Positions 1 through 64,000 of a stretch of 64,000 nt of DNA are shown piece after piece. Within the stretch, counting starts at the first letter, position 1; every line of letters begins with the position of its first letter. The position numbers were made by a program, and so were the translations under genes. Source of the DNA: Variovorax sp. WS11 (lineage in GTDB: Bacteria > Pseudomonadota > Gammaproteobacteria > Burkholderiales > Burkholderiaceae_C); the NCBI RefSeq assembly GCF_010499245.1, contig NZ_JAAGOW010000005.1, positions 682,001 to 746,000 of the forward strand, written 5' to 3'. A model generated the notes under the pieces. It saw nothing but the letters and a program-made list of their open reading frames with translations. It did no database searches and had not been told where the DNA came from.

Positions 1-1053
1 TTCGCCGGGTGGCTGCCGCTGGCCTATCTCCCGGGTCCGCTGTGGCACGCGCACGAGATGGTGTTCGGCTTCATGCTCGCGGTGATCGTCGGCTTCCTGT
101 TCACCGCGGGGCGCAACTGGTCCGGCCGGCCGACGCCCACTGGCCTCCCGCTGGCAGCGCTGGCGGCACTCTGGGTGGCAGGGCGCATCCTCGTGCTCAC
201 GCCTTTCGCCTGGACAGCCGCGCTGGTCAACGCCGCCTTTCCGCTGGCGAGCGCGCTCGCCCTGGCCATTCCCCTCGTGAACGCCCGCAACCGCCGCAAC
301 TACTTCTTCATCGGCTTGCTGCTCCTGCTGTCGGGCGCGGCGCTGGCGTTCCACCTTTCAGCGCTCGGCGCGATCGCGACGCCGGCATGGATCGGCATCC
401 AGCTGGCCTTGGACATCCTGCTGTTCATCATGGCAGTCATGGGCGGCCGGGTCATTCCGATGTTCACCAACAATGCCGTCCCAGGCGCCAACGCGACGCG
501 CCTGCCCATGGTCGAGCGGGCGGCGCTCGGCGGCGTGATCGTGCTGCTGCTGACCGACGCGTCGGGCCTGCCCTCGGTCGCCGTGGCCGCTGCCGCCCTC
601 GCCGCGACGCTGGCGCAGCTGGTGCGATGGCTGCTGTGGCGGCCGTGGAAGTCGCTGGACAACACGCTCGTCCTGGTACTGCATCTGGCCTACGCGTGGA
701 TCCCCGTCCATCTTGCGTTGCGGGCGCTGGCGTCGCAAGGCTGGGTGTCGCCCTCTCTCGCAACCCACGCGCTGACCGTGGGAGCGGCGGGCGGACTCAT
801 CATCGGGATGATGGTGCGGACCGCGCGAGGGCACACGGCCCGGGTCCTGCGCGCCGACCAGGTCGACACCGCCTGCTTCCTGCTGGTCCTGCTCGCGGCA
901 CTGGTGCGGGTTGTGGTTCCGCTGCTCGCACCGTCGCAAACGATCGTTGCGGTGCTTGCTTCCGCCGCCTTCTGGACATGGGGCTTCGCGCTGTATGCGG
1001 TGCGCTATTGGCCGGTGCTGACGCGACCCCGCCTGGACGGCAAGCCCGGCTGA
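1..1053 (+). CDS. nnrS: NnrS family haem-copper membrane protein, 5' end outside window
   Basis: Partial gene: the frame is open from base 1 and ends in TGA at 1051-1053. NnrS proteins are polytopic membrane proteins that bind haem and copper and are associated with nitric oxide metabolism or protection in denitrifiers. The visible start reads WHAHEMVFGF followed by GFLFTAGRNWSG, the classic NnrS pattern of His residues before a glycine-rich helix and a Trp-Ser/Thr-Gly end. About ten hydrophobic helices follow over 350 visible residues, with GRVIPMFTNNAVPG in the middle as in the family. Roughly the first 40-60 residues should lie upstream. A NorR/Hmp nitric oxide detoxification pair lies at 26-29 kb on the same replicon. 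The family call is firm; the exact role in this organism is not known. Confidence 0.9.
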   Translation, partial: FAGWLPLAYLPGPLWHAHEMVFGFMLAVIVGFLFTAGRNWSGRPTPTGLPLAALAALWVAGRILVLTPFAWTAALVNAAFPLASALALAIPLVNARNRRNYFFIGLLLLLSGAALAFHLSALGAIATPAWIGIQLALDILLFIMAVMGGRVIPMFTNNAVPGANATRLPMVERAALGGVIVLLLTDASGLPSVAVAAAALAATLAQLVRWLLWRPWKSLDNTLVLVLHLAYAWIPVHLALRALASQGWVSPSLATHALTVGAAGGLIIGMMVRTARGHTARVLRADQVDTACFLLVLLAALVRVVVPLLAPSQTIVAVLASAAFWTWGFALYAVRYWPVLTRPRLDGKPG

Positions 1054-1062
1054 ACCTGCCGA

Positions 1063-1115
1063 CATCCATCCATCCATCCATCCATCGACATCGAACATCG
1101 AACATCGAACATCGA
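1063..1115. repeat. Compound microsatellite: (CATC)6 then (ACATCGA)4
   Basis: Directly after the nnrS stop codon there are six perfect tandem copies of CATC (1063-1086), followed one base later by four perfect copies of the heptamer ACATCGA (1088-1115). Both units share CATC, so one may have grown from the other by slipped-strand events. The tract lies outside any credible gene. Copy number could vary between isolates. Confidence 0.85.
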
Positions 1116-1126
1116 GCACCCTCATC

Positions 1127-1267
1127 ATGCCCAGACTGCGCATCTTCATGGCCGAGGACAGCGAGGGCGCCCGGAACCGCGCGGCTTCCTGGCACGCCTC
1201 GGTCTTCTGCTCCGACGAGGGCTGGCTGCCCTGGTGCGGCGGGGCGGCATCCCTTCGTCCAAACTGA
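1127..1267 (+). pseudogene. Possible remnant of a response-regulator gene start
   Basis: A 46-codon frame begins MPRLRIFMAEDSEGAR, which resembles the opening strand and acidic pocket of a receiver domain (hydrophobic strand, then E-D-S), but nothing after it matches a receiver and the frame stops at TGA 1265-1267. It follows a microsatellite. The likeness covers only about 15 residues, so chance is a real alternative. No function is proposed. Confidence 0.2.
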
Positions 1268-1328
1268 CGCCGACATTTCGCCGCGAACAACGCGTGGATT
1301 GCAACCGCCGGGCGCGCCGATCTGAGGC

Positions 1329-1805
1329 TCAATCCGAGGAAACGTACTGCACCGCTTCACGCAGCGCGGACCATACCGGGGGCGCAGGCTTCACCCCCGC
1401 CGCGACGTTCGCGGGTTCGAAGCGAGCGCCGCGCAGATGGAGGGCGAGCGCTGCATCCATGGTCTGGACATGCTTTTCATACCAGCCCCTGAGCTGACGC
1501 GCCATCTCTCGCACCTGCAAGAGCTTTCCTTCGCCGGCCTGCAACGCACCTTCGCGCATCACCCCCAGCACCACGCGATGCTGAATCTCGTGGTCCTTTT
1601 GCGACGCATGGCCGGTCGCCCGCATCCAGACATCCTCGCGCGCGAAGTTCTCGGCGGCGCAGAGGACCAGGTCCTGCCAGGCCGAGGGCAATCGGGCGTT
1701 GTCGGCGTTGTCGACACTTGTGAGGAGGCCGATGAACTTCTCGCGAGCCTGGTCCATGAACGGCAGGCCGAGCGACAGTGCTTCCGAACGATTCAAGGCG
1801 GCCAT
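1329..1805 (-). CDS. Haemerythrin-like protein, 158 aa
   Basis: Haemerythrin-type proteins are four-helix bundles carrying a non-haem di-iron site that binds O2 or NO. The order of motifs fits: LPFMDQAREKF near residues 14-24, an FAREDVWMRATG helix near 55-66, HEIQH near 71-75, and WYEKHVQTMD near 107-116, matching the His-x3-His and His-x4-Asp iron ligands of the family. The usual first His of the MDxxH motif reads Arg here (MDQAR), so one ligand seems absent or moved. Start ATG at 1803-1805 has an AAGGAG Shine-Dalgarno eight bases upstream. The gene converges on the nnrS end and diverges from the acetate operon. Could be a degenerate, non-iron bundle. Confidence 0.65.
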   Translation of the reverse strand: MAALNRSEALSLGLPFMDQAREKFIGLLTSVDNADNARLPSAWQDLVLCAAENFAREDVWMRATGHASQKDHEIQHRVVLGVMREGALQAGEGKLLQVREMARQLRGWYEKHVQTMDAALALHLRGARFEPANVAAGVKPAPPVWSALREAVQYVSSD

Positions 1806-2032
1806 GTGATCTCCTTTTGATGATGTGACTCAAGGCTATCGACGCGCGACGAGCGCTGTTTTGACATGGCTCAACGATTGGGCATCCGGTCGATGGTTCA
1901 AGACCAGGACCAGGTTCACCATCACGGCCGACACGCGACGCGACATTCAAAGACCTTGCGCTAGCGCAAAGGCCCGTGCCGCGCTGCAGCTTCCAATGGC
2001 GACGCAATTCCCCCATCCTTGAAGGAGACCCC

Positions 2033-2341
2033 ATGGACGAAGATCTGGTTCGGCGCATCGCCAACCATCCCCAATACCAGGCGCTCAAGGCGAGGCGCAC
2101 GCGTTTCGGCTGGATCCTCACCCTGCTGATGCTGATCGTGTACTACGGCTTCATCATGCTGGTGGCCTTCAACAAGCCCTTCCTCGCGCAACGGCTGGGC
2201 GAAGGCGTGATGACGCTGGGCATCCCGATCGGCTTCGGCGTGATCCTCTTCACCATCGCGATCACGACCTACTACGTGAAGCGTGCCAACGCGGAGTTCG
2301 ACACGCTGTCCGATGCGGTGGCGAAAGGGGCACTCAAGTGA
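2033..2341 (+). CDS. DUF485 small inner-membrane protein (YjcH-like)
   Basis: 102-residue protein with two transmembrane helices (about residues 27-49 and 60-82) and the charged start [18 protein letters not shown] typical of DUF485. These proteins are almost always encoded just before an acetate permease, as yjcH precedes actP in E. coli; their job is unproven. The ATG at 2033 is chosen because AAGGAG lies just upstream (2021-2026); an upstream in-frame ATG at 1976 would add an unconserved tail. The stop codon overlaps the GTG start of actP by four bases, so the two genes are translationally coupled. Confidence 0.88.
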
Positions 2342-4065
2342 ACAACCTGTCCCTCACCGCACGCCGGGCGTTGCTGCTCGCCAGCCTGCTGGCCGCGTCC
2401 GCGGCCGCCTGGGCCGCGGGCGCCGATCTCGGCCAGGTCCAGAAGCAGGCGACCAACTGGACGGCCATCGGCATGTTCGGGATGTTCGTCGTCGGCACGC
2501 TGTTCATCACCAAGTGGGCGGCGGCGAAGACCAAGTCGGCGGCCGACTTCTACACCGCCGGCGGCGGCATCACCGGCTTTCAGAACGGCCTGGCGATCGC
2601 GGGCGACTACATGTCGGCGGCGTCCTTCCTCGGCATCTCGGCGGCCGTGATGGCCGCGGGCTACGACGGCCTGATCTACTCCATCGGCTTCCTGGTCGGC
2701 TGGCCGGTCATCACCTTCCTGATGGCCGAGCGGCTGCGCAACCTGGGCAAGTTCACCTTCGCCGACGTGGCGGCGTTCCGCTTCAAGCAGTCGCCGGTGC
2801 GCATCTTCGCGGCTTCGGGCACGTTGGTCGTGGTGGCGTTCTACCTGATCGCCCAGATGGTGGGCGCGGGCCAGTTGATCAAGCTGCTGTTCGGCCTCGA
2901 GTACTGGATCGCGGTCGTCATCGTCGGCTCGCTGATGATGGTCTACGTGCTCTTCGGCGGCATGACCGCCACCACCTGGGTCCAGATCATCAAGGCCTGC
3001 CTGCTGCTGGGCGGCGCCAGCTTCATGGCGCTGTCGGTGCTGTGGCACTTCGGCTTCAGTCCCGAGGCGATGTTCGCCGGCGCCGTGAAGATCAAGACCG
3101 ACCTGGCGCTGAAGGACGGCAAGACCGCGGAGGCGGCGGCGGCCATCGGCCAGTCGATCATGGGCCCCGGCAACTTCGTCAAGGACCCGATCTCGGCCAT
3201 CTCCTTCGGCATGGCGCTGATGTTCGGCACCGCCGGGCTGCCGCACATCCTGATGCGCTTCTTCACCGTGCCGAGCGCCAAGGAGGCGCGCAAGTCGGTG
3301 ATGTGGGCCACCGGCTGGATCGGCTACTTCTACCTGCTGACCTTCATCATCGGCTTCGGCGCCATCACCTTCGTGCTCACGAACGCGCAATTCGTCGATG
3401 CCAAGGGGGGGCTGATCGGCGGCGGCAACATGGCGGCGATCCATCTGGCCAACGCGGTGGGCGGCAACGTGTTCCTCGGCTTCATCTCGGCGGTGGCCTT
3501 CGCGACCATTCTCGCGGTCGTGGCCGGCCTGACTCTGTCGGGTGCCTCGGCGGTTTCGCACGACCTGTATGCGACCGTCGTCAAGAAGGGCAAGGCCGAC
3601 AGTGCCTCGGAGTTGCGCGTCACGCGCATCACCACGGTCGCGCTCGGCGCGCTGGCAGTGCTGCTCGGCATCGTGTTCGAGAAGCAGAACATCGCGTTCA
3701 TGGTGTCGCTGGCCTTCGCCATCGCGGCGTCGGCGAACTTCCCGGTGTTGTTCATGTCGGTGCTGTGGAAGGGCTGCACGACGCGCGGCGCGGTGATCGG
3801 CGGCTTCCTGGGGCTGATCTCGTCGGTGGCGCTGACGGTGGTCTCGCCGTCCGTGTGGGAGGCGACGCTGGGCTACCCCAAGGGCTCGGCGCTCTTCCCC
3901 TATGCCTCACCCTGCCTGTTCTCGATGACCATCGGCTTCCTCGGCATCTGGATTTTCTCGCTGCTGGACAGCAGCAAGCGCGCCGACGTCGACAAGCAAG
4001 GATTCCTGGCGCAACAGGTGCGCTCGGAGACCGGCATCGGAGCTTCCGGCGCCAGCGGCCACTGA
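2338..4065 (+). CDS. actP: Cation/acetate symporter ActP, 575 aa
   Basis: Sodium:solute symporter family (SSS) permease that takes up acetate and related short carboxylates with a cation. It starts with GTG inside the DUF485 stop (GTGA). The N-terminus carries a hydrophobic segment (residues 8-25), then about thirteen helices. The conserved [19 protein letters not shown] stretch (about residues 81-99) and [14 protein letters not shown] (about 403-416) are typical of ActP. Length is close to the E. coli protein (549 aa) with a short extra N-terminus. It is the transport gene of an operon that continues with a DUF294 protein and a symporter-kinase. Confidence 0.93.
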
Positions 4066-4077
4066 GGCCATCGCACC

Positions 4078-5160
4078 ATGCGGCGCGGCGAGGTCGGGAC
4101 CATGCCGGGGCTGTCTCCCCTCGGCCTCGCAGGCTTCGCCGGCGACGACCCGCAGGCCATCGCGCGGCAGATCGACGAGGCCGCCAGTGTCGCCGACCTG
4201 GCGGCCTCGGCCCTGCGCATCGATGCGATGGTGGCGCTGCTGCACGATGACGGCTTGAAGATCGAGCGCATCGCAAAACTCGTCGGCCATCTCAATGCGC
4301 GTCTCTTCGCGCGGCTGTGGTCGATGGTGGCACCGCAGGAGCTGGTGGCCAACAGCTGCCTGGTCGTCATGGGCAGCGAGGGCCGCGGCGAGCAGATCCT
4401 CAAGACCGACCAGGACAACGCCCTCCTGCTGCGCGACGGCTTCGCATGCGACGGCGTCGAGACCGTCGCCGCGCAGTTCAGTGCCGCACTCGCCGAGCTC
4501 GGCTATCCGCCCTGCCCCGGCCGCATCATGCTCAGCAACCCGCTCTGGCGGCAGCCGCTCGCCGCCTTCAAGGAGATGCTGCGCGACTGGGTCTACGGCG
4601 CGCATCCCGAGGGGCCGATGCACCTGGCCATCTTCCTCGACAGCCTGGCGGTCGCCGGCAACGCCGCACTGCTCGCGCAGGCGCGCGAGCACCTCGACCG
4701 GGTTGTCGATCGCACCGATGTCTTCTTCGCGCGCTTCGCCAGCGCGATCGAGCTGTTCGACCCGCATCCGAACTGGTGGCACCGGCTCATCGCGCGCGAT
4801 GACGACGAGGCGATGGACCTGAAGAAGCTCGGCACGTTCCCGATCGTGCACGGCGTCAGGACCCTGGCGCTGCAGCAGCGTCTGCACGTCACCGGCACGC
4901 AGGAGCGGCTGCGCCTCCTGGCCACGCGGCAGCAGATCGACCCCGGCCTCGCTCGCGACGTCCTCGACGCGCTGCACTACCTGATGTCGCTCAAGCTGAG
5001 CTGCCAGCTGCGCCGGAAGCAGGCCGGGCATGTGCCGGGCAATCTCGTGCGACCGTCCGAGCTCGGCACCCTGGAGCGCGACACGCTGCGCAGCGCGCTG
5101 GGCATCGTGCGGCGCTTTCGCGCCGAGATCCACCAGCGCTTCCGGCTGGACGCCTTGTAG
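4078..5160 (+). CDS. DUF294 putative nucleotidyltransferase-like protein, 360 aa
   Basis: Contains the DUF294 nucleotidyltransferase-fold core: MGSEGRGEQ at about residues 97-105 and KTDQDNALL at about 108-116, equal to the G-S and D-x-D signatures of the polymerase-beta-like fold, followed by the DUF294 C-terminal all-helical domain. Related proteins in Proteobacteria carry N-terminal cNMP-binding and CBS domains and are thought to resemble GlnD-type signal transferases. Here those sensory domains are missing; only about 80 residues precede the catalytic core. Lies 12 bases after actP in the same operon. Start could also be the ATG at 4102. The substrate is unknown. Confidence 0.75.
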   Translation: MRRGEVGTMPGLSPLGLAGFAGDDPQAIARQIDEAASVADLAASALRIDAMVALLHDDGLKIERIAKLVGHLNARLFARLWSMVAPQELVANSCLVVMGSEGRGEQILKTDQDNALLLRDGFACDGVETVAAQFSAALAELGYPPCPGRIMLSNPLWRQPLAAFKEMLRDWVYGAHPEGPMHLAIFLDSLAVAGNAALLAQAREHLDRVVDRTDVFFARFASAIELFDPHPNWWHRLIARDDDEAMDLKKLGTFPIVHGVRTLALQQRLHVTGTQERLRLLATRQQIDPGLARDVLDALHYLMSLKLSCQLRRKQAGHVPGNLVRPSELGTLERDTLRSALGIVRRFRAEIHQRFRLDAL

Positions 5161-5175
5161 TTCGCGGGAGCACGC

Positions 5176-5376
5176 ATGTCCGAAGGCTCCAAGCCCCAAC
5201 GCCTGCTCGGCCTCTTCGCGCTCGGCTGGCTGCTGCTCAACGTGCCGCTGCTTACGCTCTGGGACCACCCGGTCATGGTCTGGGGGCTTCCGCTGATGCC
5301 ACTGGCGCTCTTCGGCGGCTGGGCCGTGCTGATCGCGCTCGCCGCATGGGTCGCCGAGTGCTCCGGCGACATGTGA
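5176..5376 (+). CDS. Small two-helix membrane protein, 66 aa
   Basis: A 66-residue protein with two hydrophobic helices (about residues 10-28 and 33-57) connected by a short WDHPVMVWG loop, with a GGGAGC-like ribosome site upstream. Its stop ends one base before the ATG of the symporter-kinase. Small proteins of this shape often sit next to solute:sodium symporter genes and may be accessory subunits; that role is inferred from position only. Confidence 0.7.
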   Translation: MSEGSKPQRLLGLFALGWLLLNVPLLTLWDHPVMVWGLPLMPLALFGGWAVLIALAAWVAECSGDM

Positions 5377-5377
5377 C

Positions 5378-8134
5378 ATGCCTGCCGCACCCGTCGTCAT
5401 CGTCGCAGCCTTCGGCTACCTCGCGCTGCTGTTCGCGATCGCGCATGTCGGCGACCGCAGGGCGCGCGAGGGGCGCTCGCTGATCGGCAGCCCCTGGGTC
5501 TACACCCTGTCGATGGGCGTCTACTGTACGGCCTGGACCTATTTCGGCAGCATCGGCCGGGCCGCCTCGGCCGGGCTGTGGTTCCTGCCGATCTACCTCG
5601 GCCCGACGCTCGCGATGCTGATGGCCTGGACGGTGCTGCGCAAGATGGTCCGTATTGCGCGCAGCCAGCGCATCACTTCCATCGCCGACTTCATCGCCAG
5701 CCGGCATGGCAAGAGCCCGCTGCTGGCCATGCTGGTCACGCTGATCGCGGTGGTGGGCATCCTGCCCTACGTGGCCTTGCAGCTCAAGGCGATCGCGAGC
5801 GCCTATGCGCTGCTCGCCGATGCACCCGCGCAACCGCTAGCCTGGTGGCGCGACAGCACGCTGTACATCGCACTGGTGCTGGCCGGCTTCACGGTGGCCT
5901 TCGGAGCACGCCATCTCGACACCACCGAGCGCCACGAGGGCATGGTCGCGGCGATCGCGTTCGAATCGCTGGTCAAGCTGCTGGCCTTCTTGGCGGTCGG
6001 TGCCTTCGTCACCTGGGGCCTGTTCGACGGGCCCGCCGACCTGTTCGGCCGCGCCGCGGCCCGGCCCGAGCTCGCGCCGCTGCTGGGTCTCGGAAGCGGC
6101 GCCAGCGGCGGCTTCGCGGGCGGCCAATGGTTCGCGCTGACGCTGCTCGCGATGCTCTCAGTGCTCTTCCTGCCGCGGCAGTTCCAGATGATGGTGGTGG
6201 AGAACGTCGACGAGCGCCACCTGCGGCGCGCCACCTGGGCGTTCCCCCTGTACCTGCTGCTGATCAACCTGTTCGTGCTGCCGATCGCGCTGGGCGGCCT
6301 TCTGCACTTCCAGGGCGGGCGCGAGAACGCCGAGACCTTCGTGCTCTCGCTGCCGCTGGCAGCCGGCCAGCCGGGGCTGGCGCTCGCCGCATTCATCGGC
6401 GGGCTCTCCGCGGCCACCGGGATGGTGATCGTCGAGGCCATCGCGGTCTCCACCATGGTCTGCAACGATCTCGTGATGCCGCTGCTGCTGCGGGCCGGCC
6501 TGCTCGGCGCGCGCGACGTGAGCGGCGTGCTGCTGGGCGTGCGCCGGACGGTGATCATGGCGCTCCTGCTGCTGGGCTACCTCTACTACCGCATCGCCGG
6601 CGAAGACTATGCGCTGGTGAGCATCGGCCTGATCAGCTTTGCCGCCGTCGCGCAGTTCGCGCCGCCGATGCTGGCCGGCATGTACTGGAAAGGCGGCACG
6701 CGCCACGGCGCGCTGGCCGGCCTGGGCGCTGGCTTCTTGCTGTGGGCCTGGACGCTGATGCTGCCGTCGATCGCCAAGTCGGGCTGGATCCCCGCCCGCT
6801 TCATTGCCGAGGGGCCGTTCGGCATCGCCTGGCTGCGGCCGGAGCAGTTGCTGGGCCTCGCGGGCCTGGACAACCTGACGCACGCGCTGTTCTGGAGCCT
6901 GCTGGTCAACAGCATGCTCTACTTCGGCGTCTCGCTCCTGGGCCGCCCGTCCGCGCGCGAAGCGAGCCAGGCGCTGATCTTTGTCGACGTCTTCGAACGC
7001 AGCGCCGACCCTGCCGCCGACACCGGTCCGGTGTTCTGGCGCGGGACCGCGAGGCTGACCGACCTGCGCCGGCTGGCCGCCCGCTTCCTGGGCGTGGACG
7101 CCACAGAGAAGCTGCTGCACGAGTACGCGCGGCGCAACGGCTTGGCCGGGTCGCAGCAGATCGCCGCCGATGCGAGGCTGGTGCAGTTCGTCGAACGCCA
7201 GCTTGCCGGCGCGATCGGAAGCGCCTCGGCGCGGGCCATGGTCGCCTCGGTAGTCGAGGAAGAGGCCCTGGGGCTGGACGACGTGATGCGGATCCTGGAC
7301 GAGGCCTCGCGCGAAACGGCCGCACTGCGCGCGCACTCGCAGGCGCTGGAAGAGAAATCTCTTTCACTGGAGCAAGCGACCGCCGAGCTGAGCGAGCTCA
7401 ACGAGCAGCTCAAGAGCCTCGACCGGTTGAAGGACGACTTCATGTCCTCGGTGACGCACGAGCTGCGCACGCCGCTGACCTCGATCCGCGCGCTGGCCGA
7501 ACTGATGCTCGACGACCCGGGCATGAACCCCGCACAGCGCCAGCACTTCCTGGGCTTGGTCGTTGCCGAGACCGAACGCCTGACGCGGCTGGTCAACCAG
7601 GTGCTGGACATGGCGAAGATCGAATCGGGCGCTGCCGAATGGCGCAGCACGGAGGTCGACCTGTGCGCACTGGCGCGGCAGGCCGTGCAAACCACGCAGG
7701 AGCTGTTCCGCGAGCGCGGGGCGACTGTGGCGCTGCACCTGCCCGACGCGTTGCCGCCGCTGCAGGCCGATCCCGATCGCGTGATGCAGGTGCTGGTCAA
7801 CCTGCTGTCGAACGCTGTCAAGTTCGTGCCGCCCGGCAGCGGACATGTGGCGCTGCGCCTGCATGCCGACGGCGACCATGTCGTCTGCACCGTGCGCGAC
7901 AACGGCCCCGGCGTGCCGCCCGAACAGCAGGCCCTGGTTTTCGAGAAATTCCGCCAGGGCGGCGATGCCGCGCATCGGCCGCAAGGGACCGGCCTGGGCC
8001 TGCCCATCAGCCGCCGCATCGTCGAGCATTTCGGAGGGAGGATGTGGCTCGAGCCGTCATCGGGCCACGGCGCATGCTTCGGCTTCGAGCTTCCTCTGCG
8101 GCAGGAGACCGCGCAACCGGAGACAAGTCCATGA
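5378..8134 (+). CDS. Solute-symporter/histidine kinase fusion (CbrA/CrbS type), 918 aa
   Basis: Sensor kinase whose N-terminal ~520 residues are a sodium:solute symporter-like membrane domain ([13 protein letters not shown] near residue 45, about thirteen helices), followed by a coiled-coil linker (about 640-690), a HisKA domain with phospho-accepting His at about 694 in [13 protein letters not shown], and a HATPase with N-box NLLSNAVKF (about 807-815), DNGPGVP and GTGLGLPI. All catalytic motifs are intact. CbrA and CrbS kinases of this build control carbon use, including acetyl-CoA synthetase in other Proteobacteria; linkage to actP agrees. The stop overlaps the receiver gene start by four bases (ATGA). 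Confidence 0.9.
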
Positions 8135-8499
8135 ACGCCAAGGTACTGATCGCGGACGACGAACCCAACATCGTCATCTCGCTCGAGTTCCTGATGAAGC
8201 GCGAGGGCTACGATGTGAGCATCGCGCGCGACGGCCAGGAGGCGCTCGACGCCATCCGCAGCCTGCGGCCCGACCTGGTGCTGCTGGACGTGATGATGCC
8301 GCTCAAGTCCGGCATCGAGGTGCTGCAGGCGGTGCGCGCCGACGAGGCGATCGCCGGCACGCGAATCCTCATGCTCACGGCCAAGGGCCGCGAGACCGAT
8401 ATCGCGAAGGGCCTGGCCCTGGGGGCCGATGCCTACGTGACGAAGCCCTTCTCGACCCGTGAGCTGGCCGAGCGCGTGCGCCGGATGCTGTCCCCATGA
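8131..8499 (+). CDS. Stand-alone receiver-domain response regulator, 122 aa
   Basis: A single REC domain: acidic pocket D9-D10, phospho-acceptor D53 in LVLLDVMMP, Thr in MLTAKG, and Lys in VTKPFS near 104. No DNA-binding or enzymatic output domain follows. It is the presumed partner of the upstream symporter-kinase, with which it overlaps by four bases, and it overlaps the downstream exonuclease fusion by four bases (ATGA), so all three are coupled. The CrbS/CrbR and CbrA/CbrB pairs use regulators with DNA-binding domains, so this arrangement differs: the output must act through another protein. Confidence 0.92.
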
Positions 8500-10667
8500 A
8501 GGCCGATGCGGACGAAGTCGCCGCCGCGCTGGCACCCGGTGCGGTGCTGGGGCTGGCTGGCCTTGGACTCGGCGCCCTGCTGGCCGCCACGCTGGAGCCG
8601 GTCGAGCGGGAGGTACTGGGCGCGATGCTGGCGCCGCGCGCCGCTCTGCTGCTTCTGGCCTGGGCGGTGCTGGCCATCGCGCTCGGTGCGCTGGCCCGTC
8701 GCGCCCATGCCATCTGGGCCAGGCAACCGCGCCGGCTGGCCGAGTCCGCCCAGGCCCTGCTGGTTGCCGGCGACACCGCGCGGGAGCAGCCCCTGCCCGC
8801 TGCGACGCCATGCGGCGCAGGCGCCCGGGCGCTGGCCGATGTGGCCGAACGGCTCGCACGGCAGCGTGACGCCCTGCGCGCCGACATCGACGCGAAGGTC
8901 CAGGAGGGCGCACGCGGCATCGAGCACGAGCGCAGCCGGCTCGCGGCGCTGATGTCCGAGCTGACGCAGAGCGTCATCGTGTGCAACCTCGACGGTCGCA
9001 TCCTGCTCTACAACCCGCGCGCGCGGCTGCAGTTCCGGGCACTCTCGCCGACCGGCGGCGCCGAGCTGGTCGGGCTCGGCCGCTCGATCTACGCCGTGTT
9101 CGACCGCCAGCTCATCGCCCACGCGCTGGAGAGCGTTCAGCTGCGCCTGCAGCGCGGCGCGGCCCAGCCGGCGGCCCAGTTCGTCACCAGCTCCCGCGCC
9201 GGCCAGCTGCTGCGCGTGCAGATGGCCCCGGTGCACGACCCGTCCGCCGCACCGGGGAGTGCCGCACAGTTGTCAGGCTTCGTGCTGATGCTGCACAACG
9301 TCACGCGCGAGTTCGAGCGGGACTCCGAGCGCGACCACGTCCTGCACGCGCTCACCGAAGGCAGCCGCTCGTCACTGGGCAGCCTGCAGGCGGCCGTGGA
9401 CATGCTGGAACTGCCCGACCTGGATGCCCCCGTGCGCGAGCGTTTCCTGCGCGTGGTGCGCGACGAGGTGCGCTCGATGACCGCGCACATCGAGTCGCTC
9501 GCGCCGAGCGCCAACGAAAGCCTGAAGACGCGCTGGCCGCTCGAGGAGATGCTCGGCGCCGACTTGGTGCAGGCAGCGCTGCGCCACATCGAGTCGCGCT
9601 CGCAGGTGCGCGCCAGCGCCTCCGACGTCGACCCCGACCTGTGGCTGCGGGTCGACAGCTATGCGCTGCTGCAGGCACTGGCCTCGCTGGCGGCGCGCCT
9701 GGCGGAGGAACTCTCCGTCGCACGCGTGCAGCTGCGCCTGCGGCGCGAGGGCGAGCGCGCCCACCTCGACCTGGTCTGGTATGGCACGCCGATCAGCACC
9801 GAGACGGCGATGGGCTGGGAGTCAAGCCCGATGTCAGCGGGTGACGAAGCCAGCCCACTGTCGGTGCGCGACGTGGTCGATCGCCACGGCGGCGCATTTT
9901 GGTTCCAGCGCGAGCGCGCGCGGCAGGAGGCCTTCTTCCGCTTCCTGCTGCCGCCGGCCCAGCCGCAGGAGCGGTTGGAGGCCTCCACCATGCTGCGCAG
10001 CGACAGCCGGCCCGAGTACTACGACTTTGACCTGTTCCGCACCGGCGTGCAGGCACGCGAGCTCGGCGACCGGCGGCTGGTCGACCTGGCCTACACCGTA
10101 TTCGACACCGAAACCACCGGTCTCGACCCCGCGCAGGGCGACGAGATCCTGCAGATCGGCGCGGCGCGCATCGTCAACGGCAAGGTGCTGCGGCAGGAGT
10201 GCTTCGAGCAACTGGTCGATCCCGGCCGGGGCATCCCCGCGGCGGGCATCCCGATCCACGGCATCACGCCCGCGATGGTCGCCGGCCAGCCCGGCATCGG
10301 GCAGGTCCTGCCCGCTTTCCACGCCTTCGCCAGCGACACCGTGCTGGTGGCCCACAACGCCGCCTTCGACATGCGCTTCCTGCAGATGAAGGAAGCCGCC
10401 ACGGGCGTGCGCTTCGAGCAGCCGGTGCTGGACACGCTGCTGCTGTCGGCGGTGGCCAGCCCGCAGCAGGCTTCGCACGAGCTGGAGGCCATCGCCGGAC
10501 GATTCGGGATTCCGGTGCTCGGCCGCCACACGGCGCTGGGGGATGCGCTCCTGACCGCGGAGGTGTTCCTGCGGCTCATCCCGCTGCTGGCGGCGTTGGG
10601 CATCCACACGCTGGACCAGGCGCGGGAGGCGGCCCAGCGCACCTGGTATGCGCGCCTGAGCTACTGA
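8496..10667 (+). CDS. Membrane PAS/degenerate-kinase protein fused to a DnaQ-type 3'-5' exonuclease, 723 aa
   Basis: Two N-terminal helices (about residues 14-34 and 42-62), a linker, a PAS domain starting near [14 protein letters not shown] (about 160), a region like a histidine-kinase DHp/HATPase pair (about 280-500) lacking the phospho-accepting His ([13 protein letters not shown] in its place) and a recognisable ATP-binding N-box, then a full DEDDh exonuclease: VFDTETTG at about 535, [10 protein letters not shown] near 616, RHTALGDAL near 676. All four metal-binding acids and the His are present. Such proteins are often annotated simply as DNA polymerase III epsilon, but this one is membrane-anchored and lies in an acetate-sensing operon, so a replication role is unlikely. 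Substrate unknown. Confidence 0.85.
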
Positions 10668-10876
10668 GTGGGAAACCGAAGGAGGCGCTCGCCTGCGTGG
10701 ACGCAGAAAAGCCCACCTTGATTCAACGCAAGGAACACCTGAGCATCCGCAACGATCGACGCATGGCGCCGCCCACAATCCCGGGGATTCCATTGACGCA
10801 GGTCATGGCCGCGCGATCAGGCTCTGTCAGACTTGACCGGACGCCGGGGAAAGACCCGGCACACCGAAAGGACCCC

Positions 10877-11803
10877 ATGCTGACCGCGTTCATTACGCAC
10901 CCGGACTGCGCGCGCCACGAAATGGGAGCCGACCACCCCGAGTGCCCCGAGCGGCTGGCCGCGATTCACGATCGGTTGCTGACCACTGGCTTGCTGGACT
11001 ACATGGCGCCCTACGATGCGCCCTTGGCGGGCCTTGCCGAGCTCGGCAGGGCACATGCGCCCTCCTATGTCCAGGATCTGATCGATTGCGCCCCCACGGA
11101 CGGCCTGCTGCGCGTGGACCCAGACACTTGCATGAATCCCTTCACGCTGCAGGCGGCGCGGCGCTCCGCAGGGGCCGTGCTGCTGGCGACCGACCTGGTG
11201 CTGGCCGGGCAAGCCAGCAATTCGTTCTGCAGCGTACGCCCTCCAGGCCATCATGCGGAGCGCGCCACGGCGATGGGCTTTTGCTTCTTCAACAACGTTG
11301 CCGTCGGCATCCGCCACGCCCTGGACACCCATGGACTGGAACGTGTGGCGTTGATCGATTTCGACGTGCACCACGGCAACGGCAGCGAGGACATCTTCCA
11401 GGACGAGCCCCGCGTGCTCATGTGCTCGACGTTCGAGACGGGCATCTACCCCTTCTGCGGCGAACACGGCGGTCGCGCGAACATGATCAATGTCGCCCTC
11501 CCGCCGCGCTCCGGCGGCGACGTCTTCCGTGCGGCAGTGACCCGCCACTGGCTGCCCGCGCTCGATCGATTTGCGCCACAGCTGATCTACATTTCGGCAG
11601 GCTTCGATGGTCATCGAGAGGACGACATGGGCAATCTGGGCCTCGTAGAGAGCGACTACACCTGGGTGACGCGGGAGATCATGCGCGTGGCGCAAGGCCA
11701 CTGCGCCGGCCGCGTCATCTCCTGTCTGGAAGGCGGCTACGCGCTCGGCGCCCTGGGCCGAAGCGTGGCCGCGCACGTCAAGGTTCTCATCGGCGCAGAC
11801 TGA
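10877..11803 (+). CDS. Histone deacetylase family (AcuC-like) protein, 308 aa
   Basis: Zinc-dependent deacetylase fold. Motifs: HPECPERL near residue 21, RPPGHHAE at about 121-128 with the two active-site His, DFDVHHGNG at about 161-169 with the zinc-binding Asp and His, and SAGFDGHRED near 242. Family members deacetylate protein lysines (AcuC acts on acetyl-CoA synthetase in Bacillus) or small acetyl-amines. Start ATG at 10877 has AAAGGA upstream; 209 bases separate it from the preceding gene, so it may have its own promoter. It ends four bases before a GNAT/acyl-CoA-synthetase fusion, which suggests an acetylation-deacetylation pair. Confidence 0.9.
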   Translation: MLTAFITHPDCARHEMGADHPECPERLAAIHDRLLTTGLLDYMAPYDAPLAGLAELGRAHAPSYVQDLIDCAPTDGLLRVDPDTCMNPFTLQAARRSAGAVLLATDLVLAGQASNSFCSVRPPGHHAERATAMGFCFFNNVAVGIRHALDTHGLERVALIDFDVHHGNGSEDIFQDEPRVLMCSTFETGIYPFCGEHGGRANMINVALPPRSGGDVFRAAVTRHWLPALDRFAPQLIYISAGFDGHREDDMGNLGLVESDYTWVTREIMRVAQGHCAGRVISCLEGGYALGALGRSVAAHVKVLIGAD

Positions 11804-11807
11804 ACCC

Positions 11808-14498
11808 ATGGACAAGCACTACCTCACGCCGCTGCTCTCACCCAGCTCCATCGTCGTGCTGGCGGGCGCCGCCGACGCGCCGGACGGGCCGACTGCCCAA
11901 GCCCAGGCATTGCGCAACGCGCTGCAGAGGCAGCGCTTCAACGGATCGCTACAGTTCCTGGACGTGCGCAGCACCGGCACACTGGCCCAGTTGGCACAGA
12001 CGCGCGTGGACCTGGCGATCATCGCGCTGCCGGCGCCCGAGATTGCAGCCGCGCTGGAAGTCACGGGCCGAATCGGGTGTCGCGCCGCCTTGGTGATCTC
12101 GCACGGCCTGAATGCCGAGACTGCATCGCTCCTGAAGAGAACGGCACGCCGGGAGAACATCCACTTGCTGGGCCCCAACTCGCTGGGGTTTCAGCGACCC
12201 GGGCACGCGCTGAATGCAAGCATTGCCGGGCCGCTTGCCAAGGCCGGTCCGCTGGCGCTGATCTCGCAATCAGGCGCGCTGACGGCATCGATGCTGGATT
12301 GGGCGCAGAAGAATGCCGTCGGCTTTTCCAGCGTGGTGTCGCTGGGTCCGCACACGGCAGTGGACATCGCCCAGGTGCTGGACTTTCTGGCGCACGATGC
12401 AGCCACGCACAGCATCATCGTCTACCTCGAGGGCATCACCAACGCGCGGCGATTCATGAGCGCGCTGCGGACCGCATCCAATGCCAAACCGGTCGTGGTG
12501 CTCAAGGCCGGGCGGCGGCCGGCCGGCAACGAGGCCGCCCAGACCCACAGCGCGTCGATCGTGGGCAGCGACGATGTCTTCGACGCCGCGCTGCGCCGCG
12601 CCGGCGCGGTGCGGGTCCGCTCCTTCGTGGAACTGTTTTCGGCCGCCAAGTGCCTGGCGTCGCGCTACCGGCCGGTGGGCAAGCGCCTGGCGATCGTGAC
12701 CAACGGCGGAGGGCCCGGTGTGCTGGCCGCGGACTGGGTCAACGAGATCGGCTTGCAGCTGGGCAAGCTGTCGGCCGCGACGCGCGAGCAACTGCAAGCG
12801 CAGCTGCCCGCGCTCGCCTCGCTGACGGATCTGGTCGATCTCTCCGAAGAGGCAGCGCCATCGCATTACAAGGCAGCCATCGAGGGGGCCAGATCGGACC
12901 CCCAGGTCGACGGGATGCTTGCGATCTTCTCTCCCAAGGCAGGCGCCGACGGATCGGACATCGCGCGCATGCTGTCCACGTTGCCTCGACCCATGAGCAA
13001 GCCGCTGCTGACGTGCTGGATGGGCGATGCGACCGTCGGTGACTCACGTGCGCTCCTGGCCGAAGCAGGCATCCCTAGTTTTCGAACGCCGGAGGCCGCC
13101 GTCGGCGCCTTCGGCAACATCGCGGCCTTCTACCAGAATCAGCAGCTGTTGCAACAGACACCGCCACCGCTGTCGGCGCTGGCCAAGCCCGACGTGGAGG
13201 CCGCCCGGCTCATGATCGAGAGCGTGCTGGCAGAGCGGCGCACCGTGCTCACCGAGATGGAATCGAAGACGCTGCTGTCGTGCTTTCACATCCCGATCAC
13301 CAAGACCATGCTGGCGCGCAGCGCCCATGAGGCCATGATGATCGCGACGCAACTGGGCTTTCCGGTGGCCCTGAAGATCGACTCGCCGGACATCAGCCAC
13401 AAATCGGACGTCGAGGGTGTGGCGCTCAACATCATGAACGGCACCGGCGCGCGCGATACCTATGACGACATGATGGAACGCGTGTCCCGCCTGGCCCCGA
13501 ATGCCCGCATCAACGGCGTCACCGTGCAGAAGATGGCCAAGGCGCGACGCGGGCGGGAGATCTACGTGGGCCTCGTGACGGACGATCCGTTCGGGCCGAT
13601 CATCGTGTTCGGCGCGGGAGGCACCATGATCGAGCTGATGAACGATCGGGCGATGGAGCTGCCGCCGCTCAACCAGTTCCTGGCACGCCAACTGATCGAG
13701 CGCTCCCGCGTGGCCGAAACCCTCGCCGCCTGGCGCGGCGCCGGTGCCGTGGACATGGACGCGCTGGAACGGGTGCTGCTGCGAGTCTCCGAGATGGCGT
13801 GCGAGCTGCCCGGCCTGCGAGAAATGGACATCAACCCCATCATCGTCGACGAATCGGGTGCGGTCGCGGTGGACGCGCGCGTCGTCGTGGGTGGTCAAGC
13901 CGCGGGCGGAAACGGCTATGCCGCCAGCTACCACCATCTTGCGATCCTGCCCTACCCCGCTCGCTACCAGCATGACTGGCCGCTGCGCGGCGGGGGGACC
14001 TATACCGTGCGCCCGGTCCATCCCGACGACGCGCAAATGCTGCAGGGCCTGGTGCAGCACCTCTCGCCCGAAAGCCGCTATTTCCGCTTCGTGTCCCACT
14101 TTCACGAGCTTCCGCCGGCCATGCTGTCGCGCTTCACGCTGATCGACTACGACCGCGAGATGGCATTGGTCGCGGTGGTAAAGGAACGCCACGCCGGCGA
14201 CGACGGCGGCGTGACCGAGACCGAACGGATCGTCGGCGTCTCGCGCTACATCACCAATCCCGATCAGTCCAGCTGCGAGTTCTCGCTCGTGATCGCCGAC
14301 GATTTCAGCGGCAAGGGACTGGGAACGCGCCTCATGGAGAGCATCATCGACGTGGCACGCGACAAGGAGCTCGAAACGATCGAAGGCCTCGTGCTGGCCG
14401 GCAATGCCGGGATGCTCAAGCTCATGCGCAAGCTGGGCTTTGCCGTCAAGCCGTTCCCCGAAGACCCCGACTTCCAGTTGGTGACCTACACGCTCTGA
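11808..14498 (+). CDS. Acyl-CoA synthetase (NDP-forming)-like/GNAT fusion, Pat/PatZ-type acetyltransferase, 896 aa
   Basis: Domain order: CoA-binding Rossmann domain (1-130), succinyl-CoA-ligase-like domain (about 150-460), ATP-grasp domain (about 490-700), then GNAT acetyltransferase (about 725-890). This is the architecture of the PatZ/Pat lysine acetyltransferases, which acetylate and switch off acyl-CoA synthetases; the synthetase-like part is usually an inactive sensor. The phospho-His region reads GPNSLGF where active NDP-forming synthetases have GPNxxG, and the expected catalytic His near SQSGAL is not evident. It follows the deacetylase gene by four bases, so the pair is likely one transcript. 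Confidence 0.88.
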   Translation: MDKHYLTPLLSPSSIVVLAGAADAPDGPTAQAQALRNALQRQRFNGSLQFLDVRSTGTLAQLAQTRVDLAIIALPAPEIAAALEVTGRIGCRAALVISHGLNAETASLLKRTARRENIHLLGPNSLGFQRPGHALNASIAGPLAKAGPLALISQSGALTASMLDWAQKNAVGFSSVVSLGPHTAVDIAQVLDFLAHDAATHSIIVYLEGITNARRFMSALRTASNAKPVVVLKAGRRPAGNEAAQTHSASIVGSDDVFDAALRRAGAVRVRSFVELFSAAKCLASRYRPVGKRLAIVTNGGGPGVLAADWVNEIGLQLGKLSAATREQLQAQLPALASLTDLVDLSEEAAPSHYKAAIEGARSDPQVDGMLAIFSPKAGADGSDIARMLSTLPRPMSKPLLTCWMGDATVGDSRALLAEAGIPSFRTPEAAVGAFGNIAAFYQNQQLLQQTPPPLSALAKPDVEAARLMIESVLAERRTVLTEMESKTLLSCFHIPITKTMLARSAHEAMMIATQLGFPVALKIDSPDISHKSDVEGVALNIMNGTGARDTYDDMMERVSRLAPNARINGVTVQKMAKARRGREIYVGLVTDDPFGPIIVFGAGGTMIELMNDRAMELPPLNQFLARQLIERSRVAETLAAWRGAGAVDMDALERVLLRVSEMACELPGLREMDINPIIVDESGAVAVDARVVVGGQAAGGNGYAASYHHLAILPYPARYQHDWPLRGGGTYTVRPVHPDDAQMLQGLVQHLSPESRYFRFVSHFHELPPAMLSRFTLIDYDREMALVAVVKERHAGDDGGVTETERIVGVSRYITNPDQSSCEFSLVIADDFSGKGLGTRLMESIIDVARDKELETIEGLVLAGNAGMLKLMRKLGFAVKPFPEDPDFQLVTYTL

Positions 14499-14849
14499 CC
14501 GGCGGCAACTGCTGCGCCGGGTGCAAGCAGATGCTGGATCTGCACCAGCGCCGCAGGGTCCTCCAGGATCGAGAGATCACCCCGGACGCGACACTCGCCG
14601 ACGCACGCAATGAACCGAGGTCGTAGTGCCGAGGGTCGTCCAGGCCGGCGCGTGGACCATGCAGAAGGCCCGCCGGCGGTGCAGGACGCGTCACCATCCG
14701 GACGTTCGCAGGATGACACGGAGCGTTCACAGACTGTTCCCTTTCGGTGCCCGGCGTTGACCGAGCTGCAAGGCGCAGCGCCTAGATTGAGGTGGCGCCT
14801 TAGCAGTGCCCCGATTCCACCAGGCGCAGGGGCGAACGAGGAGACTGTC
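14499..14849. other. Intergenic region, no credible gene
   Basis: 351 bases between the acetyltransferase and the small protein at 14850. Begins with an imperfect inverted repeat (CCGGCG ... CGCCGG, 14500-14519) that lacks a T-run. The frames crossing it have no recognisable motif. Likely holds the promoter of the next gene, but no clear -35/-10 pair was found. Confidence 0.5.
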
Positions 14850-15059
14850 ATGAACGCATCGCACGCATCCGCTGGTTGGGAACTCCGCTTCGATGCTCTG
14901 TTCGCCGGTCGCCCCGGATTCGTCTTCCCTTGCAGCGCGGAGGGTCATGTGAACATGGACGCCTTGAGCGAGCGGGCACTCAACAACTACCTGTATGCCC
15001 GCGCGATGATGGGGCGGGAGGTCGCGTGGCCCAGCGTGCACCCGAGCCGGCTGCACTGA
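14850..15059 (+). CDS. Small conserved hypothetical protein, 69 aa
   Basis: Starts MNASHASAGWELRFDALF with GAGGAG seven bases before the ATG, and continues with FPCSAEGHVNMDALSERALNNYLYARAMMGRE. I recognise this as a small soluble protein common in Burkholderiales, often as stand-alone copies, with no known function. The conserved Cys-rich FPC and DALSERA stretches are kept. No membrane helix or signal peptide. It lies at the border to gene debris and the replication region. Confidence 0.75.
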   Translation: MNASHASAGWELRFDALFAGRPGFVFPCSAEGHVNMDALSERALNNYLYARAMMGREVAWPSVHPSRLH

Positions 15060-15094
15060 GTGTCCGCCCGCCGCACGCGCCTGAACCAGACATC

Positions 15095-15303
15095 AATGGC
15101 GATCAGCACCAGCACCGTCATGTGGGCGAGAACCTCCCGCGCGACACCGCCCAGCACCATCTCGCGCAGGCGCGAGTGCCCGTATCCTCCCATCACGCGT
15201 TCTCCGCCACATCCTTGAACTCCTCGTCGTAAGGCACCACGAGCACCGGTCGGCCGGCGTCGAGCATCACCTGGGCCAGGAGTCCGCGTGCCGGCACATC
15301 GGA
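15095..15303 (-). pseudogene. Universal stress protein remnant
   Basis: Two pieces of a UspA-type protein lie in different reading frames on the minus strand. The first (15303 to about 15196) reads LLAQVMLDAGRPVLVVPYDEEF, the mid-part of a tandem USP protein, and ends in TGA. The second begins in the overlapping frame at about 15199 and reads MGGYGHSRLREMVLGGVAREVL, the nucleotide-binding end of USP, running on past the usual end. The roughly 70-80 residues normally between these pieces are missing, so an internal deletion broke the gene. Confidence 0.7.
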
Positions 15304-15518
15304 TTCGCTCCCACGGCCCATCAACGCGGGCGGGTTCCTGGCTGTCCGGCAGTAGACCTGTCACATGCCTGCTCGGCGCTATCGGCTTCAAGGAGGTCGG
15401 CTACGTGCCTCTGGCGCTGGTACTGCTGGCGTTTGCGATCGTCCCGGCATTCGACAACCTGGCAACTCTCGCACGCCGCCGGGGGCGCTCGGGCAGGCAA
15501 TCGCGAAGGAACGAGTAA
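15288..15518 (+). pseudogene. Possible fragment of a membrane protein gene
   Basis: A 76-codon frame whose last half reads IGFKEVGYVPLALVLLAFAIVPAF, one good hydrophobic helix, followed by a basic tail and TAA. It overlaps the universal stress protein debris on the other strand and has no ribosome site, so it looks like the 3' end of a lost gene. The parent family was not recognised. Confidence 0.3.
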
Positions 15519-15809
15519 GGCCGTCCTGTCGGCCTTTGCTCGATCCGGCGCAAGTGCCCCGGCGTTTTCTTCAGTGAGCCTTTCACCTCAATCGACGCAC
15601 CGAGTCAGGCGGCGGTCATCCGGCGATTCCTCGGAGCTGTCCCCGGGCGACTGGGTGGCGGCGATCGGCGCGTCCTGCGGGGTTTTCATGGAAGGTCACC
15701 ACGGGCGACCGACTCGAGGTGTTTCACGGTCTTTTGCTGCATCAGATTTTCTCTTTTCGCGACAATCACTTAGCACGCTTTCCTTATCAGCACGGCGGCC
15801 AGTGTTTCA

Positions 15810-15828
15810 CGTAAATCAACGATTTACG
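15810..15828. promoter_or_regulatory. Palindrome CGTAAATC-AAC-GATTTACG, candidate operator or parS
   Basis: A perfect 8-base inverted repeat with a 3-base spacer. It lies nine bases upstream of the -35 element proposed for the 15910 gene. Both size and perfection would fit a protein-dimer site: an operator for that gene product, or a partition-protein site given parA/parB nearby. The role is inferred. Confidence 0.5.
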
Positions 15829-15836
15829 GCTCACTG

Positions 15837-15866
15837 TTGCGGTCGCGTCGAGGTTGCGCGGATAAT
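15837..15866 (+). promoter_or_regulatory. Sigma-70-type promoter for the 15910 gene
   Basis: A -35 like TTGCGG (15837-15842) and a -10 GATAAT (15861-15866) are separated by 18 bases. The predicted start is near 15873, inside the second palindrome, so a bound protein would block transcription. Confidence 0.4.
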
Positions 15867-15872
15867 TGAGTT

Positions 15873-15887
15873 ATTTAGTAACTAAAT
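15873..15887. promoter_or_regulatory. Palindrome ATTTAG-TAA-CTAAAT at the predicted transcription start
   Basis: Perfect 6-base arms with a 3-base spacer, located 22 bases before the start codon at 15910 and over the predicted transcription start. Best read as an autoregulatory operator; not the same sequence as the 15810 palindrome. Confidence 0.45.
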
Positions 15888-15909
15888 TCTCAAAAGGCCA
15901 GGCAGGTTC

Positions 15910-16716
15910 ATGGATGAGTATTCAAGCGACAGCCCGAGGGAGCCTCTCTCGATCCCGCCCCCACCTCTTTCGGGCAGCCACGGGTGGCCACCCATTTGCA
16001 CGCTCGCCGAGCTGGCGCGCATCCTGACCCTGATTCATGGCGTCAAGGCGCCGACGGAGTCCTCCCTCAAGAAATGGAGCGCCGCGGGTGCCTTCAGATC
16101 CTGCGTGGCTTCCGAGGAGGAAGTATTGGCCGCCGAAGCGCCCTCCCCTTCCGCCGCGCATACCCTGCTACAGCGCCCGCGGCGGGCGGGCCGACCAGGG
16201 CTGACGCTTCGCACGGCCATGGCCATTGGCCGCGTCTACGAGCTGTGGCCTTTTCTCGGTGAATCCGATCCTCACGCCGTCGTGGAGCTGGTGGTGGCAC
16301 GGACCGCAGACCACCTCCGCGTTGCGCTCGCTCAGGCCACGCCGCCGATGGCTCAGGCTTCCCCGGAGCCGTCGGAGGAAGCCGCCGAGCGGCCGACCCC
16401 GAGTGCCCTTGCGTTGCACGAAATCGAGCGCCAGCTCGGCTTGCTGACCCAGGAGATGGCGGCCATGAAAAAAGAAGTCGCCCACTTCTCCGCGCTGCGC
16501 AACAACCTCATCACGCGTCTCGACGATGCCGTCGCGCGCGCCAAGGAGGCGTTGACCGGCGGGGTGCCTGGCGGCGGTAGCCTGGATCCGCTGGTAGAGG
16601 CACGGCGTGACCGGGACATGGGCATCATGAAGTCCACGCTGAGCGAGATCCTCACGGCGCTGCAGCGCATCGAAGCGGGAAACGGCACCAGAGGATCAAT
16701 GCCAGGGACGTCATGA
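15910..16716 (+). CDS. Unknown plasmid-maintenance-linked protein with coiled coil, 268 aa
   Basis: Not recognised by name. Residues about 25-75 (CTLAELARILTLIHGVKAPTESSLKKW) could form a winged-helix or helix-turn-helix fold. Residues about 175-215 are a predicted coiled coil rich in Glu, Met and Leu (EIERQLGLLTQEMAAMKKEV). The C-terminal part is charged and probably flexible. This build, DNA-binding head plus coiled coil, recalls KfrA-type plasmid proteins, though no sequence match is claimed. It converges on parB, with two large palindromes between them, and its own promoter region carries two other palindromes. A replicon-organisation role is inferred from place only. Confidence 0.6.
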   Translation: MDEYSSDSPREPLSIPPPPLSGSHGWPPICTLAELARILTLIHGVKAPTESSLKKWSAAGAFRSCVASEEEVLAAEAPSPSAAHTLLQRPRRAGRPGLTLRTAMAIGRVYELWPFLGESDPHAVVELVVARTADHLRVALAQATPPMAQASPEPSEEAAERPTPSALALHEIERQLGLLTQEMAAMKKEVAHFSALRNNLITRLDDAVARAKEALTGGVPGGGSLDPLVEARRDRDMGIMKSTLSEILTALQRIEAGNGTRGSMPGTS

Positions 16717-16772
16717 TCCGCGTCCAGGATTGCGCTTGGCGAGCCAGGCCGTCCAGTCTGCTGCCCCTGGCG

Positions 16773-16793
16773 GGGGTAGTTTCAAACTACCCC
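16773..16793. repeat. 21-bp palindrome (arms GGGGTAGTTT / AAACTACCCC, centre C)
   Basis: Perfect 10-base inverted repeat around a single C, between the convergent 15910 gene and parB. The same palindrome, with one extra base per arm, recurs at 16859-16881, 87 bases away centre to centre. No T-run follows on either strand, so it is a weak terminator. A ParB-binding centromere half-site is a reasonable alternative. Confidence 0.6.
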
Positions 16794-16850
16794 TGAATTC
16801 GCGAGGTGAGCTGCAAGCCGCCCGACGTGTGCGCGATCGCGTTGACCCCA

Positions 16851-16881
16851 AAAGAAAAGGGGGTAGTTTGAAACTACCCCC
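16851..16881 (-). terminator. Second palindrome (arms of 11 bp), rho-independent terminator of parAB or parS-like site
   Basis: Arms GGGGGTAGTTT and AAACTACCCCC (16859-16869 and 16871-16881) around one base. On the minus strand the right arm is followed by TTTTCTTTT, as in an intrinsic terminator placed 28 bases after the parB stop. The lack of any natural loop (the stem must open to form one) and the repeated copy at 16773 also fit a ParB site. Both roles may apply. Confidence 0.55.
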
Positions 16882-16908
16882 TTCATCTCCTGTTGCGACG
16901 GCTGCGGG

Positions 16909-17964
16909 CTAAAGTCCGTCGACGAATCCTTGAACGGCCTTGAGCAACGTCAGCTGCTGGTCGTCGGACAGCTTGATGGACAGCTTCAGGGTCGGGCGTC
17001 CCAGCACATCGAACTTCAGCGCGCCCACTTTTTGATTGGCAAGCTTCAAGACATGGCTGGCCTGTGGGACAGGTGCCACCGCCTCCGCGGCTGTGCCTGG
17101 CGCGGATACGAGGCGGGCAAATACGCTCTTGGCAGAATGAACGCCCTTTTCCGACGCCAGCGCCTGCGCACGCCCGACCAGTCCGGCCTCATCGTCCTGA
17201 AAGGCCTTTCCCAGCTCCGTGGCCCAGGCCAGCTGGATCGTCTGGGGCGCGGGGAACGCTGCGATCACCGCATCGGGCAGGCGCGCCAGCGTCAATGCCT
17301 TGCCGAGATTGCTGATATCCACTCCCAGGGCGGCCGCCATTTGGCGGTTCGACGGATAGACGCCCTTCTCGAGCGCGCGCAAATACGTCATGCCTTGCTC
17401 CCACGGCGACGGGTCAGCGCGGCCCCGGTTCTCTCTATCCATCTCCTCCACGAGCGCGCGGTCGTCCAGGTTCTCGACGACCGCCCAGACCGGGATGCCC
17501 AGCTGGCGGCAGGCTTCGTAGCGCCGGTGACCGAAGACCAGCTCGTACTTCGGGCCCTCCCCCGGTTTGGCGATCGCGCGCACCTTGATCGGCTGCGAAT
17601 TGCGGCCCGCCTCCTGGATCTCGCGCTTGAAGTCCTCGAAGGCCTTGCCCACGAATGCCGACTCGTGCCGGTTCGCGAACTCGCTGCGAGCGATCTCCGC
17701 GGTGTCGATCGATCGCGCCGGCAGGGCCCCATCCCAGCTGCGGAGCTCGGCGCTGACTTCGCTCAAGCGCCCTTCCAGCTCGCCGACCTGCGCGGCCCGG
17801 ATGCGCAACTCTTCGTTCTCGCGCAGCAGCTCGGAACGCTGGTCGTTGGCAAACGCCATCATCGCGCCCGGCGCTGTCTTCGGCTTTGCCGCATCGGGCA
17901 CCGGCTGCGCCGCCGGCATGATGGATGCGAAGTCGATCTTGGAGGCTTTGTCTTTCAAACCCAT
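16909..17964 (-). CDS. parB: ParB/Spo0J family partition protein, 351 aa
   Basis: Centromere-binding partition protein. An N-terminal ~85 residues with coiled-coil character (ENEELRIRAAQVGELEGRL) precedes the ParB N-terminal nuclease-like/CTPase domain with VFGHRRYEACRQLG (about residues 142-155, the box II arginine motif), then a helix-turn-helix (NRQMAAALGVDISNLGKAL, about 205-223), and a C-terminal dimerisation region. ParB proteins bind parS and load as CTP-dependent clamps. The ATG lies one base after the parA stop, so the two are cotranscribed. Two large palindromes lie just downstream and could be its parS. Confidence 0.9.
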   Translation of the reverse strand: MGLKDKASKIDFASIMPAAQPVPDAAKPKTAPGAMMAFANDQRSELLRENEELRIRAAQVGELEGRLSEVSAELRSWDGALPARSIDTAEIARSEFANRHESAFVGKAFEDFKREIQEAGRNSQPIKVRAIAKPGEGPKYELVFGHRRYEACRQLGIPVWAVVENLDDRALVEEMDRENRGRADPSPWEQGMTYLRALEKGVYPSNRQMAAALGVDISNLGKALTLARLPDAVIAAFPAPQTIQLAWATELGKAFQDDEAGLVGRAQALASEKGVHSAKSVFARLVSAPGTAAEAVAPVPQASHVLKLANQKVGALKFDVLGRPTLKLSIKLSDDQQLTLLKAVQGFVDGL

Positions 17965-17965
17965 G

Positions 17966-19162
17966 TCAGACCGCCGTTTCCAGGATTTGTCGTTCCGCCA
18001 CCTGCCGCGCCCACACGGCTTCGATCTGCTGTTCGATCAGCTCGCACATCCGGTCGTAGGCGACACGTGCGCGGGAGAAGGTCTTGGAGTTCACCGAGCC
18101 CCGCGGCAGGTCGTAAACCGTACCGAACTCCGCACTGGCAGTCGCCGCCACCGCCGTCTTGGGGATCTCGATCGGCAGCACCTTGTCGCCATAACCTTCC
18201 AGGACCCACTGCCGGACCACCGAGCTCGCCGTGTCCGACGCCTCGACGCGTGACAGCAGCACGTCGATGAACTCGAAGCTCTTGTCCTTGCCGCGGCTGC
18301 GGACCAGCTGGTTGCACAGGTCGGAGAACAGGTCCCAGAACTGCGCCGAGCTCGCGAAGTCCAGTGCCGATGGGGGCAGGGGCATGATGACCCCGTCGGC
18401 CGCCATCAGCGCATTGATCGTCACGTAGCTCAAGGACGGCGGGGTGTCGACCACGATGACGTCGTAGTCCTCCCGCGAGAGATCGAGGCCCCGATCGAGC
18501 ACGCGCCAGAATTCAAAGCCAGGATCGCGGGCCTGGCGCGCCGGCAAGTGAAACTCGGCGCCGTAGAGCAGGGGGGCCGCACACACCAGGTCGATGGACG
18601 GCCAGTAAGTGGGGCGGATCGCGTATTTCAGATTTTCCTGCTCACCGGTGAAGAGCGACATCGCCGTGTGCTCGGTCTCCACCTCGGCATCCGGCAACAC
18701 GCCGAACAGCGTCGTCGCCGAGCCCTGGGGATCCAGGTCCACCAACAGGACCCGATGGCCACGCATGGACAATCCCTGTGCCAGCGTGACTGCCGACGTC
18801 GTCTTGGCGACGCCTCCCTTGAAGTTGGCCACGGTGATCGTGATGCCCGCCGCGCCGGCAGGGCGCAGATGCTCGGCACGCAACTCCCTGGCCCACTGCT
18901 GGGCCTCGGCCATCGTCCACTCCCGGCTGTTGCCGTGGATCTCGCCGGCCGGAAGGTCGCCCCGGGTCACGCGATAGGCGATCTTCGACTTGTCCACGCC
19001 GCACAGGTCCGCCAGCTGCACCGCCTTCAAGGTCGGCGCCGTCTTCACGGCGGTGGGTGCCAGCATGGCCGAGCGGATCCGGTCCATCATGCCGGCGATC
19101 TTGTGCGCTTGCTGCTCGATGTCTTCCAGGTTCTGTCGACGTATGGTCTGCTTGATGTCCAC
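17966..19162 (-). CDS. parA: ParA partition ATPase with N-terminal HTH, 398 aa
   Basis: Walker-type partition ATPase of the long, plasmid (type Ia) class: an N-terminal ~100 residues with a MerR/HTH-like segment (LADLCGVDKSKIAYRVTRGDLP, about residues 50-71) for autorepression, then deviant Walker A FKGGVAKTT (about 113-121), Walker A' LLVDLDPQGSAT, and Walker B VIVVDTPPSLSY. Long ParA proteins repress their own operon. Start is GTG at 19160-19162 with an AAGGCAG ribosome site. Divergent from rep across the origin, an arrangement seen on Burkholderiales megaplasmids and second chromosomes. Confidence 0.93.
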   Translation of the reverse strand: MDIKQTIRRQNLEDIEQQAHKIAGMMDRIRSAMLAPTAVKTAPTLKAVQLADLCGVDKSKIAYRVTRGDLPAGEIHGNSREWTMAEAQQWARELRAEHLRPAGAAGITITVANFKGGVAKTTSAVTLAQGLSMRGHRVLLVDLDPQGSATTLFGVLPDAEVETEHTAMSLFTGEQENLKYAIRPTYWPSIDLVCAAPLLYGAEFHLPARQARDPGFEFWRVLDRGLDLSREDYDVIVVDTPPSLSYVTINALMAADGVIMPLPPSALDFASSAQFWDLFSDLCNQLVRSRGKDKSFEFIDVLLSRVEASDTASSVVRQWVLEGYGDKVLPIEIPKTAVAATASAEFGTVYDLPRGSVNSKTFSRARVAYDRMCELIEQQIEAVWARQVAERQILETAV

Positions 19163-19396
19163 GAAATCTGCCTTGAAAGTTGGTGAGTCGTGCGATTATG
19201 CCTAGCACCCTCAGAAAAACGAAGAATCATCGATCCATCGTGCGCAGACAGCCTAGTGGGGTGGGTTTTGGGTCTTTTTCTCAAGAATCTTCCGAGATTA
19301 AGGAAGAACTTCAATACCTTCAAGAGATTAAGCCCGCATGAAATCCTGATTTCTTCAATAAAATCAATAGGTTAGATGTCAATACCGATCACTGGC
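19163..19396. other. AT-rich stretch beside the iterons, candidate DNA unwinding element
   Basis: This stretch is far richer in A and T than the flanking DNA, most clearly from 19268 to 19380, and holds two copies of GAGATTAAG (19294-19302 and 19324-19332) with starts 30 bases apart. It lies next to the iteron array and a DnaA box, where iteron origins open. It also must contain the parA promoter. No gene is seen. Confidence 0.6.
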
Positions 19397-19719
19397 GTCC
19401 AGCTTTTAATCGCTTGCGTCCAGCCCTGAATCGGATCCGTCCATGCTTTCATCGGATCCTGTCCAGCCTTCGCTCGGAGCGCCCCGAGCGCTTATCCACA
19501 GCGCCGGATCAGCGCTTTCGTGCGGTCTGCCGGCCTTTGTCCAGGGTTTAATCGGGTTCCGACGCATCGCCCGGACCGCAGGCGGAGGGTCGGGAGGACC
19601 GAATGTCCGGCTTTTAATCGCCCAAGCCGTTCGGCAGGAACCCGCGCTGCGCCCAGATGTCCAGCTTTTAATCGGGCGCGATGGCATTACCGGCGGGCAA
19701 AGTGTCCAGGTTTTGATCG
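19397..19719 (+). repeat. Eight iterons of the replication origin (oriV)
   Basis: Eight same-direction 16-base repeats with consensus GTCCAGCTTTTAATCG start at 19397, 19418, 19439, 19461, 19539, 19605, 19659 and 19704. The copies at 19397 and 19659 are identical; the others differ at one to six positions, all keeping GTCC at the start and TCG at the end. The first four are spaced 21-22 bases apart, two helical turns, and the rest 45-78 bases. They lie between the AT-rich stretch and rep and should bind the Rep initiator. Confidence 0.92.
19492..19500 (+). promoter_or_regulatory. DnaA box TTATCCACA
   Basis: Perfect match to the consensus TTATNCACA, in the gap between iterons four and five. 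It supports DnaA-assisted initiation at this origin. Confidence 0.8.
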
Positions 19720-19750
19720 GCACGGTCCGAGCGCGCCAGGGGGTGCTTGT

Positions 19751-19768
19751 GTCCAAAGCATGTTGGAC
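19751..19768. promoter_or_regulatory. Inverted repeat GTCCAA-AGCATG-TTGGAC at the rep start, likely Rep operator
   Basis: Two inverted copies of the iteron's leading GTCCA half-site separated by six bases, lying across the first possible rep start codon. In iteron replicons, Rep dimers bind such inverted half-iterons to repress their own gene while monomers bind the direct iterons. Confidence 0.65.
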
Positions 19769-21151
19769 ATAACATCAGTGCCCAAGATGAGCCAACGGAG
19801 CACCGAAGTCACCCTCGAAAAGCCGAGCGCGAGCCACCCCGTCGACGACGTGCTGGAGCTCAGGAAGCCGCACGAGATGATCGTCATGATGCCTCGTTCG
19901 GCACGCGTCACCCTGACCGGCCGGCGTATCTACAGCGCTCTGCTGCAGATCGCGCAAACGCGGCTCGTCGCCCTGCCTGGCATGCCCGCGGCCGACTTCA
20001 TGTTCGAGGCTCCGCTCGCCGCCATCCTCCGGACCACCGGCTCGAGCGGCAGCGAGCGCACCGCGGCGAAGAAATACCTAATCGAGATGCGCAGCCTGGA
20101 GGTCGACTGGGAATCGACCGCGCCAGGCGATGGCGTCAAGTGGCGCGGCTTCTCGATGCTCTCGGAAGTGGCGCTCGAGCTGCGTCGCGGCGAGAACTGG
20201 GTGAGCTGGTCCTATCCGCCGACGATCATGGCCGCCTTGCGCGAGCCGCAGCGGTGGGCGCGCATCGACCTCGACGTACTGGCGAAGCTGGGCTCCTATA
20301 CGGCGGTCGCGCTCTACGAGATCTGTGCGCGCTACCGGGAGAATCCCAGCGGCGTCACCAGCCGCAAGCCCGTGGCCTGGTGGGTCGATGCCTTGAGCAA
20401 CGGGCCGGGCGCCGAGCGGCGCGAGTGGCGAAAGTTCAAGAACGAGCGCGTGAAGGACGCGGTCGCCGAGATCAACGCCGAAACCGACCTCGACATCGAT
20501 CTTATCGAGCACAAGCAGGGCAGGGTGATCACCGAAGTGCAGTTTGCGGTGCGCAAGAAGCGGCAGGCCGCCCCGGCGCGGCCGGCTTCGGGCGAGCCCG
20601 TGGACGCCACGCTGGTGCTGCGCGCCGAAACGCTCGGCATCCGCGAGATCAAGCTGGAAGGCCTTCTCAAGGAGTTTGGCGACGAGCGCGTGCGCAGCCA
20701 GATCGACGTGCTCGAGCGCAGAGCGGCCAACAAGACGCTGCGCACGATCGACAACGCCTTTTCCTATCTGCGCTCGCTGCTGCGCAACGAGACGCCGGTG
20801 CAGGAGAGTCCCCCGGAGCCGACCAGCGCGCCCGATGCAACGCCCGCCCCGCCAGCCCCCCGGACCGCCGGTCCTGCGGCGAGCATGGAGGGCTCCAGCT
20901 ATTTGCGGGAGCAGATCCAGGCAATGAAGCAGGAGGTCGCAGCCCTGAGTCCTGTACAGCTGAAGCGCTGGGTCGACCAGGCGCTGCAGGACCTGGCCCG
21001 GAAAGGGGCGTTGAACGCCGTCATCAGCCGGCGCGCCGCCCAGGGCGATGTGCTCCACGGGCTGCTGGGCTCCGCCGTCGTTTACGCCTATGCCGATGCC
21101 ACCTACGGTCCGGACTGGAAAGTGGATCGCCAGCTGTTCGACGCCCCCTGA
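19760..21151 (+). CDS. repA: Replication initiator protein (Rep_3/RepA-like), 463 aa
   Basis: Replication initiator with two winged-helix domains: residues about 38-180 (KPHEMIVMMPRSARVTLTGRRIYSALL onward) and about 185-280 (WARIDLDVLAKLGSYTAVALYEICARYR), the order found in iteron-binding Rep proteins, with a longer C-terminal part like those of Burkholderiales megaplasmid and chromosome-2 initiators. Upstream lie eight iterons, a DnaA box and an AT-rich stretch. The start is unsure: ATG 19760 lies inside the inverted repeat, ATG 19787 just beyond it would give 454 residues. The open frame extends back through the iterons but that part is not coding. Confidence 0.85.
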   Translation: MLDITSVPKMSQRSTEVTLEKPSASHPVDDVLELRKPHEMIVMMPRSARVTLTGRRIYSALLQIAQTRLVALPGMPAADFMFEAPLAAILRTTGSSGSERTAAKKYLIEMRSLEVDWESTAPGDGVKWRGFSMLSEVALELRRGENWVSWSYPPTIMAALREPQRWARIDLDVLAKLGSYTAVALYEICARYRENPSGVTSRKPVAWWVDALSNGPGAERREWRKFKNERVKDAVAEINAETDLDIDLIEHKQGRVITEVQFAVRKKRQAAPARPASGEPVDATLVLRAETLGIREIKLEGLLKEFGDERVRSQIDVLERRAANKTLRTIDNAFSYLRSLLRNETPVQESPPEPTSAPDATPAPPAPRTAGPAASMEGSSYLREQIQAMKQEVAALSPVQLKRWVDQALQDLARKGALNAVISRRAAQGDVLHGLLGSAVVYAYADATYGPDWKVDRQLFDAP

Positions 21152-21361
21152 GGATCTCACTGTCGCGCGAGCTAACGCTGCGCGTGAGAGTTACTGCTCA
21201 CTTGGTTGGCACTGAGCCGTGGCGCGGGTATGACCCTGCTTAGCGGAATAGCGCCAAACTTGTTACTCCCAGCGTTCGATCTGCGGTGCCAGACTGTCTC
21301 TAGGCCAACCAGCGATGAGCAGCGGAAGAGCCGCGAATTCGCCCAACCAGGAGATTCAGTC

Positions 21362-22162
21362 ATGACTACCAAGTCAACAGAAAGCGGACGCAAAAAAGGC
21401 GGGCAGACCGCCATGCACACACCATCGGTCGTGTCGCCGCAGGAGTGGAAAGCGGCCCACGAGCAACTGCTCGTGAAGGAAAAGGCCCAGACCCGCGCCC
21501 GCGACGCCTTGGCCGCCGAGCGTCGGCGCATGCCATGGATGGCCGTGGAGAGGGCCTATGCCTTCGAGGGGCCCGCGGGAAAGGCCAGCCTGCTGGACCT
21601 GTTCGACGGTCGGCGTCAGTTGATCGTCTATCGCGCCTTCTTCGAGCCGGGCGTGTTCGGCTGGCCCGATCATGCCTGCCGCGGCTGCTCCATGGTCGCC
21701 GACCAGGTCGCCCACGTCGCCCACCTGAACGCCCGCGACACCACCCTCGTCTTCGTCTCGCGTGCGCCTCAGCCGGACATCACGCGGCTGAAGGCGCGAA
21801 TGGGCTGGGAGATCCCGTGGTTCAGCCTCACCGATCGCTTTGACGCCGACTTCGGCGTGGACGAGTGGCACGGCACGAACGTGTTCTACCGCGACGGGGA
21901 CCGCGTGTTCCGCACCTACTTCACCAACAACCGCGGCGACGAGCAGATGGGGGGCACCTGGAACTACCTCGACATCACGCCGCTCGGCCGGCAAGAGGTC
22001 TGGGAAGACTCGCCCGAGGGCTATCCTCAGACGCCGACCTACAAGTGGTGGAACTGGCACGACAACTACGGCGCAGACGCAGCGCCCGACAAGAAGTGGG
22101 TCGAGGTATCGGACGCCGGTGAGGCGGCGTTCCGGAACCAGGACCCGGGCACGAAGCCGTAA
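21362..22162 (+). CDS. DUF899 family thioredoxin-like protein, 266 aa
   Basis: DUF899 proteins have a thioredoxin-like fold and no settled function. The core motifs are present: VSPQEWKAAHEQLLVKEK near residues 22-39, LLDLFDGRRQLIVYRAFF near 75-92, a C-x2-C pair at residues 106 and 109 (ACRGCSM), and PWFSLTDRFDADFGVDEWHGTNVF. The C-terminus reads GGTWNYLDITPLGRQE and KWWNWHDNY as usual. ATG 21362 has AGGAGA eight bases upstream; an upstream frame from 21206 is not conserved. It stands alone after rep. Confidence 0.88.
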   Translation: MTTKSTESGRKKGGQTAMHTPSVVSPQEWKAAHEQLLVKEKAQTRARDALAAERRRMPWMAVERAYAFEGPAGKASLLDLFDGRRQLIVYRAFFEPGVFGWPDHACRGCSMVADQVAHVAHLNARDTTLVFVSRAPQPDITRLKARMGWEIPWFSLTDRFDADFGVDEWHGTNVFYRDGDRVFRTYFTNNRGDEQMGGTWNYLDITPLGRQEVWEDSPEGYPQTPTYKWWNWHDNYGADAAPDKKWVEVSDAGEAAFRNQDPGTKP

Positions 22163-22204
22163 GCCGGGCCTGCTCGCGCGGATTCTTCGGGCGCGCTGCC
22201 CGGC
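22163..22204. terminator. GC-rich inverted repeat between convergent genes
   Basis: Arms GCCGGGC (22163-22169) and GCCCGGC (22198-22204) with further GCGC pairing inside. It starts at the base after the DUF899 stop and ends 12 bases before the EAL gene stop. No T-run, so it may stabilise transcript ends rather than terminate alone. Confidence 0.4.
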
Positions 22205-22216
22205 CACTGGAGAGGG

Positions 22217-22960
22217 TCAGGCTGCGTCCCAAGCCACCGCCGGCAGCATGGCGATGCCGGGCGCCGCGAACAAAAAGCCCTGGAACAGGCGCACGCCGAC
22301 CCCGCGAAGCGTGTCGACCTCTTCCGGGCGTTCAACGCCTTCTGCGACTACCCGGATCCGCAGCTCGTCGCAGATCGCCACGATGCCCTTCACGATCGCG
22401 AAGCGCACGGCGCTGCGATGGACGTCCCGAACGAAGCTCATGTCGAGCTTGACGATGTCGGGCTGGAAAGCGGCCAGCAGCTCGAAACCTGCATAGGCGG
22501 CGCCGAAGTCGTCGATGGCGGAGGTGAAGCCGAAGTCTTCGAAAGCATGGAAGCTCGTGGCCAGCGCGGGCAGGTCGGCGACGGGTTCGCCTTCGGTGAG
22601 TTCGAACATCAGGCGATCGACCGGAAAGTGCGCCTGCTCGGCCGCGCGGATGGCAGTGTGGAAGCACTGCGCCGGGCCTGCAACGTCGTTCGGGTCGACA
22701 TTGAGGCTGAGCCGGGATTGCATGCCGAGCATCGAGGCCATCTCGATCGCCTTCACGCGGCATGCCTCGTGGAAGGCGAAGCGATGGGGCGCCTGCACCT
22801 TGCCGAGCACCGCGAGTGCGCCTTCCCCGCGGGCGCCACGAACGAGCGCCTCGTGCGCGAACACCTCACGCGACTCGAGGTCCACGATCGGCTGGAACGC
22901 GATCGTGAACGCCGGGCCGATGGCAGGCATGGGAGCGTCGATGGCGTTTTGGGGTTTCAT
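22217..22960 (-). CDS. EAL-domain c-di-GMP phosphodiesterase, 247 aa
   Basis: Single EAL domain with no other sensory part. Catalytic features are kept: EALVRG at residues 37-42, the metal-binding Asn in LSLNVD, Glu in MFELTEGE, the DDFGAAYAGF motif, Lys in DIVKLD, Glu in VVAEGVE and Gln in FQGFLF. It should therefore hydrolyse cyclic di-GMP. Start ATG at 22958-22960 overlaps the stop of the upstream GGDEF gene by four bases; an earlier in-frame start at 22987 is less likely. The pair forms a coupled synthase-phosphodiesterase unit. Confidence 0.9.
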   Translation of the reverse strand: MKPQNAIDAPMPAIGPAFTIAFQPIVDLESREVFAHEALVRGARGEGALAVLGKVQAPHRFAFHEACRVKAIEMASMLGMQSRLSLNVDPNDVAGPAQCFHTAIRAAEQAHFPVDRLMFELTEGEPVADLPALATSFHAFEDFGFTSAIDDFGAAYAGFELLAAFQPDIVKLDMSFVRDVHRSAVRFAIVKGIVAICDELRIRVVAEGVERPEEVDTLRGVGVRLFQGFLFAAPGIAMLPAVAWDAA

Positions 22961-25752
22961 CGGGCCAGGGATTCCTTGCGCGGCCACGCCGAGCCGTGCT
23001 GGATGACGGACCTCGAGGCCGCCATCATGAAGCGGTTCCTTCCGTCCTTCTTGGCGGCGTACAGCGCCGAGTCGGCGGTTGCCATCAAGGATGCGAAATC
23101 CTCGTCGTCTTCTTCCGAGAGCGCGATGCCGATGCTAGTCGTCACCTGCAAGCTGCGGGTCGAGAGGACGAAGGCGGGGCGCATCGCCGTCAGCACCTTG
23201 TCGGCCACCCGCTGCGCTTCGTGGGCGCCGGCAATGCCTTCGAGAAGGATCACGAACTCGTCGCCGGCGTAGCGCGCCGCCATGTCCGTCTCGCGCACGC
23301 TTTCCTTGAGGCGGCGGCCGAACTCCTTGAGCACCGCATCGCCCGCCGCATGGCCCAGCGAATCGTTGATCGACTTGAAGTAGTCGATGTCCAGGAACAT
23401 GAGGCAGATCGGGACGCCGGATCGCCGGGTCCTGGCCAAGGCTTCGCGCACGCGCTCCTCGAACGACCGGCGGTTCGGCAAGCCGGTGAGCGCATCTTCG
23501 CGCGCAAGCGTGTCCAGCTGCATCTGCTTCTGCTTGAGGTCGCTGACGTCGTTGGCCAGGACGTACAGCCCGACGACCTCGCCCGCCGCGTTCCGCTGTG
23601 GCAGGTAGGTGGTCTGCAGGGTTCGCTCGCCGACCAGCAGCTTGGCGGTCTGTTCGAAGGACACCACCTCGCCGGCGAATGCGCGCGCCAGCAGCGGCTT
23701 GCGCATCTCGTAGTGCGCCTCGCCGACGGCCTCGCGGATGGGCCGATTGATGATCGAAGCCGGCGGGATGCCGAGCCAGCTCTCATAGCGGCCGTTGCAG
23801 AAGACCACCCGTTCGTCGCGATCGAGCTCGGTCAGCAGCGCCGGCACGTTGTCCGTCAGCCCGCGCAGGCGCTGCTCGCTCTCGGCGCTGCGGATCTCGG
23901 CGCGCTTGCGTTCGGTCACATCGAAAGTCATCGCATAGAAGCCCCGCACCACACCATCCGCATCGGTGTCGGGGATGTAGTGGGACTGATACCAGTTCTC
24001 GCTGGTCCCGCGCGTGCTGTAGCCGGTCTTCTCGAAGGTCACCGATTCTCCGGCGAGCACGCGCTGCACATAGGGCTCGACCATCCGGAAATCCTCGATG
24101 CCGCGCACATCGGCCATGAGCCGGCCTACCAGTTCGGCGTTCTCGTGCAGCGCACGCACGTGGGCGTTGACGAAGGTGTAGCGCAAGGAGGCGTCCACAT
24201 GCGACACCAAAGCCGGAAGGTTGTCGGTGATGGTGCGGATGCGGGCCTCGCCGGCGGCCCGCTCGCGCTCGGCCACCTTCTGGCGCGTGATGTCGAAGGT
24301 CATCACGTAGTAGCCGACCGTCTGCCCGCCGTCGCGGATGTCGGGGACCAGATGGCACTCGAAGAAGCCTTCCTTGCCGTTGCGGTCGTAGGTGCCTTCG
24401 CAGCGCGTCGGCGTGCCCGCCAGCACCTTGGCAACCTGGGGCACGAGCTGCTCGTAGACCGCATCCGGCAGCGACTCCTTCATCGTCATGGTGCCGATGT
24501 CGGCCTGCGTCCGTCCTCGCATGGCGAGGCCCGCCTTGTTGCCGAAGAGGCAGCGCTGATCGCGGTCGAAGTAGGCGACCACGGCTGGCAGGTTGTCCGT
24601 CACGTCGCGCAGGAACTTTTCGCTCGCTTTCAGCCGCTCCTGAGCCGTCTGCCGCTCCAGCATCAGCGAATCGAAGGTGCGCGAGAGATCGCCGATCTCG
24701 TCCGCGGGCGGCAGCTCCGTCATGGGAAGGTAGCTCGAGACGGTGCGCGAGACCTGCATGTGCTCGTGCAGCCGTGTCAACGGCGCGAGCTGAGTGCGCA
24801 TGACCAGGAAGGCGAGGCCGCCCACCAGCACCGTGAGGAGCAGGGCGCCGGCCCATGTGTAGCGTTCGATCTGCTCGATCTGGGCAAAGGCCTCGCCGCG
24901 CGGGTAGATGCAGCCCAGCACCCAGTTGGTCTGGCTGATGCGCTTGAAAGCGTAGAGACCCGGCACGCCGGTGCGATCCTTCGCTTCGATCGCGCCCTCG
25001 AATCCGGTCACGGCGAGCTCGGCCGCGGGGTTGCGCCCTCCCTTGGCGTCCGCACGCTGGAGGATCCGGGATTTGTCCGGATCGTCGATGACGACGCCCT
25101 CCGTGTTCGTGATGAACATGTAGCCGCTCTTGCCGAACTTGACGTTGGCGAGTTCGCCAAGAAAGTTGTGCTCGCTGAGGTTGATGGCGCCGGAGATGAC
25201 GTAGAGAACGTCGCCATGCGTGTCGAGCACCGGCTCGGTCATGGCCACCTGCGCCATGCCGTTGAGGCGATTGCGGTAGGGCTGGGAAATGACGCCCGCC
25301 TTGCGGGCGATCGTCTGCTGGAAGTACTCGCGGTCCTTGATGTTGATCTTGCCGCGCTGCAGCGCGCCACCCAGGCCGGCCACGATATTGCCGTTCAGGT
25401 CGACGAAGGCGACGTTGGCGAAAGCATCCTTCAGGGACTTGTGCTGGACGATGAAGTCCTGCAGCAGCGCGGTGTTCGCCAGGTGATGCGCCTCCACGCT
25501 GTCGCCGAAGGTCTGGAGCAAGGTGCGTCGGCTCAGGAACTTCTGGTCCACCGCCTCGGCGATGGCGGAGATCCGCTCGAACTCCTCGTTGGCGATGGCC
25601 GCCTGCATGTTGCGCTTCACGAAGTAGAGCGCAGTGGTGGTGACGCCCAGCGTGATCGCGAGGACGACCGCGACCATGCCTATCGACAACCGGGCGCGAA
25701 GGCCCAGGCGAGGGAGGCGAAGAGCTGGAACACGCATCGAGCCTGCGAGCAT
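22957..25752 (-). CDS. Membrane diguanylate cyclase with Cache, HAMP, three PAS and GGDEF domains, 931 aa
   Basis: Order: transmembrane helix (about residues 23-48), periplasmic double-Cache domain (50-300), second helix (about 305-325), HAMP-like linker (330-385), three PAS domains (about 390-510, 515-640, 645-765) and a C-terminal GGDEF domain. The signature reads RYAGDEF, an AGDEF variant known from active cyclases, and an I-site RETD lies five residues before it, so product inhibition is possible. The start could be Met1 or Met6 (25737). It is translated just before the EAL gene with a four-base overlap. The ligand of the Cache domain is unknown. Confidence 0.9.
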   Translation of the reverse strand: MLAGSMRVPALRLPRLGLRARLSIGMVAVVLAITLGVTTTALYFVKRNMQAAIANEEFERISAIAEAVDQKFLSRRTLLQTFGDSVEAHHLANTALLQDFIVQHKSLKDAFANVAFVDLNGNIVAGLGGALQRGKINIKDREYFQQTIARKAGVISQPYRNRLNGMAQVAMTEPVLDTHGDVLYVISGAINLSEHNFLGELANVKFGKSGYMFITNTEGVVIDDPDKSRILQRADAKGGRNPAAELAVTGFEGAIEAKDRTGVPGLYAFKRISQTNWVLGCIYPRGEAFAQIEQIERYTWAGALLLTVLVGGLAFLVMRTQLAPLTRLHEHMQVSRTVSSYLPMTELPPADEIGDLSRTFDSLMLERQTAQERLKASEKFLRDVTDNLPAVVAYFDRDQRCLFGNKAGLAMRGRTQADIGTMTMKESLPDAVYEQLVPQVAKVLAGTPTRCEGTYDRNGKEGFFECHLVPDIRDGGQTVGYYVMTFDITRQKVAERERAAGEARIRTITDNLPALVSHVDASLRYTFVNAHVRALHENAELVGRLMADVRGIEDFRMVEPYVQRVLAGESVTFEKTGYSTRGTSENWYQSHYIPDTDADGVVRGFYAMTFDVTERKRAEIRSAESEQRLRGLTDNVPALLTELDRDERVVFCNGRYESWLGIPPASIINRPIREAVGEAHYEMRKPLLARAFAGEVVSFEQTAKLLVGERTLQTTYLPQRNAAGEVVGLYVLANDVSDLKQKQMQLDTLAREDALTGLPNRRSFEERVREALARTRRSGVPICLMFLDIDYFKSINDSLGHAAGDAVLKEFGRRLKESVRETDMAARYAGDEFVILLEGIAGAHEAQRVADKVLTAMRPAFVLSTRSLQVTTSIGIALSEEDDEDFASLMATADSALYAAKKDGRNRFMMAASRSVIQHGSAWPRKESLAR

Positions 25753-25994
25753 ACTGAACGCAGGTCTTCGGGCCTACGGGGCGCGTGGCCGGAAACGGCC
25801 CCTGCGTGACGAAATTGCGACGACGGCGACGCAATCGCGAAGTGCCCATGCTCGAACGATTACCAAAGTACTCGCGCCTTCGGTGATCCGGGCGCTATGG
25901 CTCGCTGCTCAGCTCGGCAAGGAAGTCCCGGCTGCACTCGGGCAAGCCCGGAACATGCACTTGCTCGTCACGAGCGGCCGTGCTTGCGGCCGCT

Positions 25995-27182
25995 TCACTC
26001 CAGCGCGGACGCCGGACCGAAGAACTCGTAGCGCAGCTGCGGCTCCGGCACGCCGAGGGTGCGCAGCGCCGACTTCACATGCTGCATGAAGGGCTTGGGG
26101 CCCAGGAAGTAGGCGTCGATGTCGGTGGTGCCGGCGGGCAGCCAGCGCGCGAGCGTCTGCACATCCAGGCGGCCGACCGCATGCGGCGCCTCCCCGGTGC
26201 CATCGGGGGCCTCCTCGTAGCAGTAGAAGCGCTTGAACTGCGGATGCTTGCGCGCCAGCGCCTCGATGGTGTGGCGGAAGGCATGGACACCGCGGTTGCG
26301 CGCGCAGTGGATGAAGTGCACCACGCGCGAGCTGTTCAGCGCTGCATCGAGCATCGCCAGGGTCGGCGTGATGCCGACGCCGCCGCTGATCAGCACCAGT
26401 GGCCGTTCGCTGTGTTCCAGCGTGAACGCGCCGGAGGGCGGGAAGAGCTCGACCACGCCGTCTTCATGCACCCGGTCGTGCAGATGGTTCGAGGCGACGC
26501 CGCCCTGTTCGCGCTTGACGCTGATGCGGTAGGTCTTGCCGTTCGGCGCTGCCGAGAGCGAGTAGTTGCGCCGGATGTCCTGGCCGTCGAAGACCAGCCG
26601 GATGCCGATGTACTGGCCGGCTTGGAAGTCGATCACGGGCTGGCCATCGACGGGTGCGAAGTAGAAGGAGCTGATCTCCTCGCTTTCGGCCTCCTTGCGC
26701 ACCACCTTGAAGGCACGCCCGCCGCGCCAGCCGCCGGGGGCAGCGGCATGGCTGTCGTAGACCTGCCGCTCGGCACCGATCAGCATGTCGGCGAGCTGGC
26801 CGTAGGCGGCGGCCCAGGCCTCGATCACTTCGTCGGTCGCGATCTCCGCGCCGAGTACCTCGCGGATCGCGCGCAGCAGGCACGCGCCCACGATCGGGTA
26901 GTGCTCCGGCTGCACCTGCAGCGCGACGTGCTTGTTGACGATCTGCTGCGCCAGCGGGCCCAGCGCCTCGAGCCGGTCGATGTGCTTCGCGTACATCAGC
27001 ACGCCGTTGGCCAGCGCGCGCGGCTGATCGCCGCTGGCCTGATGGGCCTGATTGAAGAGCGGCCGGACTTCGGGATGCTCGCCGAGCAGGATGCCGTAGA
27101 AGTGCGTGGTGAGCGCCTCGCCGCCGCTCTCGAGCAGCGGCACGGTGGCGGAGACGATCGACTTTTGATGTGCGGTCAGCAT
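25995..27182 (-). CDS. hmp: Flavohaemoglobin, nitric oxide dioxygenase, 395 aa
   Basis: Oxidises NO to nitrate with O2 and NAD(P)H in the cytoplasm. The globin domain (1-140) carries Tyr29, Gln53 and the proximal His85 (NKHVALQ) at the same numbers as E. coli Hmp; the FAD domain has RRNYSLSAAP, and the NAD domain GGVGITPTL. Length is one residue short of the E. coli protein. ATG at 27180-27182 has CAGGAG upstream; a frame running back to 27257 crosses the promoter. Divergent from norR with a NorR site and a sigma-54 promoter between them, so induction by NO is expected. Confidence 0.96.
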   Translation of the reverse strand: MLTAHQKSIVSATVPLLESGGEALTTHFYGILLGEHPEVRPLFNQAHQASGDQPRALANGVLMYAKHIDRLEALGPLAQQIVNKHVALQVQPEHYPIVGACLLRAIREVLGAEIATDEVIEAWAAAYGQLADMLIGAERQVYDSHAAAPGGWRGGRAFKVVRKEAESEEISSFYFAPVDGQPVIDFQAGQYIGIRLVFDGQDIRRNYSLSAAPNGKTYRISVKREQGGVASNHLHDRVHEDGVVELFPPSGAFTLEHSERPLVLISGGVGITPTLAMLDAALNSSRVVHFIHCARNRGVHAFRHTIEALARKHPQFKRFYCYEEAPDGTGEAPHAVGRLDVQTLARWLPAGTTDIDAYFLGPKPFMQHVKSALRTLGVPEPQLRYEFFGPASALE

Positions 27183-27223
27183 GGGAACTCCTGGGGGAAT
27201 GACGAAGAGGTTGCCTCTCTCTT

Positions 27224-27239
27224 TGCAATCTGCGTTCCA
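27224..27239 (-). promoter_or_regulatory. Sigma-54 (-24/-12) promoter of hmp
   Basis: On the minus strand the sequence TGGAACGCAGATTGCA fits TGGCACG-N4-TTGCA with one mismatch; GG is at 27238-27237 and GC at 27226-27225. The expected transcription start is about 27213, some 30 bases before the hmp ATG. The divergent gene encodes the sigma-54 activator NorR. Confidence 0.75.
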
Positions 27240-27276
27240 GCAGGGCACCTGGTGCAAATCAAAGACTTAGCGGCCG

Positions 27277-27297
27277 ACCGTGTCTTTTCGACACGGT
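27277..27297. promoter_or_regulatory. NorR binding site (palindrome ACCGTGTC-N5-GACACGGT)
   Basis: Perfect 8-base arms around TTTTC. It contains GT-N7-AC (GT at 27282-27283, AC at 27291-27292), the core known for NorR enhancer sites. It lies about 75 bases upstream of the predicted hmp start point and 36 before norR, so it can serve activation of hmp and repression of norR. Confidence 0.75.
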
Positions 27298-27332
27298 TAG
27301 AGTCGAGTCGATTTGACATGCATGAAGTCAGA

Positions 27333-28919
27333 ATGACAACGACCCATCCGCTGCTCCAGGCGATCATTCCGCTGGTCGCCGACATCGCCCGCGAGCTGCC
27401 CAGCGCCGAGCGCTACCGCCGCCTGCTCCAGGCGCTGCGCGTGCTGCTGCCCTGCGACGCCGTGGCGCTGCTGCGCCTGGAGGACGGCTGGCTGTTGCCG
27501 CTGGCGGTGGATGGGCTGAGCGCCGATACGCTGGGGCGGCGCTTCCGTGTCGGGGAGCATCCGCGCTTCGCCGCGCTGCTGGAGTCGGAAGGGCCGCTGC
27601 GCTTTCCGGCCGACAGCCCCTTGCCCGACCCCTACGACGGCCTGGTCGAAGGGCACCGGGGTCACCTGCCGGTACACGACTGCGTCGGCTGCGCGATCCG
27701 TCTGGACGACAAACCCTGGGGCCTCCTGACCCTGGACGATCTCGCGTCCGACCGCTTCTCGAGCCTGGACCTCGCGATGCTGCAGTCCTTCGGCAGCCTG
27801 GCCGCCGCCACGGTCAGCGTGGCGGCGCGCATCGAGCAGCTGCACTCGCGCGTGGAGCGCGAGAGCCTGCGCGCCGAGGGATACCGTCTCGCCGCTGCGC
27901 CGCACGCACGCAAGCTGTCGGGCCGCAGCACCGCCATGCGGAAGTTGCAGAAGGAGATCGAGCTCGTCGCCCACAGCGAGCTGCCGGTGCTGATCCAGGG
28001 CGAAACCGGCGTGGGCAAGGAGTTGGTGGCCGAGGCGCTGCATGCCGGGTCGCCGCGTTCGGCGCGCCCGATGATCAGCCTCAACTGCGCGGCGCTGCCC
28101 GAGACCCTGGTGGAGAGCGAGCTCTTCGGCCATGTCAAAGGCGCCTTCACCGGCGCGCTCAGCGAGCGGCCGGGGAAATTCGAGCTGGCCGACGGCGGCA
28201 CGCTCTTCCTCGACGAGGTCGGTGAGCTCGCGCTGCCGGTGCAGGCCAAGCTGCTGCGCGTGCTGCAGAGCGGGCAACTGCAGCGCCTCGGCTCCGACCG
28301 CGAGCACCGCGTCGACGTGCGCCTGATCGCGGCCAGCAACCGCAATCTGGCCGACGAGGTGCGGGCAGGGCGGCTGCGCGCGGACTTCTACCACCGCCTG
28401 AGCGTCTATCCGCTCCAGGTGCCACCGCTGCGCGAACGCGGCCGCGACGTGCTGTTGCTCGCGGGCTTCTTCCTCGAGGAGAACCGGTCGCGGCTCGGGC
28501 TTGGCGGATTGCGACTCGACGCCGGCGCGCAGGCTGCGTTGCTGGCGTACGACTGGCCCGGCAATGTGCGCGAGCTGGAGCACCTGATCGGCCGCAGCGT
28601 GCTGAAGGCGCTCGGCCGCCAGCCGCAGCGGCCGCGCATCCTCAGCCTGATGGCGGAAGATCTGGACCTGCCGGGCCGCCGCGCCGAGCCGTCGGTACAG
28701 GAAGGGGAGGGCGCGACGCCTCTCCCGAGCGAAGGCCTGAGCCTTCGCGATGCCGTGGCCCGGCTCGAGCGCCAGCTCGTCTCGGATGCGCTCGCCCGGC
28801 ACGGCTTCAACCGCTCTGCGGCGGCCCGCGCCCTGGGCATGGATCGCGCCAACCTGGCGCGTCTGGCGAAGCGCCTCGGGCTGGAGTCCGATACCCAGGC
28901 AAGTCCCGAGCTCAGGTGA
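27333..28919 (+). CDS. norR: NorR, NO-responsive sigma-54 transcription activator, 528 aa
   Basis: Three domains: an N-terminal GAF domain (about 15-170) with LPCDAVALLRLEDGWLLPLAVDGL and RFPADSPLPDPYDGL as in E. coli NorR, where a mononuclear iron senses NO; an AAA+ domain (about 200-430) with Walker A GETGVGKE and the sigma-54 contact GAFTGA near residue 270; and a Fis-type HTH at the end (FNRSAAARALGMDRANLARLAKRL). The start may be ATG 27318, adding five residues. Its 3' end overlaps the convergent SLAC1 gene by eight bases. It should activate the divergent hmp through the site at 27277. Confidence 0.94.
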   Translation: MTTTHPLLQAIIPLVADIARELPSAERYRRLLQALRVLLPCDAVALLRLEDGWLLPLAVDGLSADTLGRRFRVGEHPRFAALLESEGPLRFPADSPLPDPYDGLVEGHRGHLPVHDCVGCAIRLDDKPWGLLTLDDLASDRFSSLDLAMLQSFGSLAAATVSVAARIEQLHSRVERESLRAEGYRLAAAPHARKLSGRSTAMRKLQKEIELVAHSELPVLIQGETGVGKELVAEALHAGSPRSARPMISLNCAALPETLVESELFGHVKGAFTGALSERPGKFELADGGTLFLDEVGELALPVQAKLLRVLQSGQLQRLGSDREHRVDVRLIAASNRNLADEVRAGRLRADFYHRLSVYPLQVPPLRERGRDVLLLAGFFLEENRSRLGLGGLRLDAGAQAALLAYDWPGNVRELEHLIGRSVLKALGRQPQRPRILSLMAEDLDLPGRRAEPSVQEGEGATPLPSEGLSLRDAVARLERQLVSDALARHGFNRSAAARALGMDRANLARLAKRLGLESDTQASPELR

Positions 28920-29907
28920 AGAGCTTCCCGTTGAGCGCGATCCGCACGGTGCGCACCGTGAGAACCGCCATCGCCAGGCTCAGCGTGCCCAGCAGAACCG
29001 TGGCGAGCGCCCAGAGCGGCCCGCTCGCGCGGAACGCCGCGTACTTCAGCGCCGCGTTGACCAGGGCAGCCATCGGGAAGCCGATCGCCCACCAGGCCGG
29101 AGAGAACTTGACGCTCGGACGGAACACCTTGGGCGCGACCACCGCGAACATGAAGAGCGCAAAGTAGAAGAGCAGCGCGCCGAAGCGGTCGATGCCGCCC
29201 ACGATATTGCTGTACGCGAGGAAGCCCACGGCGAAGGGCGCTACCAGGATCATCAGCGACGGCGTCATGCCGGGCGCCAGCGGGTCCTGGTGCACCAGCC
29301 GGCTGACGATCATCGCAAAGAGCACCAGCGCAAGCACCGCGCCGACGGCACCGGCAAGCAGGTTGAGTTCCGCGGCCCAGGCCATGGGCATGTGCCCGCC
29401 GGTCACGGCGATGTCGAGCGTGGCCACGCCCGGAATCAGCCAGGCCGGCACGGCGTGGGACGCGTCCACCTGGCCCTTGAGCAGGCGAGAGACGACGACG
29501 AAGCTGAGCGCGAAGGTCGCCAGCACCCCCACCGTCCAGACTGCGCGGGCGGCGGGCGCGCTGTACGGCTCGGCGACGGCGGACAGCAGGAGAATCGAGA
29601 TCACGATGGTGCCGAAGAAGTTGCCCGCCACCGGGTGATGGAACTCCGCATGAACGGCCTGCGGATGCTTCGCGAGCTTCGCCAGATAGCCCAGCGAGAC
29701 GAGCATGAAGACGCCCCACGCGAAGGCACCGATGGCCTCGCCGACAAAGGCGGGCGCGCCGAGGCTGTCGTGGGCCAGCCGCCAGGCCAGGGCCAGCCCC
29801 GAGAGGCCCATGACCGAGGCAAACAGGTTGACGGGCAGGTGGCGTATGGAAGCTTCACTGGACGGGTAGAAAGCCGGGAAGGGCGGAGTCGTCGACGGGC
29901 CTTGCAT
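28912..29907 (-). CDS. SLAC1/TehA family anion channel-transporter, 331 aa
   Basis: Voltage-dependent anion channel superfamily (TehA, SLAC1, Mae1) with ten helices. LPVNLFASVMGLSGLALAW at residues 24-42, an HHPVAGNFFGT stretch near 89-99, and the repeated Phe/Gly helices fit the family; substrates may be anions, weak acids or tellurite-linked toxic ions. The ATG at 29905-29907 is preceded by AAGGA; an upstream frame to 29952 runs through an inverted repeat. It diverges from a GlxA-type regulator, which may control it, and overlaps the 3' end of norR tail to tail. Confidence 0.87.
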   Translation of the reverse strand: MQGPSTTPPFPAFYPSSEASIRHLPVNLFASVMGLSGLALAWRLAHDSLGAPAFVGEAIGAFAWGVFMLVSLGYLAKLAKHPQAVHAEFHHPVAGNFFGTIVISILLLSAVAEPYSAPAARAVWTVGVLATFALSFVVVSRLLKGQVDASHAVPAWLIPGVATLDIAVTGGHMPMAWAAELNLLAGAVGAVLALVLFAMIVSRLVHQDPLAPGMTPSLMILVAPFAVGFLAYSNIVGGIDRFGALLFYFALFMFAVVAPKVFRPSVKFSPAWWAIGFPMAALVNAALKYAAFRASGPLWALATVLLGTLSLAMAVLTVRTVRIALNGKLFT

Positions 29908-29916
29908 GGCGGGTCC

Positions 29917-29952
29917 TTGGCAGAATTTGAATGTACGGTTAGTTTCTGCCAA
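29917..29952. promoter_or_regulatory. Inverted repeat TTGGCAGAA-N18-TTCTGCCAA between SLAC1 and glxA-like genes
   Basis: Nine-base perfect arms with starts 27 bases apart, the left arm covering the ribosome-binding region of the SLAC1 gene. A dimeric regulator, most simply the divergent AraC-type protein, could bind here. Confidence 0.5.
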
Positions 29953-30014
29953 ACTTCCGCTGTCGTCCGCGCCACCGCACGGCGTTTCCTGCCAATCATC
30001 GGGCCTTGTCCGCC

Positions 30015-30968
30015 ATGCGCATCGCCATCCTCGCTTTTCCGCGCGTCCAGCTGCTCGATGTCGCCGGACCTGCCGATGTCTTCAACGAGGCGTCGCGCCA
30101 ACTCGGGAAGCCGCGGGCCTACCAGGTGCAGGTGATCGGCACCGAAGAAGGTATGCTCAAGAGCAGCAGCGGGCTGCGTCTTGCCGTCGACGCGACCATC
30201 GCCACGCAGCGCGGGCGCATCGACACCTTGCTCGTCGCGGGCAGTCCCAACCTCGACGACATGACGACCGATGCGCCGTTGCAGGAATGGCTGCGGCGCC
30301 AGTCTCGCGCCGTGCGACGCTATGGCTCGGTCTGCACCGGCGCCTTCGTGCTGGCGGCCAGCGGGCTGCTCGACGGCAAGCGGGTGGCGACCCACTGGAA
30401 CTCCACGGCCCGCCTTGCGGCGGCCTACCCCCAGGCCTGCGTCGAGGCGGACGCCATCTATGTGAAGGACGGCAAGCTCTTCACCTCCGCCGGCGTGACG
30501 GCCGGCATGGACCTTGCCCTCGCGATGGTGGAAGAAGATCACGGCCGCGAACTCGCACTGCGCGTGGCGCGCGAGCTGGTGATGTTCCTCAAGCGCCCCG
30601 GCGGCCAGAGCCAGTTCAGCGCCCACCTGGCAGCGCAGACCTCAGAGCGTTCCAGCGTGCGCGCGGTCCAGGACCATGTGCTTGCGAACCTGAAGGACGA
30701 TCTGTCCGTGCCCGCGCTGGCTTCGCGCGCAGGCATGAGCGAGAGGACCTTCGCGCGGATCTTCCGCAGCGAGACCGGCACGACGCCCGCGGAGTTTGTC
30801 GAGAACGCCAGGATCGACGCCGCCCGCCGCCTGGCCGAGGAGTCGGACCTCCCGGCCAAGCGGCTGGCCGATGCGGTGGGCTATGCGAACGTGGACGGCT
30901 TTCGGCGAGCGTTCGGCCGGCGTCTGGGTGTGAGCCTCGTGGAATACCGAAGCCGCTTCGCGAGATGA
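30015..30968 (+). CDS. GlxA/FtrA-type AraC family regulator with DJ-1-like domain, 317 aa
   Basis: N-terminal DJ-1/PfpI-like amidotransferase fold (1-190) including VCTGAFVLAASGLLDGKRVATHW, and a C-terminal AraC/XylS DNA-binding domain (about 215-315) with SVPALASRAGMSERTFARIF and LADAVGYANVDGFRRAFGR, the two HTH units. The N-terminal domain probably senses a ligand. ATG 30015 is taken rather than the TTG at 30006. Divergent from the SLAC1 gene, with an inverted repeat between them, and followed 62 bases later by the halogenase-like gene. Confidence 0.9.
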   Translation: MRIAILAFPRVQLLDVAGPADVFNEASRQLGKPRAYQVQVIGTEEGMLKSSSGLRLAVDATIATQRGRIDTLLVAGSPNLDDMTTDAPLQEWLRRQSRAVRRYGSVCTGAFVLAASGLLDGKRVATHWNSTARLAAAYPQACVEADAIYVKDGKLFTSAGVTAGMDLALAMVEEDHGRELALRVARELVMFLKRPGGQSQFSAHLAAQTSERSSVRAVQDHVLANLKDDLSVPALASRAGMSERTFARIFRSETGTTPAEFVENARIDAARRLAEESDLPAKRLADAVGYANVDGFRRAFGRRLGVSLVEYRSRFAR

Positions 30969-31030
30969 CGATGCCGCGGCAGCACAATGCGGACCTCGAC
31001 AGTGCGCCATTCCCAAGGAGAAGTCACCCC

Positions 31031-32356
31031 ATGCAGGAAATCCAGAATTGCGATGTGCTCGTCGTCGGCGGAGGACCGGCCGGCTCGACCATCGCCGCCC
31101 TCCTGGCGCGCGAAGGGCGACACGTGGTTCTGCTCGAGAAGGAACATCACCCGCGCTTCCACATCGGCGAATCGCTGCTGCCCGGCAACGTCGAGCTGTT
31201 CGACAAGCTCGGCGTGCGGGAGCAGGTCCAGAAGATCGGCATGCCGAAGTTCGGCATCGAGTTCGTGCCGCCGGACCTCGACTACTGCAGCTACGTCGAC
31301 TTCGCCGAAGGCTGGGACCCCTCCAAGGACTCGGCCTGGCAGGTGCGCCGTTCCGAGCTCGACGAGTTGCTGTTCCGCAATGCCGCCAAGGCGGGCGCGC
31401 TGGCCATCGAAGGCGCGAAGGTGCGCGAGGTCGATTTCGACGAATCGGGCGCCACGGTCCAGGCGCTGCTCGACGACGGCGCCAGCCGCACGTGGCGCGC
31501 GCGCTTCGTCGTCGATGCCAGCGGCCGCGACACGGTCCTGGCCAACAAGCTGAAGTGCAAGAAGAAGAACCCGGACCACAACAGCACCGCACTCTTCGGG
31601 CACTTCCGCAATACCCGGCGGCTGCAGGGCAAGCGCGAGGGCAACATCAGCATCTGCTGGTTCGAGCACGGCTGGTTCTGGTTCATCCCGCTGGCCGACG
31701 GCACCACCAGCGTCGGCGCCGTCTGCTGGGCCTACTACCTGAAGGCGCGCGACAAGCCGCTCAAGGACTATTTCTTCGACACCATCGCCCTGTGCCCGGA
31801 GCTGCGCGACCGCCTGAAGGACGCGACGCTGGTCGACGACAAGGTGCACGCGACCGGCAACTTCTCATACTCCAGCACGCACGCGACCGGCGAGCGCTAC
31901 CTGATGGTGGGCGATGCCTTCACCTTCATCGATCCGATGTTCTCTTCCGGCGTCTACCTGGCGATGCAGAGCGCCTTCGACGGCGCAGAGCTGGTGCGAA
32001 CCGCGCTCGACCGTCCGGAGCAGCTGCCGGTGGCGCGCGCGGCGCTGGAGAAGCGCATGCGCGTAGGGCCGCGCGACTATTCGTGGTTCATCTACCGAGT
32101 CACCAATCCGACGATCCGGGACATGTTCATGCACCCGCAGAACATCTTCAAGGTGAAGCAGGGCCTGATGTCCCTGCTGGCCGCCGACATCCACCACGGG
32201 CGCGCCTACCGCCGCTCGTTGCTGATGTTCAAGGTGGTCTACTACTTCGTCTCCATGCTCAACTGGCGCCGCACCTATGCCGGGTGGAAGCGCCATCGCT
32301 TCAACATTCGCGACATCGGCGCACTGCGCGGAGAGACGATCCTGAAGGCGGATTGA
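31031..32356 (+). CDS. Flavin-dependent halogenase-like FAD oxidoreductase, 441 aa
   Basis: FAD-binding motif DVLVVGGGPAGST (residues 8-20), GES in HIGESLLPGN, and the W-x-W-x-I-P signature as WFWFIP near residue 215, which marks flavin-dependent halogenases and blocks monooxygenase chemistry. Further GDAFTFIDPMFSSGVYLAM is typical of the same family. Such enzymes halogenate carrier-bound or free aromatic substrates, but geranylgeranyl-reductase-like and other tailoring members exist, so the reaction is open. AAGGAG precedes the ATG by ten bases. The neighbouring convergent gene is a SAM methyltransferase; no carrier protein or synthetase is seen near. Confidence 0.75.
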   Translation: MQEIQNCDVLVVGGGPAGSTIAALLAREGRHVVLLEKEHHPRFHIGESLLPGNVELFDKLGVREQVQKIGMPKFGIEFVPPDLDYCSYVDFAEGWDPSKDSAWQVRRSELDELLFRNAAKAGALAIEGAKVREVDFDESGATVQALLDDGASRTWRARFVVDASGRDTVLANKLKCKKKNPDHNSTALFGHFRNTRRLQGKREGNISICWFEHGWFWFIPLADGTTSVGAVCWAYYLKARDKPLKDYFFDTIALCPELRDRLKDATLVDDKVHATGNFSYSSTHATGERYLMVGDAFTFIDPMFSSGVYLAMQSAFDGAELVRTALDRPEQLPVARAALEKRMRVGPRDYSWFIYRVTNPTIRDMFMHPQNIFKVKQGLMSLLAADIHHGRAYRRSLLMFKVVYYFVSMLNWRRTYAGWKRHRFNIRDIGALRGETILKAD

Positions 32357-32373
32357 GGCCCGCACCCGGCCCG

Positions 32374-33162
32374 CTAGCTTTGCGGTTTTGAAGTCCCAGG
32401 CTTGACGGCGCTGTACTCGGAGAAGATCCCCAGTTCCGTGTGCCGCTCCACTGCCTCGAAGCCGGCCGCCTGCAGGGCCGCGATGATCTGGGCCGGCGCG
32501 ACGCAGGCTTCGATGGTGTCCCAGTAGTAGCGCCACAGTTCGGACGTGCTGCGCCGGCGCGCGACGACGCGTGCGATGACGGGAACGAGCGTGCGCATGT
32601 ACGCCTTGAGCAGCGCGTTGCCGATGCGGCCCTCGGGACGGCTGATCTCCAGGATGAGCACACGTCCGCCCGGGCGCAGCGCCCGGTGGAATTCGGCGAA
32701 GGACCGGCCGAGATCGGACACGTGCCTGAGCGCGTAACCCATGCTGAGGAAGTCGGCCTCGCCGTCCTCGCAGGGCAGTTGCTCCGCCCGCCCGACCTTC
32801 AGCTGCACCCCGCGCAGGGCGACCTGGTCGAGCATGCCGGGACTCGGGTCGACGCCGACGAGGCTTCCTGCCGCGCCGATCAGGGCGCATGCCTCGCGTG
32901 CCACCAGGCCGGTCCCGATGCCGACGTCGACGACCTTGTCGCCCGGTCGCAGCCCCGCGCGCTGCAGCGCCATGCGCCGGTACCTGGACCCGGTGCCCAG
33001 GGCCAGGACGCGCTCGATGCGGTCATAGTCGCTGGCCGTCTCGTCGAAGATGCGCCGCAGGAAGCGCTGATGCTCGGCTTCGTCCCGGTAGTACGCCGGC
33101 AACGGTGCGTGGGGCGACTGCACGGGACCGGCGGCAAGATCGGATTCTGGGGCGGTGTTCAT
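32374..33162 (-). CDS. UbiE/COQ5-like SAM-dependent methyltransferase, 262 aa
   Basis: Class I methyltransferase: FDETASDYDRIERVLALGTG near residues 39-58 as in the UbiE group, SAM-binding motif I KVVDVGIGTGLVAREA (about 75-90), GVDPSPGML, and a post-II strand LRPGGRVLILEISRP. Motif I reads DVGIGTG where UbiE has DVAGGTG, so it is a paralogue rather than the quinone enzyme. It converges with the halogenase-like gene 17 bases apart. The substrate is not evident. Confidence 0.83.
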   Translation of the reverse strand: MNTAPESDLAAGPVQSPHAPLPAYYRDEAEHQRFLRRIFDETASDYDRIERVLALGTGSRYRRMALQRAGLRPGDKVVDVGIGTGLVAREACALIGAAGSLVGVDPSPGMLDQVALRGVQLKVGRAEQLPCEDGEADFLSMGYALRHVSDLGRSFAEFHRALRPGGRVLILEISRPEGRIGNALLKAYMRTLVPVIARVVARRRSTSELWRYYWDTIEACVAPAQIIAALQAAGFEAVERHTELGIFSEYSAVKPGTSKPQS

Positions 33163-33204
33163 CCGCCATCATAGGCACGCCCCTGGACAGCGGTCACGCA
33201 GGCG

Positions 33205-33822
33205 TCATGCCTTCGCAAGGACCCCTTCGAGGAACGGCGTGATGTTTCGCATCGCCCGTGCGACGTAGTCGTCCTTCTCTCCCACTGGCGCGACGTAGTG
33301 CATCGCGCTCTTTGCCGCCTCGATGCCCTCCAGGCGGGCAATCACCCACGCGGCCAGGTACTGTGACGCGAGGCAGCCGCCCGCGGTGGCCACATTGCCG
33401 TGGGCGACGAAGGGCTGGTTCAGCACATCGACGCCGGCCTCCTCGACCCAAGGCTTCGTGGTCAGATCCGTGCAGGCGGGCACATCGCCCAGCAGGCCCA
33501 GCTTGGCAAGCACGAGCGTGCCGGAGCACTGCGCGCCCAGCAATTGCCGGGCGGGGTCGAGCTGCAGCTGCGCCATCAAGCCGGCGTCGGCAACCACCTC
33601 CCGCGTCTGCCTGCCGCTGCCGACGATGACCGCATCGGCCGCACTGGCCTCGCGCAGGCTTGCCTGGGCTTCGAGCACCACGCCGTTCATCGACCGGACA
33701 CGCGCCGTGGGGCTGGCGATCGACACCCGCCAGTCCGGCCTCTTGACGCGGTTGAGGATGCCGAGCGCGACCAGCGAGTCGAGATCGTTGAAGCCTTCGA
33801 AGGTGAGGATGGCGATGTGCAT
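33205..33822 (-). CDS. DJ-1/PfpI family protein, 205 aa
   Basis: DJ-1 fold with nucleophilic Cys99 in the GAQCSGTLVLAKLGLL elbow, FEGFNDLDSLVALGILN near 8-24 and NVATAGGCLASQYLAAW near 145-161 as in the ThiJ/PfpI hydrolase-like subgroup with transcription-factor relatives, but without an AraC domain. ATG at 33820-33822 is chosen; the frame reaching 33885 runs through the promoter. Divergent from a MocR-type regulator across a 92-base gap holding a palindrome, so MocR control is likely. Confidence 0.85.
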   Translation of the reverse strand: MHIAILTFEGFNDLDSLVALGILNRVKRPDWRVSIASPTARVRSMNGVVLEAQASLREASAADAVIVGSGRQTREVVADAGLMAQLQLDPARQLLGAQCSGTLVLAKLGLLGDVPACTDLTTKPWVEEAGVDVLNQPFVAHGNVATAGGCLASQYLAAWVIARLEGIEAAKSAMHYVAPVGEKDDYVARAMRNITPFLEGVLAKA

Positions 33823-33876
33823 GGTGATGTCTCTCGGCGAAAAACCCGTGGCGATGAGGCATCGTAGGCAATGCAC

Positions 33877-33903
33877 TCCATACAATCAAATAATTGTCAT
33901 GGA
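33877..33903. promoter_or_regulatory. Near-palindromic operator between DJ-1 and MocR genes
   Basis: TCCATACAAT (33877-33886) and ATTGTcATGGA (33893-33903) form an inverted repeat with a six-base AT spacer and one extra C. It lies just upstream of the MocR start codon (33915). MocR proteins typically bind repeats in the divergent promoter they control. Confidence 0.5.
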
Positions 33904-33914
33904 TACATTGCCCG

Positions 33915-35249
33915 ATGGCCGAAGCCCGATACAAGACACTGGTCGACGCGCTGGCTGCCCAGATTCGCGAGGGCCGCCTGGCGCCGGGCACCCGCCTGCC
34001 CACGCATCGCAAGCTTGCCGCCAAGGAAGGCCTGGCGCTGGTCACCGCGACCCGCGTCTATTCAGAGCTCGAGGCCATGGGCCTTGTCAGCGGCGAGACC
34101 GGCCGTGGCACCTTCGTGCGGGAAGCCTTGCTGCCGCGCAGTCTGGGCATCGACCAGCAGCTGGCTGCCGCCGGCATGGTGGATCTGAACTTCAACTACC
34201 CCTCGCTTCCCGGCCAGGCGGCTTTGCTGCGATCGGCGCTGCGCCAGCTGGCCGCCTCCGGCGACCTGGACGCTCTTCTGCGCTATCAGCCGCACGGCGG
34301 ACGACCGCATGAGCGGGCGACCGTGGCACGACACCTCGCGAGCCGGGGCCTGAAGCTGAGTCCGGACCAGGTGGCCATCGTGAGCGGCGCGCAGCATGGG
34401 CTGGCGACAACGGCAATGGCGCTTCTGAATCCGGGCGATGTGGTTGCCGTCGACGCCTTGACCTACCCCGGATTCAAGGTCGTCGCCGAGGCGAATCGCC
34501 TGGAACTGGCAGCCATCCCGGCGGCTGGCCAGGGTCCGGACCTGGATGCGCTGGAGGCCCTGTGCAAGCGTCGACGCGTGCGCGCCGTGTACACCATGCC
34601 GACGCTGCACAACCCGCTGGGATGGGTGATGGGTGCGAGCCGGCGGCGGCAGCTGGTGGCGATCGCGCGCCGGCACGGCTTGCTCATCATCGAGGATGCG
34701 GCCTACGCCTTCCTCGCGCCGGATCCTCCCGATCCCCTGGCAGCGCTGGCACCGGAAGCGACCGTCTACGTCTCGGGGCTCTCCAAGAGCGTGGCGACCG
34801 GCCTGCGCGTCGGCTTCGTCGCGGCGCCGGCGGCCTGGATGCCGAAGATCGAACGCGCCATCCGGGCGACGACCTGGAACACGCCTGCCGTGATGACGGC
34901 GATCGCCTGTGCCTGGCTGGACGAAGGCATCGTCGGACGCCTCGAAGCGCAAAAGCGTCAGGACGCGATGACTCGGCAATCGATCGCGGCTGAAGTGCTC
35001 GCCGGACTTCGAACGGTCCGCCATCCGGCCTCCTATTTCATGTGGCTTCCCTTGGCGGAAGAGCTTCGTGCCGACAAGGTCGCGATGGCACTCAAGACCG
35101 AGCGCATTTCGGTGTCGACCGCCGAGCCCTTCGCAACGGGCGCCCAGGTGCCGCACGCGCTGCGCCTGGCGCTCGGGTCCGTCGAGTTGGACGCGCTCCG
35201 CGACGCGTTGGAGAAGGTCAAGCGCGTGATCGATGACCAGGCGTGTTGA
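33915..35249 (+). CDS. MocR/PdxR-type GntR regulator with aminotransferase-like domain, 444 aa
   Basis: N-terminal GntR winged helix (1-75: [37 protein letters not shown]), then a fold-type I aminotransferase-like domain with the PLP-binding Lys at 291 in [16 protein letters not shown] and Asp-Ala-Ala-Tyr upstream ([10 protein letters not shown]). MocR proteins use PLP or its adducts as effector ligands rather than doing transamination. ATG 33915 is taken. It faces a DJ-1 family gene, the probable target. Both are compact and no other MocR target is adjacent. Confidence 0.9.
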
Positions 35250-35278
35250 GCTCGTCCAGGCGCTATGATCGCGGCATC

Positions 35279-36388
35279 ATGTCCATTGGATCAACCATTA
35301 AACCAACTGGCCCGCTGAGCGGCCTGCGCGTCGTCGAATTCGCCGGGCTCGGGCCCGGCCCCTTCGCCTGCATGCTGCTGTCGGACATGGGGGCCGACGT
35401 GGTCGCCGTCGACCGGCCCGGCAAGCCGCTCGGCGATCCGGCGAACGTCACGGGCCGCGGCCGCACGGTGGTGCTGGCCGACCTCAAGCAGGCCGCGGCG
35501 CGCGAGCAGGTGATGCAGCTGCTGGAGAAGGCCGATGCGCTGGTCGAAGGCTTCCGCCCGGGCGTGATGGAGCGGCTCGGCCTGGGGCCGGAAGAGGTCG
35601 CGGCGCGCAATCCGAAGCTGGTCTATGGCCGCATGACCGGCTGGGGGCAACAAGGGCCGCTGGCGCAAGCGGCGGGGCACGACATCAACTACATCGCGCT
35701 GTCCGGCGCGCTGCATGCCATCGGCCCGGCGGGCGGGCCGCCGGTGCCGCCGCTCAACCTGGTGGGCGACTACGGCGGCGGCAGCCTGTATCTCGTCGTG
35801 GGCCTTCTCGCGGCGCTGCGCGAGGCCGAGCGGTCGGGCCGCGGGCAGGTGGTGGATGCCGCCATCGGCGACGGTGCGATCTCGCTGATGAGCCATTTCG
35901 TCGCCAGTGCGCGGCGCGGCCAGTTCGTGGAGGCGCGCGGCAGCAACATGCTCGACGGCGGCGCGCCGTGGTATGCCGTCTACGAGACGGCGGATGCCAA
36001 GCATGTCTGCATCGGCGCCATCGAGCCCGCGTTCTTCGCCGAGCTCTGCGAGCGCATCGGCGTCGCGCCGGCGCTGCGCGATGCGCAGAATGACCGCGCG
36101 CGCTGGCCCGCGCTGCGTGCCGAGTTCGCGCGCATCTTTCGCATGCGCGAGCGCGACGCATGGGCCGCGGCGCTCGAAGGCAGCGATGCCTGCCTCGCCC
36201 CCGTGCTCGCGCTCGGCGAGGCTGCTGCGCATCCGCACAACGCGGCGCGCGATGCCTTCGTCGATGTGGGGGGCGTCAGGCAGCCGGCCCCCGCACCGCG
36301 CTTCTCGCGCACGCCGTCGGCAGTGCAAGGACCGGCGCCGGCGTCGGCGATGGGGATCGCGGACGTGATCGCGGGCTGGGCGTCCTAG
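35279..36388 (+). CDS. CaiB/BaiF family CoA-transferase or acyl-CoA racemase, 369 aa
   Basis: Family III CoA-transferase fold, closer to alpha-methylacyl-CoA racemase: [30 protein letters not shown] (about 11-40), [48 protein letters not shown] with the His-Asp pair (GHD) characteristic of the racemase active site. Such enzymes epimerise 2-methyl-branched acyl-CoA thioesters for beta-oxidation. The ATG 35279 is 29 bases after the MocR gene. Its TAG stop shares CTAG with the TAG of the convergent DUF35 gene. Confidence 0.87.
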
Positions 36389-36843
36389 CCCGGCTGGATG
36401 CGCCGCCACTGCAGCAGTGCATAGGGCGGCGCGGCGTCCTCATGCGGCTCGAACACCCCCTCGACTTGCGCGCCGATCGCCACGCCCTGCATCGGATCGC
36501 CCAGAAGATTGCCGAGCATGCGCACGCCACCGGCCTCGGGCAGTTCGACCAGCACCACCAGGTAGGGGCCGTGGTTTTGCAAGGCGCGATGCGAGGGGTG
36601 CCACACCCGTTCCCAGCTGTAGATGCGCCCGCGCGGCGCAACCGGCTGCCAGGGCGGATCGAAGGCGTGGCAGCGGTGGCAGATCCATTCGGGACCGAAC
36701 TGCCAGGTGCCGCATTGCGCGCAGCGCTGGACGAGCAACCGGCCTTCGCGCAGGCCTTGCCAGTAGGGTGCGGACAGCCCATCGGGCTCGGGCACCGGCG
36801 CCGGCAGACCGGGCGGCAGACAGGTGGACGAGGATTCGCTCAC
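36385..36843 (-). CDS. DUF35 OB-fold/zinc-ribbon acyl-CoA-associated protein, 152 aa
   Basis: Zinc ribbon [18 protein letters not shown] (residues about 36-53, four Cys) followed by an OB fold ([35 protein letters not shown]). DUF35 proteins partner with thiolase-like proteins, for instance in steroid side-chain cleavage and PHB-related pathways. It starts with GTG overlapping the thiolase stop by four bases (GTGA), so the two proteins are made together and probably form a complex. Its stop codon overlaps that of the convergent CaiB gene. Confidence 0.87.
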
Positions 36844-38018
36844 AGCACCGCCTCCGAACCGAGCAGCAGGTCGCTGGCGGGCGTGACCATCGGCCCGCCG
36901 ATCACCAGCGCGACGTCGTTGCGCGCCGCCTGGCTGGTCGAGCTGCCGCGCACCTGGCGCACCGCCTCCAGCACCAGCTCGAAGCCGTGCATGTAGCACT
37001 CGGCGAGGTTGCCGCCGCTGGTGTTGAGCGGCAGCCGCCCCGAGGGCGCGAGCAGGTTCTCGAGCCGAAGAAAATCATCGGCCTCCCCGGGTGCGAAGAA
37101 GCCATGCTCGGCCAGCGCCATCAGTACGCCGCCGGTGAAGTTCTCGTAGCTCTGCACGCTGCCCACGTCCTGCGGGCCGACACCGGCCATGCGGTAGAGA
37201 TGCGGCGCGAGCGTCTTGTAGCTCGCGCTCGCGTAGTCCGGCGCGTTTTGCGGCTGGGCGCCGGTGCGAAAGCCCGAGCCGGCTGCGGCGCCGAGCAGGT
37301 ACACGGGCTTGTGCGGGAAGTCCTTCGCGCGCTCCGCATCGACCAGCACGAGGGCCGCCGCGCCGTCGTTCTCCATGCAGCAGTCGTAGAGCCGGAAGGG
37401 CTCGACGATCCAGCGCGAGGCGTCGTAGGTGGCGGCATCCAGCGGCTTGCCGTGCATCACGGCGCGCGGATTGGCCTGCGCGTGGTGGTAGGAGGCCATG
37501 GCGATGGCGCGCAGGGCCTTGCGTCCGATGCCGTGCTCGTGCAGGTAGCGCGTGACGCGCAGCGCGAACTTCTGCGGCGGCGCGAGCACGCCGTAGGGCA
37601 TCTGATAGGCCATCTCGCCGGAGACGGTGCCGCTGTCGGCGGCCTGGCCGAAGCGCCCGTGCTCGCCCTGGGCCAGCGCGCGGAACACCACCACGCAGTC
37701 CGCCAGGCCGGCCGTGATCGCGGCGGCGCCGTTGGCCACGGCCGCGCAGCAGCCGCCGCCACCGCCGCCCCATTGCATGGTGGCCGAGCGCAGCTCGCGA
37801 ATGCCCAGCGCCGCGGCCAGGCGCGAGGCCTCGTTGCGGTCGTTGCTGTACGAGGCGAAGCCGTCGATCGCGCGCGGGTCCAGCCCGGCATCGGCGCAGG
37901 CCGCGAGCACGGCCTTCAGCGCCAGCTTGAACTCGGCATCGGGCGAGCGCCCGTGGCGGTGGTAGGCGGTCTCGCCGATGCCCACCACCGCCACCCGGGC
38001 GCGCAGCGTGCGTGCCAT
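36840..38018 (-). CDS. Thiolase-like (SCP2-type lipid-transfer) protein, 392 aa
   Basis: Thiolase fold, starting RVAVVGIGETAYHRHGRSPD. The nucleophile region reads GGGGGCCAAVANGAAAI (about residues 85-101) with Cys in place, and QSYENFTGGVLMALAEHGFF and SGGNLAECYMHGF near the end provide the His/Asn-Glu regions of the SCP2-thiolase group. Such proteins work with DUF35 partners in aldol or thiolytic cleavage of acyl-CoA side chains. Its start ATG overlaps the CaiB stop by one base (TGATG), and the DUF35 gene follows with a four-base overlap. Substrate unknown. Confidence 0.87.
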   Translation of the reverse strand: MARTLRARVAVVGIGETAYHRHGRSPDAEFKLALKAVLAACADAGLDPRAIDGFASYSNDRNEASRLAAALGIRELRSATMQWGGGGGGCCAAVANGAAAITAGLADCVVVFRALAQGEHGRFGQAADSGTVSGEMAYQMPYGVLAPPQKFALRVTRYLHEHGIGRKALRAIAMASYHHAQANPRAVMHGKPLDAATYDASRWIVEPFRLYDCCMENDGAAALVLVDAERAKDFPHKPVYLLGAAAGSGFRTGAQPQNAPDYASASYKTLAPHLYRMAGVGPQDVGSVQSYENFTGGVLMALAEHGFFAPGEADDFLRLENLLAPSGRLPLNTSGGNLAECYMHGFELVLEAVRQVRGSSTSQAARNDVALVIGGPMVTPASDLLLGSEAVL

Positions 38019-39307
38019 CAGGAGATCGCGGTCTCGTGCGCCGCATGCGGGACGCCGCCGAAGGCCCCGGCCTCGGCCAGCCGCGCGATGCGCGCCGCGT
38101 CGTAGCCGAGCGTCTCGCGCAGCACCTCGGCCGTGTGCTGTCCGACCGTGGGCGCTGCGACCGGATCGGCCACCGGCGTGCGCGAATAGCGGATCGGCAG
38201 GGCCATGTTGGGCACCCAGCCCACCGTCGGATGCGGGATGCGCGTGACCAGCCGGCGCTCGCGCGCCTCGGGCGAGCGCATGGCCTCGCCCACGCTGCGC
38301 AGCTGCCCGGAGGGCACGCCGGCCGCGCGCATGCGGGCCTGCCAGTGCGACCAGGGCTGCTGCGCGAAGGCCTCGCCGAGGATCGCGAAGAGCTCCTCGC
38401 GGCGCTGCGAACGGGCGGCGCCGGTCGCGTACTGCGGCGCCTCGGCCAGGTCGGGCCGCTCGATCACCTGCGCCATCAGGCGCTGGAAGATCTTGTTGTT
38501 GCCGCTGTTGATGTAGAAGGCGCAGTCGCTCGCCTGGAAGACGCCGGAAGGGCAGGTGTCCGGACTGGTGTTGCCGTGGCGCTGCGGCTCCTGGCCGGAG
38601 AACACATGCTGCAGCGTGGCGTAGCCGGTCATCAGCAGCGCGTTGTCGAACAGCGCCACCTCGATCGCCTGCCCCTGGCCGCTGCGCTCGCGCGCCACCA
38701 GCGCGCCGAGGATGGCGTTGCAGGCCATCATCGCGGTGCTGATGTCCATCACCGGCGACAGCGCCCGCACGCCCTCGCGGTCGGCATAGCCGTTCATCGA
38801 GACGAAGCCGCTCTCGGCCTGCGCGATCGGATCGAAGCCCAGGCGATCGGCGAAGGCGCCCTCGCGCCCGTAGGCCGAGACCGAGCAGTAGATCAGCTTC
38901 GGATTCAACTTGCGGCAGCTGTCGTAGTCCAGGCCGAAGCGTTCCATCACGCCGGTGGAGAAGTTCTCGGTCACCACGTCGGCCGTGGCGACCAGCTCGC
39001 GCGCCACCGCCAGGCCTTCGGGCGACTTCAGATCCAGCGCGATGCTGCGTTTGTTGCGGTTGGCCCAGAGGAAGGGCGCACCCTGCGCGAGATCGGGATG
39101 CACCGGCGGGTATTGGCGAAAGTCGTCGCCGCGGCCCGGGGTCTCGACCTTGATCACGTCGGCGCCCATGTCGGCCAGGATCATGGTCGCGAAGGGCCCC
39201 GCGATGAAATGCGTGAAGTCGACCACGCGGATCCCGGCCAGCGCCTGCGGTGCGCCCGCGGGGCGCGGCTGGTGTTCGGGGAAGTCGTTTTCGAGGTTCT
39301 CAAGCAT
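38018..39307 (-). CDS. CaiB/BaiF CoA-transferase family protein, 429 aa
   Basis: Full-length family III CoA-transferase: GIRVVDFTHFIAGPFATMILADMGADVIKVE (about 24-54), RNKRSIALDLKSPEGLAVAREL, TENFSTGVMERFGLDYDSC, and IYCSVSAYGREGAFADRLGFDPIAQAESG containing the catalytic Asp region. It moves CoA from a donor thioester to a carboxylic acid. ATG at 39305-39307 is used since the longer frame to 39592 overlaps the upstream Bug gene. Located between a Bug receptor and the thiolase-DUF35 pair, suggesting activation of an imported acid. Confidence 0.9.
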   Translation of the reverse strand: MLENLENDFPEHQPRPAGAPQALAGIRVVDFTHFIAGPFATMILADMGADVIKVETPGRGDDFRQYPPVHPDLAQGAPFLWANRNKRSIALDLKSPEGLAVARELVATADVVTENFSTGVMERFGLDYDSCRKLNPKLIYCSVSAYGREGAFADRLGFDPIAQAESGFVSMNGYADREGVRALSPVMDISTAMMACNAILGALVARERSGQGQAIEVALFDNALLMTGYATLQHVFSGQEPQRHGNTSPDTCPSGVFQASDCAFYINSGNNKIFQRLMAQVIERPDLAEAPQYATGAARSQRREELFAILGEAFAQQPWSHWQARMRAAGVPSGQLRSVGEAMRSPEARERRLVTRIPHPTVGWVPNMALPIRYSRTPVADPVAAPTVGQHTAEVLRETLGYDAARIARLAEAGAFGGVPHAAHETAIS

Positions 39308-39314
39308 GGGTGTC

Positions 39315-40289
39315 CTACATCTCGATCTTGTATTTGCGCACGACGGGTCCCCACTGCGCGATCTCGTCCTGGATGATCTTCTCCAGCTCCGCGGGCGTGC
39401 TGCTCTTCGCCTCGATCTTGCGATCGGCGAACATCTTGCGCACTTCGGGCCGCTCGACCGCGGCGACCACGGCCGCATGCAGCCGGGCCGCCACGTCATC
39501 GGGAATGCCCTTCGGCGCGAGCACGCCGAACCAGGCCACGCTCCTGAAGCCGGGCACGTCCTCGGCGATGGCCGGCAGGCCCGGAACCGCATCGGTGCGC
39601 TTGGGCGTGCCCACCGCGAGGTAGCGCACCTTGCCCGAGGCCAGCAGCGTGGCGCCGTCCAGCCCGGTGACGAAGGAGGACTGGATCTGGCCGCCGACGA
39701 AGGCCGTCATCATCGGCGCGCCGCCGTTGTAGGGCACATGCTGCATGCGGATGCCCGCGAGCTCGTTGAAGTATTCGCCGGTCAGGTGCGACAGCGACCC
39801 GTTGCCGACCGAGCCGAAGTTGAGCGCACTGCCTTGCTTCTTCGCATAGGCCAGGAATTCCTTGAGGTTGTTCGCCGGGCTGTCGGTGGGCACCGCAAGG
39901 ATCATGGGCGTGAAGGCCACGGTGGAGATCGGCCGCAGGTCCTTGAGCCCGTCGTAGGGCACCTTGCGCATCAGCTGCACCACCGCATTCGGTCCGGTGT
40001 TGCCGAACACCAGCGTGTAGCCGTCGGGCGCGGACTTGGCGACGTAGTCGGTGCCGATGGTGCCGCCGGCGCCGGCCTTGTTCTCGACGATCACGGGCTG
40101 GCCCAGCGCCTCGCTCATGGGCTGCTGGATGGCGCGCGCGAGCTGGTCGGTGCTGCCGCCGGCCGCGTAGGGCACGATGATGCGGATGGGCTTGCTGGGA
40201 TAGGGCTGCTGCGCCCAGGCCGGCGCGCCCAGCGCCAGCGCGGCGGCCGCGGCCATCACGCTGCGGCGGGTGAGGGTGGAGGTTTTCAT
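39315..40289 (-). CDS. Bug family periplasmic solute receptor, 324 aa
   Basis: Tripartite tricarboxylate-type substrate-binding protein. Signal peptide of Tat-like build (KTSTLTRRSVMAAAAALALG ending at AWA-Q, about residue 26), then PYPSKPIRIIVPYAAGGSTDQLAR, VENKAGAGGTIGTDYVAKSAPDGYTL and VPYNGGAPMMTAFVGG, the ligand-binding loops of Bug proteins. These bind carboxylates or aromatic acids. The membrane subunits TctA/TctB are not encoded in the window, typical of orphan Bug genes. Eight bases precede the CaiB start, so they are cotranscribed. Confidence 0.94.
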   Translation of the reverse strand: MKTSTLTRRSVMAAAAALALGAPAWAQQPYPSKPIRIIVPYAAGGSTDQLARAIQQPMSEALGQPVIVENKAGAGGTIGTDYVAKSAPDGYTLVFGNTGPNAVVQLMRKVPYDGLKDLRPISTVAFTPMILAVPTDSPANNLKEFLAYAKKQGSALNFGSVGNGSLSHLTGEYFNELAGIRMQHVPYNGGAPMMTAFVGGQIQSSFVTGLDGATLLASGKVRYLAVGTPKRTDAVPGLPAIAEDVPGFRSVAWFGVLAPKGIPDDVAARLHAAVVAAVERPEVRKMFADRKIEAKSSTPAELEKIIQDEIAQWGPVVRKYKIEM

Positions 40290-40322
40290 CGGGGTCTCCT
40301 GGATGTCGTTGGAATGGGGTCG

Positions 40323-41036
40323 TCAGTCGCCGAGCACGCTCGACCAGTAGCTGCGCGCGCGATCCATGTGGCGCAGGATCAGCAGCTGCGCCTTGGCGGC
40401 ATCGCGAGCGCGCAAGTGTTCGAGCAGGCGGTGGTGCTCGCGCACCGAGGCGTGGGCCTGGGCGGCGTCCTCGAACATGCGCTCGCGCCGGCGTGCAGTG
40501 AAGCGGTAGAAGGCGTTGAGCACGCGCACCAGCACCGAGTTGTGGGTGGCGTCGACCAGCGCGATGTGGAAGTCGGTGTCGGCCTGGGCGATGTTGGCGC
40601 CGCGCACGAGCAGCGCGTCGGTATGGCGCAAAACGTCCTCGATGCGGGCCAGGTCGGCGTCGGTGCGGCGCTGGCAGGCCAGCCCGGCGGCGAGCTGCTC
40701 CAGGTGGCCGCGCACCTCCATGGTCTCGGCCACCTCGGTCGGCGTGGGCGTGCCGCCCAGGTCGGTGAGCATCACCAGCGCCTCGAAGCTGCTCTCGCGT
40801 GCGACGTGGCGCAGGTAGATGCCGGAGTTGGGACGCGACTCGACCACCCGCAGCGTGACCAGCGTGGCCAGCGCTTCGCGCACGGCGTTGCGGCCCACGC
40901 CCAGGCGCTCGGCCAGGTCGCGCTCGGAGGGCAGGCGATCGCCGGGCTGCAGGCGGCGGTCCTGCAGGTAGGCGAGGATGCCGGCGACGACGGTGCTGCC
41001 GGCGGTCTCGCGGGTGGGGGCCAGGGCCTCGGTCAT
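40323..41036 (-). CDS. FadR-subfamily GntR transcription regulator (FCD domain), 237 aa
   Basis: GntR winged helix (residues about 12-80) with LQPGDRLPSERDLAERLGVGRNAVREALATL, followed by an all-helical FCD ligand-binding domain with metal-binding His residues (DTDFHIALVDATHNSVL, LEHLRARDAAKAQLLILRHM). FCD regulators sense acids or acyl-CoA and usually repress neighbouring catabolic genes. It sits between the Bug and the Rieske-reductase genes; TGGT-N3-ACCA sites upstream of the Rieske gene (43374-43412) fit the operator type of this subfamily. Confidence 0.9.
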   Translation of the reverse strand: MTEALAPTRETAGSTVVAGILAYLQDRRLQPGDRLPSERDLAERLGVGRNAVREALATLVTLRVVESRPNSGIYLRHVARESSFEALVMLTDLGGTPTPTEVAETMEVRGHLEQLAAGLACQRRTDADLARIEDVLRHTDALLVRGANIAQADTDFHIALVDATHNSVLVRVLNAFYRFTARRRERMFEDAAQAHASVREHHRLLEHLRARDAAKAQLLILRHMDRARSYWSSVLGD

Positions 41037-41053
41037 CGCGGGCGTCCTCGGGC

Positions 41054-42013
41054 TCAGAGGTCCAGCACCAGGGTCTTCGAGCGCGCGCCCGAGCAGCAGA
41101 CCATGATGGAGCGGTTCTCGCGCTTCTCCTCGTCGGTGAGGTAGTCGTCGCGATGGTCGGGCTGCCCGTCGATCACGCCGGTGCGGCAGGTGCCGCAGAC
41201 GCCGGCCGAGCAGGAGTACTGGACGTCGACCTGATGGTCGAGCAGGGTGTCGAGGATGGTCTTGCCGGGCGCGATCTCGAAGCGCTGGCCGCTCTTCTTG
41301 AGCACCACCTCGAAGCCGCCTTCGGTCGCCGCTTCGCTGCTGGCGGAGAAGCGCTCGAAGTGGACCTGGGCCGCCGGCCGCGCGGCGCAGGCGTCGAGGA
41401 AGTCCTCGATCATGCGGGCCGGGCCGCAGCAGTAGAGATGCGCATCGCGCGGCGCAGCCTCGACGATGGCGCGGATGGAAAGGCGCGCCTCGCGCGTGGC
41501 GCCGACGCAGAACGCGACCTGGTCGTCATGGCGCTGCAGGGAGCGCAGCTCGTCGATGAAGGCGGTCTGTTCCGGCGTGCGGCTGGCGTAGTGGAGCTTC
41601 CAGTCGCGGCCCAGCGCATCGAGCCTGCGCATCATCGACATCACCGGCGTGATGCCGATACCTCCGGCGATGAAGACGGAGCGGCGCGCATCCTCGGCCA
41701 GCGCGAAGTCGTTGCTGGGCGCGCTGATGCGGAAGCGGTCGCCCACGCGCGGCGCCTCGTGCATCCAGGCCGAGCCGCCGCGGCCTTGCGCATCGCGCTG
41801 CACGGCGATCACGTAGCGGCCGGCATCCGACGGCGCATTGACCAGCGAGTAGCTGCGCACCATCTCGCGCGGCAGGTGCAGGTCGATGTGCGCGCCGGCG
41901 GTAAAGGCTGGCAGCGGCGTGCCGTTGACCGGCACGAACTCGTAGGAGGCGATGCCTTCCGCTTCCAGGCGGATGTTGCGCAGGCGGACCTCGATCAGGG
42001 GCGCGTGGCTCAT
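41054..42013 (-). CDS. PDR/VanB-type oxygenase reductase, 319 aa
   Basis: Electron-transfer partner of Rieske oxygenases: FMN/FAD-binding domain with MVRSYSLVNAPSDAG, NAD domain with FIAGGIGITPVMSMMRRL, and a C-terminal plant-type [2Fe-2S] ferredoxin with CSAGVCGTCRTG plus a distal Cys (CCSGA). This flavin-NAD-ferredoxin order is that of phthalate dioxygenase reductase. It follows the Rieske oxygenase gene by ten bases, so the two make a two-component oxygenase. Confidence 0.93.
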   Translation of the reverse strand: MSHAPLIEVRLRNIRLEAEGIASYEFVPVNGTPLPAFTAGAHIDLHLPREMVRSYSLVNAPSDAGRYVIAVQRDAQGRGGSAWMHEAPRVGDRFRISAPSNDFALAEDARRSVFIAGGIGITPVMSMMRRLDALGRDWKLHYASRTPEQTAFIDELRSLQRHDDQVAFCVGATREARLSIRAIVEAAPRDAHLYCCGPARMIEDFLDACAARPAAQVHFERFSASSEAATEGGFEVVLKKSGQRFEIAPGKTILDTLLDHQVDVQYSCSAGVCGTCRTGVIDGQPDHRDDYLTDEEKRENRSIMVCCSGARSKTLVLDL

Positions 42014-42023
42014 GGAGACCTGC

Positions 42024-43343
42024 TCAGGGCGTGTAGCCGAAGTCGGCGCCGAGCCGCGCCGTCATGGGCCCGCGGCCGGCTTCGTTCCATGCCGCGCCGG
42101 TCGGCAGCGTGAGCGAGACGGCGCGCACCATGAAGAGCTCGGGGTCGTCATGGCGCACCGGCTTTTGCTGGCGCTGGTCGAGGTTGCGCACCGATTCGAG
42201 CAGCAGGCGCCGTGTCATCGCGATGCCGGTGTCGCTGATGCCCAGGTGCTCCTTCGAGCGATCGTAGATCGGCGCCACGCCGGACTGGCAGGCGGCGTCC
42301 TGCACCCACAGGCCCGGCAGGCCGGAGAACCAGGTCTTGGTCTGCGCGTCGTAGTTGAAGAGAAAGGCGCTCTGCAGGTTGAAACGGGTCCAGTACTTCG
42401 CGAAGGGCTCGCTTGCGGGGCGCGGCGCGTAGGCGCTCACGCTCGGGTGCCCGGTCTCGCGCCCGGCATGCCCCTGCTCGAAGAGCTGGCGGCTCTTGTC
42501 GTAGAGCTTCGACGCCGGCGTGTACGAGAACATGATGCACAGCGTGTGCTCGTCGTCCATCGGCACCCAGGCATGGCCGCTCAGTTCGGGGTACTGCGAC
42601 TGCGGCGGTACCAGGGTGTAGAAGGGCAGCAGGAACTGGTTGACGCGCCAGTAGCAGTTCTCTGCATCTAGCACGCGGCGCGAGGCGATGCTCATGCCGA
42701 AGTCCTGGCGCTTGCATTCGAAGGTGGGGCGCAGGTCTTTCTTGGCGGTCCAGTCGCTGATGGCGCCCTGCTTGTCGATGCGGCCGTGCAGGATCGGTGC
42801 GTGGGCGGAGTCGATCTCGCCTTCGATGGCCTGCAGCCAGTTGCACTCCTGCACGCGGAAGCTGACGTGCACGTTGTCCTCGGGCACGAGGTTCCATTCC
42901 ATGTGGGGCAGCGGCGGGGCGCTGTCGGCATCGGCGCCCATCCAGGCCCAGACGATGCCGTTGCGCTCCTCGCAGCGGTAGTGCTTGATGCGCACCTTGT
43001 CCTTGAGCCGGCTGTCGGCGGGCTCTGCCGGCATGTCGACCACGCGACCGTCGGTGCCGAACTTCCAGCCGTGGTAGATGCAGCGCAGGCCGCAGTCCTC
43101 GTTGCGGCCGAAGACCAGCGGCGCGCCGCGGTGCGGGCAGGCATGGTCCACCAGGCCGATGCGGCCCTCGCTGTCGCGGAAGGCGATGAGGTCTTCGCCC
43201 AGCAGGCGCACGCGCTGCGGCTGGCCGTCGGCCTCGAGGTCCTTCGAGGGGAGGAAAGGAATCCAGTAGAGACGCATCAGCTGGCCCATGGGGGTGCCGG
43301 GGCCGATGCGGACCAGGGTTTCGTTGTCTTCGTGGGAGAGCAT
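42024..43343 (-). CDS. Rieske non-haem iron aromatic oxygenase, alpha subunit, 439 aa
   Basis: Rieske centre ligands C69-x-H71 (CPHRGAP) and C88-x2-H91 (CIYHGWKF), then the mononuclear iron site in GEIDSAHAPILHGRID with His-x4-His and the bridging Asp. It resembles phthalate 4,5-dioxygenase and vanillate-demethylase-type oxygenases, which hydroxylate or demethylate aromatic acids. First gene of an operon with its reductase and probably the GntR, Bug, CaiB, thiolase and DUF35 genes. Three tandem TGGT-type half-palindromic sites lie upstream. Exact substrate unknown. Confidence 0.93.
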   Translation of the reverse strand: MLSHEDNETLVRIGPGTPMGQLMRLYWIPFLPSKDLEADGQPQRVRLLGEDLIAFRDSEGRIGLVDHACPHRGAPLVFGRNEDCGLRCIYHGWKFGTDGRVVDMPAEPADSRLKDKVRIKHYRCEERNGIVWAWMGADADSAPPLPHMEWNLVPEDNVHVSFRVQECNWLQAIEGEIDSAHAPILHGRIDKQGAISDWTAKKDLRPTFECKRQDFGMSIASRRVLDAENCYWRVNQFLLPFYTLVPPQSQYPELSGHAWVPMDDEHTLCIMFSYTPASKLYDKSRQLFEQGHAGRETGHPSVSAYAPRPASEPFAKYWTRFNLQSAFLFNYDAQTKTWFSGLPGLWVQDAACQSGVAPIYDRSKEHLGISDTGIAMTRRLLLESVRNLDQRQQKPVRHDDPELFMVRAVSLTLPTGAAWNEAGRGPMTARLGADFGYTP

Positions 43344-43373
43344 GGGTTTCGTCGGTCCTGTGCTTTGGTTGAT

Positions 43374-43412
43374 TGGTCCTACCAGATTGGTTGGACATCA
43401 ATGGTTGGACCA
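43374..43412. promoter_or_regulatory. Three tandem GntR-type operators upstream of the Rieske gene
   Basis: TGGTCCTACCA (43374-43384), TGGTTGGACAT (43388-43398, right half imperfect) and TGGTTGGACCA (43402-43412), each starting 14 bases after the last. TGGT-N3-ACCA is the core used by FadR/PdhR/LldR-type GntR regulators. They lie 31-69 bases before the Rieske ATG; the regulator gene is in the same operon. Confidence 0.65.
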
Positions 43413-43502
43413 ATTGTAGGCAAAGCCGGCCGCTTGTCAACGCCAGCGTGCCGCCTGACGGCATCTCCCAAGGCGTCGCTGTACGTGCTTTGCCAAACGT
43501 TG

Positions 43503-43521
43503 TATGATGCACATCATGCGA
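43503..43521. promoter_or_regulatory. TetR operator copy 1 (ATGATG-CA-CATCAT)
   Basis: TATGATGCACATCATGCGA, a perfect 6-base palindrome plus a conserved flank. An 18-of-19 match recurs at 44143 before the next gene. It lies directly upstream of, or over, the tetR start, which fits autorepression. Confidence 0.7.
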
Positions 43522-44103
43522 ATGGAAAAGCACAAAATCAGAACGGCAGCCAAGGAAGCCTCGCACGAGCGCATCGTGTCCGCAGCCGCTCGGGCGATCC
43601 GTCGCAGCGGCTACGGCGGCACCGGCGTCGCCGACATCATGAAGGAGGCCGGCCTGACCCATGGCGCCTTCTACGCCCACTTCGAGTCGCGCGAGGCCAT
43701 GTTGGCGGAAGCAGCGAATCGGGCGTGCGCCGAGTCTGCCGCTGCAGCGGCAGACGTTGTTGCCAGCGTCCCCTCCGGGCAGGCCTTGGCATCCATGCTT
43801 CGCACCTATCTCTCGCGGGAGCACCTGGAGCAGGTCGAAATGGGATGCCCACTGGCCGCCCTGGGCTCGGAGACGCCGCGCCAGGCACCCGAGGTGCGCC
43901 GGGTGACCACCCGGCACATCAAGGAAATGGTCGATCTTGTCGCCCGCCAGTCGCCTGACTGGGGGCAGCCCGGTGCCCACGAACGAGCCCTTGTGACCGT
44001 TGCCACGATGGTGGGCACATTGCTGTTGGCTCGTGCGGTCGACGAGCCCGCACTGTCGGACAGCCTGTGCCAGGCCGCACTGAAGCACCTGCCTCCAGCC
44101 TGA
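43522..44103 (+). CDS. TetR/AcrR family repressor, 193 aa
   Basis: N-terminal HTH of the TetR type: RIVSAAARAIRRSGYGGTGVADIMKEAGLTHGAFYAHFESREAMLAEA (about residues 16-64 of the 193), followed by an all-helical ligand domain with the C-terminal Cys of CPLAALGSE as in NemR/AcuR-like repressors that sense electrophiles. Several ATGs are possible (43504, 43516, 43522); the last is chosen because the palindrome occupies 43504-43517. The next gene, a quinone-oxidoreductase-like enzyme, has the same operator, so both are probably under this repressor. Confidence 0.88.
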   Translation: MEKHKIRTAAKEASHERIVSAAARAIRRSGYGGTGVADIMKEAGLTHGAFYAHFESREAMLAEAANRACAESAAAAADVVASVPSGQALASMLRTYLSREHLEQVEMGCPLAALGSETPRQAPEVRRVTTRHIKEMVDLVARQSPDWGQPGAHERALVTVATMVGTLLLARAVDEPALSDSLCQAALKHLPPA

Positions 44104-44142
44104 ATCCACACCCAAAAACGACGCTTCTCGTTCGACCAAAAA

Positions 44143-44161
44143 TATGATGAACATCATGCGA
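44143..44161. promoter_or_regulatory. TetR operator copy 2 (ATGATG-AA-CATCAT)
   Basis: TATGATGAACATCATGCGA differs from the copy at 43503 by one base. It lies 73 bases upstream of the oxidoreductase GTG start, in its promoter region. Confidence 0.7.
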
Positions 44162-44233
44162 GATGAATATGGATCCTCTGACGACGTCAGCGGTCGTTCG
44201 CAAACCTGGCTGCGCCAGGAATAAGGAAGAACC

Positions 44234-45235
44234 GTGAAGGCATTTGTTCTCGAGCGATACGGCAAGAAGGGTGCGCTGCGGCCGGCAGATATGCCGACCC
44301 CGGAACTGCGCGATGACGAAGTCCTGGTCCAGGTCCATGCGGCTGGCGTGAACCTGCTGGACGCCAAGATTCGAGACGGAGAGTTCAAGCTCATCCTGCC
44401 CTATCGCCTGCCTCTCGTCCTGGGCCACGATGTGGCAGGCGTCGTGGTCAAGGTTGGACCACGCGTGCAGCAGTTCAAGCTGGGCGATCAGGTCTATGCG
44501 CGGGCGGATGACCATCGAATCGGCACCTTCGCTGAATTCGTCCCCGTCAAGGAAGCGTCCGTGGCGCTCAAGCCCCAGGGCCTCACGATGGAAGAAGCTG
44601 CGTCCATTCCCCTTGTGGCCTTGACGGCCTGGCAGGCACTGATCGCGAAGGCCGATCTGAAGAAGGGGCAGAAGGTCTTCATTCAGGCGGGCTCCGGCGG
44701 TGTAGGCGCCTTTGCCATCCAGTTGGCCAAGCATCTGGGCGCAACCGTTGCCACGACGACGAGCACGACCAATGTCGCGCTCGTGAAGAGTCTCGGCGCA
44801 GACGTCGTCATCGACTACCAAACGCAGGACTTCGAGGATGTCCTGCGCGACTACGACGTGGTCCTGAACAGCCAGGACGGCAAGACGCTCGAAAAATCCC
44901 TCCGCGTGCTCAAGCGCGGCGGGAAGCTCATCACCATCTCCGGACCGCCCGATCCCGAGTTCGGCAAGGAAATCCGGGCGCCCGGGTTCGTGAAACTGGT
45001 CATGCGGCTGCTGAGCTCTGGAATCAGGCGCAAGGCAAAGAGCCGCGGCGTCGGCTTCTCGTTTCTCTTCATGAGGGCGGACGGCAGCCAACTGCGCGAG
45101 ATCACCCGGCTCTTCGATGCCGGCGTCATCCGCCCGGTGATGGACCGGGTGTTCCCGTTCGACTCCACCAATGAAGCCCTGGCCTATGTCGAAGCAGGCC
45201 GCGCAAAGGGCAAGGTCGTCATCAAGCTCAAGTGA
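44234..45235 (+). CDS. NADP-dependent zinc-type alcohol dehydrogenase/quinone oxidoreductase, 333 aa
   Basis: Medium-chain dehydrogenase/reductase: N-terminal GroES-like domain (KAFVLERYGKKGALR, LGHDVAGVVVKVGPRV) and Rossmann domain with QAGSGGVGAFAIQLAKHLGATVATT (about residues 149-173). The catalytic and structural zinc Cys residues are lacking, as in quinone oxidoreductases and enone reductases. GTG start with AAGGAAG upstream. Followed 77 bases later by an SDR gene. A TetR operator precedes it, so induction by electrophiles or quinones is plausible. Confidence 0.9.
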   Translation: MKAFVLERYGKKGALRPADMPTPELRDDEVLVQVHAAGVNLLDAKIRDGEFKLILPYRLPLVLGHDVAGVVVKVGPRVQQFKLGDQVYARADDHRIGTFAEFVPVKEASVALKPQGLTMEEAASIPLVALTAWQALIAKADLKKGQKVFIQAGSGGVGAFAIQLAKHLGATVATTTSTTNVALVKSLGADVVIDYQTQDFEDVLRDYDVVLNSQDGKTLEKSLRVLKRGGKLITISGPPDPEFGKEIRAPGFVKLVMRLLSSGIRRKAKSRGVGFSFLFMRADGSQLREITRLFDAGVIRPVMDRVFPFDSTNEALAYVEAGRAKGKVVIKLK

Positions 45236-45312
45236 GCTTGCTCGCTCGGTGCTGCTGAAAGACCCGAAAGCCGGCAGCTGAATCTGTTTGTTCCTCTCTT
45301 TTGGAGATTCCC

Positions 45313-46017
45313 ATGAAGATTGAAAATGCTGTTGCCCTCGTGACGGGTGCCAATCGCGGCATCGGCCTGGCGTTCGCACGCGAGCTGCTCGACCGCGGTG
45401 CCCGCAAGGTCTATGTGGGTGCCCGCGACCCGGCGACCGTCACCCAATCCGGCGTTCAGGCGCTGCGACTCGACGTCACCCAACCGGAAGACGTGGCCAC
45501 CGCCGCGGCGCTGGCGTCGGACGTGTCGCTGCTGATCAACAACGCCGGCATCGCCCAGCCAGGGGGCTTTCTCGCAGCCGATAGCGAAGACGTCGCACGG
45601 CGCATCTTCGAGACCAACTTCTTCGCCGTGTTGCGCATGAGCAAGGCGTTCGCGCCGATTCTCAAGGCCAACGGCGGCGGCGCATTGCTCAACGTCCTGT
45701 CGGTCGCCTCGTGGATGAACGGCGGCGAGTTGGCAGCCTACTCGGCGAGCAAGTCCGCCGCCTGGTCGCTCACCAATGCCTTGCGCAACGAACTGGCGGC
45801 GCAGAAGACGCAGGTACTGGCGCTGCACATGGCCTATGTCGATACCGATCTCACGCGCGGGTTCGATGTCCCGAAGTCGAGCCCTGAGGAGATCGTCAAG
45901 CGTGCGCTCGACGGACTCGAGTCGGGCCTCGACGAGGTGCTGGCCGATGAAATCACCCTGCAGGTCAAGCGCGGAATGACGGCGCCGAGGCCCAGCTACC
46001 TGCCGCAGGCGTCCTGA
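45313..46017 (+). CDS. Short-chain dehydrogenase/reductase, 234 aa
   Basis: Classical SDR: cofactor motif VTGANRGIG (residues about 12-20), NNAGIAQPG near 78-86, catalytic Ser in LSVASWMNGGELAAYSASKSA with Tyr-x3-Lys (YSASK). The short length and the ADLASDVSLLINNAG arrangement match small NADP-dependent SDRs. GGAG precedes the ATG at 45313 by seven bases. Likely cotranscribed with the oxidoreductase before it; substrate unknown. Confidence 0.9.
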   Translation: MKIENAVALVTGANRGIGLAFARELLDRGARKVYVGARDPATVTQSGVQALRLDVTQPEDVATAAALASDVSLLINNAGIAQPGGFLAADSEDVARRIFETNFFAVLRMSKAFAPILKANGGGALLNVLSVASWMNGGELAAYSASKSAAWSLTNALRNELAAQKTQVLALHMAYVDTDLTRGFDVPKSSPEEIVKRALDGLESGLDEVLADEITLQVKRGMTAPRPSYLPQAS

Positions 46018-46068
46018 TATCCAAACCGGACCGGATTGCCAGCGGATGCGACCAACCGGCAGTGGCGA

Positions 46069-46983
46069 CTACCTCGACGCGCGCGTGTTCAGCGCATGCG
46101 GCCCGTGCACGAGCTGCTTCTTCAGGAACTCCACGCAGACCCGGACCTTCGCCGAACCCGCGGACCGGCTGCTGGTCATGGCCCAGATGTCCGCCGGCTC
46201 GTGGTGGGAGGGCAGCACCCGCACCGCCCGGCCCTCGAGCAGCGGCTGCGCGATGTCCCAGACCGACAGCAGGCAGATGCCCTTGCCGTCGAGGCTCCAT
46301 CCCCGCACCACGTCGCTGTGGTTCGAACTGAACCTGCTGGTCACCTTGACGGACTCGATGCCCTTCGGTCCCGTCAGCCGCCAGATCCCGAACGGCTGGT
46401 CGCGCTCGCGGTACAGCAGGCACTCGTGTTCCGCCAGCTCGGCCACCGAGCGGGGGTGGCCGCGCTGCGCCAGGTAGTCGGGCGAGGCGCAGAGGATGCG
46501 CCGGCTCTCGACCATGCGCTGGGCGATGAGCTGCGGCTGGGTCGGATCGCCGATGCGGATGTCGAGGTCGAAGTTCTCGGCGATCAGGTCCACGCGCCGG
46601 TCCAGCAGTTCGAGCCAGACCTCGATGCGCGGATGGCGCTTGCCCAGCTCGGAGAGGATCGGCGCTACGTGCTCGCGGCCCAGCCGCTGGCTGGTCGCGA
46701 TCCGCAGCGGTCCGGCAGGCTCCTTCTTGGCACTGCTGAACGCCTCTGACATCGCGTTCGCGTCGTCGAGGATTCGCTGCGCCCACTGGTAGGCACGTTC
46801 ACCGTCCTCGGTGATCACCACCCGGCGGGTGGTGCGATGGAAGAGGCGCACGCCCAGCTGCGACTCGAGGATCGCGATGCGCTTGCTGATGTGCGCCGGC
46901 GTGGTGCCGATCTCGAGCGAGGCCGCGGCGAAGCCGGAGCGGCGCGCCACCTCGCAGAACACCGCCAGGTCTTTCAGGTCCAC
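46069..46983 (-). CDS. LysR family transcription regulator, 304 aa
   Basis: N-terminal winged HTH (MDLKDLAVFCEVARRSGFAAASLEIGTTPAHISKRIAILE) and periplasmic-binding-like effector domain (about 90-300, LRIATSQRLGREHVAPIL). It diverges from the Gfo/Idh gene across 121 bases that hold a perfect 17-base palindrome of LysR type. It probably controls the transport operon to its right. Confidence 0.92.
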   Translation of the reverse strand: MDLKDLAVFCEVARRSGFAAASLEIGTTPAHISKRIAILESQLGVRLFHRTTRRVVITEDGERAYQWAQRILDDANAMSEAFSSAKKEPAGPLRIATSQRLGREHVAPILSELGKRHPRIEVWLELLDRRVDLIAENFDLDIRIGDPTQPQLIAQRMVESRRILCASPDYLAQRGHPRSVAELAEHECLLYRERDQPFGIWRLTGPKGIESVKVTSRFSSNHSDVVRGWSLDGKGICLLSVWDIAQPLLEGRAVRVLPSHHEPADIWAMTSSRSAGSAKVRVCVEFLKKQLVHGPHALNTRASR

Positions 46984-47003
46984 GGGCTGTCCACCCTTCG
47001 TTT

Positions 47004-47020
47004 ATCAACGATTCGTTGAT
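47004..47020. promoter_or_regulatory. LysR-type site, palindrome ATCAACG-ATT-CGTTGAT
   Basis: Perfect 7-base arms with a 3-base centre; includes the T-N11-A pattern of LysR sites. Lies 21 bases before the lysR start codon, so binding would also repress that gene. Confidence 0.6.
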
Positions 47021-47104
47021 TCCGAGTCAACTGGATGCGGATTGTATATCCAGCTGTTGTTACTAGACTCCGCCTCAGTTGCACCCAACACCCGCAAAGG
47101 ACCC

Positions 47105-48154
47105 ATGAGCAAACTCCGCATTGCCGTCATCGGCGCCGGTCTGATCGGCAGGACCCACATCGACTGCGCGTTGCAGAGCCCCGACGTCGAGCTGGTCGGA
47201 ATCGCCGATCCGACGCCGGCGGCCGCCGAGCTCGCAGCTGCGGCCGGCGTTCCCTGCTTCCCCGACTACCAGAGCCTGCTCGCGCAGGTGAAACCCAGGG
47301 CCGTCGTGGTCGCGACGCCCAACGTGACGCACGCGCAGATCACGATCGACTGCCTCGAGCAGGGCGCCGCGGTGCTGGTCGAGAAGCCGATCGCCGACAC
47401 GCTGGAGGATGGGCGGCGCATCTGCGAGGCCTCGCGTGCCACGGGCCTGCCGGTGCTGGTGGGGCATCAGCGCCGCCACAACCCGATCATGCGCAAGGCC
47501 AAGGCGATCGTCGGCGCCGGCACGCTCGGCCGGCCGGTCAGCGCGACGGTGCTGTGCACCTGGCTCAAGCCGCGCGACTACTTCGACGTGGCCTGGCGCC
47601 GCCAGCAGGGCGGCGGCCCGATCCTGATCAACCTGATCCACGACATCGACCTGATGCGCCACCTGTATGGCGAGATCGAGGGCGTGCAGGCGCTGGCCTC
47701 GAATGCAGTGCGCGGCTTCGACGTCGAGGACACCGCCGCGGTGCTGCTGCGCTTTTGCAACGGCGCGCTCGGCACCGTCACGGTCTCGGACACGACGGCC
47801 GCGCCGTGGAACTGGGACCTGAGCGCCGGCGAGGCGGAGCGCTTTCCGCGCCAGGATATCAACGCGCACTTCTATTCGGGCACGGAAGGCTCGCTGACGC
47901 TGCCGCGCCTCGAGGTCTGGCGCTATCGGCAGGATCAGGGCGCCGCCGAGGGCTGGCACGACCCGCTGACGATGGAGCGCACCGCCGTGCACACCGCCAG
48001 CCCGTACAGCGAGCAGATGCGCCACTTCGCCGCCCTCGTCGAAGGCCGGGAAGAACCGGTCTGCTCGGCGTTGGACGGCTTGCGCACGCTGGAAGCGACC
48101 CTGGCGGTGACGCAGGCGGCGGCCACGGGAAGCCAGGTGCTGCTGCCCCGCTAG
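47105..48154 (+). CDS. Gfo/Idh/MocA family NAD(P)-dependent oxidoreductase, 349 aa
   Basis: Rossmann domain LRIAVIGAGLIGRTH (residues 4-18), EKPIADTLEDGRRICEA with the family's E-K-P motif (about 97-100), and the C-terminal alpha/beta domain with GGGPILINLIHDIDLMRHLYG, containing the His-Asp active-site pair (HDIDLMRH). Such enzymes oxidise or reduce sugar, inositol or amino-sugar derivatives. AAAGGA precedes the ATG. First gene of a likely operon with a polar amino-acid-type ABC transporter and a TIM-barrel isomerase. Confidence 0.9.
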   Translation: MSKLRIAVIGAGLIGRTHIDCALQSPDVELVGIADPTPAAAELAAAAGVPCFPDYQSLLAQVKPRAVVVATPNVTHAQITIDCLEQGAAVLVEKPIADTLEDGRRICEASRATGLPVLVGHQRRHNPIMRKAKAIVGAGTLGRPVSATVLCTWLKPRDYFDVAWRRQQGGGPILINLIHDIDLMRHLYGEIEGVQALASNAVRGFDVEDTAAVLLRFCNGALGTVTVSDTTAAPWNWDLSAGEAERFPRQDINAHFYSGTEGSLTLPRLEVWRYRQDQGAAEGWHDPLTMERTAVHTASPYSEQMRHFAALVEGREEPVCSALDGLRTLEATLAVTQAAATGSQVLLPR

Positions 48155-48251
48155 GGGCGCACCGCCGCGCGCGCCGGGCCCGGCGCGCGGCGCTCGAACA
48201 CGGGGCCCGTCGCGATCGAAGAAGAACCGCTCAACGAGACAAGAGCACACC

Positions 48252-48920
48252 ATGAACTACAGATTCGACTTCGCCGTGCTGCTGCCGCACTGGGAACAGT
48301 TCGCGCAGGGCTGCTGGCTGACGCTGCGGCTCTCGGCCATCGCGGTCGCGATCGGCCTGGCCATCGGCCTGGTGACGGTGCTCGCCAAGCGCGCCTCGAT
48401 CGCGCCGCTGCGCTGGTCGGCCGAGAGCTACATCGAGCTCATCCGGAACACGCCCTTCCTGGTCCAGGTGCTGTTCATCTTCTTCGGGTTGCCGTCGCTC
48501 GGCGTCAGCCTCACGCCGAACACGGCGGCGGTGCTGGCGCTGAGCCTGAACCTGGGGGCCTTCTCGGCGGAGATCATCCGCACCGGCATCGAGTCGGTCC
48601 CGCGCGGCCAGTTCGAGGCCGGTGCCGCGCTCGGCCTGAGCCCTTTCCAGACCTTTCGCCACGTCGTCTTCAAGCCCGCGCTGCGCACGGTCTACCCTGC
48701 GCTGGCCGGGCAGTTCGTGATGCTGCTGCTCACCACCAGCATCGTCTCGTCGATCTCCGCCGAGGAGCTGACCTCGATCGCGCAGAACGTCGACTCGGCC
48801 ACCTTCCGCAGCTTCGAGGTCTACATCGTCGCGGCGCTGCTCTACCTGGCGATGTCCACGATCTTCTCGACGGTCTTCAAGGCGATCGATCGCCTGTACT
48901 TCTCCTATCCCACCAAGTGA
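48252..48920 (+). CDS. Polar amino-acid-type ABC transporter permease, 222 aa
   Basis: HisMQ-type permease: five helices and the EAA-like loop FEAGAALGLSPFQTFRHVVFKPALR (about residues 118-142) that docks the ATPase, preceded by ELIRNTPFLVQVLFIFFGLP. Starts 97 bases after the dehydrogenase. The second permease follows after nine bases; they should form a heterodimer. Confidence 0.92.
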   Translation: MNYRFDFAVLLPHWEQFAQGCWLTLRLSAIAVAIGLAIGLVTVLAKRASIAPLRWSAESYIELIRNTPFLVQVLFIFFGLPSLGVSLTPNTAAVLALSLNLGAFSAEIIRTGIESVPRGQFEAGAALGLSPFQTFRHVVFKPALRTVYPALAGQFVMLLLTTSIVSSISAEELTSIAQNVDSATFRSFEVYIVAALLYLAMSTIFSTVFKAIDRLYFSYPTK

Positions 48921-48929
48921 GCGACGGCC

Positions 48930-49580
48930 ATGATTCGCGACTTCACGCTGACGGAATTCTGGGTCATTGCGAGCGGCCTCTGGGCCACGCTGCTGCTCTC
49001 CGGCATCGCCTTCCTCGGCGGCGGGCTGGCCGGGCTCGGCGTGGCGCTCGCGCGCACCGCGCCGGTGAAGGCGCTGCGCCTGGCGGCCGGCGTGTTCATC
49101 GACTTCTTCCAGGGCACGCCGATGCTGCTGCAGCTGTTCCTGGTGTTCTACGGCCTGCCGGTGTTCGGGCTGAAGGTCAATGTCTGGATCGCGGCGGCCG
49201 TGGGGCTGACGCTGCATGCCGGCGCCTTCCTCGGCGAGATCTGGCGCGGCGGCATCCAGGCCGTTCCGCGCGGGCAGTCGGAAGCGGCCGACGCGCTCGG
49301 GCTGACCTACTGGAGCCGCATGCGCCACGTCGTGCTGCCGCAGGCGCTGCGGATGTCCTTCGCGCCGACGGTGGGCTTCCTGGTGCAGCTGATCAAGGGC
49401 ACCTCGCTCGCGGCCGTCATCGGTTTCGTCGAGCTCTCCCGCTCGGGCCAGCTCGTCTCCAGCATCACCTACAAGCCGCTGCTGGCCTTCGGCCTGGTCG
49501 CGCTGTGCTACTTCGCGATCTGCTTCCCCCTGTCGCGCTACAGCGCCCGGCTGGAGAAGCGCTTCGCCATCGGCAACTGA
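48930..49580 (+). CDS. Polar amino-acid-type ABC transporter permease, 216 aa
   Basis: Second HisMQ-type permease with FIDFFQGTPMLLQLFLVFYGLP and the ATPase-docking loop SEAADALGLTYWSRMRHVVLPQALR (about residues 112-136). Similar in length and motif order to the first permease. Followed after 53 bases by the binding protein. Confidence 0.92.
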   Translation: MIRDFTLTEFWVIASGLWATLLLSGIAFLGGGLAGLGVALARTAPVKALRLAAGVFIDFFQGTPMLLQLFLVFYGLPVFGLKVNVWIAAAVGLTLHAGAFLGEIWRGGIQAVPRGQSEAADALGLTYWSRMRHVVLPQALRMSFAPTVGFLVQLIKGTSLAAVIGFVELSRSGQLVSSITYKPLLAFGLVALCYFAICFPLSRYSARLEKRFAIGN

Positions 49581-49633
49581 CCCATTCCCACAAAGACCCG
49601 CGGACTTCCGCATCCACCCGAGGAGCTCACACT

Positions 49634-50467
49634 ATGATTCGACAATTCACCCGCCGCGCCGCGATCGCGCTGTCGCTGGCGCTCGCGATGACCGGCCTTG
49701 CGCAGGCGCAGAAAGTGGCCGAGATCAAGAAGTCCGGCGTGCTGAAGGTCGGGGCGCAGGTCGCCCAGGTGCCCTGGGGCTTCAGCGACAAGAACAACAA
49801 GCTGACGGGCTACGACATCGAGTTCGCGGAACTGCTCGCGAAGGACCTCGGCGTCAAGCCCGAGTTCACGCCGGTGACCGTGGCCAACCGCACCGCGGCG
49901 CTCCTGACCGGGCAGGTCGACATGCTGGCCGCGGTCGTCACGATCCTCGCCGACCGGCAGAAGGTCGTGCTGTTCTCGCGCCCCTATTCGTACCTCGAGA
50001 CCGTGCTGATCGGCAAGACATCGCTGCCGGCGGTGAACGGCTACGCCGAGCTCAAGGGCAAGCGCATCGGCGTGCCGCGCGGCAGCGTGCAGGATTCGGC
50101 CGTGACGCAGGCGAACACCGGCGCCACCATCCAGCGCTTCGACGACGACGCGGCGGCGGTGCAGGCGCTGCTCTCGGGGCAGGTGGACCTGGCCGGGGCG
50201 GCCCATACGCAGCTCGGCTCGATCGCGCAGATCGCGGGCCCCGGCAAGTACGACATCAAGCTCGTGGTGGCCCGCGGCTTCCAGGGGGCCGCCGTGCGCC
50301 CGGGCGAGCGCGAATGGGTGAGCTACATCAACGACTTCATCGGCCGCAAGATCGCCAGCGGCGAATTGAATGCGCTCTACAAGAAGTGGATCGGGCAGGA
50401 CATGAACCGGGAGATGCCGGCCACCGGCGAGACCGAAGCGGCCCTGCCAGTGGTCGTGGGCAAGTAG
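49634..50467 (+). CDS. ABC transporter periplasmic substrate-binding protein, 277 aa
   Basis: Signal peptide with basic start (MIRQFTRRAAIAL) and cleavage near AQA-Q (about residue 25). The solute-binding type 3 fold includes LKVGAQVAQVPWGFSDKNNKLTGYDIEFAELLAKDLG and the ligand-loop GKRIGVPRGSVQDS. The usual Arg that holds the alpha-carboxylate of amino acids is not obvious at its place (LTGQVDMLAAVVTILADRQKVVLF includes ADRQK), so the ligand could be an amino-acid-like or sugar-acid compound. AGGAG upstream of the ATG. Confidence 0.92.
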   Translation: MIRQFTRRAAIALSLALAMTGLAQAQKVAEIKKSGVLKVGAQVAQVPWGFSDKNNKLTGYDIEFAELLAKDLGVKPEFTPVTVANRTAALLTGQVDMLAAVVTILADRQKVVLFSRPYSYLETVLIGKTSLPAVNGYAELKGKRIGVPRGSVQDSAVTQANTGATIQRFDDDAAAVQALLSGQVDLAGAAHTQLGSIAQIAGPGKYDIKLVVARGFQGAAVRPGEREWVSYINDFIGRKIASGELNALYKKWIGQDMNREMPATGETEAALPVVVGK

Positions 50468-50497
50468 CCCGGGCACGGCACACCGGGAGCGACGACG

Positions 50498-51292
<795 letters not shown>

Positions 51293-51296
51293 GACC

Positions 51297-52106
51297 ATGA
51301 TCGCGTTGTCCCTCTCCCACCTGACGGTGCTCGATGTGGCGCCGCCGGCGCTGTTCGATCTGGCTGCCGGGGCCGGCTACCAGGCTGTCGGCATCCGCAT
51401 TCTTCCTGCCGTGCCCGGCGCGGTCTCCTATCCGCTCGACCGCCTCGCGGTGGTGGCGTGGCGGCGCCGCATGGCCGACACCGGCGTCGGCGTCCACGAC
51501 GTGGAGTTCATCCCGCTGACGCCGGAGCTTCGCGTCGGCGATTACGCGCAGGCCCTGGCGCTGGCCGCCGAGCTCGGCGCGAAGCGGCTCAACGTGTCCG
51601 GCGACGACGCGGACTTCGATCGCCTGGCCGAGCGCTTCGGCGCGCTGTGCGATCTGGCCGCCGGTGTCGGTCTCGGCGTCGACCTGGAGTTCATGCGCTT
51701 CCGCATCGTCGGCACGCTGCAGCAGGCGCTGGACGTCATCGCGCGCGCGGGGCGGCCGAACGGCCGGCTGCTCATCGACCTGCTGCATCTGTTCCGCTCC
51801 GGCGGCACGGCCGAGATGCTGCGGGCCGTGCCGTCGAGCGCCTTCGGCTCGGTGCAGCTTTGCGATGCGCCCCGCAAGGATCCGACGGACGCCGGCCTCG
51901 CGGACGAGGCGCGCCAGGGGCGCTTGTTCCCGGGCGAAGGCGAGCTGCCGCTTGCGGCCTTCATGGACGCGCTGCCGGCCGACATCGCCGTGGGGGTGGA
52001 GGTGCCGGCCGCCGCGACCCACCCTGCGCTCGGGCCTGCGGAACTCGCCGCGAGAGCCTGCGCGGCATCGCGCGCGCTGCTCGAGGCCTGGCGGCCGTCG
52101 CGCTGA
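51297..52106 (+). CDS. Sugar phosphate isomerase/epimerase-like TIM-barrel protein, 269 aa
   Basis: AP-endonuclease-2/xylose isomerase-like barrel: LGVDLEFMRFRIVGTL (metal-binding Glu), RLLIDLLHLFRSGG with Asp and His (about residues 157-170), and FGSVQLCDAP near 182. Starts four bases after the ATPase stop, last gene of the operon. Together with the Gfo/Idh enzyme, it suggests catabolism of the imported polyol, sugar acid or inositol derivative. Its 3' end converges on the acyl-CoA dehydrogenase gene with a two-base gap. Confidence 0.83.
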   Translation: MIALSLSHLTVLDVAPPALFDLAAGAGYQAVGIRILPAVPGAVSYPLDRLAVVAWRRRMADTGVGVHDVEFIPLTPELRVGDYAQALALAAELGAKRLNVSGDDADFDRLAERFGALCDLAAGVGLGVDLEFMRFRIVGTLQQALDVIARAGRPNGRLLIDLLHLFRSGGTAEMLRAVPSSAFGSVQLCDAPRKDPTDAGLADEARQGRLFPGEGELPLAAFMDALPADIAVGVEVPAAATHPALGPAELAARACAASRALLEAWRPSR

Positions 52107-52108
52107 GC

Positions 52109-53245
52109 TCAGGCCAGCAGCTGCTTCGCAATCATGTTGCGGTGGATCTCCGAAGCCCCTTCGTAGATCCGGAGCACGCGCAGGTCCCGGTACACGCGCT
52201 CCACGACCGTGCCGCGGCAATACCCCGACCCCCCGAAGATCTGCAGCGCCTTGTCCGCGATGCGGCAGGCCGCCTCGGTGCAGATCACCTTCACCATCGA
52301 GGCCTTCATGCGCGCCTCCTCGCCGCGCATCGCGCGCCACACCGCCTCGAACAGCACCATGCGTGCGGCATGCAGGTCCATCGCCATGTCCGCGATCATG
52401 TGCTGGATGGCCTGGTGCTCGGCCAGCGCCTGGCCGAAGGTGATGCGGGTCTTGGCATGCTCGATGGTCTGCTCCAGCGCGATCTGCGCCGGGCCCAGGG
52501 CCTGGCAGCCGACATTGAGACGGCCCTCGTTCATGCCCGACATCGCATAGCGCAGGCCGCGCCCTTCCTCGCCGAGCAGGTTTTCCGCCGGAATGCGGCA
52601 ATCGGTGAAGGCGATCTCGCACAGGCTGTTGTCCATCCAGCCCATGGTCGGCATGGTGCGCGTGACCGCGAAGCCGGGCGTCTTCGTGTCGAGCAGGAAG
52701 GCCGAGATGCCGTTCTTGCCGGCCTTGCGGTCGGTCGAGGCCAGCACCGTGATCGAGTGCGCGTGGTTCGCGTTCGAGATGAAGGTCTTGGTGCCGTTGA
52801 GCACGTAGTGCTCGCCGTCGCGCACCGCCGTGGTCGCCATCTTGGCCGCGTCCGAGCCCGCTTGCGGCTCGGTGATCGCGATGCAGTTGCGCGATTCGCC
52901 GGTGGCGATCTTCGGCAACCACTTCTTCTTGATCGCCTCCGACCCATGCTCCACGATGATGTGCACGCCGGGCCCGATGGTCGAGCGCACGAAGGGCCAG
53001 AACTGCGGCGGCAGGCGCGCCAGCTCCAGCTGCACGGCCACGCTGGTCAGGTGGTCGACCGGCGAGCCGCCGTAGGCCTCGGGAATCGCCATGCCGTAGA
53101 AGCCCATCTCGCGCAGCGTGTGCTCCACCTGTTCCGGCACGATGCCGGTCTCGTGGTATTGCGGCTCGAGCTGGAGCAGTGCGTCGACGGCCTCGCGCGT
53201 GGCGGCGCGCATGGCTTCGGCATCGGGGTCCAGGTTGAAATCCAT
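52109..53245 (-). CDS. Acyl-CoA dehydrogenase, 378 aa
   Basis: FAD enzyme introducing a 2,3 double bond in acyl-CoA. Motifs: AITEPQAGSDAAKMATTA (about residues 124-141), GTKTFISNANHA, QALAEHQAIQHMIADMAMDLHAARMVLFEAVW, and the catalytic Glu in RIYEGASEIHRNMIAKQLL at the C-terminus. Last gene of a minus-strand operon that begins with the IpdAB-like pair; nitroreductase, Bug receptor and CaiB genes lie upstream. Confidence 0.94.
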   Translation of the reverse strand: MDFNLDPDAEAMRAATREAVDALLQLEPQYHETGIVPEQVEHTLREMGFYGMAIPEAYGGSPVDHLTSVAVQLELARLPPQFWPFVRSTIGPGVHIIVEHGSEAIKKKWLPKIATGESRNCIAITEPQAGSDAAKMATTAVRDGEHYVLNGTKTFISNANHAHSITVLASTDRKAGKNGISAFLLDTKTPGFAVTRTMPTMGWMDNSLCEIAFTDCRIPAENLLGEEGRGLRYAMSGMNEGRLNVGCQALGPAQIALEQTIEHAKTRITFGQALAEHQAIQHMIADMAMDLHAARMVLFEAVWRAMRGEEARMKASMVKVICTEAACRIADKALQIFGGSGYCRGTVVERVYRDLRVLRIYEGASEIHRNMIAKQLLA

Positions 53246-53271
53246 CGTGGCTCCAGAAAAGAAAGGTGGGG

Positions 53272-53967
53272 TCAGTCGTCCACCCAGCGCACCGCCTCTT
53301 CAAGCGGTGCGCGCGTGGTGCGAAAGCGGTTGGCCGGGTGGCCGGTGTCTTCGTAGCCGAAGGAGATGCCGCACACCACGCGCCGGTCATCGCCCAGCCC
53401 GAAGTGCGACCGGATCAGCCCGGAATGCGAGGCCAGCGCCGCCTGCGCGATGCAGGCCACGCCGAGGCTGCGCGCCGCGAGCATGAAGTTCGCCACGTAG
53501 GCGCCGCAGTCGATCGCGCCGTAGACGCCCAGTGCCTCGGCGGTGCTGACGACGGCCACGTGGGGCGCGCCGAAGAAGCGGAAGTTCTCCAGCGTCTGGC
53601 GCGCCGAGCCCTCACGGTCGCCGCGCGCCACGCCGACGCTTTCGTACAGCGCATAGCCGCATTCGCGGCGGCGCTGCAGGTAGGCGCCCTGGTACTCGCG
53701 CGGCCAGGGGAAGTCGGGCGCCGCAGGCTCGCGCGCGTGGGCGAACATGGTCTGGCGGAAGCGCTCGGTGCCGGCGCCACGGGTGATCGCCAGCTGCCAC
53801 GGCTGCGCGTTGCACCACGAGGCCGTGCGCTGCGCGAGCGCGAGGATGCGTTCGATGGTGGCCTGCGGCACGGGTTGCGGCAGGAAGCCACGGCAGCTGT
53901 AGCGCTCGGCGAGCAGGCGCTCTAGCGCGTCGGCATCGGGGAAGGAGGAGGGCGTGGTCGTGTTCAT
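53272..53967 (-). CDS. Nitroreductase family protein, 231 aa
   Basis: FMN-dependent nitroreductase fold: RYSCRGFLPQPVPQATIERILALAQRTASWCNAQPW with the FMN phosphate loop (residues about 17-52), and ACIAQAALASHSGLIRSHFGLGDDRRVVCGISFGYED. Reduces nitro groups, quinones or enones, or works as an enoate reductase. ATG at 53965-53967. Between the Bug and acyl-CoA dehydrogenase genes of a catabolic operon, so the actual substrate may be an acyl intermediate. Confidence 0.87.
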   Translation of the reverse strand: MNTTTPSSFPDADALERLLAERYSCRGFLPQPVPQATIERILALAQRTASWCNAQPWQLAITRGAGTERFRQTMFAHAREPAAPDFPWPREYQGAYLQRRRECGYALYESVGVARGDREGSARQTLENFRFFGAPHVAVVSTAEALGVYGAIDCGAYVANFMLAARSLGVACIAQAALASHSGLIRSHFGLGDDRRVVCGISFGYEDTGHPANRFRTTRAPLEEAVRWVDD

Positions 53968-54001
53968 GAGGCAGAGGGTGCCACGGCGCCGACGTGCGCT
54001 G

Positions 54002-55006
54002 TCATTTGCCTTCGATCTTTGCGTCGCGGATCACCGCGGTCCAGATGCCGTACTCGTCCGCGATGCGGCGCGCGAACTCCGCAGGCGTGCTGCCGGTGGC
54101 GGCGGCGCCGGCGATCTCGAATTTCTGCTGCACCTCGGGCAGCGCGAGCGCCTTCACCACCGCGTCGTTGAGCTTCGCGATCACCGGGGCCGGCGTGCCC
54201 TTGGGCGCGACCAGCCCGAACCACACCTCGGCCTCGAAGCCGGGCAGGGTCTCGGCAATGGGCGCGGCGCCGGGCGCGAGCGGCGAAGCCTTCTTCGAGG
54301 CCACGCCCAGCATGCGCACCTTGCCCTCTTTGATGAAGGCATTCATCTGCGAGGACGTGGTGCTCAGCAGTACCTTCGACTCGCCGGTGAGGATGGCCTG
54401 CGTGGTCGGCGCCTGGCCCTTGTAGGGCACGTGCACCATCTGGATGCCGGCCTGCTGGCTGAAGAGCTCGGTGGCGAGGTGGCCGAAAGAGGCCGGCCCG
54501 GCGGTCGCGTACTCCAGCTTGCCGGGATTGGCCTTCGCATGGGCGATGAGCTCGCGCACGTTGGTCGCCGGCACCACCGGGTTCGTCGTCAGGATCATCG
54601 GCTGAAGCGACACCAGCGAGACCGGGGCGAAGTCCTTGAGCGCGTCGTAGTTGGCCTCCTTCGAGATCTGCGGCGAGATCACCAGCCCGTTGTTCGGGAA
54701 CAGCAGCGTGTAGCCGTCGCCCGGTGCGTTGGCCACGAACTTCGCGCCCAGCACGGCCGCCGCGCCGGGCTTGTTCTCCACGATCACCGGCTGGCCCAGG
54801 AAGCGCTGCATCGGCTCCTGCAGCGTGCGCGCCAGCACGTCGGTGGTGCCGCCGGGCGGGTAGGGGACCACGATCGTGATCGGCCTGCTCGGAAAGCCCG
54901 CGGCCTGCGCGTGCGCGAACTCCGGCAAGGCGCAGGCGCACAGCGCGCAGAGGCCGAGCAGGGTTGCCAGAAGGCTGCGGCGCGGCGCATCGATTCCTGG
55001 GGTCAT
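54002..55006 (-). CDS. Bug family periplasmic solute receptor, 334 aa
   Basis: Signal peptide with an RRS stretch and hydrophobic core, cleavage near AHA-Q (about residue 34). Bug ligand loops: FPSRPITIVVPYPPGGTTDVLAR, VENKPGAAAVLGAKFVANAPGDGYTLLFPNN and HVPYKGQAPTTQAILTGE. AAGGAGA precedes the ATG. Second orphan Bug gene of the window, without transport subunits. Fits uptake or sensing of the carboxylate that the CaiB and acyl-CoA dehydrogenase neighbours process. Confidence 0.94.
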   Translation of the reverse strand: MTPGIDAPRRSLLATLLGLCALCACALPEFAHAQAAGFPSRPITIVVPYPPGGTTDVLARTLQEPMQRFLGQPVIVENKPGAAAVLGAKFVANAPGDGYTLLFPNNGLVISPQISKEANYDALKDFAPVSLVSLQPMILTTNPVVPATNVRELIAHAKANPGKLEYATAGPASFGHLATELFSQQAGIQMVHVPYKGQAPTTQAILTGESKVLLSTTSSQMNAFIKEGKVRMLGVASKKASPLAPGAAPIAETLPGFEAEVWFGLVAPKGTPAPVIAKLNDAVVKALALPEVQQKFEIAGAAATGSTPAEFARRIADEYGIWTAVIRDAKIEGK

Positions 55007-55044
55007 CGCTTGTCTCCTTGGTTTGGAATTCGTGGCGCCGGCGC

Positions 55045-56238
55045 TCAGGCCTTCACGTGCAGCGCGCCCTGCTCGCGCAGTGCGGCGATGCGCGGCTCGC
55101 TCCAGTTCAGCCAGTCGGCGAGGAGCGCGGGCCCGTCTTCCCCCAGGCCGGCGACCCGGTTGCGCGCATGCGCGGCGGTGTGCGCGAACCGGAAGGCGGG
55201 GTTGGGCACCTGGAAGGCGCCGGCGCCGTCGTCGATGGTCTGCAGCGCCCCGCGCTCCACCAGCGGCGGCAGTTGCATCGCCTCGCGCACGGTGTAGTAG
55301 CGCGAGCAGGGCACGCCGGCCGCGTGCATGGCGGCCTCGCAGTCGGCCGCGGTCTGCGGCGCGGCCCAGTCGTCCAGCAGCTGCATGAGCTCGGACCAGT
55401 GGTGCTCGCGCTCGGTGCCGGTGGAAAAGCGCGGGTCGCCGATCCACTCCGGATGGCCGACGCCGCGCGCCAGCGCCTCGAAGTTGTTCTGGCTCACCGG
55501 CGCGATGATCACGAAGCCATCGCTCGCGCGCGTGGGCTTGTACAGCGGCCGGCGCCGCTCGGCCGGGAACTGCGCCTCCTGGCATTCGTAGACCAGCATG
55601 CCCAGCATGGCATCCATCAGCGAGAGGTCGACCTGGTCGCCCTGGCCGGTGCGTGCCGCGCGAAACAGCGCCGCCTGGATCGCCCCGAAGGCCAGCGAGC
55701 CGCCGAGCACGTCGGCCACGAAGATACCGTTCTTGAGCGGCCGCTCGATGTCGCCTTCCTGGTAGTCCAGGTTGGCCATGTCGTAGCCGCTGGCGGCCTG
55801 CAGCACGGGGGCGTAGGCGCTGCGGCCGGCCCAGGCGCCCTCCTGGCCGAAGCCGGAGATCGAGCAATACACCAGCTTCGGGTTCAGGGCCGAGAGCGAC
55901 GCGTAGTCCAGGCCGAGCCGCTTCATCACGCCGGGGCGGTAGTTCTCCACCACCACGTCGCAGCGCACGACCAGCTCGCGGATGGCTGCGATCGCCTCGG
56001 GCTTCTTCAGGTCCAGCGCGATGCTCTTCTTGCCGGCGTTGAGCTGTGCGAAGTAGGTGCTGCGGCCCTGGCGGCGCGGCGGGCGCATGCGGATGTGGTC
56101 GCCCTCGGGCGGCTCGACCTTGACCACCTCGGCGCCGAGGTCGGCCATCAGCCGGGTGGCGTAGGGGCCCGACATCATGGCGGTGAAGTCGAGCACGCGC
56201 ACGCCGTCGAGGATGCCGGGGCGGGTATCGGCCGTCAT
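55045..56238 (-). CDS. CaiB/BaiF CoA-transferase family protein, 397 aa
   Basis: Family III CoA-transferase: [33 protein letters not shown] (about residues 10-42), [70 protein letters not shown]. Very similar to the frame-broken CaiB at 61.2-62.4 kb, so the two are likely paralogues. ATG at 56236-56238 follows the CoA-transferase stop by ten bases. Confidence 0.92.
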   Translation of the reverse strand: MTADTRPGILDGVRVLDFTAMMSGPYATRLMADLGAEVVKVEPPEGDHIRMRPPRRQGRSTYFAQLNAGKKSIALDLKKPEAIAAIRELVVRCDVVVENYRPGVMKRLGLDYASLSALNPKLVYCSISGFGQEGAWAGRSAYAPVLQAASGYDMANLDYQEGDIERPLKNGIFVADVLGGSLAFGAIQAALFRAARTGQGDQVDLSLMDAMLGMLVYECQEAQFPAERRRPLYKPTRASDGFVIIAPVSQNNFEALARGVGHPEWIGDPRFSTGTEREHHWSELMQLLDDWAAPQTAADCEAAMHAAGVPCSRYYTVREAMQLPPLVERGALQTIDDGAGAFQVPNPAFRFAHTAAHARNRVAGLGEDGPALLADWLNWSEPRIAALREQGALHVKA

Positions 56239-56248
56239 CGGTGCTGCC

Positions 56249-57151
56249 TCACTCGGCGAGGTTGGTTTCGGACACGGCGAGGCCCGCGAGGCGCGAGGCG
56301 CCCAGCGTGTCGAGGTAGGCCGCGTGGTCGGCCGGGCCGCGCACGTGCCGATCGAGGTAGGCGGCGAAGCTCTCGTCCCTGGCACTGGCCTTCACGTAGT
56401 CCTTCAGGTGCCGCTCGTCGGTGCGGTAGAGCGTGGGCGATGCCGTGGGATGCGCGCCGTAGGGCGCTTCCACCACCGCGTCCACCATCGCGCTCGGCAG
56501 CTTGGTCAGGTGGTTGTGCCGGCGGATGGTCTCGCTGGAGACGATGCGGTCCACCGAGACGATCACGCGCCGGCTGGCCTGCGCCAGCATGGCGTCGAAG
56601 AAGGGCGAGGCCAGGTACTGCACGTTGCCGTGCTCGTCGGCCTGCTGCGCGTGCAGCAGGCACACGTCGGGCTTGATCGCGGCGACGGCGAGCATCCTGC
56701 GCTCGCCTTCCTTGTGCGGCAGCGGCCAGTAATGTTCCGGCGCATGCTTCGGCAAGTCAGTGCCGAGGTCGGGCACCGGCATCCAGGGCAGGTCGCAGAT
56801 GCCGGCGCGCAGGCCGCCGGCGATGGCGGGGCCGTCGAGGTCCACCACCTTGAGCGTGCCGGCCTCCGCCTGCTTGCGGAAATGCGGCGCCAAGCCGAAC
56901 TGCTCGAAGCTGATGAACACGCAGGCCGTCTGGCGCGCGCAGCCGGCGCCGATGAGCATGTCCGGCGCGATGGAGCCCGGCGCCGGGATCAGCGACAGCT
57001 CGCGCGCGCCCTTGCGGATGAGTGCCCGCACCAGGGCCATCGGCTGGGCGTTGAAGATCCAGCCGCCGAGGCCGACGGTCGCACCGTCGGGAATGGTCGC
57101 CACGGCCTCGGCCGCGGACATCAGTTTGCTTGTGGAGCGCATGGTGGTCAT
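56249..57151 (-). CDS. CoA-transferase alpha subunit, IpdA/GctA-like, 300 aa
   Basis: Family I CoA-transferase fold alpha subunit: LMSAAEAVATIPDGATVGLGGW (residues about 9-30), FEQFGLAPHFRKQAEAGTLKVVD (about 101-123), and KPDVCLLHAQQADEHGNVQYLASPFFD. The FE residue before the QFGL stretch corresponds in position to the Glu that acts in the IpdA ring-opening hydrolase. ATG at 57149-57151 overlaps the beta-subunit stop by four bases (ATGA). May be a CoA-transferase or a retro-Claisen C-C hydrolase. Confidence 0.85.
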   Translation of the reverse strand: MTTMRSTSKLMSAAEAVATIPDGATVGLGGWIFNAQPMALVRALIRKGARELSLIPAPGSIAPDMLIGAGCARQTACVFISFEQFGLAPHFRKQAEAGTLKVVDLDGPAIAGGLRAGICDLPWMPVPDLGTDLPKHAPEHYWPLPHKEGERRMLAVAAIKPDVCLLHAQQADEHGNVQYLASPFFDAMLAQASRRVIVSVDRIVSSETIRRHNHLTKLPSAMVDAVVEAPYGAHPTASPTLYRTDERHLKDYVKASARDESFAAYLDRHVRGPADHAAYLDTLGASRLAGLAVSETNLAE

Positions 57152-57942
57152 GGGAACTTGCGGCGCAGCGTGGCGCGGGTGTCGACGCGGGTGCGCAGGA
57201 GGTGCAGCTCCTCGGCCGTCGGCATCGGGGTGACGGGCGGCTCGCCCTCGACCAGCAGCTCGAAGCCGGTGGCCGCGTGGACCTGGTCCAGCGTCACGCC
57301 CGGATGCACCGAGCGCACGCGCATCGCCTTGGACACCGGCTCGAAGTCGAACACGCCCAGCGGCGAGACGACCAGCTTCGGACCGCCCGGCGGCAGCCCG
57401 GCGCGCTCGCGCGAATCGCCGCCCTCCATGTGGCCGGGTCCGCAGAGGAAGTCCACCCGCGGCACGAAGGCGCTCTTGTCGTGGCGCGTGAGCGCGACGT
57501 AGAAGCGCTTCGCCAGCCCGCACAGCGCGCTGATGCCCACCGTGCCGGGCCCGCGCACCTTGGGCCGGGCGGGGTCGCCGACCGCCACCGTGTTGATGTT
57601 GCCGAAGCGATCGACCTGCAGCGCCGAGAGGATCGCGAAGTCGAAAAAGTGGATCTTCCAGTCGATGAAATCGATCATGTTCGGAAGGTCCATCCACGCC
57701 TCCGAGCTCTCGATGTTCTCGAAGTCGGCGGTGGAAAGCAGGTGGTCGCGCACGGGGTTCACCATGCCGCCGGGCCCGGAGATCCACCACAGGCGCGGCG
57801 CCTGCATGTGGCGCGCGAGGTTGCAGGCCGCGAGCTGGATGTCGGAGTTGGTGCCGATGATCACCTTCTCGCCATCCGCCATGTCGCGCGCGAGCAGGAC
57901 GGCGAGCAACTCGCCGGTCGAGGGGCTTTCGCCTGGTTGCAT
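57148..57942 (-). CDS. CoA-transferase beta subunit, IpdB/GctB-like, 264 aa
   Basis: Beta subunit with DRFGNINTVAVGD, LGVFDFEPVSKAMRVRSVHPGVTLDQVHAATGFEL and LPTAEELHLLR-like endings, all typical of IpdB. The place where true family I CoA-transferases have the catalytic Glu reads ISGPGGMVNP, so a thioester-forming Glu is not apparent. A start at 57966 would be TTG; ATG at 57940-57942 is preferred. A TGGTCCAACCA operator lies 17 bases upstream. First gene of the minus-strand operon down to 52109. Confidence 0.83.
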   Translation of the reverse strand: MQPGESPSTGELLAVLLARDMADGEKVIIGTNSDIQLAACNLARHMQAPRLWWISGPGGMVNPVRDHLLSTADFENIESSEAWMDLPNMIDFIDWKIHFFDFAILSALQVDRFGNINTVAVGDPARPKVRGPGTVGISALCGLAKRFYVALTRHDKSAFVPRVDFLCGPGHMEGGDSRERAGLPPGGPKLVVSPLGVFDFEPVSKAMRVRSVHPGVTLDQVHAATGFELLVEGEPPVTPMPTAEELHLLRTRVDTRATLRRKFP

Positions 57943-57958
57943 TGCGTCTTTCTTTAAA

Positions 57959-57969
57959 TGGTCCAACCA
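57959..57969. promoter_or_regulatory. GntR-type operator TGGTCCAACCA
   Basis: TGGT-N3-ACCA with extra A/T flank (ATGGT-CCA-ACCAT), directly upstream of the IpdB-like gene. It is the same type as the three sites before the Rieske gene at 43.4 kb, and a GntR/FCD regulator gene lies just to the right. Confidence 0.65.
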
Positions 57970-58027
57970 TTGAGACGATAGTGGCGCAAGCGGGTGCTGT
58001 CAAGCGGGGTGGCCCGCGGCAGGCGCA

Positions 58028-58056
58028 ATAAAAAAAGCCGCCGGCGATGCGGCGGC
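58028..58056 (-). terminator. Rho-independent terminator of the GntR gene
   Basis: On the minus strand a GCCGCC ... GGCGGC stem (58056-58037) is followed by TTTTTTT (58036-58030). It lies 20 bases past the regulator's stop codon. Confidence 0.8.
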
Positions 58057-58075
58057 CCGGGAGGGAAGCGGCGCG

Positions 58076-58881
58076 TCAGCGCACGGCGGCGGCAGCGCTC
58101 CTGCGCTTCGGCTTGGGCGCCGCGGGCGCGGCACCGCGGTCCTCCACGCGCGACAGGTAGCCGCGCTGCAGGCGCCGCAGGCTGGCCTCCATCTCGGCCA
58201 CGGCCGCCTCGGCGTCGCGCGCCGCGAAGTGCTTCATGAAGCGCCGCCGCGAGGGCAGCACGAAGGCGTTGTCGACATTGCCGATCTTGCGCACGAACTC
58301 GCCCAGCACGTCGAGCAGGCCGTCCATCACCGTCACCATGATCGGATTGCCGGTGGCGCGCGCGAGCAGGCGGTGGAAGTCGAGGTTGCGGCGCGCGCGG
58401 GCCTCGAAATCGCCTTCCTCCAGCGCCTGCGCGGTCTGCTCGATGTTGGCGCTGAGGGCGGCGATGTCTTCGGGCGTGGCGCGCTTGCAGGCCTCGCGCA
58501 CCATCACGGATTCGAGCCAGATGCGCGCCTCGGTCAGCTGCTCGGGGTGGATCGAACCCATGTGGTACATGTCCATCAGCCCGGTGCTGATGGCCTCGCC
58601 GCTGCGCTCGCTGATGAAGGCGCCGCCGGTGGCGCCTTTCTGCAGCCGGATCAGGCCCGCGTGCTCCAGCGAGCGCAGCGCCTCGCGCAGGGTGTTGCGC
58701 GAAACGCCGAATTGCTCCGACAGCGCACGCTCCGAGGGCAGGCGGCTGCCGACCTTGAGCCGGCCCTCGGCCAGCTCGGTGCGGATCTGCTGGGCGATTT
58801 CCTCGAAGGCGCGGGCCGAGCGGATGGCCTTGAAGGAGGGGCGGCGGCGGGATGCGGGGCGGAGAGGGCGGCGGCGGGCAT
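58076..58881 (-). pseudogene. FadR-subfamily GntR regulator with N-terminal frame break
   Basis: The main frame encodes a winged helix (LKVGSRLPSERALSEQFG, FGVSRNTLREAL) and an FCD domain (MDMYHMGS to the C-terminus, with LDFHRLLARATGNPIM). It has no ATG, GTG or TTG before residue MDMYHMG (58576), which would delete the DNA-binding domain. The ATG at 58879-58881, with AAAGGGG before it, opens a different frame (MPAAALSAP). Adding one base in the G/C-rich run around 58838-58850 joins them: 806 bases become 807, 268 residues. Either a sequencing error or a real single-base loss. Divergent from a LysR gene; likely regulates the operon with the TGGT site at 57959. Confidence 0.75.
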
Positions 58882-59004
58882 GGTGGCCCCTTTCAAAGGC
58901 ATAAAAGTTGGACCTTTATACCAATGTTCGGCAATGCTGCGGCCCCATGGCATGGATCAAGACGCACTAGGCTTGCGAGATCTCCCACTGTGAATCCTCA
59001 GCCA

Positions 59005-59910
59005 ATGAACGACCGAATCCGCGAGCTCGATGTCTTCCTGCGCGTGACCGAGGAAACCAGCTTTTCGGCCGCGGCGCGCAGCCTGGACTGCGACCCGTCC
59101 ACCGTCAGCAAGCTGATCCAGCGCCTGGAGGATCGCCTGCAGGTGCGCCTGTTCCACCGCACCTCGCGCGTGCTCAAGCTCACGCGCGAGGGCCAGCAGT
59201 TCCTGGAGAGTGCGCACCGTGTCATGGATGCGCTGGAGGAGGCCGAGAACGGCCTGACGCAAAGCCGCGCGGTGGCCTCGGGCGTGCTGCGCATCAACAG
59301 CCCGCTGCTGATCGCGCAGCACCAGCTGTCGCCGCTGGTGCCGGAGTTTCTCGAGAAGCACCCCGGCATGCGGGTGGAGTTCATCCTCACCGGCACACCC
59401 ATCGACCTGTTCGAGAACCAGATCGACATCTCCTTCCAGAGCGGGAACATTCCCGATTCCTCCATGGTCGCGCGCCGCATCGCCACCACCCGCTGGACCT
59501 TGTGCGCGGCGCCCAGGTACCTGGCGAAGGCAGGCGTTCCCCGAACCGTCGAGGACCTGCGCGCCCACAACTGCCTGAACTTCCTGGCCGGGTCCTTTCG
59601 CAGCACCTGGCCGATGCAGGTGCGCGGCGATGCGGCGGCCATCGAGGTCAAGGGCAACATCGGCAGCAACTCGGCCGAACTGCTGCGCTCCTTCGCGGGC
59701 GAGGGCATGGGCATCGCGCGCCTGTCGGAGCTGCTGGTGGGCGCCGACCTCGCCTCCGGCCGGCTGGTGCGGGTGCTCGAGGCCTTCCAGCACGAGGCGG
59801 AGGAACCGCTCTTCGTGGTGTATCCGAGCAAGCGCAACCTGAGCCTTCGGGTGCGCGCCTTTCTCGACTTCCTCAACGACAAGTTCAAGGCCGGGTGGAC
59901 CGGTCTTTAG
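59005..59910 (+). CDS. LysR family transcription regulator, 301 aa
   Basis: HTH at residues about 1-60 (RELDVFLRVTEETSFSAAARSLDCDPSTVSKLIQRLEDRL) and an effector domain like that of CrgA/AaeR-type LysR proteins (LRINSPLLIAQHQLSPLVPEFL). The ATG at 59005 (MNDRIRELD) is chosen over the longer frame from 58852. Divergent from the GntR gene across about 120 bases and convergent with the acyl-CoA dehydrogenase cluster by 29 bases. Confidence 0.92.
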   Translation: MNDRIRELDVFLRVTEETSFSAAARSLDCDPSTVSKLIQRLEDRLQVRLFHRTSRVLKLTREGQQFLESAHRVMDALEEAENGLTQSRAVASGVLRINSPLLIAQHQLSPLVPEFLEKHPGMRVEFILTGTPIDLFENQIDISFQSGNIPDSSMVARRIATTRWTLCAAPRYLAKAGVPRTVEDLRAHNCLNFLAGSFRSTWPMQVRGDAAAIEVKGNIGSNSAELLRSFAGEGMGIARLSELLVGADLASGRLVRVLEAFQHEAEEPLFVVYPSKRNLSLRVRAFLDFLNDKFKAGWTGL

Positions 59911-59939
59911 GCTCATGACGCGATGGCCGACGATCGCCT

Positions 59940-61097
59940 TCAGTGCGCCCTGGCCGCATTGCGCAGCAGCTCGCGCGCGATCACCACCCGCTGGATCTGG
60001 TTGGTGCCCTCGAAGATCTGGTTGAGCTTGGCGTCGCGCATCATGCGCTCCACCGGATAGTCCTTGACGTAGCCGTAGCCGCCGAGGATCTGTACCGCGT
60101 CGGTCGTGACCTTCATCGCCATGTCGCTGGCAAAGCACTTGGCCATGCTCGCCAGCAGCGGCAGGCGGTCCCACTGTGCGCGGTCGCCGGCGCGGGTGCA
60201 TTCGTAGAGCAGGCAGCGCGCAGCCTCGATCTGCATCGCCATGTCGGCCAGCATGAACTGGATGCCCTGGAACTCGGCGATGGGACGCTTGAACTGCTTG
60301 CGGTCCCGAGCGTAGGCGAGGGCGACATCGAGGGCACCCTGGGCGAGGCCGACGGATGCCGCCGCGATCGCCGGGCGGTTGAGGTCGAGCGCGCGCATCG
60401 CGGCGCGAAAGCCCCTGCCTTCCTCGCCCAGCATGTTCTCGGCCGGCACGCGCACGTTGTCGAGGTACACCGGCACGTTCACCGCGCCGCGCAGGCCCAT
60501 CTTGCGTTCCTTCTTGCCGAAGCTCACGCCGGGCATGTTCTTCACGTCGACGATGAAGGGGCTGATGTTGTCGACGCCGCCGGCCTCGCTGGTCTTGGCG
60601 AAGACGAGGATGTGGTCGGCCACGCTGCCGAAGGAGCACCACTGCTTCTGGCCGTTGACGACGTAGTGGTCGCCGTCGCGCACGGCGCGGGTGCGGATTG
60701 CGCTCACGTCGGAGCCGGCGCCGGGCTCGGACAGCGCGATCGCGGTCAGGGTGCGGCCCTCGGCGACCAGGGGCAGCCACTTCTGCTTCTGCGCCTCGGT
60801 GCCGAAGTGGATCAGCGGCAGCACGAACATGGTGGTCTCGCCGGCCAGCAGGCCGCAGGCCTCCGAGTGGCGCGAGATCTCCTCGCGCGCCATGCAGACC
60901 ATCGTGAGGTTGGCGCCCGGGCCGCCATAGGCCTCGGGCACCCACAGCTGCAGCAGGCCCATGTCGCCGTAGATCGGGATCAGCTCGGCGGGGAAGCGGT
61001 CGTTCTCGTCGATCTCGGCGGCGATCGGCGCAACATGCTTTTCGGCCATCTTGCGCACACTGTCGCGGAAGGCCAGCTCTTCGGGGGTGAAGTCCAT
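59940..61097 (-). CDS. Acyl-CoA dehydrogenase, 385 aa
   Basis: [84 protein letters not shown] and the catalytic Glu in [19 protein letters not shown] are all intact. [13 protein letters not shown] begins at ATG 61095-61097 with a purine-rich site (GAGGAAAC) before it. It resembles the second acyl-CoA dehydrogenase at 62371-63543 closely and lies downstream of a CaiB gene whose frame runs on into this one through a single-base insertion. Confidence 0.93.
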
Positions 61098-61162
61098 GGG
61101 TGGTGTTTCCTCGGGCCGAGGCCCGTTGGTTGCGTCGAGCGCGAATGCCGCACCCGGAAGTC

Positions 61163-62354
61163 TCAGCCGCCGAGCACGCCGGCCTTTCGCAGCCGATCGA
61201 TCTCGGGCGCCGCCAGTCTCAACAGCTCCCGCAGCACGGCCGGCCCGTCCTCGCCGAGCGCGGGAATGTGCGCACGCGGCGCCGCGTTGCCGTCGCGCAG
61301 CCTGAAGGGGGGGCGCGGCGACCTTGAAGCGGCCGGCGCCGTCGTCCACCTCGCACAGGGTCCCGCGCGCCTGCACCACCGGCAGTGCCATCGTCTCCTC
61401 GATGCCCAGGTAGCGCGAGCAGGGCACCTGGTGCGCCTCCAGGATGCGCTCGCACTCCTCGGCACTGTGCTGCCCGGCCCAGCCTGCCAGCTCGGCGAGG
61501 AACGCATCCCAGTGCACCTGGCGCCCGCGCCCGGTGGCGAAGCGCGGGTCCTCCAGCCACTCGGGATGGCCCGTGGCTTTGCACAGCGCGATGAAGTTCT
61601 CCTGTGTGGTCGGCGCCACCACCAAGTGGCCGTCGCGCGCCGGCGTGGGCTTGTAGACGAAGTGCAGCGGTTGCTCGGGGAACTGCGCCTCCTGCAGCTC
61701 GCAGACCAGCAGGCTGATCATCGACTCCAGCAGCGACAGGTCGACGTGGTCGCCGCGCCCGGTGCGCGCGCGCTGCACCAGCGCGGCCTGGATGCCGCCG
61801 AAGGCCAGCGCGCCGCCGAGCACGTCGGCCACGAAGATGCCGGTGTTGGGCGGACGGCTCGCATCGTCCTGGTAGCCGCGCAGCGCGCTGTCGAAGCCCG
61901 ACATCGCGTGCAGCGTGGGCGCGTAGGCGCCCTTGCCGTCGTTCGTGGCGCCCTGGCCGAAGCCGGAGATCGAGCAGTACACCAGCCGCGGATTGATCGC
62001 GCTGAGGGTCTCGTAGTCCAGCCCGAGGCGCTTCATCACGCCGGGGCGGAAGTTCTCGACCACGACGTCGGCCTGCTCGACCATGCCGCGCACCACGCCG
62101 ATCGCCTCGGGCTTCTTGAGGTCCAGCACGATGCTGCGCTTGCCGCAGTTGAGCGAGGCGTAGTAGCTGCTGCGCCCCTCGCGCAGCGGCGGGCGGCTGC
62201 GCGTCAGGTCGCCGGCCTTGGACTCGATCTTGATCACGTCGGCGCCCAGATCGGCCATCAGACGCGTGCAGTAGGGGCCCGACATCACGAAGCTGAAGTC
62301 GAGCACGCGGATGCCCGTGAGGGCACCCGGCGTTCCGGGCGGGACGGCGGCCAT
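61163..62354 (-). pseudogene. CaiB/BaiF CoA-transferase with frameshift in a C7 run
   Basis: Residues 1 to about 348 follow the family well ([80 protein letters not shown]). At a run of seven C (G7 on the plus strand, 61307-61313) the frame changes: [11 protein letters not shown] replaces the expected [10 protein letters not shown], and the true C-terminus ([34 protein letters not shown]) lies in the next frame and ends at 61163. With six C the gene is 1191 bases, 396 residues. The seven-C frame has no stop and runs through the 65-base gap into the acyl-CoA dehydrogenase, giving an artificial 804-residue fusion. Confidence 0.85.
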
Positions 62355-62370
62355 GGCGTCGCCTTCCCGC

Positions 62371-63543
62371 TCAGCGCAACCCGAGGGCGCGGCGGGCCAC
62401 CACCATGCGCTGGATCTGGTTGGTGCCCTCGTAGATCTGCAGCACCTTGGCGTCGCGCATCATGCGCTCCACGTGGTTGCCGCGCACGTAGCCGTGGCCG
62501 CCGAGGATCTGGACCGCGTCGGTCGTGACCTTCATCGCGGTGTCGGTACAGAAGCACTTGACCATGGAGGCCATCTCGGTGAGCCGCTCGGTGCGGCCGG
62601 CATCGATGGCCCGCGTGCATTTGTAGAGGAGGGCGCGCGCCGCCTCGATCTGGATGTGCATGTCGGCCAGCATGAACTGGATGCCCTGGAACTCGCCGAT
62701 GGACTTGCCGAAGGCCTTGCGCTCCTTCGCATACGCGACCGCGATGTCGAAGGCGCCCTGCGCCACGCCCACGGCGCTGGCGGCGACGGTCGGGCGGTTG
62801 AGGTCGAGGATGTGCATGCAGGACAGGAAGCCCTTGCCTTCCTCGCCCATGCGGTTCTCGACCGGCACGCGCACCTGGTCGAAGTAGATGTCGGCATGCG
62901 GGGTGCCGCGCTGGCCCATCATCTTCTCGCTCTTGCCCAGCGTGATGCCGGGCGACTTCATGTCGACGATGAAGCAGCTGATGTTGTCCACGCCGCGCCG
63001 GCCGATGTCGCCGGTCTTGGCGAAGAGGGTGATGTAGTCGGCCAGCGGCGCCATGGTGATGAAGCACTTCTGGCCGTTGACCACGTAGTGATCGCCGTCG
63101 CGAACGGCGCAAGTCCGCATCGCGCCGATGTCGGAGCCGGCATGCGGCTCGGTCATGGCGACCGAGCTCACCACGCCGCCCCTGGCGACGAGGGGCAGCC
63201 ACTTGCGGCGCTGCTCCTCGGTGCCGAAGTGCAGCAGGGGCAGTACGAAGGAGATGGTGTTCTGGTTGATGAGCTGCGCGCCCGTCATCGACACCTTTGC
63301 CACCAGTTCCTTGGCCATGCAGGTGGTGGTGAGGTCCAGGCCCGGGCCGCCGTATTCCTCGGGCACGCGGGCCTGCATCAGGCCCAGCTCGCCGAAGACC
63401 GAGATCAGGTGCCGGGGGAAGGTCTCGGTCTCGTCCATCTCCTGCGCGAGCGGCGCGATCTCCTTGTCGACCACGCGCTGCAGGCTGTCGAGCAGGGAGG
63501 CCTGCAGTTCGGTGAATTCTTCCATCGCTGTCTCCGTGTCCAT
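62371..63543 (-). CDS. Acyl-CoA dehydrogenase, 390 aa
   Basis: [87 protein letters not shown], and the catalytic Glu in [19 protein letters not shown]. It is a paralogue of the 59940 gene with matching motif order. The CaiB gene follows 16 bases after its stop. Start ATG at 63541-63543; [11 protein letters not shown] six codons in is an alternative. Confidence 0.93.
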
Positions 63544-63649
63544 GTCCTGGCTGGCGCAATGGTGCGATGCCTGCTCAGCCGTGAACAGAACGCAGGGGGC
63601 ACATCATCTGTGAAGCGAGTTCATGGTTGCCCGACCTCGCTTGCGCCAT

Positions 63650-64000
63650 CTAGCCGCCGAACTTCACGGGCGTGGTCTCGAGGATCCGGCGGATGTTCTC
63701 GGCCTCGCGCCGCGTGACCTGCTCGAGCTCGTGCGCCGGCCGGAAATGCAGGCTCAGGCCGTTCGCACTGAAACGCTCGACGGTCTCCGGCTCGTCCAGC
63801 ACTTTCTTCAGCGCATCGACCAGCCGGGTCGCGGCCTCGGCGGGGACGCCTGCCGGCGCCCACAGCGCGAAGGTGATCTCCTGCACATAGCCCGGCACGT
63901 GCTTGCCGATCGTGCCCACCCCGGGCAGCAGGGGCGAGGGCTGCGCGGTCGTGACGCCGAGCGCCTTGAGCTTTCCCGCCTTCAGGAACTCCGCGGTGGC
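63650..64000 (-). CDS. Bug family periplasmic solute receptor, 5' part outside window
   Basis: The C-terminal 116 residues of a Bug protein, stop TAG at 63650-63652. Visible: KAGKLKALGVTTAQPSPLLPGV, the family's last beta-strand region with the loop after the second ligand-binding domain, then VPGYVQEITFALWAPAGVPAEAATRLVDALKKVL. The N-terminal part lies beyond the window. It is the third Bug gene and precedes the dehydrogenase-CaiB-dehydrogenase genes with a 106-base gap. Confidence 0.92.
   Translation of the reverse strand, partial: ATAEFLKAGKLKALGVTTAQPSPLLPGVGTIGKHVPGYVQEITFALWAPAGVPAEAATRLVDALKKVLDEPETVERFSANGLSLHFRPAHELEQVTRREAENIRRILETTPVKFGG

Follow-up and report, generated by a model that had tools for sequence, protein, structure and literature searches.

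We identified a 723-aa protein in the 64,000-nucleotide stretch of Variovorax sp. WS11 DNA analyzed here (the window), where reading of the ORFs gives a single frame at 8496-10667 (plus strand) that encodes a membrane-anchored pseudokinase–exonuclease fusion. The operon suggests a signaling output that cuts nucleotides rather than switching genes, and our best explanation of the whole, at a probability of roughly 45%, is that the fusion is a pseudokinase that reads the neighboring receiver and has the nuclease as its effector. The upstream SLC5-type kinase would sense acetate or an organic acid related to it, or else the transport of either, and would phosphorylate the stand-alone receiver. 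The phospho-receiver, which has no DNA-binding part, may then dock on the DHp-like hairpin of the fusion, and docking together with the state of the PAS domain would change the pseudokinase dimer and turn the membrane-bound DEDDh exonuclease on or off. Among the matches listed in open-license PubMed Central, we found no published description of a PAS/kinase-exonuclease fusion with a receiver.

We infer an acetate-sensing operon from the ActP symporter and the SLC5-like kinase (Table 1). The membrane part of the kinase aligned to a set of ActP proteins in a profile comparison (probability 98.1, 459 columns), and the Pfam SSF model gave no match to this kinase at E ≤ 0.1. A scan for promoters and terminators came out at chance level, and an Rfam scan of window positions 1-16000 gave no match at gathering score. 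A GGDEF protein is encoded at 22957-25752 of the window, 12 kb from the fusion.

Table 1. Genes of the operon region and parts of the fusion protein, in window positions
Feature	Position	Strand	Details and basis
Small protein at yjcH position	2033..2341	+	Sequence; name presumed from gene position
ActP-family cation/acetate symporter	2338..4065	+	NF006903, 937.7 bits (cut-off 750)
DUF294/DUF294_C nucleotidyltransferase, 360 aa	4078..5160	+	Predicted fold nearest GlnE and DrrA adenylyltransferases
Sensor histidine kinase, 918 aa	5378..8134	+	SLC5/ActP-like membrane part, HisKA, HATPase_c; no receiver-domain match
Single-domain receiver, 122 aa	8131..8499	+	D9, D10, D53, T83, K105
Fusion, 723 aa	8496..10667	+	TM-TM-PAS-pseudoDHp-pseudoCA-DEDDh exonuclease; sequence, Pfam, residue alignment, profile comparison, AlphaFold2
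Two long N-terminal helices (model 2-32, 35-90)	8499..8765	+	Sequence and AlphaFold2 secondary structure
PAS domain, residues 156-250	8961..9245	+	Weak Pfam PAS_4, PAS matches of relatives, model secondary structure
DHp-like hairpin, residues 270-339	9303..9512	+	Phospho-His replaced by E288 (codon 9357-9359); R291 near-invariant
CA-like (ATPase-fold) domain	9531..9965	+	N-box Asn absent, G-boxes degraded; alignment and model
Linker motif	10005..10037	+	[12 protein letters not shown]510 and F511 identical in all 70 members aligned
DEDDh exonuclease core, residues 530-700	10083..10595	+	D537, E539, D625, H678, D683
Histone-deacetylase-family protein, same strand downstream	10877..11803	+	Hist_deacetyl 1.5e-82 in longer ORF 10199-11803
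CoA-ligase-like protein with GNAT acetyltransferase domain (Pat-like)	11808..14498	+	Profile matches

Domains and conservation of the fusion

The AlphaFold2 model of the fusion (mean pLDDT 87.7) places in order the two long N-terminal helices, the PAS domain, a hairpin (270-304/311-339), a CA-like domain (~346-490) and, from residue 521 onward, the exonuclease, with a low-confidence linker at residues 494-518. Hydrophobic stretches in the N-terminal helices are taken as two predicted membrane helices. The PAS_4 match to the fusion in Pfam was weak (0.0011, under the cut-off), and PAS families were matched in its relatives. Both the membrane helices and the PAS domain had been proposed in a preliminary description of this DNA, and both are borne out, the former by sequence and modeled helices and the latter by these matches and the model's secondary structure.

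Pfam RNase_T (PF00929) matched residues 535-691 of the fusion at 3.5e-32 (112.6 bits versus a cut-off of 24) and was found in all 70 members of alignment A1 (E ≤ 0.01). All 214 proteins aligned, the window's among them, keep every catalytic position (D, E, D, H and D), upholding the earlier proposal of an intact DEDDh exonuclease. Sequence and predicted fold establish that the fusion carries a nuclease domain, and among six segments of the fusion the exonuclease had the lowest dN/dS (0.085, 0.11 and 0.263 versus L003, L004 and L005; L numbers denote loci). The fusion is a conserved family, beyond chance: conservation and selection (dN/dS) rule out a chance ORF, the spread of the family over 214 distinct aligned proteins, counting the window's own, rules out an isolated oddity, and the same fusion in 80 named loci, some cut by contig ends, rules out a sequencing or frameshift artifact as its origin. 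These are the best 80 of 524 matching stretches, and more distant relatives may be present among the remaining 444.

Neither HisKA nor HATPase was matched by Pfam in the fusion itself, and HisKA was found at E ≤ 0.01 in 3 of 70 A1 members. Profile–profile comparison nevertheless aligned the kinase-like core to the cores of the operon's kinase type (probability 99.4, E 4.7e-20, 228 columns) and set E288 opposite their phospho-His; together with the model and Foldseek, it indicates the DHp-CA architecture of histidine kinases. Foldseek matches to the kinase part included WalK (3.7e-19), 4i5s and NifL-NifA, with high rmsd across several domains. As VIA structure matches to the fusion cover mainly the exonuclease (residues 521-715), assignment of the kinase part rests on Foldseek and the profile–profile alignment.

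None of the 172 full-hairpin proteins has the phospho-His, whose place is most often taken by Glu (134) or Asp (23); this rules out an active kinase and confirms the kinase-like region without phospho-His that had been described. A His at position 284, four residues ahead of the site, occurs in only 79 of 172 and for that reason was not taken as the acceptor. The N-box Asn and the G2 glycines are also missing in the window protein, the one protein read by eye in the profile alignment. R291 is found in 135 of the 136 full-hairpin proteins that have a receiver.

Association of the receiver with the hairpin

The receiver's stop codon and the fusion's start codon lie within one ATGA, a 4-base overlap of the two genes, and such an ATGA or GTGA junction with an in-frame start occurs in 95 of 137 receivers. 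Response_reg is the sole Pfam family over cut-off, relatives run 0-21 residues past the domain end, and catalytic residues are retained in 135 of 137; a receiver without output domain overlapping the fusion, as previously noted, is thus what we find. A DHp-only profile of the fusion scored the operon kinase at 42.7 bits and the runner-up among the 30 kinase loci compared (of the genome's 47 HisKA places) at 26.9, whereas a CA-only profile was unspecific and ranked the operon kinase fourth. At the level of sequence, the hairpin specifically resembles the partner kinase of its own operon.

We counted a receiver gene as adjacent when a receiver ORF on the same strand had its end 300-2600 bases ahead of the domain for the exonuclease. 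This was the case for 155 of 166 full-hairpin proteins versus 1 of 41 with the hairpin missing or shortened (36 from f95, a taxon code for a family, plus L102, L103, L204, L113 and L116, the last two reread as L321 and L322); seven rows, L344 and six others, are left out. In a first count 28 of 214 rows were short of upstream sequence, and rechecking 22 of these with more flank gave 19 with a receiver gene, L343 without, L344 not visible and L325 doubtful, its sole match sitting in a 1649-aa ORF and being scored as without a receiver gene.

Within f95 a receiver accompanies 21 of 21 proteins with a full hairpin and 0 of 36 without; three of the latter have the hairpin shortened to 53-61 residues, and the 33 stretches without a pseudokinase hold a single receiver match, elsewhere in L181. 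In the genus coded g211, L321 and L322 have lost the hairpin but still carry the CA-like domain, and their stretches hold no receiver match; of five congeners with the hairpin four have a receiver gene (L191, L195, L326 and L331) and L325 does not. No receiver match was found anywhere in stretches L184, L252, L258, L204, L321, L322, L343, L347 and L348. L102/L346 has receiver and kinase though its fusion is without the pseudokinase. Of 86 full-hairpin loci, 63 have an SLC5-type kinase no more than 4.5 kb away, and 20 of the other 23 have a receiver, so the receiver's kinase is often elsewhere.

Two trees were used. The first, which sampled one in four of the non-f95 full-hairpin rows with a receiver and excluded L098, L113 and L116, contained three independent pairs for hairpin/receiver change. 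On the second, the hairpin trait required a minimum of four changes, and the number of independent pairs was 2-4, with a median p of 0.5 in the sign test; this tree omitted stand-alone and DUF294-fused rows, L325 (doubtful), L327, L346, L347 and L348 (duplicate genes), and L339 and L344 (cut short). With so few independent events, the association of receiver and hairpin is suggestive rather than proof, and a few chance events could account for it.

A different reading is that pseudokinase and receiver are mere neighbors, with PAS alone controlling the nuclease through a small ligand and the receiver working elsewhere. Consistent with this, the 33 f95 TM-PAS-exonuclease proteins have neither pseudokinase nor adjacent receiver, so these parts are not needed in every member, and 11 of the 166 proteins with a full hairpin are not flanked by a receiver gene (nine plus L343 and L325; the genomes of the first nine have a receiver match at E ≤ 1e-25 elsewhere in four cases, and none was found in five). 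We consider this unlikely, given that the hairpin specifically resembles the partner kinase and that the receiver is missing too in four of the five groups in which the hairpin is absent or incomplete (L103, g211, f95 with a shortened hairpin, and f95 without pseudokinase, grouped with L204; L102 is the exception), groups that may not all be independent. Taken together, the receiver is probably linked to the fusion, and the odds lean toward a receiver that gates the nuclease via the hairpin.

Such a flow of signal has a precedent in Caulobacter, where DivL, a PAS-bearing pseudokinase without the His, binds phosphorylated DivK, a single-domain receiver, so that the signal runs from receiver to pseudokinase (excerpts of PMC5361649). 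The fusion shares the gene pattern of a His-less kinase core, a PAS domain and a neighboring single-domain receiver gene, but DivL has Tyr at the site and acts on the kinase CckA, whereas the fusion family has mostly Glu or Asp and a fused nuclease. In the available text of PMC5361649, the authors ask whether other two-component systems use this reversed flow. Since 155 of the members we examined are receiver-linked and the pseudokinase is joined to its effector, that question could be put to two purified proteins and a nuclease assay, and if the receiver gates the nuclease, nucleases would be added to the outputs of two-component systems. The NifL-NifA complex 9qq6 is also among the fold matches of the fusion (5.8e-12). 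NifL has a PAS domain and a kinase-like core and controls the activator NifA by contact; it has no nuclease.

The DUF294 partner and candidate substrates

At loci with enough flank, DUF294 lay within 6 kb of 67 of the 82 proteins with a pseudokinase and of all 26 PAS-exonuclease proteins, leaving 15 of the 82 with none in that range. Within the order, 20 of 22 genomes matching the fusion carry DUF294 versus 135 of 278 without (Fisher p 8e-5, a value that ignores common descent). Exonuclease and DUF294 are fused outright at six loci, and both of the two checked by Pfam include CBS; the window's DUF294 copy had no CBS domain match. The nuclease and DUF294 therefore appear likely to act in one pathway. 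The predicted fold of the DUF294 protein matches adenylyltransferases, with GlnE at Z 27.5 and 25.2 and DrrA at Z 26.1 (for 1v4a of GlnE, Z 27.5 over 312 residues at 3.4 A and 14% identity), and a PDB sequence search gave a single match at E 0.71. Its residues G99, S100, R103, E105, D111 and D113 are invariant in 42 aligned sequences and fit what we take to be the transferase motif GS-x2-R-x-E ... DxD.

DEDDh enzymes commonly act on the 3' ends of RNA or DNA, and the nucleases nearest in fold to the fusion's act on DNA or RNA ends. The solved nucleases closest to the fusion are PolC, DinG, epsilon and ExoX, with the PolC exonuclease first in sequence (6.3e-32) and fold (Z 25.5, 191 residues, 1.8 A). 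This closeness would suit a protein acting on DNA ends, in proofreading-like or repair work to which its operon position is incidental. We hold that to be very unlikely in view of the predicted N-terminal membrane helices, the linkage to ActP, DUF294 and the receiver across several families, and the unchanged growth with added DNA of a Pseudomonas putida pp_0353 mutant (PMC9927547, available text).

Alternatively, the exonuclease might trim or degrade RNA, either selected mRNAs or RNA ends, according to carbon source and with or without receiver control. The general habit of DEDDh enzymes agrees with this, as do RNase T and 3'hExo among the fold matches (Z about 18). The available text of PMC9927547 also contains its authors' speculation that pp_0353 acts in mRNA decay. 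We nonetheless find an RNA substrate rather unlikely: the strongest fold matches (Z 22-25.5) are to nucleases of replication or DinG type rather than to RNase T, and an RNA substrate leaves the fusion with a GlnE-like transferase unexplained.

Hydrolysis of a nucleotide second messenger, whether pGpG or an oligonucleotide made by DUF294, has the slightest chance; DEDDh enzymes such as Orn can take very short substrates and the GGDEF gene is nearby, but DUF294 matches protein adenylyltransferases first. The preliminary description had named linear dinucleotides, pGpG and nanoRNA, none of which finds support so far; the genomic partner identified is the DUF294 nucleotidyltransferase, and we rejected a link of the fusion to c-di-GMP or pGpG as unproven.

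For a receiver-controlled effector, the most likely substrate would be the product of the fused or neighboring DUF294, a nucleotide attached either to a protein or to the 3' end of an RNA. That the nuclease removes what DUF294 adds is a tentative proposal, in which DUF294 as writer and the nuclease as eraser would set the activity of acetate/pyruvate uptake or assimilation. Its most specific form, a two-component output by protein de-nucleotidylation in which DUF294 writes, the DEDDh domain erases and the phospho-receiver, docked on a fossil kinase akin to the sensor kinase of the operon, switches the eraser, is doubtful. If true, a nucleic-acid exonuclease fold would have been turned into a protein de-nucleotidylase under two-component control; we know of no DEDDh enzyme that strips nucleotides from proteins. 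GlnE, which the DUF294 protein resembles in predicted fold, takes AMP off again through a second transferase-like domain of its own, and a separate DEDDh eraser would be new.

Relation to known carbon-source systems

The operon kinase resembles CrbS/MxtR, CbrA and RpuS in its SLC5/ActP-like membrane part, HisKA and HATPase_c. CrbS is called a hybrid in the available text of PMC5715377, whereas the operon kinase had no Response_reg match at E ≤ 0.1, and thus no C-terminal receiver of the CrbS kind, its receiver being a separate gene without output. MxtR/ErdR differs further in that ErdR binds promoters.

In the MxtR/ErdR targets pp_0353/pp_0354 and PA3232-PA3235, an RNase_T-family exonuclease shares its operon with a gene for a CBS-domain protein and is controlled by a kinase system of SSS/STAC type; in P. 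aeruginosa PAO1 it also adjoins actP and yjcH (PMC9927547, available text). By description, the level at which we compared them, pp_0353 differs from the fusion: no PAS, pseudokinase or dedicated receiver is mentioned in the accessible portions of PMC9927547. According to the same portions, deletion of the stand-alone exonuclease gene pp_0353 in P. putida KT2440 impaired growth on 20 mM pyruvate and not on 20 mM acetate, and a mutant of the CBS-protein gene pp_0354, unlike the exonuclease mutant, had no pyruvate defect, which does not favor one shared exonuclease/CBS-protein pathway. If the nuclease reverses DUF294, this would explain both the gene pair beside acetate transporters in several proteobacterial families and the role of pp_0353 in Pseudomonas. 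PA3232-PA3235 are upregulated on propionate in the part of PMC9765439 available.

Layout of the operon and spread of the fusion

The membrane-anchored PAS-pseudokinase-exonuclease protein is encoded by one genuine frame whose content matches the preliminary description, and the four bases that it was said to share with the receiver gene are the ATGA overlap. The histone-deacetylase-family and Pat-like genes that follow possibly form a lysine acetylation pair within the fusion's operon. Among the loci compared, many with short flanks, the Pat-like gene lies beside the fusion only in the window's own copy and at locus L006.

Features of the fusion operon and other genes in the window
Feature	Position	Strand	Remark
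Small protein, yjcH position	2033-2341	+	first in strand order
ActP	2338-4065	+	
DUF294 nucleotidyltransferase	4078-5160	+	
Kinase, 918 aa	5378-8134	+	ActP-like membrane part
Receiver	8131-8499	+	overlaps fusion start by ATGA
Fusion	8496-10667	+	after receiver, before histone-deacetylase-family gene
Histone-deacetylase-family gene, then Pat-like CoA-ligase/GNAT gene	10877-14498	+	downstream of fusion
ParB-like and ParA-like genes	16909-19162	-	adjoining, partition-locus arrangement
Diguanylate cyclase	22957-25752	-	Cache-PAS-GGDEF
CoA-transferase III domain, then acyl-CoA dehydrogenase domains	59940-62354		single 804-aa frame

A scan of 84,980 species, one genome each, yielded 524 stretches encoding a relative of the fusion (E<=1e-3); the best 80, which we retrieved, include Variovorax, Ideonella, Rhodoferax, Hydrogenophaga, Polaromonas, Methyloversatilis, Caldimonas, Thiothrix and others. 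At E<=1e-60 the fusion is matched in 22 of the 300 genomes scanned from the order and in 48 of the 200 from the family. Beyond these sets, 98 of 398 genomes from the phylum and 21 of 274 from the class match the exonuclease part at E<=1e-25, with a low-scoring tail that resembles ordinary DnaQ. Profiles sorted 230 distinct exonuclease proteins into 175 with PAS and pseudokinase, 34 with PAS only, 3 with pseudokinase only, 12 with neither and 6 fused to DUF294. We aligned 214: all 212 with PAS and/or pseudokinase, plus L244 and L282 from the group with neither.

Conserved exonuclease and degenerate kinase

All DEDDh residues, previously noted as intact in this protein, are retained in 214 of the 214 aligned proteins. 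Over 1500 random pairs the exonuclease averages an identity of 0.67, compared with 0.41 in the hairpin and 0.45 in the CA-like domain, and the closest solved relatives of the exonuclease are PolC, DinG, epsilon and ExoX. Because of these three observations, which do not indicate a substrate, the exonuclease is very likely active. For pp_0353, a stand-alone RNase_T-family exonuclease of Pseudomonas putida, PMC9927547 reports impaired (delayed) growth on 20 mM pyruvate and normal growth on 20 mM acetate and succinate; mRNA decay is its authors' speculation.

By length, the hairpin is full in 172 aligned proteins, shortened in 3 and missing from 39, one of which (L098) is truncated by a contig end. 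The lack of a phospho-histidine extends to all 172 full-hairpin proteins, which carry Glu (134), Asp (23) or other residues (15) and never His at this site, and the H-box arginine R291 is retained in 135 of the 136 that have a receiver. The pseudokinase core aligns end to end with operon-type kinase cores (profile alignment, probability 99.4). When 30 of the 47 HisKA places in this genome were ranked by the hairpin profile, the operon kinase came first with 42.7 bits, ahead of 26.9 for the second; the CA profile places it only fourth (10.8 bits). The simplest reading of these sequences is that a receiver-recognising surface has been retained and catalysis lost. DivL provides a precedent for a pseudokinase reading a receiver (PMC5361649).

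Association of the hairpin with the receiver gene

An adjacent receiver gene, ending 300-2600 bases upstream of the exonuclease domain on the same strand, accompanies 155 of 166 full-hairpin proteins versus 1 of 41 in which the hairpin is missing or shortened; within family f95 the counts are 21 of 21 versus 0 of 36. Partial losses are the informative cases. At loci L184, L252 and L258 the CA-like domain is kept, the hairpin measures 53-61 residues compared with 81-91 in the full-hairpin proteins aligned beside them, and there is no receiver. In genus g211, L321 and L322 have a hairpin region of 17 residues and a CA-like domain of 140 residues, with DUF294 and ActP retained and no receiver match within the 12.5 and 8.6 kb examined. 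Among five congeners with a hairpin, the receiver gene is found in L191, L195, L326 and L331, and not in L325.

Several observations speak against the link: for 11 full-hairpin proteins no receiver gene is adjacent (a match lies elsewhere in 4 of 9 such genomes checked), L102/L346 has receiver and kinase and no hairpin, and an SLC5-type kinase is nearby in just 63 of 86 full-hairpin loci. On the tree, about four hairpin changes suffice, too few for testing correlated change. Since these exceptions and the few trait changes weigh against the association counts, we put the probability of a link between receiver and fusion hairpin at 0.6.

The earlier observation is confirmed, and its interpretation of a nuclease as the signalling output is partly supported and sharpened. 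Among the papers listed in searches of the open-licence PubMed Central literature, outside which most subscription papers lie, we found none combining a receiver-reading pseudokinase with a nuclease; PMC9100948, whose subject is SLC5/STAC kinases, uses neither "exonuclease" nor "nuclease" in its main text. The L325 hairpin scores weakly, and a 1649-aa ORF containing a receiver domain lies beside the fusion. Neither DUF294 nor ActP is matched in that stretch; L325 is perhaps a re-wired copy.

DUF294 as a candidate partner

Where the flank is long enough, DUF294 is encoded no more than 6 kb from 67 of 82 pseudokinase proteins and from 26 of 26 PAS-exonuclease proteins. Across the order it occurs in 20 of 22 genomes with a fusion match versus 135 of 278 without, counts that ignore shared descent. 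At six loci (L189, L206, L207, L210, L211 and L212) a related exonuclease is fused N-terminally to DUF294; Pfam assigns RNase_T, CBS, DUF294 and DUF294_C to both of the two that were checked. In a midpoint-rooted tree with many long branches, a branch with support 92 separates the family from five other exonucleases, including this genome's second DnaQ-like protein. The exonucleases of the DUF294 fusions and three stand-alone ones neighboured by DUF294 (L150, L205 and L213) tentatively fall with the family. For the predicted model of the window's DUF294 protein (pLDDT 92.0), the top matches are the two halves of E. coli GlnE (Z 27.5 and 25.2) and DrrA (Z 26.1), followed by DrrA/SidM parts (14.2 and 12.5) and MntA-HepT entries near 10.

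Given this proximity, co-occurrence, fusion and GlnE/DrrA-like predicted fold, we suggest a pairing in which the DUF294 enzyme would write a nucleotide and the DEDDh exonuclease would erase it. DEDDh enzymes release the 3'-terminal nucleotide as a 5'-phosphate, and the bond is of the same type as that of AMP on a protein hydroxyl. Nucleotidylation by the CBS-nucleotidyltransferase protein of this regulon is a possibility already in print (PMC5715377); we found no published statement that the exonuclease may undo it.

About 1 kb from the fusions of L189 and L210, the opposite strand encodes an SLC5-type kinase of some 1200 aa. In the seven f95 loci viewed (L180, L181, L184, L185, L187, L194 and L246), DUF294 is separated from the receiver/exonuclease by a protein of roughly 175 aa whose N-terminal part is hydrophobic.
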